37,373 nucleotides of DNA from Rhodobacterales bacterium CG2_30_65_12 (GTDB taxonomy: Bacteria > Pseudomonadota > Alphaproteobacteria > Rhodobacterales > Rhodobacteraceae). Below are positions 1-37,373 of the stretch, piece after piece. Each line of letters begins with the position of its first letter. The stretch's first letter is position 1. The stretch covers positions 1 through 37,373 of the forward strand of contig MNZL01000136.1 in the NCBI GenBank assembly GCA_001873585.1, written 5' to 3'. The position numbers were made by a program, and so were the translations under genes. Below the pieces are notes generated by a model. It worked only from the letters and a program-made list of their open reading frames with translations. It had not been told where the DNA came from and made no database searches.

Positions 1-651
1 ACGGTTTTGGTGCCGCTGGCGCGTGTGCATCACGGCTATGCCGCCTCGCCCCGCCGGGCCGCCGACCGCGCGCCGCGCGACCTCACCGAAATCGGCGCCT
101 CGACGGCGGTATTCCTGCGCAAGCACGCGCCCGGCACCGATATGCGCGCGGCGCTTCGCGCACTTCGGACGGCCCAGCGCAAGGCGCTTGTGCGCTACAT
201 GGTCGCAGGTGGCCTGGAGCCGGGCGACCTGGGGCGATTGCTGAAGGGTCTTGGTGCCGGTTTTGCCGACGGCCAGCGCCGGACGATCACGCCACGCGCG
301 CCGATCAGCGCCCCTGCCTTGCCATTCACGCCCTTCGCCCGGCCTGGCTTCACCGGCACTTCACGGCATCTGGCCGGCCGCCCCTGGCAACGAACCCGCT
401 TACGCCGTGAGGCCGCCAAGGCGGTGGCGTCGGGCGAGATTGTCACGGTTTTCCGCTTCAGCGCCAGCGCCCTGCCACACCGCGTGCGCTTTCACCCCGG
501 AGGCTGGTGGGAGCAGCGTGGCGGGCTGTTTGGCCCGGCAGAGCGGGATGAGCCTGCGTTTCGGTGGCACCGCTTCCAAGACCGGGTGCACAAAGAGTGG
601 TTACATGTGGCCAAGCTGCGCGAATGCTGGCCGGGTGAGGGGATTTCGTAA
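1..651 (+). CDS. Probable C-terminal part of a glycosyltransferase family 2 protein (5' truncated by window edge)
   Basis: Reading frame is open to the window edge. The tract 'RVHHGYAASPRRAADRAPRDLTEIGASTAVFLRKHAP...' resembles C-terminal tails of Rhodobacteraceae GT2 proteins from memory; no catalytic motif is visible. Confidence 0.45.
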   Translation, partial: TVLVPLARVHHGYAASPRRAADRAPRDLTEIGASTAVFLRKHAPGTDMRAALRALRTAQRKALVRYMVAGGLEPGDLGRLLKGLGAGFADGQRRTITPRAPISAPALPFTPFARPGFTGTSRHLAGRPWQRTRLRREAAKAVASGEIVTVFRFSASALPHRVRFHPGGWWEQRGGLFGPAERDEPAFRWHRFQDRVHKEWLHVAKLRECWPGEGIS

Positions 652-763
652 TGACTACAGGCCAGGATCGCGGTAGCGTTTCGGCACAACGAGAACCCGC
701 GCGAGAAACTCGTAACCGCCCGCCAATGTGGCGCAAAGAGCATGTGAGGACTATGTGAGTGAT

Positions 764-1657
764 ATGAGACGTAAGGTAACCAAGGCGATCTTTCCGGTCG
801 CCGGGCTGGGCACTCGTTTTCTGCCTGCCACCAAGTCGATCCCGAAGGAGATCATGACGCTGGTTGACCGGCCATTGATCCAATACGCGATCGACGAAGC
901 CCGCGCCGCCGGAATCAGGGAATTCATTTTCGTAACCTCGCGCGGCAAGGGCGCGCTCGAGGATTACTTCGATATCAATCCCTTGCTCGAAGCCTCCTTG
1001 CGCAAATCCGGCAAGGACGCTTTGCTTGAGATGCTGAAGTCAACCAACATGGAATCGGGCGCTATCGCCTATATCCGCCAGAACAAGGCGCTCGGCCTTG
1101 GCCACGCGGTCTGGTGCGCGCGCCGACTGATCGGCAACGAACCGTTCGCCGTGATCCTGCCCGACGACGTGATTGACGGTGAAAAACCGGTTCTGCAGCA
1201 GATGGTGGAAGCCTACCAGGAAACCGGCGGTGCGATGGTCGCGGCGATGGACGTGGCGCCCGAGAAGGCCTCGGCCTACGGCGTGCTCGACATCGAGGAA
1301 GACATGGGTGACTTGGTCAAGGTCAAAGGCATGGTGGAAAAACCCAAGGCCGAAGAGGCGCCTTCCAACCTCGCCGTGATCGGGCGCTATATCCTCACGC
1401 CGAGGGTGCTGGCCAATATTTCCAAGGTGAAAGGGGGCGTCGGCGGAGAGATCCAGCTCACTGACGCGATCGCCGAGGAGATCAAACAGGGGCGCGACGT
1501 TTACGGCTACCGCTTCCGCGGCCAGCGATTCGATTGCGGCTCGAAGGCCGGCTTCTTGCAGGCCACCGTGGCCTTCGCCCTGGCCCGCGACGATCTGCGC
1601 GACGAATTTGCTTGCTATCTCGAAGAGCTGATGTCGGTGCGCAAGGCGGTTGAGTAG
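764..1657 (+). CDS. galU: UTP--glucose-1-phosphate uridylyltransferase
   Basis: Starts MRRKVTKAIFPVAGLGTRFLPATKSIPKEIMTLVDRPLIQYAIDEA; characteristic GalU nucleotidyltransferase N-terminus and 'VEKP' motif. Internal ATG at 764 preferred over the ORF-track start at 728. Confidence 0.95.
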   Translation: MRRKVTKAIFPVAGLGTRFLPATKSIPKEIMTLVDRPLIQYAIDEARAAGIREFIFVTSRGKGALEDYFDINPLLEASLRKSGKDALLEMLKSTNMESGAIAYIRQNKALGLGHAVWCARRLIGNEPFAVILPDDVIDGEKPVLQQMVEAYQETGGAMVAAMDVAPEKASAYGVLDIEEDMGDLVKVKGMVEKPKAEEAPSNLAVIGRYILTPRVLANISKVKGGVGGEIQLTDAIAEEIKQGRDVYGYRFRGQRFDCGSKAGFLQATVAFALARDDLRDEFACYLEELMSVRKAVE

Positions 1658-1663
1658 GTCGCC

Positions 1664-2917
1664 ATGGGCGAGGCGCTCGCCGTTGGGCCGCCGTCCGCCC
1701 GCCTGATTGATCTCACCCGGCTCGTCTCTCGGGTCGGGCGCGGGCAATGGACCGGGATCGACCGGGTGGAGGCCGCCTGGCTAGACCGGCTGCTCGATGA
1801 GCCGGTGCCGCTTTTTGCGCTGGTGCGCACCAACCTTGGCTTTGTCCTGCTCAACCGTGACGGCACACAAGCGCTGGCCGAGCGCCTGCACGGGCAGGTA
1901 GGCTGGGGCCCGGTCGGGGTGCTCGCCCAGCTTTCGCTGAAGGCAAGCCGCGATCGCCGCCGCGCATTGAGCGATCTGCGCAGGCTGGCGCTGGGCCGCA
2001 GCTCTGGCCGCCGGCTCGCGGCAATGCTCCGGCGCCACCTGCCCGCTGGCACTGCCTGGATCAACCTCGGCCATACAAACCTGGCCCGCCCGGTATTTGA
2101 AGCCGTGAAGGCCTTGCCTGGCGGGCGGGCGCATGTGCTTGTGCACGACGTGATCCCGCTGAAATTCTCCGCATGGCAAGACCCCAGGGTGCTCGCCACC
2201 TTCACCCAGTCGATGCAGAATATCTCAGACCTGGCCGATCTGGTGATCTACAATTCGCAGGCCACCCGTGCCGACGCTGCGGCGGCACTGCAGCGCTGCG
2301 GCCGAGAGCCGCCAATGATCGTGGCGCCGTTGGGGATTGCCCCGGCAAGGCCAGATGCGGCCGCCCTCGCGGCGGGCTTTCCGCCAGAGCGCGCCTATTT
2401 CGTTGCGCTTGGCACCATGCAACCGCACAAGAATACCGCGCTCCTGCTCGATATCTGGGCGCATTTCGCCCAGGCGCTGCCCGAAGACGATATCCCCGCC
2501 CTGCTCCTCATCGGCGCGCGCAGCCCGGTGAACCCGGCGTTTAACGCCCGGCTTGATGCGTCGCCGCTCCTCGACCGGCACATTTTTGAACTGTCCGGGC
2601 TTGGCGACGGTGCGGTAGCGGCGCTGGTGGCGGGCGCGCGGGCGCTCTTGATGCCGAGCCTTCATGAGGGTTTTGGCCTGCCACCGGGTGAGGCATTGGC
2701 GCTGGGAACGCCCGCATTGGTAAGCGATTTACCAGTTTTCCGAGAAACGCTTGGAAACAATCCCATTTACGTGAATGTCGACGACATGTATCTTTGGGCT
2801 GAGCAGATCCTTGATTTGTCTCGGGCAGAAAAAATCGTTCGGATGGCAGCGGACGGGGCGGCGCCAAAGCTTCCCACTTGGCAAGAGCATTTCAACCTTG
2901 TTTTAAAGGTGACGTGA
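1664..2917 (+). CDS. Glycosyltransferase family 4/GT-B type
   Basis: C-terminal 'FVALGTMQPHKNTALLLDIW...LLMPSLHEGFGLPPGEALALGTPALVSDLPVFRE', typical of GT4 family enzymes. Confidence 0.85.
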   Translation: MGEALAVGPPSARLIDLTRLVSRVGRGQWTGIDRVEAAWLDRLLDEPVPLFALVRTNLGFVLLNRDGTQALAERLHGQVGWGPVGVLAQLSLKASRDRRRALSDLRRLALGRSSGRRLAAMLRRHLPAGTAWINLGHTNLARPVFEAVKALPGGRAHVLVHDVIPLKFSAWQDPRVLATFTQSMQNISDLADLVIYNSQATRADAAAALQRCGREPPMIVAPLGIAPARPDAAALAAGFPPERAYFVALGTMQPHKNTALLLDIWAHFAQALPEDDIPALLLIGARSPVNPAFNARLDASPLLDRHIFELSGLGDGAVAALVAGARALLMPSLHEGFGLPPGEALALGTPALVSDLPVFRETLGNNPIYVNVDDMYLWAEQILDLSRAEKIVRMAADGAAPKLPTWQEHFNLVLKVT

Positions 2918-2955
2918 TAGCCCAAACCACGCCTGCCTGGTGAAGAGGGACGGGG

Positions 2956-3966
2956 TTGAGTGTTGCACGGTCATATCGGCTACGCTGGGAGCGCAAGCGC
3001 TGGCGGGTCCGGGCGCTGCGCAAGCGCCGGGAGCTGGGCTTGGTCGTTGACCGAACGGCAACAATAAAGCCCGACGATATTCTCGTTCTCTCCACCCTGC
3101 GCAATGAGCGTGTGCGGCTGCCCTACTTTCTGCGCTACTATCGCAATCTCGGTGTTCGCCATTTTCTCATCGTCGACAATGCCAGCGATGATGGCTCGCG
3201 CGAATACCTCGCTGCGCAGGATGATGTTTCGCTCTGGACCGCATCGGCGAGCTACAAGCGTGCCCGCTTTGGCATTGACTGGATGAACTGGATCGCCCGA
3301 AAGCATGCCCACGGCCACTGGACGCTGACCGTCGATCCGGACGAATTTTTCGTCTACCCGTTTGCCGATACCCGCAATCTGCGCGCGCTCACCGATTGGC
3401 TGGATGCTTCTTCGATCCGCTCGTTCGGCGCCATGCTGCTCGACATGTATCCCAAGGGCACGCTTGACGCCCAAGCCTACCGCGAAGGGCAAGACCCGTT
3501 CGAGATCGCCGGCTGGTTCGACTCAGGCAATTACATGATTACCAGAAACAAGGTGTTCGGAAACCTTTGGATTCAGGGCGGCCCACGCGCCCGCGCCTTT
3601 TTCGCCGATAACCCGGCGCGCGCGCCGGCGCTCAACAAGATTCCGTTGGTGAAGTGGCACCGCGCCTATGCCTACATAAGCTCCACGCACACCCTGCTGC
3701 CGCGCGGGCTGAACCTCGTCTATGACGAGTGGGGCGGCGAGAAGGCCAGCGGTGTGCTGCTTCACGCGAAGTTTCTCGATACCTTCGCGCACAAGGCCGA
3801 GGAGGAGCTCGCGCGCAAGCAGCACTACGCGGCAAGCCACGAATACAAGGCCTACGCCGCCAAGCTCGCCGACAATCCCGACCTCTGGTGCAAGTGGTCG
3901 GAAAAATACATCAACTGGCGCCAGCTCGAAATTCTCGGCCTCATGTCGAAGGGTAACTGGGCATGA
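2956..3966 (+). CDS. Glycosyltransferase family 2-like protein
   Basis: 'ILVLSTLRNERVRLPYFLRYYRNLGVRHFLIVDNASDDGSREYL...DPDEFFVYP'; TTG start at 2956. Confidence 0.8.
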   Translation: MSVARSYRLRWERKRWRVRALRKRRELGLVVDRTATIKPDDILVLSTLRNERVRLPYFLRYYRNLGVRHFLIVDNASDDGSREYLAAQDDVSLWTASASYKRARFGIDWMNWIARKHAHGHWTLTVDPDEFFVYPFADTRNLRALTDWLDASSIRSFGAMLLDMYPKGTLDAQAYREGQDPFEIAGWFDSGNYMITRNKVFGNLWIQGGPRARAFFADNPARAPALNKIPLVKWHRAYAYISSTHTLLPRGLNLVYDEWGGEKASGVLLHAKFLDTFAHKAEEELARKQHYAASHEYKAYAAKLADNPDLWCKWSEKYINWRQLEILGLMSKGNWA

Positions 3967-5660
3967 GCGTGGGTTTCGTGATGATCGTGCACACCGCGCT
4001 GGAGCGCGCCGAGCAGGTGGCGCGGCATTGGGCCAAGCACGATTGCCCGGTGGTGATCCATGTTGACCGCAAGGTGAAACGGCGCGATTTCAACGATTTC
4101 GTCGCCCAGCTCGCCGACCTTGGCAACGTGAAATTCAGCCAGCGCTTTTCCTGCGAATGGGGCACATGGTCGCTCGTCGAGGCGAGCCAGGCGGCGTCGG
4201 AGTTGCTGCTCAAGGAGTTTCCCGAGGTCCGGCACGTCTACCTCGCGTCGGGATCCTGCCTGCCGCTTCGGCCGGTGCAGGAGCTGAAGGATTACCTTGC
4301 CGAGCGGCCGATGACCAATTTCATCGAAAGCGTCACAACCGAAGATGTGCCGTGGACGGTGGGCGGCCTTGACGAAGAGCGCTTTTCACTGCGTTTTCCG
4401 TTCTCGTGGAAGCGCCGCCGCAGGCTGTTTGATTGGTATGTCGCTTTTCAGCGCCGCTGGAAGATCAAGCGCAAGATCCCCGACAGGCTGGTGCCGCACC
4501 TCGGCAGCCAATGGTGGTGCCTCACCCGCCAGACCCTGACCGCGATCCTCGAAGATCCCGACAGGCCGACCTACGACAGGTATTTTTCGCGTGTATGGAT
4601 TCCCGACGAGAGCTATTATCAAACACTGGTGCGGCTCTATTCGACCAATATCGAAAGCCGCTCGCTTACCCTCTCCAAGTTTGATTTCCAGGGCAAGCCG
4701 CATATTTTCTACGACGATCACATGCAGCTTCTGCGCCGTTCCGATTGCTTCGTGGCGCGCAAGATCTGGCCGCATGCGGAAAAGCTCTACTCTGGCTTTT
4801 TGTCTGATGATGCCTCGATCTTCACCGGCGCCGAGCCGAACCCAGCCAAGATCGACCGGATTTTTTCCAAGGCGGTCGAGCGGCGCACCAAGGGCCGACC
4901 GGGGCTTTACATGCAAAGCCGTTTCCCCAACGAAGGCTGGGAGAACGGGATGACAGGCGCGCCCTACGCGGTGTTTGAGGGGTTCTCGGAATTGTTCGAG
5001 GATTTCGAGGATTGGCTGGCGCGGGCGGTGGGTGCACGGGTGCACGGGCATCTGTTTGCCCCCGACGGGGTGGCGTATGCCGGGGGGCAGAAGGTGTTTG
5101 CCGGAGCACTTGGCGACAGCGTTGACGTGCGCGATTACAACCCCCGGGCGTTCCTGACCAACCTGATCTGGAACACCCGCGGCGAGCGCCAGTGCTTCCA
5201 GTTCGGCCCGCGCGACAACCAGGACATTTCCTGGGACATTGCCAAAGACGCCAACGCGACGATCTCGGTGATCTCCGGCGCCTGGGCGGTGCCGCTGTTC
5301 TACTCCAACGCCAATTTTTCGGAAATCCGCAAGGAGGCGGCGCGCCTGCAGCGGATCGAGGCCAAACACCTTGACGCGCTGCGCTCGTTCTACGCCAAGG
5401 CGCGGGTGCGGATCTGGACCCTTGCAGACTTCGTTGAAAACCCGATGGAACCGCTGCAAACGATCATTGACGAGCTTGGAGTGCGCCCCAGCCACCGGCT
5501 AACGGAGGCGCCGCGGATGGTTTCGCTGGAAGGGTTTGGCCAGTTCTTGCAGAACCTGAAAAACCAGGGGATGCAGCCGCACCTGATGGGCGATTTTCCG
5601 GTGTCAAACACGCTGAACCAGCCCGGGAAAAGAACCCGCAAACCTTATCTCGTGAAGTGA
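3963..5660 (+). CDS. Core-2/I-branching beta-1,6-N-acetylglucosaminyltransferase-like protein (GT14) with an additional C-terminal domain
   Basis: 'FVMIVHTALERAEQVARHW..CPVVIHVDRKVKRRDF...YLASGSCLPLRP' matches the GT14/core-2 branching enzyme pattern; start overlaps the previous CDS stop by 4 nt. Confidence 0.8.
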   Translation: MSVGFVMIVHTALERAEQVARHWAKHDCPVVIHVDRKVKRRDFNDFVAQLADLGNVKFSQRFSCEWGTWSLVEASQAASELLLKEFPEVRHVYLASGSCLPLRPVQELKDYLAERPMTNFIESVTTEDVPWTVGGLDEERFSLRFPFSWKRRRRLFDWYVAFQRRWKIKRKIPDRLVPHLGSQWWCLTRQTLTAILEDPDRPTYDRYFSRVWIPDESYYQTLVRLYSTNIESRSLTLSKFDFQGKPHIFYDDHMQLLRRSDCFVARKIWPHAEKLYSGFLSDDASIFTGAEPNPAKIDRIFSKAVERRTKGRPGLYMQSRFPNEGWENGMTGAPYAVFEGFSELFEDFEDWLARAVGARVHGHLFAPDGVAYAGGQKVFAGALGDSVDVRDYNPRAFLTNLIWNTRGERQCFQFGPRDNQDISWDIAKDANATISVISGAWAVPLFYSNANFSEIRKEAARLQRIEAKHLDALRSFYAKARVRIWTLADFVENPMEPLQTIIDELGVRPSHRLTEAPRMVSLEGFGQFLQNLKNQGMQPHLMGDFPVSNTLNQPGKRTRKPYLVK

Positions 5661-5670
5661 GCCCGCGCCC

Positions 5671-7110
5671 ATGCCCCGCCCCTTCGACTACTTCGTGATC
5701 TTTGCCGAGATGCGCACAGGATCGAATTTTCTCGAATCGAACCTTGATCAGTTTCCGGGCCTGAAAACCTATGGCGAGGCCTTCAACCCGTGGTTCATCG
5801 TCAACCAGAAGCAGACAGAACTGTTTGGCGTGACGGTCGATCAACGCAATGCAGACCCGCTCCTGCTGATCGAGCGGATGAAGGACAACACCGACGGCAT
5901 TCCCGGCTTTCGGTTCTTCCACGATCACGACGCGCGGGTGTTCGAGGCGGTGATCGACGATCCGCGCTGCGCCAAGATCGTGCTCACCCGCAACTTCATT
6001 GATGCCTACGTCTCGCGCAAGATCGCGTGGGAAACCGACCAATGGCAGCTCAACGATATCCATGATGTGATCAAGAAGCGGGCGCGGTTCGTGCCAGAGG
6101 AATTCGCCAAGCTGTATTTTCGGATCACCGCGTTTCAACAGAAAGTGCTCAGGCGGCTGCAGGCAAGTGGCCAGGCGGCCTATTACATCGACTATGACGA
6201 TATCCGCGATTTGGGGGTGATCAACGGGCTGGCGCGCTACCTCGGCGAGACGACCGAGATCAGCCGATTTTCCGACACGTTCAAAAAGCAGAACCCCGAG
6301 GCGCTCGAAGACAAGGTGCTGAATTACCCGGTGCTCGAAAAGACGATCCGCGAGTTCAACGCGTACGATTTCAGCGGCATTCCCAATTTCGAGCCGCGCC
6401 GCGCGGCGGTGGTGCCAAGCTGGGTGGCGGCGGCGCAAACGCCCCTGATGTTTCTGCCGATCGCAGGCGCGCCTGTGGAGGAGATTCGCACATGGCTGGC
6501 AGCGATTGATGGGGTCAGCGAGGCCGAGCTGATCACCGGGCTCACCCAGAGAGACCTGCGCAAGTGGAAGCGTGAGCATCCCGGCCACCGCAGCTTTACC
6601 GTGCTGCGCCACCCGGCGGCGCGGGCTCATGCCGCTTTCTGCCGCCACTTTCTCAACGACGGGCCGGAAGCGTTTCACGAGCTCAGGCGGGCGCTGCGCC
6701 AGCATTACCACGTGCCGCTGCCCGAAGAGCCTGTGCCCGGCGCGGACTGGGACAAAGAAGCGCACCGGGCGGCCTTTCTCGCTTTCCTCGATTTCATCAA
6801 GCTCAATCACGAGGGCCAGACGACCGTCCGGGTCGATCCGTCCTGGGCCAGCCAGGGGGCGGTGATTCAGGGGTTTTCCACTGTGCTCACGCCCGATCAC
6901 ATGCTGCGCGAGAACAATCTGGCGGAGGGGCTGGCGTTTCTCGGACTCGAGGCCGCCTTCGTTCCGCCGCCGTTCGGCCCGACGCGCGAAGACCATCCGT
7001 TTGCCCTGGCCGATATCTACGACCGCAAGATCGAGAAGGCGGTGCGTGCGGCCTACCAGCGCGATTACATGCTGTTCGGATTCAAGCCGTGGAAAAAAGA
7101 CCAGGGCTGA
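5671..7110 (+). CDS. NodH-like sulfotransferase, two sulfotransferase-like halves
   Basis: N-terminal 'FVIFAEMRTGSNFLESNL' (5'-PSB-like) and 'KIVLTRNFIDAYVSRKIAWE' (3'-PB-like); second half has 'MFLPIAGAPVEEIRTWL' and 'FTVLRHPAARAHAAFCRHFL'. Confidence 0.8.
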   Translation: MPRPFDYFVIFAEMRTGSNFLESNLDQFPGLKTYGEAFNPWFIVNQKQTELFGVTVDQRNADPLLLIERMKDNTDGIPGFRFFHDHDARVFEAVIDDPRCAKIVLTRNFIDAYVSRKIAWETDQWQLNDIHDVIKKRARFVPEEFAKLYFRITAFQQKVLRRLQASGQAAYYIDYDDIRDLGVINGLARYLGETTEISRFSDTFKKQNPEALEDKVLNYPVLEKTIREFNAYDFSGIPNFEPRRAAVVPSWVAAAQTPLMFLPIAGAPVEEIRTWLAAIDGVSEAELITGLTQRDLRKWKREHPGHRSFTVLRHPAARAHAAFCRHFLNDGPEAFHELRRALRQHYHVPLPEEPVPGADWDKEAHRAAFLAFLDFIKLNHEGQTTVRVDPSWASQGAVIQGFSTVLTPDHMLRENNLAEGLAFLGLEAAFVPPPFGPTREDHPFALADIYDRKIEKAVRAAYQRDYMLFGFKPWKKDQG

Positions 7111-7129
7111 GGCGCGGCCCGGGCCTCAG
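7107..7129. terminator. Palindrome between convergent genes, possible bidirectional transcription end
   Basis: CTGAGGC (7107-7113) and GCCTCAG (7123-7129) are perfect inverted arms spanning both stop codons; no T-tract. Confidence 0.4.
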
Positions 7130-7590
7130 GCCGCCCGCGTGGCCTGCGATTCGGTCAGGATCGTGTGCAGCGTGTCGGGGTCTTCATTCGCGCGCAGCTT
7201 GGCGCAGACATTTGCATCGCGCATCGTGCGCGATACCAGCGCAAGCGCCTTGAGGTGATCCACGCCGGTCCCTTCGGGCGCGAACAGCGCAAAAACAAGA
7301 TCGACGGGCTGGCGATCGACCGCATCGAAATCCACCGGTTTTTCGATCCTCACGAAGGCCCCGACCACGCAATCGAGCCCCTTGATGCGCGCGTGCGGCA
7401 GCGCCACCCCGTGGCCCACACCGGTGGGCCCGAGGGTTTCGCGCTCCTGCAACGCGGCAAAGGCGGTGCTGGAATCGAGCCCATAAACGGAGCCGACAAT
7501 ATCGCTCACGTCCTGAAACAGGCGTTTCTTGCTTGAAACATTGGCCAACACCTTGACGGCGGCGGGCCGGAGAATGCTTGAAAGTTTCAT
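7126..7590 (-). CDS. ptsN: PTS IIA-like nitrogen regulatory protein PtsN
   Basis: 'FAALQERETLGPTGVGHGVALPHARIKGLD', PTS EIIA type-2 active-site region. Confidence 0.92.
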   Translation of the reverse strand: MKLSSILRPAAVKVLANVSSKKRLFQDVSDIVGSVYGLDSSTAFAALQERETLGPTGVGHGVALPHARIKGLDCVVGAFVRIEKPVDFDAVDRQPVDLVFALFAPEGTGVDHLKALALVSRTMRDANVCAKLRANEDPDTLHTILTESQATRAA

Positions 7591-7628
7591 CGTCCCTACT
7601 TGCTTTCCGGCCCACTCAGGCTTTTGTT

Positions 7629-8204
7629 TCAGGCCGTATGGCCGGGGTCGATCCAGCCGATGTTGCCATCTCTGCGGCGGTAGACGACGTTGACCCCGCC
7701 CGATTTTTCGTTGCGGAAGACGAGCACCGGCGCATCGACAAGCTCCATCTGCATCACCGCTTCACCAACCGAGATCGTGGGAACCCGCGTTTCCATCTCG
7801 GCGATGATGATCGGCTGCAATGTCTCCGGCTCGGCGTGGTCAGCCTCATCCTCTGCGGCGAGGATATATGAGGCACCGCCCAATGTTTCAACCGGGTTCG
7901 GGCGGTCCTTGTGGTGATCTTTCAACCGGCGCTTGTAACGGCGCAGCTGTTTGTCCAGTTTCTCGGCGCATTCGTCGAACGCGGCATAGATCTCGGTGGC
8001 ACTGGCGCTGGCCTGCGCCGTCAGGCCGGTCGAAAGGTGCACCACCGTCTCGCACACGAATACATGGGCGTTCTTCGAGAACACCACCTGGGCATCGGTT
8101 GGCCGCTGCGAGTATTTCTCCATGACGGTGCCCAGTTCGTTTTTCACATGGGTCTGAAGGGCTTCGCCGATGTCGATTTGCTTGCCGCTGATCTGGTACT
8201 TCAT
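7629..8204 (-). CDS. hpf: Ribosome hibernation-promoting factor, long form
   Basis: 'MKYQISGKQIDIGEALQTHVKNELGTVMEKY...' plus C-terminal 'APVLVFRNEKSGGVNVVYRRRDGNIGWIDP' extension. Confidence 0.92.
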   Translation of the reverse strand: MKYQISGKQIDIGEALQTHVKNELGTVMEKYSQRPTDAQVVFSKNAHVFVCETVVHLSTGLTAQASASATEIYAAFDECAEKLDKQLRRYKRRLKDHHKDRPNPVETLGGASYILAAEDEADHAEPETLQPIIIAEMETRVPTISVGEAVMQMELVDAPVLVFRNEKSGGVNVVYRRRDGNIGWIDPGHTA

Positions 8205-8461
8205 CCTACCTCCTCACTTTCGGAATTGTCCCGGCGGCGTGGCGCGCACCTGCGCCCACGGTGAGGCCGGGGATGGTCTCTTGGTTTCGTGTTGTTGATG
8301 CTTGCGTTTGAGCAGTCGCCGGACTCTGGGGGGCGAATGTGGTGCTTTGGCCGACTAGGCCACTGCACGAACGGGCAGAGCGAAGGTCGTGCATGTTCAA
8401 ATTCATTTGGCGACGCGGGGGCCTCGATGTCAACTGAAATGGAGCGACAAACCGTTTCGGT

Positions 8462-9073
8462 TCAGTGCGCAAAGATGTCGATCTCGGGCCAACCCATGAG
8501 ATCGAGCTGCGCCCGCGTCGGCAGAAAGGCAAACGCCGCCTCCGCCACCTGCGTGCGGCCCTCTCGGGCGAGTCGCGCATCGAGTTGCTCTTTCAGCCGG
8601 TGCAGATACAGCACGTCTGAAGCGGCATAGTCGAGCTGCGCTGGGCTGAGCTCTTCGCTGCCCCAGTCTGATTGCTGCTGCTGCTTGGAAACATCGACGC
8701 GCAGAAGTTCTTCAAGCAGAACCTTCAGGCCGTGGCGGTCGGTGTAGGTGCGCACCAGTTTCGAGGCGATCTTGGTGCAATAGACCGGCTGCGTGAGCAC
8801 CCCGAAAGCGTTCAGCAGCGCGGCGATATCGAATCGGCCAAAATGGAACAGCTTCAGCGTATTCGGGTCGGTGAGCATCTTCACAAGATTCGGTGCTTCC
8901 GTCTGGCCCTTCTCGATCTGCACGATGTGGGCATTGCCGTCGCCACCCGAGAGCTGCACCACGCAAAGCCGGTCTCGGTGCGGGTTGAGCCCCATGGTCT
9001 CGGTGTCGATCGCCACAATCGGGCCGAGGGCAAGCCCGTCGGGCAGATCGCGCTTGTAGAGGTGGTTGGCCAT
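8462..9073 (-). CDS. rnd: Ribonuclease D, short form
   Basis: 'AIDTETMGLNPHRDRLCVVQLSGGDGNAHIVQI...FHFGRFDIAAL...LDYAASDVLYLHRL', DEDDy 3'-5' exonuclease motifs. Confidence 0.92.
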   Translation of the reverse strand: MANHLYKRDLPDGLALGPIVAIDTETMGLNPHRDRLCVVQLSGGDGNAHIVQIEKGQTEAPNLVKMLTDPNTLKLFHFGRFDIAALLNAFGVLTQPVYCTKIASKLVRTYTDRHGLKVLLEELLRVDVSKQQQQSDWGSEELSPAQLDYAASDVLYLHRLKEQLDARLAREGRTQVAEAAFAFLPTRAQLDLMGWPEIDIFAH

Positions 9074-9198
9074 GGTTGCCTCGCGTTGTTTGCGCGCTTG
9101 ATAGAGGCAATGGCAGGCCGGTTCAACGACCGCGTGGTGACCGCGCGCAATAAAAACTCTAACGCTGACTTCTTTGGTCTTGAAATACCTCGGGGAGC

Positions 9199-9219
9199 GC
9201 GAGGGGCAGCGCCCCTCGC
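9199..9219. repeat. Hairpin within a REP-like intergenic element; may also terminate the minus-strand Mrp transcript
   Basis: Perfect 9-bp arms GCGAGGGGC/GCCCCTCGC around loop AGC, next to 'ACTTCTTTGGTCTTGAAATACCTCGGGG'. Resembles an intergenic element seen repeatedly in Rhodobacteraceae genomes (recall, not searched). Confidence 0.55.
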
Positions 9220-9238
9220 CCCCTGCGCCACCCCCGGC

Positions 9239-10381
9239 TCACGCGTCCTCGTCTTCGTCCTCAGCCATGCCGAGAAGCGCCGCCACTTTCAGCGCCACCT
9301 TCTTGTAATGCTCGGCATGCACACCGCCCGGGTCGGCGACGATGCAGGGTTTGCCGGCGTCGGAGGTCTTGCGAATGTCCATGTGCAGCGGAATCGCACC
9401 GAGAAACATCACGCCGAGCCGGCGCGCATCGGCCTCGGCGCCACCGTGACCAAAGATCTCGCTCACCTCGCCGCAATGCGGGCAGACGAAGGACGACATG
9501 TTTTCGATGATCCCGAGGATCGGCACGTCGACGTCCTTGAACATCTTGAGGCCCTTGCGGGCGTCAACCAGCGCAAGGTCTTGCGGGGTGGAGACGATCA
9601 CCGCGCCCGAAAGCGGGGTTTGCTGGGCCATGGTAAGCTGGGCATCGCCGGTGCCTGGCGGCATGTCGAGCACGAGGAAATCGAGCTCGCCCCATTCCAC
9701 ATCGCGGGTCATCTGCATCAGCGCGGTCACCACCATCGGCCCGCGCCAGATCACCGGGCTTTCTTCGTCCTGCAAAAAGCCCATCGACATGACCTTCATG
9801 CCATACTTCTCGATCGGCAGGATCTTGTCGCCCTTCATCGCCGGGCGGTCCTTGATATCGAGCAGGCGCGGGATCGAGGGGCCGTAGATATCGCCATCCA
9901 GCAGCCCCACCTTGAAGCCCAGCGCGGCGAGCGTGGCGGCAAGGTTTACCGCCGTGGTCGATTTTCCCACGCCGCCCTTGCCGGAAGCAACCGCAACGAT
10001 GTGCTTGATGCCGGGAATCGCCGCTTGCGCCGGGCGCATGTCTGGCCCGGGCACGCCGGGGTTTTTCGGCGGCACAGTGCGCAGCTTCGGCGGTTCGGCG
10101 GGCGCAGTCTCGGGCGCCAGGCCGGCCCCCTTCTCGCCGGTGAGCACCACCAGAAGGTTGGTGATCTGGGGAATGTTTTTTTTCATCCGCCGCTCTATAT
10201 CCCCCTTGAGCGCCTTGAGATCGCCAATGAAATCGCCGGGCACGTTGACTGACACAACGACCTTGTGATCGTTGATCGCCACGTCCTTCTCCGCAACCAG
10301 CCCCGCCTCGACGATATTGCCCTTCACGCCATCGGCGGTGACCTTGGCGAGGTTCGCCATGATCCGTGTGATCATCATCAT
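9239..10381 (-). CDS. apbC: Mrp/NBP35 (ApbC) family Fe-S cluster carrier ATPase
   Basis: 'HIVAVASGKGGVGKSTTAVNLAATLAALGFKVGLLDGDIYGPSIPRLL' deviant Walker A and C-terminal 'FVCPHCGE'. Confidence 0.93.
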   Translation of the reverse strand: MMMITRIMANLAKVTADGVKGNIVEAGLVAEKDVAINDHKVVVSVNVPGDFIGDLKALKGDIERRMKKNIPQITNLLVVLTGEKGAGLAPETAPAEPPKLRTVPPKNPGVPGPDMRPAQAAIPGIKHIVAVASGKGGVGKSTTAVNLAATLAALGFKVGLLDGDIYGPSIPRLLDIKDRPAMKGDKILPIEKYGMKVMSMGFLQDEESPVIWRGPMVVTALMQMTRDVEWGELDFLVLDMPPGTGDAQLTMAQQTPLSGAVIVSTPQDLALVDARKGLKMFKDVDVPILGIIENMSSFVCPHCGEVSEIFGHGGAEADARRLGVMFLGAIPLHMDIRKTSDAGKPCIVADPGGVHAEHYKKVALKVAALLGMAEDEDEDA

Positions 10382-10405
10382 CTGAATTCCTCCCTGGCGC
10401 GGACG

Positions 10406-11281
10406 TCAGCCGCGCGAATAGTAGAGCGACACCACGTGTTCGGCTTCGGCAAAGAACAGCCAACGCGATGTAAAGACACCCGCGAGGTGGATCACCAGCA
10501 CGGCTATGGCCATCGGCATGCTGGCCGGCAGCAGCAGCAGCATGGCAACCGGAATCACCCCGATCAGCAGGGTGGCGATGATGCGCAGCTTCTGGCTGTG
10601 CTTGCGGCCGACGTGATACACCATCTCGTCGAGGATGTAGTTGCGCGCGGTGTGCGCAGTTTCAAACATCCGCACCTTGCCCACGGCCCCCAGGCCGGTG
10701 GCCGTGCCCTTGTCGGAGCCGGTGTCGAGGAGGCGCTTGTCGCCCATGATCCAGCCGGCCCATTGCAGCACGGTCACCAGCAGGATAAGCACACCGGCCA
10801 CCGTGGGCTGCATCGAGAGCAGCGCACCGCCGGCAATCGCGTAGGTGAGAAACAGCACCGGGTTGATCGCCATGTTCCAGCGCGGCACCGTCTTGAGCTG
10901 GGTGTAGATCATCGAGGTGGAAAACACCGTCAGCAGAGCCAGCGCGGCACCGACATAGCCAAACACCGGCAGGTTGAGCGCAAAGAAGATCCGCCCAATG
11001 GCGTAGACGGCGAAAACAAGCAGCGTGATCACCGCAAGCACGCCCTCGCGCGAGAGCCACGAGGTTTGCCACTGGCTGAACGCATAGATCGCGTTCTTCT
11101 TGTTGCCGAGGTGGAAGACCGACGAGAGCAGGCCGCCGACGCTGAGCGCATAGGCCATGAAGAACACGCCAAACGACGCCACGCCATAGAAATCGGGAAT
11201 GCCGAGCCCAAGCCACATCAAGAGCCCGAAGCCAAGGCCGGAGATCGAGGTGAAGATGATTACGGAGGGTGCCGGGTGCAT
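10406..11281 (-). CDS. soeC: Sulfite dehydrogenase membrane anchor subunit SoeC (DmsC family)
   Basis: Multiple hydrophobic helices; overlaps soeB stop and follows soeAB; DmsC-like. Confidence 0.88.
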   Translation of the reverse strand: MHPAPSVIIFTSISGLGFGLLMWLGLGIPDFYGVASFGVFFMAYALSVGGLLSSVFHLGNKKNAIYAFSQWQTSWLSREGVLAVITLLVFAVYAIGRIFFALNLPVFGYVGAALALLTVFSTSMIYTQLKTVPRWNMAINPVLFLTYAIAGGALLSMQPTVAGVLILLVTVLQWAGWIMGDKRLLDTGSDKGTATGLGAVGKVRMFETAHTARNYILDEMVYHVGRKHSQKLRIIATLLIGVIPVAMLLLLPASMPMAIAVLVIHLAGVFTSRWLFFAEAEHVVSLYYSRG

Positions 11282-12024
11282 CAGAGTCTCTCCAGTGCCT
11301 TGTCGAGCCAGCCGAGGAAGCCCGTGGGCTCTTCAGCGACGGTTTCGAGCGCCTTGGGCGGCGTTTTGTCGAGCGTGTCTTTCGGGCGCGGCGGCAGGTA
11401 TTTGTTGACGGGCCTGGTGCCCTGCTCGGGCATCAGGTCAAACCCGCCGCGCTCCGCGACCAGCTTGGAAACATCAGAGTCGGGATCGCCGAGATCCCCG
11501 AAGTGGCGCGCGCCCGCCGGGCAGGTGCGCACGCAGGCGGGCACACGGTCAACCTCGGGAATGTTGTCGTTGTAGATCCGATCAACGCAAAGCGTGCATT
11601 TTTTCATGATGCCCGCGTCACGATCAAGCTCCCGCGCGCCGTAAGGACAGGCCCAGGCGCAGAGGCCGCAGCCAATACAGCGATCTTCGTTGACCAGCAC
11701 GATCCCATCTTCGACGCGCTTGTAGCTCGCCCCGGTCGGGCAGACGGTCACGCAAGGCGCATCCTCGCAGTGCAGGCACGATTTGGGGAAGTGCACCGTT
11801 TGCGATGGGCCACCGTCCTTGGGCGCGATCTCGTAGTTGAACACGCGATTGAGGAAGGTGCCCTCCGGATCGGCGCCATATGGGTCGATATCCGACAGCG
11901 GCGCGCCGTAGTTCTGGGTGTTCCAGCCCTTGCAGGCGGTCACGCAGCCATGACAACCGACGCAGGTGTCGAGGTCGATCACCAGGCCGAGCTTTTTACG
12001 GGTTTCCTGTGGAAGCTTGGTCAT
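11281..12024 (-). CDS. soeB: Sulfite dehydrogenase Fe-S subunit SoeB
   Basis: Four 4Fe-4S Cys clusters: 'CVGCHGCVTACKGWN', 'CLHCEDAPCVTVCPTGA', 'CIGCGLCAWACPYGA', 'CTLCVDRI...CVRTCP'. Confidence 0.92.
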   Translation of the reverse strand: MTKLPQETRKKLGLVIDLDTCVGCHGCVTACKGWNTQNYGAPLSDIDPYGADPEGTFLNRVFNYEIAPKDGGPSQTVHFPKSCLHCEDAPCVTVCPTGASYKRVEDGIVLVNEDRCIGCGLCAWACPYGARELDRDAGIMKKCTLCVDRIYNDNIPEVDRVPACVRTCPAGARHFGDLGDPDSDVSKLVAERGGFDLMPEQGTRPVNKYLPPRPKDTLDKTPPKALETVAEEPTGFLGWLDKALERL

Positions 12025-14834
12025 CAGATCTTCCTCGCAACGACTTTGGGGCCCTTGCCGACCGGCGATTTGATCGGCGGGAAGACGGGCTGGGCCTCGC
12101 TCGGTTTCGGCACGGCCTTCTCCACCTTGACGCGCAAATCAAACCACGCCGCCTGACCAGTGACCGGATCGCTGTTGGACCAGCGCATGCCGTCGCCCTT
12201 TGGCGGTTGCAGCTCATGGATCAAATGGTTGAGCAGGAAGCCCTCGGTGGCCTCGGTGGCCTTTTCGTCGAGCGCCCAGGCGCCCTTGCGCTTGCCAATG
12301 GCATTCCATGTCCAGATCGTTTGGTCATTGAGGCCCTCGTGCAGCGCCACCGGCACCACGATCGACCCGTGCACCGAGCTTATCCGGGCATAATCGCCCT
12401 CCTCGAACCCTTGCTTTTCCCAGATCTTCTTCGGCAGATACATCGCGTTCTTGCCAGTGATCTGGCGCAGCCAGGCGTTTTGCGAGCCCCAGGAGTGATA
12501 CATCTGCATTGGCCGCTGGGTGAGCGCATGCACGTTGAACTCGCTCACGTCGACGTTGCTGTCTTCAAATGGCTCATACCAGATCGGCAGCGGGTCCATC
12601 GTGCGTTTGATGCGCTCGCGCAGGTTATCGGGCGGCTGGGTTTCGCCATGGCCCTCGGCGGCAAGCTGCATCTTGCGCAGCGGCTCGACGTAAAGGTTGA
12701 AGGCGTAGAATTGCGGTGAATCGTAGAGCCCGATCTCGACCGCCCAATCCTGATAGGCCTTGTTCCACGGCTTGTAGAATTGCGCCTCTTCGGGGATGTG
12801 GCCGATCCAGAAACCGCCATTGTCGATATAGGCCTGGATCTGGTTCGGGTTGGCCTCGCCACGGCCCGATTTCGAGCCGTCCTTGCCACGAAACCCCGAA
12901 AGCGGGCCGACGCCGGGGCGGCGTTCGTGGTTTTGGATGTAGTCGGCGTAATCGGCCCACTTCGCGTTGCCGTCTTCGTCGGTGAAGCCCGGCAGCTTCA
13001 TCCTGTTGGCAAGCTCGACCAGCACGTTCTGGAACGGGCGCACGTCACGATCCGGTTCAACCAGCGGCCAGCGGATGCTGTCGGCGGCGGCTTCGGCTTC
13101 GCAGATCGGCCGATCAAGCAACGAGATGCAATCGTAGCGCTCAAGATAGGTGGTGTCGGGCAGGATCAGATCGGCATAGGCCACCGTTTCCGAGCTGTAG
13201 GCGTCGGAGTAGATGATATGCGGGATCACATAATCGCCGTTCTCATCCTTGTCGGTAAGCATGCGGATCACGTCGCCCGTGTTCATCGACGAGTTCCACG
13301 CCATGTTGGCCATGTAGAGAAACAGCGTGTCGATCTTGTAGGGATCGCCGGCATGGGCGTTGGAAATGACCATGTGCATCATGCCGTGGGCCGAAAACGG
13401 GTTTTCCCAAGTGAAGGCCTTGTCGATCCGTTTGGCCTTGCCCTCGTCGTCGATCAGCAGGTGTTCCGGCCCGAGCGGGTAGCCCAGGTGCGGCCCGTCG
13501 AGCGGTTTGCCCGGGGTCACACCGGCATGCGGCCTGGGGTGCGCCTCGACCGGCTTGGGATAGGGCGGCTTGAAGCGGAAGCCGCCGGGCACCTCGACCG
13601 AGCCGAGCAGGATTTGCAGCACATGCAGCGCGCGGGCGGTCTGAAAGCCATTCGAGTGGGCCGAGATGCCGCGCATGGCATGAAAGCTGATCGGGCGGCC
13701 GATCATCTTGTCGTGCTTTTCGCCCTTCCAGTCGGTCCATTCCACATCAAGGCTGATCTCTTCCTCAAAGGCCACGCGGGCGAACTCTGCGGCGATGTTG
13801 CGGATCCGCTGCGCCGTGAGCCCACAGCGCTCGGCCACCGCCTCGGGCGCATACTCAGCCGAGAGATATTTCGCCGCCATGAGCTGAAATACGGTGCGGT
13901 TGCCGTCGTGGCTGGCCGCGAGATTGGCGATCACGCCGGGTTTGTCGAAGGCGTCCGCCTTGCCGGTGTTCTGGTCGATCACCAGCGGCTTGCCGTCTTT
14001 ATCGCGGATGAACAGGCCCTTTTGTGGCCCCTCCGCTTCGTTCACGATAAAGCCCGCATTGGTGTAGCGGCGCAGGTAGTCGAGATCGACCTTGCCGGAG
14101 CGGAACAGCTCGTGGACGATCGACAGGATCAAAAGCCCATCGGTGCCGGGGGTGATGCCCACCCAATCGTCGGCCACGGCGTTGTAGCCCGAGCGGATCG
14201 GGTTGATCCCCATCACCTTGCCGCCATGGCCCTTCATCTTGCCGATGCCGATCTTGATCGGGTTGCTATCGTGGTCTTCCGCAACGCCGAACAGCACGAA
14301 AAGCTTGGTGCGGTCCCAATCGGGCTGGCCAAATTCCCAGAACGCGCCGCCCATCGTATAGATCCCACCAGCGGCCATGTTGACCGAGCAGAAGCCGCCG
14401 TGCGCGGCGTGGTTGGGGGTGCCGTAGCTTTGGCCCCAGAATGCGGTAAAGCTCTGGCTCTGGTCGCGGCCAGTGAAGAAGGCGAGCTTTTTCGGGTCGG
14501 ACTCACGGATCGGTTCAAGCCAGCTCACCGCGATATCAAGCGCCTCGTCCCACGAGATTTCCTCAAACTCGCCCGAGCCGCGCGGGCCAACACGCTTGAG
14601 CGGCGCACGCAGGCGGCTCGGCGCGTAATGCTGCATGATCCCTGAAGATCCTTTGCCGCAGAGCACACCCTTGTTGACCGGGTGATCACGGTTGCCCTCG
14701 ATATAGGCCACCTGCCCATTCTTGAGGTGCACGTTGATGCCGCAGCGGCAGGCACACATGTAGCAGGTCGTCTTGCGGATCTCATCCGAAATGGGCGGCG
14801 ATGTCTCGATCTGGATGTTCTCGGGTCTCGTCAT
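12024..14834 (-). CDS. soeA: Sulfite dehydrogenase molybdopterin subunit SoeA
   Basis: 936 aa; N-terminal 'CYMCACRCGINVHLKNGQVAYIEGNRDHPVNKGVLCGKG' Fe-S motif; no Tat leader, consistent with a cytoplasmic SoeA; adjacent soeBC. Confidence 0.92.
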   Translation of the reverse strand: MTRPENIQIETSPPISDEIRKTTCYMCACRCGINVHLKNGQVAYIEGNRDHPVNKGVLCGKGSSGIMQHYAPSRLRAPLKRVGPRGSGEFEEISWDEALDIAVSWLEPIRESDPKKLAFFTGRDQSQSFTAFWGQSYGTPNHAAHGGFCSVNMAAGGIYTMGGAFWEFGQPDWDRTKLFVLFGVAEDHDSNPIKIGIGKMKGHGGKVMGINPIRSGYNAVADDWVGITPGTDGLLILSIVHELFRSGKVDLDYLRRYTNAGFIVNEAEGPQKGLFIRDKDGKPLVIDQNTGKADAFDKPGVIANLAASHDGNRTVFQLMAAKYLSAEYAPEAVAERCGLTAQRIRNIAAEFARVAFEEEISLDVEWTDWKGEKHDKMIGRPISFHAMRGISAHSNGFQTARALHVLQILLGSVEVPGGFRFKPPYPKPVEAHPRPHAGVTPGKPLDGPHLGYPLGPEHLLIDDEGKAKRIDKAFTWENPFSAHGMMHMVISNAHAGDPYKIDTLFLYMANMAWNSSMNTGDVIRMLTDKDENGDYVIPHIIYSDAYSSETVAYADLILPDTTYLERYDCISLLDRPICEAEAAADSIRWPLVEPDRDVRPFQNVLVELANRMKLPGFTDEDGNAKWADYADYIQNHERRPGVGPLSGFRGKDGSKSGRGEANPNQIQAYIDNGGFWIGHIPEEAQFYKPWNKAYQDWAVEIGLYDSPQFYAFNLYVEPLRKMQLAAEGHGETQPPDNLRERIKRTMDPLPIWYEPFEDSNVDVSEFNVHALTQRPMQMYHSWGSQNAWLRQITGKNAMYLPKKIWEKQGFEEGDYARISSVHGSIVVPVALHEGLNDQTIWTWNAIGKRKGAWALDEKATEATEGFLLNHLIHELQPPKGDGMRWSNSDPVTGQAAWFDLRVKVEKAVPKPSEAQPVFPPIKSPVGKGPKVVARKI

Positions 14835-14913
14835 CGGCTTACATCTCTACATTTGGATATTTGAATGAACATCGCACAAAAATTGCGCGACGCAATTCTT
14901 TTTTGGTCGGATA

Positions 14914-15273
14914 TTACGGGTGGAAGGCGAATTCCTTGAGCATCTCCGGGTCGGGAACGTAGATACCCTGGAGCGTTTCGATCACGTTTCGCGCCTCGTC
15001 GGAGTGGAGCGAGTAGTAGACCGATTGCGCTTCGCGCCGGGCTGAAACCAGCCGCTCGCCGCGCATGATGGCGAGCTGTTGCGATACCGTCGACTGGCCG
15101 AGGCCGGTGGCAACCTGGAGCTGCTGCACCGAAAGCTCGCCGTCGGCGAGGTAGCACAGGATCAACAGGCGTTTCGGATTGGACAGGATGCGCAGCAATT
15201 CGCTGGCCACCTCTGCTATCTCGGCCCGGTTTTGCGGGCCTATGTTCGGGTCCATCGGCTCTCCTCCCGTCAC
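14914..15273 (-). CDS. ArsR/SmtB family transcriptional regulator (SqrR/BigR-like)
   Basis: 'ASELLRILSNPKRLLILCYLADGELSVQQLQVATGLGQSTVSQQLAIMRGERLVSARREAQSVYYSL', a winged HTH. Start may be the internal Met at 15255. Confidence 0.9.
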   Translation of the reverse strand: MTGGEPMDPNIGPQNRAEIAEVASELLRILSNPKRLLILCYLADGELSVQQLQVATGLGQSTVSQQLAIMRGERLVSARREAQSVYYSLHSDEARNVIETLQGIYVPDPEMLKEFAFHP

Positions 15274-15388
15274 GCGCCGAACAACAAAGCGCGATTCCCC
15301 TCCGCTTACGCAGAGTCTTCTTGACGTGTGATCATTTTATATTCAACAATTTCTATACACAAATAAACACCAAAAGGGAGGGCCCGCT

Positions 15389-15886
15389 GTGCTTGATGCT
15401 GGCGACAACACCAAAAAGATGACGCTGATCGTCACAAAGGGTACGCTCGACTGGGCCTATCCGCCCTTCATCCTGGGCACGACAGCAGCTGCCATGGACG
15501 TTGAAGTGACTATGTTTTTCACTTTCTACGGTCTACAGCTTTTGAAGAAAGACCTCGACCTGAAAGTGTCGACGCTGGGCAACCCGGCGATGCAGATGCC
15601 GATGGGCGGGATGCACATGTCGATGCCGAACATCATGCCGATGATTCCCGGGGTCGACCGGATGACAACGACGATGATGAAGAATCTGATCAAGAAAAAG
15701 GGCGTAGCCTCGATCGAGGATCTGCGCGAGGCCGCCGTCGACCTTGAAATCAAGATGATTGCCTGCCAAATGACGCTCGATCTGTTCGAGATCGACAAGA
15801 GCGAGCTCATCGACGAAATCGAGATCGGTGGCGCCGCAAGCTGGATGGAAGAAGCGGCTTCGTCTGATATCAACCTCTACCTCTGA
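15389..15886 (+). CDS. dsrE2: DsrE/F-like sulfur relay protein, DsrE2 type
   Basis: 'KKMTLIVTKGTLDWAYPPFILGTTAAAMDVEVTMFFTFYGLQLLKKDL...IKMIACQMTLDLFEI'; GTG start with upstream GGGAGG; immediately precedes tusA. Confidence 0.88.
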   Translation: MLDAGDNTKKMTLIVTKGTLDWAYPPFILGTTAAAMDVEVTMFFTFYGLQLLKKDLDLKVSTLGNPAMQMPMGGMHMSMPNIMPMIPGVDRMTTTMMKNLIKKKGVASIEDLREAAVDLEIKMIACQMTLDLFEIDKSELIDEIEIGGAASWMEEAASSDINLYL

Positions 15887-15920
15887 ACAGAACACCGGAA
15901 CGCCAAAGGGAGGATACCAT

Positions 15921-16145
15921 ATGGCCGATCAAGTTCTCGATGCGAAGGGGCTCAACTGCCCGCTTCCGATTCTCAAGACCAAGAAAGCGCTCAAGGGCAT
16001 GACCTCAGGTCAGGTGCTGGAGGTGATGGCCACCGATCCCGGCTCGATCGCCGACATGACAGCCTTCTGCAACCAGACCGGCAACGAACTGATGAGCCAG
16101 TCGAACGAAGGCGATGTCTACACTTTCGAGATCAAGGTCTCCTGA
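15921..16145 (+). CDS. tusA: Sulfurtransferase TusA
   Basis: 'MADQVLDAKGLNCPLPILKTKKALKGM', the TusA CPxP motif; internal Met at 15921 preceded by GGGAGG. Confidence 0.95.
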   Translation: MADQVLDAKGLNCPLPILKTKKALKGMTSGQVLEVMATDPGSIADMTAFCNQTGNELMSQSNEGDVYTFEIKVS

Positions 16146-16168
16146 CCCTGATCGCTTGCAACGCGTTG

Positions 16169-16199
16169 CCCCGCCGGATCGCTCCGGTGGGGCTTTTTG
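16169..16199 (+). terminator. Rho-independent terminator downstream of tusA
   Basis: 11-bp stem (one G-U) GCCCCGCCGGA-TCGC-TCCGGTGGGGC followed by TTTTT. Confidence 0.9.
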
Positions 16200-16217
16200 T
16201 TTGCCGCTCTCCGCGTC

Positions 16218-18188
16218 TCAGAGCGTGATGCGGAACCGCGCGAAGCCATCCGGCCCGTCGCCGGCGGGTTCGATCGCCACGCCCTTCACATCGGCGATGT
16301 AGTCCACCGCTTTCGGCCCGGTATCGAACAGCACCGTCGTGCCCGGCATCGGTGCGAAGGTCCAGTTGGCGTCGGCCGAGGGGTTGATCGTGCCCTGCTC
16401 GACGATGTAGCGCACGATCACGTCGCGGTTTGTGTCGGGCCCTTCAAAGATGATCGTATCGCCTGTGCCCGGGAAGTGGCCGCCACCGCCGGCGCGGTAG
16501 TTGTTGGTGGCCACAACGAACTCCATTTCGTCGGTCACCGGCGCGCCGTTGAAGGCGAGGTTCACGATCCGGTTGGCGCCTTCGTTGATCACGTTACCGT
16601 CGCGGTCAAACATCATCGGCTGCGAAAGGTCGATCTGGTAGGTCACGCCATCGACCACATCGAAATTGTAGGACGGAAAATCGGGGTTCAGCAGCACCTG
16701 CCCGGTTTCGCCCGGAGTGATCTGGTTGAACATCCCCGCCGAGCGCTCAAGCCAGCCCTTGAGCTGGGCCCCGGTGATCTTCACCGCGCGCACGGTGTTG
16801 GGGTAGAGGTAGAGATCGGCCACGTTCTTGATCGCCACGTCGCCCGCCGGCACGTCGGTGTAGTATTCCGGGCCACCCCGGCCGCCGGCCTTGAAGGGCG
16901 CCGCCGCCGACAGGATCGGCAGGGCTTCGTAGGCGGTGCCCCGCATCATCTGGGTGATATACCAAAGCTGCGCCTGGCTCACGATTTGCACGCTCGGATC
17001 ATCCGCGACCAGCGCGAAGTAGCTTTGCAGTGGCGCCGAGGTCTTGCCCACCGCCCGGCGTATGTAGGCGAGCGTTTCCGCATGCTCTTGTGCCACCGAA
17101 GCCTCGACCTCCGGCACACTTTCGACCGTTGCCAAGACCGACCGGTCTTCGCCCCGCAGATAGATCGGGCGCACTTCGCTGGCGTGGTTCACCACCCGCA
17201 CCTCGCCGCCCTCGAATGAGAGCATCAGGTCGATCACGCCCAGGTGCGAGCCCCAGAAGCCGCCCATCACCGCAGGCTTGCCGTGGATCGTGCCTCTGGT
17301 GGCATCGAGCCCATCCCAGCCTGCGTAATCGGCGCCGGGGAACACGAGGTGGGAGTGGCCCGTCATCAGCGCGTCGATCCCGTCGACCTCGGCCAGCGGC
17401 ACGGAGGCGTTTTCCATACCCTCTTGGTATTGCGCGCTACCGATGCCGGAATGGCTGAGCGCGATGACGATCTGCGCACCTGCTTCCTTCATCTGCGGCA
17501 CCCAGGCCTTCGCCGCTTCAACAATGTCGCGGGTAGTCACGTTGGCTTCGAGGTGGCGGCGATCCCAGGTCATGATCTGCGGCGGAACGAAGCCGATCAG
17601 GCCCACCTTCACCACATGCTCCTGCCCGGTGCCGTCGATCACCGTCTTCTCAAGGATCACGTAAGGCTTCACCAGCGTCTTGTCGGCGGTGGGGCTGGCG
17701 CCGGCTTCCGTGGCGACGTTGGCGCTCACCACCGGGAATGCGGCCCCGGCGAGCGACTTCACAAGGAAATCAAGCCCATAGTTGAACTCGTGATTGCCGA
17801 GCGTTGACGCTTCAAACCCTACGGTGTTCATCGCGGCGATCACCGGGTGCATATCACCCTCTTTCATCCCGCGCTCGTAAGCGATGTAATCGCCCATCGG
17901 GTTACCTTGCAGGAAATCGCCGTTGTCGACGAGCATGGCGTTGGTCGCCTCGGCGCGGATGGTGTTGATATGCGCCATGGTGCGGGCGAGCCCGACGGTG
18001 TCGATCGGTTTGTCGCTGTAGTAATCGTAAGGCATTACATGCACATGCAGATCGGTGGTTTCCATGATCCGCAGGTGCGCTTCGTTGCCGGCGGCACGCG
18101 CCGAGAATGGATGCAGCGCGATGAAAGACGCGCCGGCGACGCCGCCAAGAAAGCTGCGGCGGGTGGGCGAAAGGATGGACGATGACAT
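16218..18188 (-). CDS. cpdB: 2',3'-cyclic-nucleotide 2'-phosphodiesterase/3'-nucleotidase (CpdB-like, Tat-exported)
   Basis: 'LRIMETTDLHVHVMPYDYYSD...VDNGDFLQGNPMGDYIAYE...TLGNHEFNYGLDFL...GHSHLVFPG' metallophosphatase motifs; start at Met 18188 gives leader 'SPTRRSFLGGVAGASFIALHPFSARAAG'. Confidence 0.92.
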   Translation of the reverse strand: MSSSILSPTRRSFLGGVAGASFIALHPFSARAAGNEAHLRIMETTDLHVHVMPYDYYSDKPIDTVGLARTMAHINTIRAEATNAMLVDNGDFLQGNPMGDYIAYERGMKEGDMHPVIAAMNTVGFEASTLGNHEFNYGLDFLVKSLAGAAFPVVSANVATEAGASPTADKTLVKPYVILEKTVIDGTGQEHVVKVGLIGFVPPQIMTWDRRHLEANVTTRDIVEAAKAWVPQMKEAGAQIVIALSHSGIGSAQYQEGMENASVPLAEVDGIDALMTGHSHLVFPGADYAGWDGLDATRGTIHGKPAVMGGFWGSHLGVIDLMLSFEGGEVRVVNHASEVRPIYLRGEDRSVLATVESVPEVEASVAQEHAETLAYIRRAVGKTSAPLQSYFALVADDPSVQIVSQAQLWYITQMMRGTAYEALPILSAAAPFKAGGRGGPEYYTDVPAGDVAIKNVADLYLYPNTVRAVKITGAQLKGWLERSAGMFNQITPGETGQVLLNPDFPSYNFDVVDGVTYQIDLSQPMMFDRDGNVINEGANRIVNLAFNGAPVTDEMEFVVATNNYRAGGGGHFPGTGDTIIFEGPDTNRDVIVRYIVEQGTINPSADANWTFAPMPGTTVLFDTGPKAVDYIADVKGVAIEPAGDGPDGFARFRITL

Positions 18189-18275
18189 GAGAGCCTCCAC
18201 GAAGTCAGACGGCTCAATGCTACGCCCAAGTTGTGTCGCTGGCGCGACAATTTTTACCAATCGGCCAGACTCTGC

Positions 18276-19649
18276 CTAAGCGGTCGTGCCCCTGTTGGCC
18301 CGCACGAAATCCACGAACCGGGACACCCAGTTATCGGCGCGGGTGGCGCGCAGGTGGCAAAAACCGGCAAGCGTTTTGTGCACCACGATGCCGTCACTGT
18401 TGCCATCCACGCCATGACCGCGCGTCATGTCGCGCCCATAACGCGGTGTCCCGTCGAGCGCTTTCAGCCGGGCATAATGGAACTCGTGCGCGCGGATCGT
18501 GCCGCCTGCGCCCGGCCAGGGATGATCGGCGCGCTCGGTGAACCGGATAAGCCCCTTGCCCTCGGGGCGCGGGTGCATCACCGCCTCACCCGGCACCACA
18601 CCCACCATCAGCCCCGCCGCCGCCTCAGCGACGATGGCGCGCGAGAGATACATCAGCCCGCCGCATTCGGCGTAAGCCGGCAGGCCGGCCTCGATCTTTA
18701 CCCGGATGTCGGCGCGCAGCGGGGCGTTGGCCGAAAGCTCGGGCACAAACATCTCGGGAAAGCCGCCGCCAATGAAAAGCCCGTCGCATAGGGGCAGAGC
18801 CGGATCGGCCATCGCATCGAAGGGCACAAGCCGGGCACCCTGCGCCGCAAATTCTTCAAGATCGTCGGGATAGTAGAAGCCGAAAGCGCGATCTCGGGCA
18901 TAGGCGATGGTCACGTCTGGGGGGGGCACCGGCGCGGGCGCGGGCGGATCGGGCAGGTCGTCCGCCTGCCCTGCGAGGTCCAGCAGCAGGTCAAGATCGA
19001 CCGAGCCGCCGACGACCTCCCCCAGCCTTGAGATCAGCGCATCAAGCTCGCCGGTTTCGGCCGGGGTGGTCAGGCCAAGGTGGCGCTCGCCGATTTCCAG
19101 CGCGCTGTTGCGGTGCACCGCGCCAACCACCACGAGATCGGTATAGGTTTCCACCGCCTGGCGCAGCTTTTGCTCGTGGCGGGGGCCACCGACCTTGTTG
19201 AGGATCACGCCGACGATAGTCACCTCGGGGTCAAACGCCCGGTAACCTTGCAGGAGCGGCGCGATCCCGCGCGTCATCCCGTTCGTGTCGATCACCAGGA
19301 TCACCGGCAGGCCGAGGAGCTTGGCAATGGCGGCGTTGGAATCGGTGCCGTCCATCGCCACCCCGTCAAACAGCCCCTTGTTGGCCTCCACCAGCGCGAG
19401 GTCATGCCCAGCCGCGCGGGAGGTGAAGAAGCTGGCGATTTCGTCCGGGGCCTGGGTGTTGAAGTCGAGGTTGTAGCATGGGCCCCCGGTGGCCGCGCTC
19501 AGCCACATCGGGTCGATGTAATCGGGCCCCTTCTTGAAGGCGGCAAGCGAAAGCCCGCGCGCGGCAAGCGCGCGGGCGAGCCCGGTGGAAACAACCGTCT
19601 TGCCGGAAGATTTGTGCGCGGCGGCGATCAGAAACCGCGGCGCGCGCAT
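18276..19649 (-). CDS. dsrN: DsrN: cobyrinate a,c-diamide synthase-like glutamine amidotransferase (siroheme amidation)
   Basis: CbiA-like 'FLIAAAHKSSGKTVVSTGLARALAARGLSLAAFKKGPDYIDPMW' and GATase 'GLPAYAECGGLMYLSRAI'; position at the end of the dsr operon. Confidence 0.88.
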   Translation of the reverse strand: MRAPRFLIAAAHKSSGKTVVSTGLARALAARGLSLAAFKKGPDYIDPMWLSAATGGPCYNLDFNTQAPDEIASFFTSRAAGHDLALVEANKGLFDGVAMDGTDSNAAIAKLLGLPVILVIDTNGMTRGIAPLLQGYRAFDPEVTIVGVILNKVGGPRHEQKLRQAVETYTDLVVVGAVHRNSALEIGERHLGLTTPAETGELDALISRLGEVVGGSVDLDLLLDLAGQADDLPDPPAPAPVPPPDVTIAYARDRAFGFYYPDDLEEFAAQGARLVPFDAMADPALPLCDGLFIGGGFPEMFVPELSANAPLRADIRVKIEAGLPAYAECGGLMYLSRAIVAEAAAGLMVGVVPGEAVMHPRPEGKGLIRFTERADHPWPGAGGTIRAHEFHYARLKALDGTPRYGRDMTRGHGVDGNSDGIVVHKTLAGFCHLRATRADNWVSRFVDFVRANRGTTA

Positions 19650-20686
19650 CAGGCGCTGACCGGCAGCTTCGAGGTATCGCGCGCCGCCCAGATTTTGCCG
19701 GCAAGCGCCTGGGCCTCGTCCATCGTCGCGGCCTTGTCGTGGGTCTTGAGCGCGATCGCCATGGTGCCGACGATTGCCTCTCGGGCATATTCATCTTCGT
19801 CCTGCCCGCGCCAAACCTTCATCAGCCGGGCCAGTTGCATCTCTTCGTCGGGCGGGGCATGGCCGTCGTCAAGCGTGGCAGGCCATTCCTCGATGTGAAG
19901 CTCGGTGGCGCCATGCGTTGTCCAGACCGGGGTGGGCTTGTTGGGCCGGCGCTCAATCTCGCCGCCGTCGCCCCGAAACACCGCCGCGTTCTCGATGCCG
20001 AGAAGCTGGGCCGCGCCGGAGTGAATATCCATGAAACCGCGATGGAAGATACCCTGCATGACCGTGTGTGCGTTGAACGGGTTGAGCATCCGGGTAAAGC
20101 TGTGCACTGGGCTGCGCAGGCCGAGCAGAGGCCGCAGGTTGATAAGCTCGCGCAAGCTCGGGCTCAGCACTTCGAGCGGCACATAGGCAAAGCCCTGCGC
20201 CTCGATCTCGTCGGCGGCCATTTGCAGGCTGTCACAAACCGGCAAGCCAAGGTGGGTGAGCACGTCGCGGGTGTAAACCCGGCCGGGCGTATGGCCCTCG
20301 GTGCCGTGCATGAACACCTTGTAGCCCGCCCCCACCAGCGCCATCACGCCGAGCAGATACCACGGCAGTTGCACCCGCTTGCCGGCGTAGGACGACCAAT
20401 CGAAATCCACCGCCGGGAGTCTCGTGGGCAAATTGAAGGTATCGCGCGCACCAATGGCGAAGCCAGCGATCTCTTCCGGGGCTTCTTCCTTGAGCCGCAG
20501 CAGCATCAGGAAAGCACCGATCTGCTCGGGCTCGGCCTCGCCGCGCAGGATCATTGCCATGCTTTCGCGGCTTTCCTCCAGCGTGAGGTGGCGCTGCTTG
20601 GTCTTGCCCCGCCCGAGGATCGCAACGAAGCGCGAAAACGGGTGCGGGTGGTTCGGGTCGAGCACCCGGGTTGGCTGGTCTTTCAT
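19649..20686 (-). CDS. TrpD2/YbiB-like anthranilate phosphoribosyltransferase-fold protein
   Basis: 'MKDQPTRVLDPNHPHPFSRFVAILGRGKTKQRHLTLEESRESMAMILRGEAEPEQIGAFLMLLRLKEEAPEEIAGF' is the TrpD-type N-domain; 'YAGKRVQLPWYLLGVMALVGAGYKVFMHGTEG' replaces the PRPP-binding GTGGD region. Start reassigned to 20686; stop overlaps dsrN start (TGATG). Confidence 0.85.
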   Translation of the reverse strand: MKDQPTRVLDPNHPHPFSRFVAILGRGKTKQRHLTLEESRESMAMILRGEAEPEQIGAFLMLLRLKEEAPEEIAGFAIGARDTFNLPTRLPAVDFDWSSYAGKRVQLPWYLLGVMALVGAGYKVFMHGTEGHTPGRVYTRDVLTHLGLPVCDSLQMAADEIEAQGFAYVPLEVLSPSLRELINLRPLLGLRSPVHSFTRMLNPFNAHTVMQGIFHRGFMDIHSGAAQLLGIENAAVFRGDGGEIERRPNKPTPVWTTHGATELHIEEWPATLDDGHAPPDEEMQLARLMKVWRGQDEDEYAREAIVGTMAIALKTHDKAATMDEAQALAGKIWAARDTSKLPVSA

Positions 20687-20705
20687 GGCTGGAGCCCCCG
20701 CATTG

Positions 20706-21905
20706 TCAGCCTTTGGCGGCCAGATTGCCGTCAGACAGGTTTGTCGGCAGCACCCGGAGCACCTTGGCCCCGACGCCCGCCGCGAACAGCGCCAGCGCCA
20801 CGCCGCCAAGCCCCAACATAAGCTCCCAGATCGACGGCGTGTAGGGGCTCACCACACCTTCGTGGAAGCCCTCGATCACCTCGTAGCCGGGAAAGATTTC
20901 GAGCGGATAGGCCTGGCCACCAATCACGATCACGTAGACCTGGGCAAAGCCGCCGATCACCACGAGGATCGAAGCAAGAATGGTGGAGGAGCGCGACGGG
21001 TTGAGAAACACCAGCGCGATCGGGATCAGCCCGCCGAGCATCACCTGCACACCCCAGAACAGCATCGTGTAAATGCCGCCATCCATCAGGATGAAGCGCT
21101 CATACCCGCCGTGCTCGGTGGCGTAGAGGTTGGTGAGGTGGAAGACGAGCGCAAAATAGAGCACCGCCGAGGCAAAGACACCGAGCAGCCGACCAAGGCG
21201 CTTGAGTAGCTCTTCCCCGAAGATCCGATCATTGAGCTTCAACAGGGTGAGGGTAACAAGGATGAAGATCGCCAGCCCGAACGAGAAGCTCATGATGATG
21301 AACATCGGCGCCATGATCGCGGCGTCATAGCCGGGGCGGGCAACGAGCCAGCCGAAGATCGAGCCGGTGCCGGTGGTGAGCGCGAGACGCCAAAGAAAGG
21401 CGACGAAGCCGGCGAAGCGCACCCACTTGTAATCAAGAGCCCGCATCATCTGGGTCACGAGATACACCGCCACCACGGCGACGAAGCCATTATAGAGCAG
21501 CACGTTCCAGGCGAAGACAGAGCTGAAATTGTAGGTGGTCATCGCCACGATCAGCCGGTCAGCCCGGCCAAGATCGAGCACCACGATGGCAAGGCCGCCC
21601 ACCAGCAGGGTGATCGCCAGAAGCGACGAAAACCGGCCCATCGGCTTGTAGGCTTTCTCGCCAAAGACCGAGCCGATCGAGGCCACGTTGAGCGCGCCAG
21701 AGGCGGCGACGATCAGGAAGATCGCAAACACATGCGGCAGGCCCCAGACAATCTGGTTGGTCATCCCGGTCACGGCGTGGCCGTGATGCTCCATGTAGAA
21801 CCAGGCCCCGCCAGCGGCGGCGAGAAACGCCAACAGCAGCGCGGCGATTTGCCAGACGCCGGGCGTTGCCTTGAGTTCACGATAGATCGTCTGTTCCATT
21901 GCCAT
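20706..21905 (-). CDS. dsrP: DsrP, NrfD/PsrC-family integral membrane subunit
   Basis: Multiple TM helices, NrfD-like; located between dsrO and dsrN-linked genes as in other dsr operons. Confidence 0.92.
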   Translation of the reverse strand: MAMEQTIYRELKATPGVWQIAALLLAFLAAAGGAWFYMEHHGHAVTGMTNQIVWGLPHVFAIFLIVAASGALNVASIGSVFGEKAYKPMGRFSSLLAITLLVGGLAIVVLDLGRADRLIVAMTTYNFSSVFAWNVLLYNGFVAVVAVYLVTQMMRALDYKWVRFAGFVAFLWRLALTTGTGSIFGWLVARPGYDAAIMAPMFIIMSFSFGLAIFILVTLTLLKLNDRIFGEELLKRLGRLLGVFASAVLYFALVFHLTNLYATEHGGYERFILMDGGIYTMLFWGVQVMLGGLIPIALVFLNPSRSSTILASILVVIGGFAQVYVIVIGGQAYPLEIFPGYEVIEGFHEGVVSPYTPSIWELMLGLGGVALALFAAGVGAKVLRVLPTNLSDGNLAAKG

Positions 21906-21917
21906 GGTGGTTCCCCG

Positions 21918-22670
21918 TCAGAGGTTCGTGTAGCGCACGCCCGGATCAAGCTCCAGGTCGGCACGCAGGGCGACCGAATCGTAGTCATTGAGCGCCTTCG
22001 AGATCGCGCTGTCGGGATCCTTGAGATCGCCGAACAGAATCGCCGAATGGCCGGCCTTTTCGCAGGCTTCAACGCAGGCTGGAATGCGGCCCGAATCAAT
22101 ACGCGGTGCGCAGAGGTTGCAGCTTTCTACCGTGCCCTTGCCGCGCGGGGCTTGAACATTCTGATCCGTGATCTCGGCATGCACAAAGCTGCGCGCCTTG
22201 AAGGGGCACGCCATCATGCAGTAGCGGCAGCCGATGCAGATGTGCTTGTCGACCAGCACGATCCCGTCTTCGCGCTTCATCGAGGCGCCGGTGGGGCAGA
22301 CATCAACGCAGGGCGGGGCTTCGCAATGTTGGCACATCACCGGGGCCGAAACCTCGCGCCCGGTGGACGTGTCGCGCAACGTGACCTTGCGAATCCATTC
22401 CGGCGCCTGCTCCGGGTCGATCTGTTCCAACTCGGTCTGCGACCCCCAGCCGTTTTCAACCTTGCAGGCGGTCACGCAATCGTTGCAGTCGGCGGCGCAT
22501 TTGGAAGCGTCGATCAGGAGGCCCCAGCGCTTGCCAGCGTCGGCGCGCGATGACGCCTCGGCGGTGCCGCCGAAGGCCATCAGGGTGACGCCCGGCGCGA
22601 GCGTGAGGGTTGAGGCCGCCGCGCCGGATTTCAGGATATCGCGGCGGGTCATTTCGGCGCGGTTGGTCAT
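21918..22670 (-). CDS. dsrO: DsrO, Tat-exported periplasmic ferredoxin
   Basis: Leader 'MTRRDILKSGAAASTLTLAPGVTL'; Cys clusters 'CAADCNDCVTACK', 'CQHCEAPPCVDVCPTGA', 'CIGCRYCMMACPFKA', 'CNLCAPR...CVEACEKAG'. Start reassigned to 22670. Confidence 0.93.
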   Translation of the reverse strand: MTNRAEMTRRDILKSGAAASTLTLAPGVTLMAFGGTAEASSRADAGKRWGLLIDASKCAADCNDCVTACKVENGWGSQTELEQIDPEQAPEWIRKVTLRDTSTGREVSAPVMCQHCEAPPCVDVCPTGASMKREDGIVLVDKHICIGCRYCMMACPFKARSFVHAEITDQNVQAPRGKGTVESCNLCAPRIDSGRIPACVEACEKAGHSAILFGDLKDPDSAISKALNDYDSVALRADLELDPGVRYTNL

Positions 22671-23134
22671 TTGTTCATCTCCTGCGCGACCCGAGAGAGA
22701 TAGGCGTCGATCGAGTTCGCCTCGTCCGGTTTGGCCATCGTGCGCAGCGCAAGCCCGCTTTCGTTCGGCGGCGTCGAACGGTGGCAGGTGAAGCAATCAA
22801 TCGTCACCGCCGCATAGTCGTGGCAGGCGCGGCAAAAATGGCGCTCGTCGTCGAAGCTGACGAAGCTTCCGGCCTCGTCCTTCACGGCGTGGCAGGTGAA
22901 ACATTCACCAATCGAAGCCTGGATCGCCAGATCATCGGGCGCAAGATCGCGCACCCCTTCACGCATGGTCAGGTCACGGTCATGCCTGAGCATGTCCATG
23001 TGATGAACGCGCCAATAGTCGTTGCCTTCGGGGTGGGGGTCACCGACTGCGGCGGGCACGACGGGACCAGTCCCGTCGGCCGCCGCACCCCCGGCGAAAC
23101 CAATTACGGCAAGGAAAGCGAAAACGAGCCGCAT
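22667..23134 (-). CDS. dsrJ: DsrJ, triheme cytochrome c
   Basis: Signal-like N-terminus MRLVFAFLAVIGFAGGAAA, exactly three CxxCH motifs (CFTCH, CRACH, CFTCH); start reassigned to 23134; 4-nt overlap with dsrO. Confidence 0.9.
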   Translation of the reverse strand: MRLVFAFLAVIGFAGGAAADGTGPVVPAAVGDPHPEGNDYWRVHHMDMLRHDRDLTMREGVRDLAPDDLAIQASIGECFTCHAVKDEAGSFVSFDDERHFCRACHDYAAVTIDCFTCHRSTPPNESGLALRTMAKPDEANSIDAYLSRVAQEMNK

Positions 23135-23136
23135 GG

Positions 23137-25089
23137 TCACTCCCCGAGACCCATCTTGATGTAGCCGGTCGGGCAAACGTCGGCGCAGATGTGGCAGCCG
23201 ATGCACCTGGTGTAATCGGTATCAACGTAGCGGCCCACCGCGCGTTCGGCTTTCGGCACACGGAACACCGCATCCTGCGGGCAGAAGATCACGCAGTTGT
23301 CGCACTCGAAGCAAAGGCCGCAGGACATGCAGCGCTCGCCCTCTTTCTGGGCCTGCTGCTCGCTGAAGCCAATGATCCGCTCCTCGAAGTTGCCGAGCAC
23401 CGCATCGCCAACAATGTCGAGCGCACCCCGCTCTTCTCGTGGCTCGAAATTGAAGTGCCCCTTGAACAGCTCGGTATGCGGAATGATCTGGCTGTTCGAG
23501 CGATCTTCGAAGTTGTGGATTGCCCACTTGGCCGAGGAGGTTCCCGCGATCTGTTCGTGCGGGTAGTCTGCCGGATCTCTGCCGCGCTGGTGCAGCTCTT
23601 CCATCAGGTTCCAGTGGTGCACGTCGACCTTGGGGCGCTTGTGCACTTCGCCGTCGTCGAGGAAATCGGTGATCGTTTCCGCTGCGATGCGGCCATGGCC
23701 GATGGCGGTGGTCAGCAGGTGAGGGCGGATGATATCGCCGCCGACAAAGTGCTTTTCACGGTCTTTGACCTGGTAGGTCGGGGTAGCGTCGATAAAGCCA
23801 CGGCCGTTGTCGAGATCGTCAAGCCCGTTACCGAGATCGCCCATCTGGCCGATGGCGGCGATGATGATATCGGCTTCGAGGGTGAACTCGGTGCCTTCGA
23901 TCGGCTCCGGTGCGTTGCCCTTCATCGTGCATTCACACATTTTCAGGCCAGTAGCGATGCCTTTTTCATTACGGATCACCTCAAGCGGCATCACCCCACC
24001 CTTGATGTCGATGCCTTCGCGCTTGGCATCTTCGCGTTCGTGCTCCGCGGCAGTCATCTGCTCAACGGGGAACAGCGAGGTGAGCGTGGCTGCAACCCCG
24101 GCGCGGGTGAGCAGACCGGCAGAATCATGCGCGGTCCAGTCGATCACTGTGCCGTCCGGGTGCTCTGACGGTTTGACCTCGGTGATGTTGCCGAGGCGAC
24201 GCGCAACCGAGGCGACGTCGATCGAGGTGTCGCCGCCACCGACGACGACCACCTTCTTGGCAGTGCCGAGCACCCAGCCCTTGTTGAACGCATCGAGGAA
24301 CTCGATGCCATTGATGCAGTTTTCGGTGCCGTCCCAGCCCGGGATTGGCAGCGGACGGCCCTGTTGCGCACCGAGCGCCCAGAACACCGCATCGAACGCC
24401 TTGTCGAGTTCGTTCATCGAAACGTCGGTGCCAACGCGGGTGTTGGTGTGCACATCGACGCCCATCTCGATGATCCGGCCGATTTCCTTGTCGAGCATGT
24501 CGCGCGGGGTCCGATAGCCCGGGATGCCGTAGCGCATCATCCCGCCCAGCTCTTCGTTGGCTTCAAACAGGGTCACGGCGTGACCGTCGAGGCGCAGGAA
24601 GTAGGCTGCCGAAAGGCCGGCGGGGCCGCCGCCGATCACGGCCACCTTGCGCCCGGTATCGGCGCCCGGCTCGCCCATCTTGATGCCATTGGCGTTGGCC
24701 CAGTCGCCCACATACTGCTCGACGCCATTGATGCCAACGTAATCGTCAACCTCGTTACGGTTGCAGCCCGCTTCACAGGGTGCGGGGCAGACGCGGCCCA
24801 TCGTGGCCGGAAACGGGTTGGCCTCGACCATCGAGTGAAAGGCGTATTCCTGCCACGCCATGCCCTCAACCGGCGGCTTGTCCATACCGCGCGCGATCGC
24901 CAGCCAGCCACGGATGTTGTGGCCCGACGGGCACGAGCCCTGGCATGGCGGCGTCTTGTGAACATAAGTCGGGCACTTGTGGCTGTGGTCGGCCTGGAAG
25001 ATCTTTTCGTTCAGCTCCCATTCCGCCGCCATTTCACCCTCTTCAAAGCGCCGGAAAGTCGGCTTGGTGTTCGGGTCCATATCGTTCAT
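23137..25089 (-). CDS. dsrL: DsrL, Fe-S flavoprotein NAD(P)H oxidoreductase (GltD-like)
   Basis: 'VAVIGGGPAGLSAAYFLRLDGHAVTLFE', 'VVVVGGGDTSIDVASVARRLG' and C-terminal ferredoxin 'CMSCGLCFECDNCVIFCP...CIGCHICADVCPTGYIKMG'. Confidence 0.93.
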   Translation of the reverse strand: MNDMDPNTKPTFRRFEEGEMAAEWELNEKIFQADHSHKCPTYVHKTPPCQGSCPSGHNIRGWLAIARGMDKPPVEGMAWQEYAFHSMVEANPFPATMGRVCPAPCEAGCNRNEVDDYVGINGVEQYVGDWANANGIKMGEPGADTGRKVAVIGGGPAGLSAAYFLRLDGHAVTLFEANEELGGMMRYGIPGYRTPRDMLDKEIGRIIEMGVDVHTNTRVGTDVSMNELDKAFDAVFWALGAQQGRPLPIPGWDGTENCINGIEFLDAFNKGWVLGTAKKVVVVGGGDTSIDVASVARRLGNITEVKPSEHPDGTVIDWTAHDSAGLLTRAGVAATLTSLFPVEQMTAAEHEREDAKREGIDIKGGVMPLEVIRNEKGIATGLKMCECTMKGNAPEPIEGTEFTLEADIIIAAIGQMGDLGNGLDDLDNGRGFIDATPTYQVKDREKHFVGGDIIRPHLLTTAIGHGRIAAETITDFLDDGEVHKRPKVDVHHWNLMEELHQRGRDPADYPHEQIAGTSSAKWAIHNFEDRSNSQIIPHTELFKGHFNFEPREERGALDIVGDAVLGNFEERIIGFSEQQAQKEGERCMSCGLCFECDNCVIFCPQDAVFRVPKAERAVGRYVDTDYTRCIGCHICADVCPTGYIKMGLGE

Positions 25090-25110
25090 AAGCTGGTCCT
25101 CCCTTGCGCC

Positions 25111-26628
25111 TTATTCGGCGGCATCGTCTTCTGTTTTCTGGCCATCGAGGATGATCGCGTTCGATACCAGCTGGTGCACCGAAACGATCGAGTCCATGTC
25201 GTAGCCATATTTCGGCATCACCTTGGAAAACTGCGTTTTGCAAATCGCGCAGATCGCCGCCATGTGGGTCACGCCATGCTGCTCGGTCGATTGCTGCAAC
25301 GCGGTCATCCGGGGTGCGGCTCCCTTGATGCGCAGATCCATCAGATCGTCGGTGAGCAGGCCGCCGCCACCACCACAGCACAGGGTGCTCTCGTGGATGG
25401 TGTCTTGCTCCATGTCGACGAAATTGTTGCAGACCGCCTTGATCACATTGCGCGGAATCTCGAACTGGCCACCGGGCATGTCGCCCATGCGCGAGCCACG
25501 GGCAACGTTGCAGCTATCGTGGAACGTAACCGTCATGTGGTCATTACGGGTTTTGTCGAGCGTGAGGTTGCCCTGCTGAATTTCATTCCAGGTAAATTCG
25601 AGAATGTGCTGCGGCACCGGGTAATTCGGATCGAGAAAATCCCAGGGGCCCGCGAGCGTGTTGAGGAACGAATAGGCGACGCGCCAGGCATGGCCACATT
25701 CACCAAAGATGATGCGCTTCACGCCGAGATCGAGCGCGGCCTTGCGGATGCGCTGACTGACCAGGCGCATGTTTTCATAATTGCCGATGAACAGGCCGAA
25801 GTTGGCCGCTTCCGAGGCGTAGGAGCTGAGCGTCCAGCTCACACCGGTCTGGTGGAACACCTTGGCATAACCGATGAGGCCGTCGATATGCGGCTCGGCG
25901 AAGAAATCGGCCGAGGGGGTCACGAGCAGGATGTCGGCGCCCTTCTCGTCGATCGGGATGCGCACAGACACGCCGGTATCGTCTTCGATATCCTCTTCGA
26001 GGTCTTCGAGGGTCGCCCTCAGCGCCTTGGGGTTGAGCCCAAGGTTGTTGCCGACGGTGTGAACCTTGCCGATGATCTCGTTGGAATATTTCATCCCGAT
26101 GCCGACAGCATCGAGGATGTCGCGCGCGGCCATGGTGATCTCGGCGGTGTCGATCCCGTAAGGGCAGAACACCGAGCAACGGCGGCACTCCGAGCACTGG
26201 TGGTAATAGGAATACCACTCCATGAGCACGTCTTCGGTAAGGTCACGCGCGCCGACGAGCCAGGGGAAATATTTGCCTGCGAAGGTAAAGTAGCGGCGAT
26301 AAACCGAGCGCAGCAGGTCTTGCCGGGCCACTGGCATGTTTTTCGGGTCGGCGGTGCCGAGAAAATAGTGGCACTTGTCGGTGCAGGCACCGCATTTCAC
26401 GCAGATATCGAGATAAACCTGGAAGGCGCGGTTTTTCCCCGCGAGCTCTTCCATCTTGGCCAGCGCCCTTTCCTTCCAGTCGGGCACCAGCTCGCCCGGA
26501 AAGCCGAGCGCCTTGTTATGCTCGGGTGAGGCGAGGAACGGCTGGAGGCCTTCCATCGCGCCCGGCTTGATGCACGGTGTCGCGGTCGGATAGGCGAGCT
26601 TGGGAACCTGGGTGTCGCCGTCAGCCAT
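25111..26628 (-). CDS. dsrK: DsrK, HdrD-like catalytic Fe-S subunit
   Basis: 'CVKCGACTDKCHYF', 'CSECRRCSVFCPYGID' and CCG-type motif 'TLCCGGGGGLLTDDLMDLRIKGA'. Confidence 0.94.
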   Translation of the reverse strand: MADGDTQVPKLAYPTATPCIKPGAMEGLQPFLASPEHNKALGFPGELVPDWKERALAKMEELAGKNRAFQVYLDICVKCGACTDKCHYFLGTADPKNMPVARQDLLRSVYRRYFTFAGKYFPWLVGARDLTEDVLMEWYSYYHQCSECRRCSVFCPYGIDTAEITMAARDILDAVGIGMKYSNEIIGKVHTVGNNLGLNPKALRATLEDLEEDIEDDTGVSVRIPIDEKGADILLVTPSADFFAEPHIDGLIGYAKVFHQTGVSWTLSSYASEAANFGLFIGNYENMRLVSQRIRKAALDLGVKRIIFGECGHAWRVAYSFLNTLAGPWDFLDPNYPVPQHILEFTWNEIQQGNLTLDKTRNDHMTVTFHDSCNVARGSRMGDMPGGQFEIPRNVIKAVCNNFVDMEQDTIHESTLCCGGGGGLLTDDLMDLRIKGAAPRMTALQQSTEQHGVTHMAAICAICKTQFSKVMPKYGYDMDSIVSVHQLVSNAIILDGQKTEDDAAE

Positions 26629-26631
26629 GGA

Positions 26632-27357
26632 TCACTTCTCCAGTTCGGCCGCCCAAGGGGCGATGTGGCGCTGTTCGCGCGGGTTGTCGACCTGGTTGCG
26701 CGAGGGGCTGAAAAACAGGCCCGGCGCATGCAGGAGCTTCGAGATCGGGAAGATGATCATCAGGGTGATCACCAGCGCGAGATGAACAAGGATCACCAGA
26801 TCGCTCGGCAGGGTGCCGATACGGAAGGTCCAGAGCCCCGACATGAACACCTTGACGGCGACAACATCGGTGTGAGCGACGAATTTCATCATCAGGCCCG
26901 ACAGGCCGATGGCCACGATCAGGGCAAGGATCAGGTGATCGGACGGGTTCGAGATGTAGCGAACGCGATCGACCAGAAAGCGGCGCGCCCAGAGGCCAAG
27001 CAGGCCCAGCACCATGGCGAAACCGGCATATTTGCCAAACGGCTGAAGGAAGTCGAGCAGCCAGGGCGTGTTGCCGGGAATGGTGTAGCGCAAGTGCCGG
27101 ATGATCACGAGCCACAAAGCCATGTGGAAGGTCCAGCCAAACAGCCAGATCCACTTGTTCGATTTGAACAGGCTTTCGAAAAAGATCACCTCGCGCGCCA
27201 TCCGCAGCACCACGCCGGATTGTGTGGTGGGGGCTGGGGTGGTCGGGATTTTCAGGGGTGCGGGCGTCACTGCATACTTGCGGATCTTCGCCGCGACACC
27301 GACGACGAGCAGCGCCGTCGCCATATAGAACAGCAATGCGTAGATCGTGGACAGCAC
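26632..27357 (-). CDS. dsrM: DsrM, NarI-like membrane cytochrome b
   Basis: Hydrophobic helices with His residues ('FHMALWLVIIRHLRY'); GTG start at 27357 (VLSTIYALLFYMATALLVVGV); adjacent dsrK. Confidence 0.9.
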   Translation of the reverse strand: MLSTIYALLFYMATALLVVGVAAKIRKYAVTPAPLKIPTTPAPTTQSGVVLRMAREVIFFESLFKSNKWIWLFGWTFHMALWLVIIRHLRYTIPGNTPWLLDFLQPFGKYAGFAMVLGLLGLWARRFLVDRVRYISNPSDHLILALIVAIGLSGLMMKFVAHTDVVAVKVFMSGLWTFRIGTLPSDLVILVHLALVITLMIIFPISKLLHAPGLFFSPSRNQVDNPREQRHIAPWAAELEK

Positions 27358-27420
27358 GCGGACTCCTCCCCTGGTTTGCCCGGAAGGTCTTGCTTCAGGG
27401 CATCGGCAGATTTTCTGGAT

Positions 27421-27451
27421 GCTCTGACGGCCGACGTGACGCCGCCAGAGC
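27421..27451 (-). promoter_or_regulatory. Stem-loop in the dsrC-dsrM intergenic region
   Basis: Minus-strand RNA: GCUCUGGCGGC - GUCACGUCG - GCCGUCAGAGC, 11-bp stem with one G-U pair, between dsrC stop and dsrM start. Confidence 0.6.
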
Positions 27452-27470
27452 ACAGTTTCGGATTTGCGGA

Positions 27471-27803
27471 TCAGACGCAGCCGGTCGGCTTGGGCAGGCC
27501 GGCGATCTTGCAGGCCTGTTTCGCCGGACCGTAGGGAAACAGCTCGTACATGTACTTGTTGTTGCCCTTGTCGGGACCCATCGACTTCTTCGCCGCCTTG
27601 ATGAGCACGCGGACGGCCGGGGCGATCTGATACTCTTCGTAGTAGTCGCGCAGAAAGTTCACCACTTCCCAGCGGTCATCGGTCATCTCCAGCTCCTCGT
27701 TCTTGGCGATTATTTCCGCCAGTTCCGGGGACCATTCCGAGAGGTTGGTGATGTAGCCTTCTTCGTCGCAGGCAACGGACTGACCGTTCACTTCGTATGC
27801 CAT
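27471..27803 (-). CDS. dsrC: DsrC sulfur carrier protein
   Basis: C-terminus 'ACKIAGLPKPTGCV' with CX10C arm; 'DEEGYITNLSEWSPELAEIIAKNE'. Confidence 0.97.
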   Translation of the reverse strand: MAYEVNGQSVACDEEGYITNLSEWSPELAEIIAKNEELEMTDDRWEVVNFLRDYYEEYQIAPAVRVLIKAAKKSMGPDKGNNKYMYELFPYGPAKQACKIAGLPKPTGCV

Positions 27804-27833
27804 CGTTCGCTTTCCTTCAGTTTGCTTCTTGCT

Positions 27834-28142
27834 TCAGAGCCAGGCTTGCGTGCGGTCGTGCTTGGCGACCAGGGCCACAAACCCATCGTAGTCGACACCC
27901 TCGATCCCGTCGATAAGACGATCAGCGTCGAACCCGCGCGCCGCGAGATCGGGCGACAACACATAGAGCGACACGTTGTTGCCGAACTCTTCAATGATTT
28001 CGGTCAAACCAGTGCCGCCAAGCCCGCCATAAACGCCGTCTTCAATCATGAGAACAGCATCGCCGGCCTTGGCATGGTTCAGGCAGCTCACGAGCGCCTG
28101 GGTGGCGAAGGGCGATTTGTTTACCGTGTGAAGCGTAGACAT
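27834..28142 (-). CDS. dsrH: DsrH (TusB-like) sulfur relay subunit
   Basis: 'MSTLHTVNKSPFATQALVSCLNHAKAGDAVLMIEDGVYG'. Confidence 0.93.
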   Translation of the reverse strand: MSTLHTVNKSPFATQALVSCLNHAKAGDAVLMIEDGVYGGLGGTGLTEIIEEFGNNVSLYVLSPDLAARGFDADRLIDGIEGVDYDGFVALVAKHDRTQAWL

Positions 28143-28155
28143 TTCTTCCCCTCCC

Positions 28156-28563
28156 TCAGAAGCTCAGCACGACGTCGGCGTCGGCCATGACGTCGGCCAT
28201 TTCAGCCCGGCTGATAACGTGGATCGCGGGTTTCTCCGCCCAATCGTCATCCTCGTCTTCATAAACGATCTCCATGAGATCGTCCTCGCTGAGCCCCCGT
28301 TCTTCCAGGCTTTCGCGCTCGACGAACAGCTTCTGCACGTCGTAATCGCCAAGGGCCCGGAACGTCGGCGAGAAATTCTTCACGCCGATCCCGTCGGTAT
28401 TCTGGCCGTTGGTGAGCTGGAACACCCCATCATCCACGAACGCCAGAGACACATCCTGCTCGAAAGCGGCGCCGATCAGGACCACCTCGAGGCTTTCAAG
28501 GGCGTAGATCGTGCCGTAGGGCGCGCGGCGGTTCAGGTAGAGGAACTTTTTCACATCAGACAT
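28156..28563 (-). CDS. dsrF: DsrF (TusC-like) sulfur relay subunit
   Basis: 'KKFLYLNRRAPYGTIYALESLEVVLIGAAFEQDVSLAFVDDGVFQL'. Confidence 0.93.
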   Translation of the reverse strand: MSDVKKFLYLNRRAPYGTIYALESLEVVLIGAAFEQDVSLAFVDDGVFQLTNGQNTDGIGVKNFSPTFRALGDYDVQKLFVERESLEERGLSEDDLMEIVYEDEDDDWAEKPAIHVISRAEMADVMADADVVLSF

Positions 28564-28577
28564 TCTCGCTCCTCCCG

Positions 28578-28970
28578 TCAGTCGCCGAAGGTCACCAGAC
28601 GGTCAGTCTGGATTCCCATTTCGATCAGTTGGCCAAGGCCCGAGATGCGAAAGCCCTCGGCGAGGTTGTTGGCATCCTTGCCCTGGCGCGTGGCTTCGTT
28701 TTCGTCAAGCATACCCCGGCGCTGAGCCGCGGCGATGCAGACGACGAGATCGACGCCGTGATCCTTGGCGAGCGCCGTCCAGTTTCTCTGGATGTGGCGC
28801 TCGTCCTGCGGCGGCACCGAAAGGCGCGTCGCAACGTTTACACCGTCGTGGTAGAAAAACACCCGCGGCACCTCGTGGCCGGCCGCAAGCGCGGCCGTCA
28901 CGAATTTGTAAGCCGAGTCCGCAGCCTGGTGCGTATACGGCCCTTCGGAAACGAGAACTCCGATTTTCAC
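28578..28970 (-). CDS. dsrE: DsrE (TusD-like) sulfur relay subunit
   Basis: 'MKIGVLVSEGPYTHQAADSAYKFVTAALAAGHEVPRVFFYHDGV...HGVDLVVCIAAAQRRGM' with conserved Cys. Confidence 0.95.
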   Translation of the reverse strand: MKIGVLVSEGPYTHQAADSAYKFVTAALAAGHEVPRVFFYHDGVNVATRLSVPPQDERHIQRNWTALAKDHGVDLVVCIAAAQRRGMLDENEATRQGKDANNLAEGFRISGLGQLIEMGIQTDRLVTFGD

Positions 28971-28994
28971 TTCTTTTCCCCTCCCCTGGAAATC

Positions 28995-30077
28995 CTAGAA
29001 GTGGACGTGCGCCGACATGTTCATCGTCTTGCGCGCGCCGGTCCAGGTGTCGAGGTGATGCTTGGTGAAGGCGAGGCCGGTCTTCTCGAAGAACCGGTTC
29101 CAGCCGATCCGCTCGATCCACTCGCCCACGCGCTCCCAATGCTTCGCGTCGGCCTTGTAGGTGTCGACGATCTTGCGAACAATCACGGCAACTTCGGGCC
29201 AGTGCGGCGGGTTGTTGGGCAGGTTTGCCACGGCGAGCTTGTGGAAGGTCGGCTTTGAGCGCGCGTTCGAGTGCTTGCCGCCCACCCAGATCGCGATCTT
29301 GGTCGATTCCTTGCCGTTGATCTGCATCGGCGGGCAGGGCGGGTAACAGGCGCCGCACGCCACGCATTTCTTTTCGTCGACTTCCAGCGACGGCTTGCCG
29401 TTGACCATCGCCGGGCGGATCGCCGCCACCGGGCAACGGGCCACGACGGCGGGGCGCTCACAGACGTTGGCGACGAGATCGTGGTTGATGCGCGGCGGCT
29501 TGGTGTATTGCACGTTGACAGCGATATCGCCCTGGCCGCCGCAGTTGATCTGGCAGCACGAGGTGGTGATGCGCACGCGGTTCGGCATCTTTTCCTGCAC
29601 GAACTCGCTGTAGAGCGTGTCCATCAGCGATTTTACCACCCCCGAGGCGTCGGTGCCGGGGATGTCGCAGTGCAGCCAGCCCTGGGTGTGCGAGATCATC
29701 GACACCGAGGCGCCGGTGCCGCCCACCGGGAAGCCTTCGCTTTCCAGCTTCTCGATCAGCGGCGCAACCTTGGCTTCGTCCGCCACCATGAATTCGATGT
29801 TGGAGCGGGTGGTGAATCGCACATGGCCATCGGCGAATTGATCGCCAATGTCGGCCAGTTTACGGATCGTAAACACGTCCATCTGGCGCTGTGTGCCGGC
29901 GCGAACGGTCCAGATTTCATCGCCCGATTTAGACACGTGGTGCAGCACACCAACGCGCGGACGTTCATGCCAGTCCCAGTTGCCATAGTTGGCTTTCATC
30001 ACCGGATGCATAAACGGAAACGGATCCGGAACGCCGACTTCATCGGGGATACGGGGCTTATCGGCTTGCTGATTCAT
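28995..30077 (-). CDS. dsrB: Reverse-type dissimilatory sulfite reductase beta subunit DsrB
   Basis: 'TTSCCQINCGGQGDIAVNVQYTKPPRINHDLVANVCERPAVVARCPVAAI...CVACGACYPPCPP'; start reassigned to Met at 30077. Confidence 0.96.
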   Translation of the reverse strand: MNQQADKPRIPDEVGVPDPFPFMHPVMKANYGNWDWHERPRVGVLHHVSKSGDEIWTVRAGTQRQMDVFTIRKLADIGDQFADGHVRFTTRSNIEFMVADEAKVAPLIEKLESEGFPVGGTGASVSMISHTQGWLHCDIPGTDASGVVKSLMDTLYSEFVQEKMPNRVRITTSCCQINCGGQGDIAVNVQYTKPPRINHDLVANVCERPAVVARCPVAAIRPAMVNGKPSLEVDEKKCVACGACYPPCPPMQINGKESTKIAIWVGGKHSNARSKPTFHKLAVANLPNNPPHWPEVAVIVRKIVDTYKADAKHWERVGEWIERIGWNRFFEKTGLAFTKHHLDTWTGARKTMNMSAHVHF

Positions 30078-30147
30078 GCTTTTCCTCCCAACCCACGCCG
30101 CCCTTGGGCGGTCGCGGGACCAGTTAAACTTTGATGGTCGGCGTCGA

Positions 30148-31425
30148 TCACTCGGCGCTGAGCTGAGCTTCTTTGGCCTTGCGGGCAAACCACTTGGCGG
30201 CTTCTTCGTCGAAGTCGTCGGTGCGGACATAGGACGAGGTGCGCGGGTGGTTGACCATGTTCGGGTCGGGCTCGACGCCAACCGCCTCGATGAAGGCGGG
30301 CAGGCCGATCCGGTCGATCGTCTCACCGACGCGCTCGTGCTCGAGGGCGTTATCGGCAAAGAACTCGATCATGGTCTCGCCAAACTCTTCGAGGCGCTCG
30401 AAGTCTTCGTCGGATTCGAGCTTCATGAACGGGATGATCATGGTGCCCATCAGGTCGCCAACCTTGAGCGAACGCTTGCCGCCGATCAGGATTGAAACGC
30501 CCTTGTCATCGCCCGGCGAGAGTGCCTTCGTCATGACGTTGATGCAGTGCATGCAGCGCACGCAGGACTGGTTGTCGATCTCGAGGGTGTCATCGTCGTT
30601 GAGCGAGATCGCGCGGGTCGGGCACATCGAAACAACGGTGTCGATCGTGTATTTGCGGCCAACCTTGGCAACGTGCTCTTTCACCTTCTCCTGGTCGATC
30701 TTGATGTCGTCGCGCCAGGTGCCGATCACCGCGAAGTCGGCGCGGTGGATGGCGTTCACGCAGTCGTTGCCGCAGCCCGAGAACTTGAACTTGAACTTGT
30801 AGGGCAGCGACGGGCGGTGCATCTCGTCGAGGAAGGCGTTGATCATCGTGCGGTGGGCGCGAACCTCGTCGAAGCACGATTGTTCGCAACGGGCATGGCC
30901 GACGCAGCTCATCGCGGTCCGCAGCGCCGGGCCGGCGCCGCCGAGGTCGAAGCCAAGCTCGTTGAGCTCGTCAAACGCCGGCTGGACCGCATCCGACGCG
31001 CAGCCTTGGAACATGATATCGCCCGACTGGCCGTGGAAGGCGATCAGGCCCGAGCCGTGCCGCTCCCAGATGTCGGCCATCTTGCGCAGCAGATCGGTGG
31101 TGTAGTGGAAGCCGGCGGGGGGCATGATTCGCAGGGTGTGAAATTCTTTCGAGGCCGGATACTTGGCGGCGACTTCCGAGAAACGGGGGATGATGCCGCC
31201 GCCGTAGCCGAAGACCGAGATCGCGCCGCCTTTCCAGAAGCCGATCTTTTCCTCGTAGGAATGTTCGAGCTGGCCGAGCAGGTCGTTCATCATCTCACGG
31301 TTATTCGGCGCTCCTTCATCACGCAGCCGCTTGATGCCGGTCACGAAGCTCGGCCATTTGCCGCCTTCGAGCTCGTCGAGCATCGGGGTCGGGTGCTGAG
31401 CCTTGTTGGTCGAGTCGTCTTTCAT
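30148..31425 (-). CDS. dsrA: Reverse-type dissimilatory sulfite reductase alpha subunit DsrA
   Basis: 'CVGHARCEQSCFDEVRAH...KFKFSGCGNDCVNAIHRADFAVIGTWRDDIKID...CVRCMHCINVM'. Confidence 0.96.
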   Translation of the reverse strand: MKDDSTNKAQHPTPMLDELEGGKWPSFVTGIKRLRDEGAPNNREMMNDLLGQLEHSYEEKIGFWKGGAISVFGYGGGIIPRFSEVAAKYPASKEFHTLRIMPPAGFHYTTDLLRKMADIWERHGSGLIAFHGQSGDIMFQGCASDAVQPAFDELNELGFDLGGAGPALRTAMSCVGHARCEQSCFDEVRAHRTMINAFLDEMHRPSLPYKFKFKFSGCGNDCVNAIHRADFAVIGTWRDDIKIDQEKVKEHVAKVGRKYTIDTVVSMCPTRAISLNDDDTLEIDNQSCVRCMHCINVMTKALSPGDDKGVSILIGGKRSLKVGDLMGTMIIPFMKLESDEDFERLEEFGETMIEFFADNALEHERVGETIDRIGLPAFIEAVGVEPDPNMVNHPRTSSYVRTDDFDEEAAKWFARKAKEAQLSAE

Positions 31426-31496
31426 GTGATCCTCCCTGAAAGGTGTTCGCGCTGATGGCCATTCGACCGAATTCTCCGGTCAGTCGGGAACAAAAA

Positions 31497-31525
31497 GTAT
31501 GCGCACATTCCTCCAAATCGCATAC
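31497..31525. promoter_or_regulatory. Candidate operator: interrupted inverted repeat upstream of dsrA
   Basis: GTATGCG (31497-31503) - 15 nt - CGCATAC (31519-31525), flanked by A- and T-runs; arm centres 22 bp apart, about two helical turns. Confidence 0.5.
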
Positions 31526-31674
31526 CCTTTTGATGCCCGCTGACGAACGAGATTGCTATTAATCTACACATCCTGATAATCGAATGTAAAAGAAAAAAGT
31601 TGCTGCAGATGCAAAAGAAACCTCAGAATATTACCGACAAAAATGCTCGGGTTATTTGAGGGGTGGAGGAAACG

Positions 31675-32577
31675 GTGATAAACATGCGAGAACGCAAGGG
31701 CTTTTCTTGGCAGACCCATAAAGCCGATGATTTCTATCGGGTATGGCGCGAGGCTCGGCTGGAAGCCGCCGAGGCCGCTCAGACGGTCGGTTTCGTCGAG
31801 ATTTCCGACTTGGCGAACCCCTCCGAGGCGGAAAAATCGGAACTTATCCGGCGCTGCAACGCAGCGAATCTGGCCCTTTATCACGCGCCTGATTCTTCCG
31901 GTCAACGCGACAAATTGCGCGCCTTCGCCGAGGCGATGGGGCTCAGAATCGCCGAGAAGCATCGCTCGGCAGGGGGCGACGGGATCGTGGCGCTACGCCA
32001 GAGCGATGCGCCGAGCCAGAAGGGCTACCTTCCCTACTCCAAGCACAAGATGAACTGGCACACCGACGGCTATTACAACGCGCCCGAGGAGCGAATCAGC
32101 GCCATGGTGCTGCATACCGCAGTGCCGGCGGACGACGGAGGATCGAATCAGTTTCTCGACCACACCATCGCCTTCATCCGGCTGATGGACGAAAACCCCG
32201 ACTACGCGGCGGCGCTGATGCACCCGGAAGCGATGACGATTCCGGCCAACGAGGAAGAAGGCAGCTACCGCCCGCCCTCGGTTGGCCCGGTGTTTTTTGC
32301 CGATGCCGAAACCCAGGCGTTGCAGATGCGCTACACCGCGCGGACCCGCAGCATCGAGTGGCGCGACGATCCGCTCACCCGCGAAGCCATCGCGTTTCTG
32401 CAAACAACCCTTGAAAAGCCCGATCCCCTGACGATCTCTCTGAGGTTCGAGGCGGGGCAGGGTGTGCTGTGCAACAACGTTCTGCATGACCGGACCGGGT
32501 TTGACACCGAAGCCCGGGCTTTCAGCCCGCGCATCGTCTACCGCGTCCGGTTCCACAACCGCGTGAAAGGAAGCTGA
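31675..32577 (+). CDS. TauD/TfdA-family Fe(II)/2-oxoglutarate-dependent dioxygenase
   Basis: HxD motif 'MNWHTDGYYNAPEERISAMVLHT', distal His/Arg region 'VLCNNVLHDRTGFDTEARAFSPRIVYRVRFHNR'. GTG at 31675 is best placed after GGAGG, but 31663 or 31684 are possible. Confidence 0.82.
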   Translation: MINMRERKGFSWQTHKADDFYRVWREARLEAAEAAQTVGFVEISDLANPSEAEKSELIRRCNAANLALYHAPDSSGQRDKLRAFAEAMGLRIAEKHRSAGGDGIVALRQSDAPSQKGYLPYSKHKMNWHTDGYYNAPEERISAMVLHTAVPADDGGSNQFLDHTIAFIRLMDENPDYAAALMHPEAMTIPANEEEGSYRPPSVGPVFFADAETQALQMRYTARTRSIEWRDDPLTREAIAFLQTTLEKPDPLTISLRFEAGQGVLCNNVLHDRTGFDTEARAFSPRIVYRVRFHNRVKGS

Positions 32578-32578
32578 C

Positions 32579-32791
32579 ATGACCGAGACAAACCACGCCC
32601 GCCTGAGCGATCTGATCATCGGACACCCGGAGGTGAAGAGCTTTGCCGAGCTTGAAAAGCTGGTGGCCCATGCCGCCGAAAGCGGGATCATGCACCTTGA
32701 GTTTGATCTCAAGCCCGATTTCCGCGATACCCCGAAAAAGTGGGAATGGCTGCTCGAGGCGTCGTTTACCCGGGGGCTGCGCTATGAGTGA
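32579..32791 (+). CDS. Small protein of unknown function (70 aa)
   Basis: ATG 1 nt after the dioxygenase stop; overlaps the next ORF by 8 nt; in-operon small ORF. Confidence 0.7.
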   Translation: MTETNHARLSDLIIGHPEVKSFAELEKLVAHAAESGIMHLEFDLKPDFRDTPKKWEWLLEASFTRGLRYE

Positions 32792-32990
32792 CAACTTGCG
32801 CGAGATCGCCAATTACGAATTGCCCTACAGCCGCAAAGCGGAGCTGCGCGAAATAACGTTTGATGGCGGTATGAAGATGCTGCGGCTGATCCTGCGCGAA
32901 GGCCGCCGGATCACTCAGGTGGACCTTGACGCCGACAGCGCCGCCGCGCTCTCGGACGCGATGGGCGATTGGGCAAGGCTGAACTCCTGA
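32784..32990 (+). CDS. Small protein of unknown function (68 aa)
   Basis: 'MSDNLREIANYELPYSRKAELREITFDGGMKMLRLILREGRRITQVDLDADSAAALSDAMGDWARLNS'; TGATG overlap with cysG start. Confidence 0.7.
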   Translation: MSDNLREIANYELPYSRKAELREITFDGGMKMLRLILREGRRITQVDLDADSAAALSDAMGDWARLNS

Positions 32991-34420
32991 TGGATTATCT
33001 CCCGATCTTTCTCGACGTGCGCGGCAAGAAGGTGGTTGTCGATGGCGGCACCACGGTAGCGGCGCGCCGGATCGAGCGCGCGCTGTCTGCCGGCGCGCTG
33101 GTGCATTGCTTCGACCCTGAGCCGGGCGAAGAGGTGCGGGCCTTTCTCGGGCACGAAAACCTCGTTCACCACGAGCGGCTTGCGGTCGAGGCCGATTTCG
33201 AGGGTGCCCTGGTGGTCTGGGGCGCCTCGGAAGAGCCAAAGCGTGATGCCCTGCTCCACGCCGCGGCGAAGAAGCATGGCGCGCTCGCCAACGTGGCGGA
33301 CGAAAAGGATTACTGCGATTTCATCACGCCGAGCGTGGTAGAGCGGGAGCCGCTGACCATCGCCATCACCACCGGCGGCGCGGCCCCCGTGGTGGCCCGT
33401 ATCCTGCGCGCCCGCGTCGAGGCGATGCTGCCCGCCGCCTATGGCCGGCTCGCCAATTTCCTGTCGGGCTATCGCGACCGGATCGCCGGCAAGATCAAGG
33501 GTGGCACCGCGCGCCGGCGGTTTTGGGAAAACATGATCGAGGGCGCGGTGGGCGATGCCTTTCTTGCCGGCGACGAGGCGCTCGCGGCCCGGCTCATCGA
33601 GCAGGATCTTGCGGGCGACGACAACGCCCTGCGCCAAGGCGAGGTCTGGCTCGTCGGCGCCGGGCCGGGCGACCCTGATCTGCTCACGTTCAAGGCGCTG
33701 CGGATGATGCAGCACGCCGACGTGGTGCTCTATGATCGCCTCGTCGGCCCCGGTATTCTCGATCTGGTGCGCCGCGATGCCGAGCGGATCAACGTCGGCA
33801 AGCAGGCCGGCAACCATGTGATGACGCAGGACGAGACAACGGCGCTGATCATCAAGCTCGCCAAGGCGGGCAAGCGAGTGCTGCGGCTCAAGGGGGGTGA
33901 TCCGTTCATCTTCGGCCGCGGCGGCGAAGAGCTGGAAGACGTGGCCGCACATGGCATCCCGGTGATCGTGGTGCCCGGTATCACCGCCGCCGCCGGCTGT
34001 GGCGCTTCCGCCGGCATTCCGCTCACCCACCGCGACCACGCGCAGGCGGTGGCCTTCGTTACCGCCCACGGCAAGGACGGGCTTTTGCCGCACGACTGGG
34101 TGCGCCTTGCGCGGCACGATCAGACCGTCGTGGTTTACATGGGGTTGCGCTTCGTAGCCGAGATCGCGGCGGCGGCGATGGCGCAGGGAGTGCCCGGCGA
34201 AATGCCGATCGCGGTGGTCGATAACGGCACCCGCACCACCCAGCGCGTCGTCGTCGGCACGCTGGCCGACATCGGCGAGAAGGTGCGCACCGCCAAGCTC
34301 AAGGGGCCGGCGCTGATCCTGATCGGCACGGTGGTGACGATGCGCGGCCTGCTTGGGGTCGAGGGCGCAACCGTCGAAGCGGCGCACGAGATGGAGCTGA
34401 TGGCGCGCGAGGGGCTCTAG
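32990..34420 (+). CDS. cysG: Siroheme synthase CysG (dehydrogenase/ferrochelatase fused to uroporphyrinogen-III C-methyltransferase)
   Basis: N-term 'NVADEKDYCDFITPSVVEREPLTIAITTGGAAPVVARILR'; C-term 'VWLVGAGPGDPDLLTFKALRMMQHADVVLYDRLV...RLKGGDPFIFGRGGEE'. Confidence 0.95.
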   Translation: MDYLPIFLDVRGKKVVVDGGTTVAARRIERALSAGALVHCFDPEPGEEVRAFLGHENLVHHERLAVEADFEGALVVWGASEEPKRDALLHAAAKKHGALANVADEKDYCDFITPSVVEREPLTIAITTGGAAPVVARILRARVEAMLPAAYGRLANFLSGYRDRIAGKIKGGTARRRFWENMIEGAVGDAFLAGDEALAARLIEQDLAGDDNALRQGEVWLVGAGPGDPDLLTFKALRMMQHADVVLYDRLVGPGILDLVRRDAERINVGKQAGNHVMTQDETTALIIKLAKAGKRVLRLKGGDPFIFGRGGEELEDVAAHGIPVIVVPGITAAAGCGASAGIPLTHRDHAQAVAFVTAHGKDGLLPHDWVRLARHDQTVVVYMGLRFVAEIAAAAMAQGVPGEMPIAVVDNGTRTTQRVVVGTLADIGEKVRTAKLKGPALILIGTVVTMRGLLGVEGATVEAAHEMELMAREGL

Positions 34421-34436
34421 CCGCAGCGACACTTTA

Positions 34437-34469
34437 CCGGCGCGCTGCCCAAATCGGGCAGGGCGCCGG
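34437..34469 (+). terminator. Terminator-like hairpin after cysG
   Basis: CCGGCGCGCTGCCC-AAATC-GGGCAGGGCGCCGG, 13 of 14 pairs; no clear U-tract. Confidence 0.5.
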
Positions 34470-34623
34470 AGACGAAAGAAATATACATTCAAACATCACG
34501 ATAGCCGGTATTCCGGAAAAGTGCTTCATTGCTATACGGTGCGTGCTGAAAGGTGTTAACGCCCGGTTTGTGGTTGCGTCTCACCAATCACTTTGGGGCG
34601 AGAAGGCCTTCCCGTCGCGGCGG

Positions 34624-35253
34624 TCAATCCACCACCCGCAGCGTAAGATTGATACGCCCACCACCTTTCAGGAGCGCGGACGAACCATGCCGGATCCGGT
34701 CGATCCCGTGGAAGGCGAGCCGCGCCTCTTCGCGGAGCGCAAGCACGTCGCCCGAGGCAAGCCAGACCGATTGCGTCGGCCCACCGCGCAGTGTGCCGCC
34801 TATGCGAAACAGCCCCTCGTCGCCGAGGCTGATCGAGATTACGGGCTGTGAAAAATCGGCTTCGTCGCGGTCTTGATGAAGCCCCATCTTCGCGCCCGCC
34901 CGGTAAACGTTTACGAGGCAGCAATCCGGCGCTCGGGCATCGGGCGCGACAGCGTGCCACACCGCCAGCACCGGGTCGGGGATCGGCGGCCAAGGCGCGC
35001 CCGAGGGGTGGCGGTCGATATAGCGGTAGCCTTTGGAGCGGTCGGAATACCAGCCGTAGCGCCCCGCGCTCGTCATCCCGACCGACATCGGCTTTCCCCA
35101 GCGCGTTTCGGGCGAAAACAGCGGCGCGGCGGCAACCACACGACGCAGAGCCTCGACCATTTCGGCCTGCGCCGCCGCATCGAAAAACGCCTTCCACACC
35201 GGCGCACCGCCCACCACGAAGTCTGGCGCTCGCGTCTGGCCTTTCGCAATCAT
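34624..35253 (-). CDS. alkB: AlkB-family alpha-ketoglutarate-dependent dioxygenase
   Basis: '[43 protein letters not shown]' and C-terminal '[11 protein letters not shown]'; start reassigned to internal Met at 35253. Confidence 0.92.
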
Positions 35254-35307
35254 TGGCAAAACCCTGAAAACGACTCGGTTTTTTGCATTTGGTGCCCGTT
35301 TGAGCGG

Positions 35308-35339
35308 CTTGCAGCGCAGTTTTGCCCTCCCTATATACG
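35308..35339 (+). promoter_or_regulatory. Heat-shock sigma-32 (RpoH) type promoter upstream of dnaK
   Basis: CTTG (35308-35311) - 18 nt - CCTATATACG (35330-35339), matching the alphaproteobacterial pattern CTTG-N17/18-CYTATNTNNG. Confidence 0.75.
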
Positions 35340-35443
35340 CCCAGACGCCGGAAGGGGATGCCCTACCGGCCAAGAAACCGGGATCGGGCAAGGGTGCTTT
35401 CCAAGGCCCAGGCCCACAACATCGCCAAGAGAGGATTTTGAGC

Positions 35444-37354
35444 ATGGCCAAAGTCATCGGTATCGACCTCGGCACGACGAACTCCTGCGTCGCCATCATG
35501 GACGGCGCGCAGCCGCGTGTGATCGAAAACTCCGAGGGTGCGCGTACCACCCCTTCCATCGTCGCCTTCAAGGATGAAGAGCGGCTCGTCGGTCAACCCG
35601 CCAAGCGGCAGGCCGTGACCAACCCCGACAACACCGTCTTCGCCGTCAAGCGCCTGATCGGTCGCCGCTTCGACGATCCGGCGGTCGAGAAAGACAAGAA
35701 GCTGGTGCCCTATTCGATCGTGAACGGTGGCAACGGCGATGCTTGGGTTGAGGCTGCGGGCCAAAAGTATTCGCCCAGCCAGATCTCGGCCGTCATCCTG
35801 CAGAAGATGAAGGAAACCGCCGAGAGCTACCTTGGCGAAAAAGTGGATCAGGCGGTTATCACCGTGCCTGCCTACTTCAACGACGCCCAGCGCCAGGCAA
35901 CGAAAGACGCTGGCCGGATCGCCGGCCTCGAAGTGCTGCGGATCATCAACGAGCCGACGGCGGCCGCGCTGGCCTATGGCCTCGACAAGAAAGAAACCCG
36001 CACCATCGCCGTATATGACCTCGGCGGCGGCACCTTCGACATCACCATCCTTGAGATCGACGATGGCCTGTTCGAGGTGAAGTCGACCAACGGCGATACG
36101 TTCCTCGGCGGTGAAGATTTCGACATGCGGATCGTGAACTACCTTGCCGAGGACTTCAAAAAGGAAAACAACGTCGACCTGACAAAAGACAAGATGGCGC
36201 TGCAGCGGCTCAAGGAAGCCGCCGAAAAAGCCAAGATCGAGTTGTCGTCGTCGTCGCAAACCGAAATCAACCAGCCGTTCATCTCGATGGGTGCCGACGG
36301 TCAGCCGCTGCACATGGTGATGAAGCTCACCCGCGCGAAGCTGGAAAGCCTTGTCGGCGACCTGATCAAGAACTCGATGAAACCCTGCAAGGCCGCGCTG
36401 AAAGATGCCGGGCTGACGACCGGCGATATCGACGAGGTGATCCTGGTCGGCGGCATGACGCGGATGCCGAAGGTGCTTGAAGAAGTCACCAAGTTCTTCG
36501 GCAAGGAGCCGCACAAGGGCGTCAACCCCGACGAGGTGGTGGCGATGGGTGCCGCGATCCAGGCCGGCGTGCTGCAAGGCGACGTGAAAGACGTGGTGCT
36601 GCTCGACGTGACCCCGCTTTCGCTCGGGATCGAAACGCTGGGCGGCGTGTTTACCCGGCTGATCGACCGCAACACGACCATCCCGACCAAGAAATCCCAG
36701 GTGTTCTCTACCGCCGAAGACAATCAGAACGCGGTGACGATCCGGGTATTCCAGGGTGAGCGCGAGATGGCGGCCGACAACAAGATGCTCGGCCAGTTCA
36801 ATCTCGAAGACATCCCACCAGCGCCGCGCGGCATGCCGCAGATCGAGGTGACGTTCGACATCGACGCCAACGGTATTGTCAGCGTCGAAGCCAAGGACAA
36901 GGGCACCGGCAAGGAGCACCGGATCACGATCCAGGCTTCGGGTGGCCTGTCGGACGCCGATATCGAGAAAATGGTGAAGGACGCCGAAGAAAACGCCGAC
37001 GCCGACAAGCAGCGCCGCGAGCTCGTCGAGGCGCGCAACCAGGCCGAAAGCCTCATCCACTCCACCGAGAAGTCGATGGAAGAGCACGCCAGCAAGGTCG
37101 ACCCGACGACGATCGAAGCGATCGAGCTGGCGATCGCCGCGCTCAAGGACGAGTTGGAGAAAGATGACGCCGGCAAGATCAAGTCGGGCATCCAGAACGT
37201 GACCGACGCCGCGATGAAGCTGGGCGAAGCGATCTACAAGTCCGAGCAGGCGGCGGAGGCCGGCGAACCGGAGGACGAGGGCGCGCCCTCGGGTGTGGAC
37301 GATGACATCGTCGACGCCGATTTCGAAGACCTCGACGACAAAAAGCGGTCGTAA
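35444..37354 (+). CDS. dnaK: Molecular chaperone DnaK
   Basis: '[42 protein letters not shown]' through C-terminal '[18 protein letters not shown]'. Confidence 0.98.
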
Positions 37355-37373
37355 GGCCTGGACCGAGCTTGCC

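Follow-up and report, generated by a model that had tools for sequence, protein, structure and literature searches.

What does a protein with the fold of a tryptophan biosynthesis enzyme do inside a sulfur oxidation operon? The question is raised by a stretch of 37,373 nucleotides from Rhodobacterales bacterium CG2_30_65_12 (contig MNZL01000136.1), called the window throughout, in which a complete dsr operon of the sulfur-oxidising type occupies the minus strand between 31425 (dsrA) and 18276 (dsrN) and encloses a gene for a TrpD-like protein, here called T. The features of the locus are as follows.

16218..18260, minus strand: cpdB-like gene for a 2',3'-cyclic-nucleotide phosphodiesterase, directly 3' of dsrN
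18276..19649, minus strand: dsrN, CobB/CbiA-type amidotransferase (profile matches); its start overlaps the stop of T
19649..20686, minus strand: T, TrpD2 superfamily, 345 aa (NF006564, 372.5 bits; Pfam Glycos_trans_3N and Glycos_transf_3)
20706..21905, minus strand: dsrP, NrfD-like membrane subunit, 19 bp upstream of T
21918..31425, minus strand: the remaining dsr operon, dsrA, B, E, F, H, C, M, K, L, J, and O (NCBIfam and gene calls; the NCBIfam models matched are dsrA, dsrB, DsrK, DsrM, and DsrO)
32969..34420, plus strand: cysG, siroheme synthase (NF007922, 567 bits), divergent from dsrA

The frame of T runs from an ATG at 20686 to a TGA at 19651-19649, the dsrP stop ends at 20706, and the stop of T and the start of dsrN share one base (TGATG, 19651-19647). 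An earlier reading of the locus, made from the sequence alone, had placed these junctions correctly and had proposed T as a maturation partner of DsrN, the protein for which a role in siroheme amidation is described (PMC10504309). Other genes with a bearing on sulfur metabolism lie close to the operon: genes for a molybdopterin oxidoreductase (936 aa), an iron-sulfur subunit, and a membrane subunit (10406-14834, minus strand), which adjoin the dsr region and resemble the SoeABC sulfite dehydrogenase (a name given by context, with no equivalog match), a sulfur carrier DsrE2 (15389-15886, plus strand), and an ApbC/Mrp-type iron-sulfur cluster carrier (9239-10381, minus strand).

Family identity and cleft residues of T

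T is a member of the uncharacterised TrpD2 subfamily NF006564/PRK09071 ('glycosyl transferase family protein'), whose NCBIfam model it matches well above the cut-off of 257 bits, and it contains the whole signature of that family (D96, Y100-A-G-K/R, P108-W109, HG, R199, NP, H215, and GGExE). Pfam detects glycosyl transferase family 3 domains only. The TrpD2 superfamily is defined by a TrpD fold without the PRPP loop, which is what T has, and the label 'TrpD2/YbiB-like' given in the sequence-only reading stands at the level of the superfamily. It does not stand for YbiB itself, the founding member from E. coli and Salmonella: T shares about 20% identity with YbiB and scores 114 bits against a cut-off of 185 for the YbiB equivalog NF006005, which rules out orthology. 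The ybiB gene moreover lies with the dinG helicase gene in a LexA-regulated operon (PMC5445326, PMC10123104), away from siroheme genes. Motifs and model scores (70 bits against the trpD cut-off of 199) likewise rule out TrpD, in line with the earlier view that a function in tryptophan synthesis is unlikely. No trpD was found above cut-off in the source genome, an absence that is uninformative since the contig (C63) belongs to a 73.6%-complete MAG. From a further TrpD-like relative, NF005635/PRK07394 ('hypothetical protein'), whose cut-off of 287 bits is passed by 1 of 14 control genomes, T is far removed (81 bits). The nearest relative found is a protein of Sinisalibacter aestuarii (86% identity). 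Isoelectric points (5.9 for T, 6.4 for YbiB) are uninformative as a sign of nucleic-acid binding. Reading frames of 489-891 aa at four T loci (L063, L072, L074, and L117), considered as fusions, are taken to be upstream extensions because flanking genes overlap them on the other strand.

An AlphaFold2 model of T built from 45 relatives (pLDDT 93.5) is closest among solved folds to YbiB (7y3p, 8bfr, and 4muo; TMt 0.83-0.85), followed by TrpD (TMt 0.76-0.81). Residues of the pocket were read from alignments to the TrpD of Sulfolobus solfataricus (1gxb, phmmer), to E. coli TrpD, and to YbiB, and are located in the window as follows.

20351..20401, minus strand: signature loop D96..Y100-A-G-K-R..P108-W109..L112, including R104 (= YbiB R92), in place of the PRPP-binding GTGGD
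20279..20308, minus strand: H127-G128, from the KHGN motif of TrpD, to R136 (= YbiB R123), by alignment
20132..20134, minus strand: R185, equivalent to the anthranilate-binding R164 of S. solfataricus TrpD (phmmer alignment to 1gxb)
19943..19972, minus strand: G239xGGExERxP248 motif, in which E245 is the Glu of the Mg-binding DE motif of TrpD and the Asp is lost

The loss of GTGGD, already claimed from the sequence, is confirmed by the alignment to E. coli TrpD and YbiB: residues 98-112 of T read SSYAGKRVQLPWYLL, and the change to a PSYxG-type loop is shared with YbiB. This signature loop is conserved across all clades of the family described below, that is, in the dsr, cysG, tus, and nas contexts. 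At the column of R185, every dsr, cysG, and tus member has Arg or Lys, and so do most nas members. R104 and R136 correspond to two arginines that YbiB needs for binding DNA and the acidic tail of ObgE, as judged from YbiB mutants (PMC10123104), and the dsr, cysG, and tus members keep both, as do two of the three nas groups. R136 does not vary among the 50 dsr, 11 cysG-adjacent, and 16 tus members or within those two nas groups, whereas the alphaproteobacterial nas clade and a clade fused to a helix-turn-helix (HTH) domain have lost its equivalent. Specific to T in comparison with YbiB are D96, K103, P108-W109, R199, and GGExE. Judged by these residues, T resembles a phosphoribosyltransferase that has lost its activity but retained a basic, arginine-lined groove, and this groove may bind polyanions. 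It is highly improbable that T is instead an active phosphoribosyltransferase with a new acceptor: the TrpD fold and the active-site His, Arg, and Glu (H107, R164, and E224 of TrpD, here H127, R185, and E245) are retained, but the entire PRPP loop, the KHGN lysine (K106), and the DE-motif Asp (D223) are replaced in all clades.

Genomic neighbourhoods of the family

NF006564 was found above its cut-off in 56 of 399 Pseudomonadota genomes. The neighbourhood survey proposed in the sequence-only reading was carried out on about 19 kb around T in 55 genomes and the window, with 40 distant regions of the same genomes as controls and with cysG, nirB, cysI, dsrAB, and dsrN counted as siroheme genes. 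Such a gene is present in 36 of the 56 T regions as compared to 1 of the 40 random regions (Fisher p = 8e-11) and, when collapsed to genera, in 17/30 versus 1/20 (p = 2e-4), where a simple gene caller was used, orthologs were called at tblastn and HMM thresholds, and both samples are phylogenetically structured. This enrichment near cysG, nirB, and dsr supports the general proposal that the family serves siroheme enzymes. The remaining 20 loci have no siroheme gene within the region of about 19 kb, and some of them lie beside tusBCDE only.

The contexts are of four kinds: dsrP-T-dsrN, nirBD-nasA-T/cysG, T-cysG, and tusBCDE-T near cysG. The order dsrP-T-dsrN occurs in 80 named loci of Rhodobacterales, Hyphomicrobiales, Rhodospirillales, Chromatiales, and Thiotrichaceae, with one additional reading frame between T and dsrN in some of the last. 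In 42 of 51 dsr-type loci of Alpha- and Gammaproteobacteria the stop of T overlaps the start of dsrN (20 loci) or is separated from it by no more than 7 bp, and this close spacing is not chance. The link between TrpD2-like genes and nitrite reductase clusters, mentioned in the sequence-only reading, is real: annotated plasmid records of Sulfitobacter and Ponticoccus have nirB-nirD-nasA-T-cysG, and those of Catenovulum have nasA-T in the vicinity of cobA-nirBD. T comes directly after tusE in Pseudomonas-like genomes, with cysG close by on the opposite strand. Overall, cysG is placed downstream or upstream of T on the same strand, divergently, or convergently. In a tree of 127 proteins the contexts fall on separate branches: nas proteins form three groups, one group is mainly tus, and the dsr group includes cysG-only members. 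A second TrpD2 group, below the cut-off, occurs in one family (f38) that has many small MAGs, and two of its members (L090 and L091) have no siroheme genes nearby.

T is absent from 47 of the 52 dsrA-bearing genomes sampled and present in five, with no association between T and dsrA (odds ratio 0.6); in the class of the window, five of six dsrA genomes carry T. Most cysG-bearing genomes in the phylum sample also lack T, which is therefore dispensable for siroheme enzymes in general. The N-terminal domain of CysG is found in 48 of 56 T genomes and in 181 of 343 others, a difference confounded by lineage. In one dsrA-bearing alphaproteobacterium (G191), T (L051) and dsrA (L228) are on different contigs and T lies away from siroheme genes.

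T in genomes without dsrA

Natural deletions bear on the question whether T belongs to the Dsr system. Ten genomes in which T adjoins cysG have no dsrA above cut-off (G401-G409 and G411); they belong to Maritimibacter, Mesobacterium, Roseiarcus, Rhodoblastus, and MAGs. At the Roseiarcus fermentans locus (L158), T is preceded by a dsrP fragment (residues 157-369 of 399) and followed by a dsrN fragment (372-450 of 457) and then by an intact cysG. A Rhizobiales MAG (L162) has shorter remnants on both sides of T (dsrP 326-383, dsrN 115-154), with T and cysG intact, and dsrA is absent from both genomes. These fossil dsr operons, with eroded dsrP and dsrN around an intact T and the intact cysG next in order, span 9312-11390 in L158 and 5478-6893 in L162. 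In Rhodoblastus (L164) and two Proteobacteria MAGs (L157 and L161) only T and cysG are left, with matches 26 bp apart; the genome of L161 still contains dsrA elsewhere. Four Maritimibacter loci (L110, L112, L116, and L146) have the order cysG-T-cpdB, which is the order of the window minus the dsr operon and dsrN. Maritimibacter T is under purifying selection (dN/dS 0.12-0.17) without dsrA in the genome.

Since T was kept after the loss of dsrP, dsrN, and dsrA, it is under selection for a function that requires neither DsrAB nor DsrN, and its presence in dsrA-free genomes and beside dsrP and dsrN remnants rules out a Dsr-specific component. The same deletions put a limit on the use of cysG as a neighbour. 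Both in the window and in other alphaproteobacterial dsr clusters, cysG and dsrA are divergently arranged, so that deletion of the operon leaves cysG beside T. The divergent cysG-T pairs of Alphaproteobacteria therefore probably arose through loss of the dsr genes and provide no independent association. Only the nas and the same-strand cysG arrangements were counted as independent.

The proposal that T is the specific partner of DsrN in siroheme amidation has in its favour the conserved dsrP-T-dsrN order with overlapping or nearly overlapping frames in both Alpha- and Gammaproteobacteria. Most members of the family, however, occur without dsrN, T persists at two loci where dsrN is a remnant and dsrA is gone, it is found where no dsr genes are near, and most dsrA genomes do without it. 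As a general role of the family the partnership is thus largely refuted, and we consider it very improbable.

Candidate roles in the siroheme pathway

Siroheme is what the contexts of T have in common, in the form of siroheme synthase, siroheme nitrite reductase, or the siroamide-containing DsrAB, and an accessory siroheme factor is therefore the simplest reading. Molybdenum is found in the nas contexts only, and a sulfur relay is shared by the dsr and tus contexts without the nas contexts. A function in sulfur-relay biology (TusBCDE or DsrEFH-DsrC), for instance in binding RNA or TusE, with proximity to siroheme genes as a secondary effect, would fit the position of T directly 3' of tusE in Pseudomonas-like and other genomes, the homology of the DsrC of dsr operons to TusE, and the tus loci without cysG (L048, L050, L063, L067, and L183). 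It is nevertheless improbable, as nasA, nirB, or cysG stands next to T in each of the three nas groups, where there is no relay, and Rhodoblastus and Roseiarcus retain T and cysG without relay genes.

The other possibility to be weighed is a sensor or regulator, in which the ligand-binding TrpD2 domain, with nucleic-acid or protein partners, would control siroheme-enzyme operons. It draws first on a clade of proteins from Agrobacterium, Azospirillum, Cereibacter, and Pannonibacter, whose TrpD2 domain branches inside the T tree as sister to the Rhodobacterales nas clade (SH-aLRT 88) and carries an N-terminal LysR-type HTH (PF00126), recognised by Pfam in four fusions (L099 6533-7990, L096 6551-8071, L097 6551-8044, and L098 6629-8056). 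The genes adjoin siderophore ABC transporters and TonB receptors, and the fusion is possibly an undescribed transcription-factor architecture. Two further proteins of about 500 aa (L076 and L083) share this context and are putative fusions of the same kind. We also take the cyanobacterial CnaT to be a TrpD-like protein. The cnaT gene (all0601 of Anabaena/Nostoc PCC 7120) is described, with citation of Frias et al. 2003, as an element that positively regulates expression of the nirA operon (PMC9430850); the effect reported is on expression, and the comparison with T is by description only. Finally, T has equivalents of Arg92 and Arg123, with which YbiB binds nucleic acid and ObgE (PMC10123104). 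Yet there is no HTH in T itself, YbiB binding is sequence-independent, and T is a mid-operon, structural-style gene that is translationally coupled to enzymes. In the HTH-fused clade, moreover, the AGKR, R136, R185, and GGExE features of T are all lost, so that its ligand probably differs from that of T. A sensor is therefore possible but on the unlikely side, and a handling or delivery factor is favoured. As a separate observation, E. coli ybiB has ybiX (PKHD hydroxylase) and fiu (catecholate receptor) at a distance of about 2-3 kb (L103 4249-9001), and in Azospirillum the HTH-TrpD2 gene (L098) adjoins genes for a TonB siderophore receptor and an Fe2+-dependent dioxygenase; the likeness may be coincidence.

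Our leading reading, put forward tentatively, is that T is a non-catalytic TrpD2-type accessory protein for siroheme handling, general in nature and with no specificity for Dsr or DsrN. To our knowledge, the delivery and insertion of siroheme into nitrite and sulfite reductases are poorly understood, and we know of no established dedicated carrier. In the papers searched, no link was found between TrpD2 and siroheme, nor between trpD and dsrN. As a handling factor, T would hold a polyanionic ligand in the cleft that binds anthranilate and PRPP in TrpD, with siroheme or its octacarboxylate precursor as the simplest candidate and an acidic partner protein as an alternative, and would buffer siroheme or deliver it from CysG to apo-reductases such as NirB and DsrAB. 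Where siroamide is made, DsrN would be the source of the cofactor that T hands on, and translational coupling to dsrN, nasA, or cysG would match the dose of T to the enzyme served.

A broader reading, which we regard as rather unlikely, would make NF006564 TrpD2 proteins an unrecognised class of (siro)tetrapyrrole-binding proteins, with the dead cleft reused as a carrier or sensor of siroheme or sirohydrochlorin and with the LysR-HTH fusions as iron-uptake transcription factors built on the same domain. If true, nitrite reduction, sulfur oxidation of the sulfite reductase type, and siroheme synthesis would have a carrier or sensor in common.

For annotators, the message is that NF006564 genes should not be called TrpD or glycosyl transferases. 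Most of what is known of the TrpD2 superfamily comes from E. coli YbiB, and T offers it a testable role outside DNA binding. With its bare 'glycosyl transferase' label, this widespread family follows siroheme genes across three kinds of metabolism and provides a concrete, deletable candidate. Because T is found repeatedly beside siroheme genes and outlasts its decayed sulfur-oxidation neighbours, even outliving the dsr operon that once enclosed it, this 'glycosyl transferase' is probably an unrecognised helper of siroheme enzymes.
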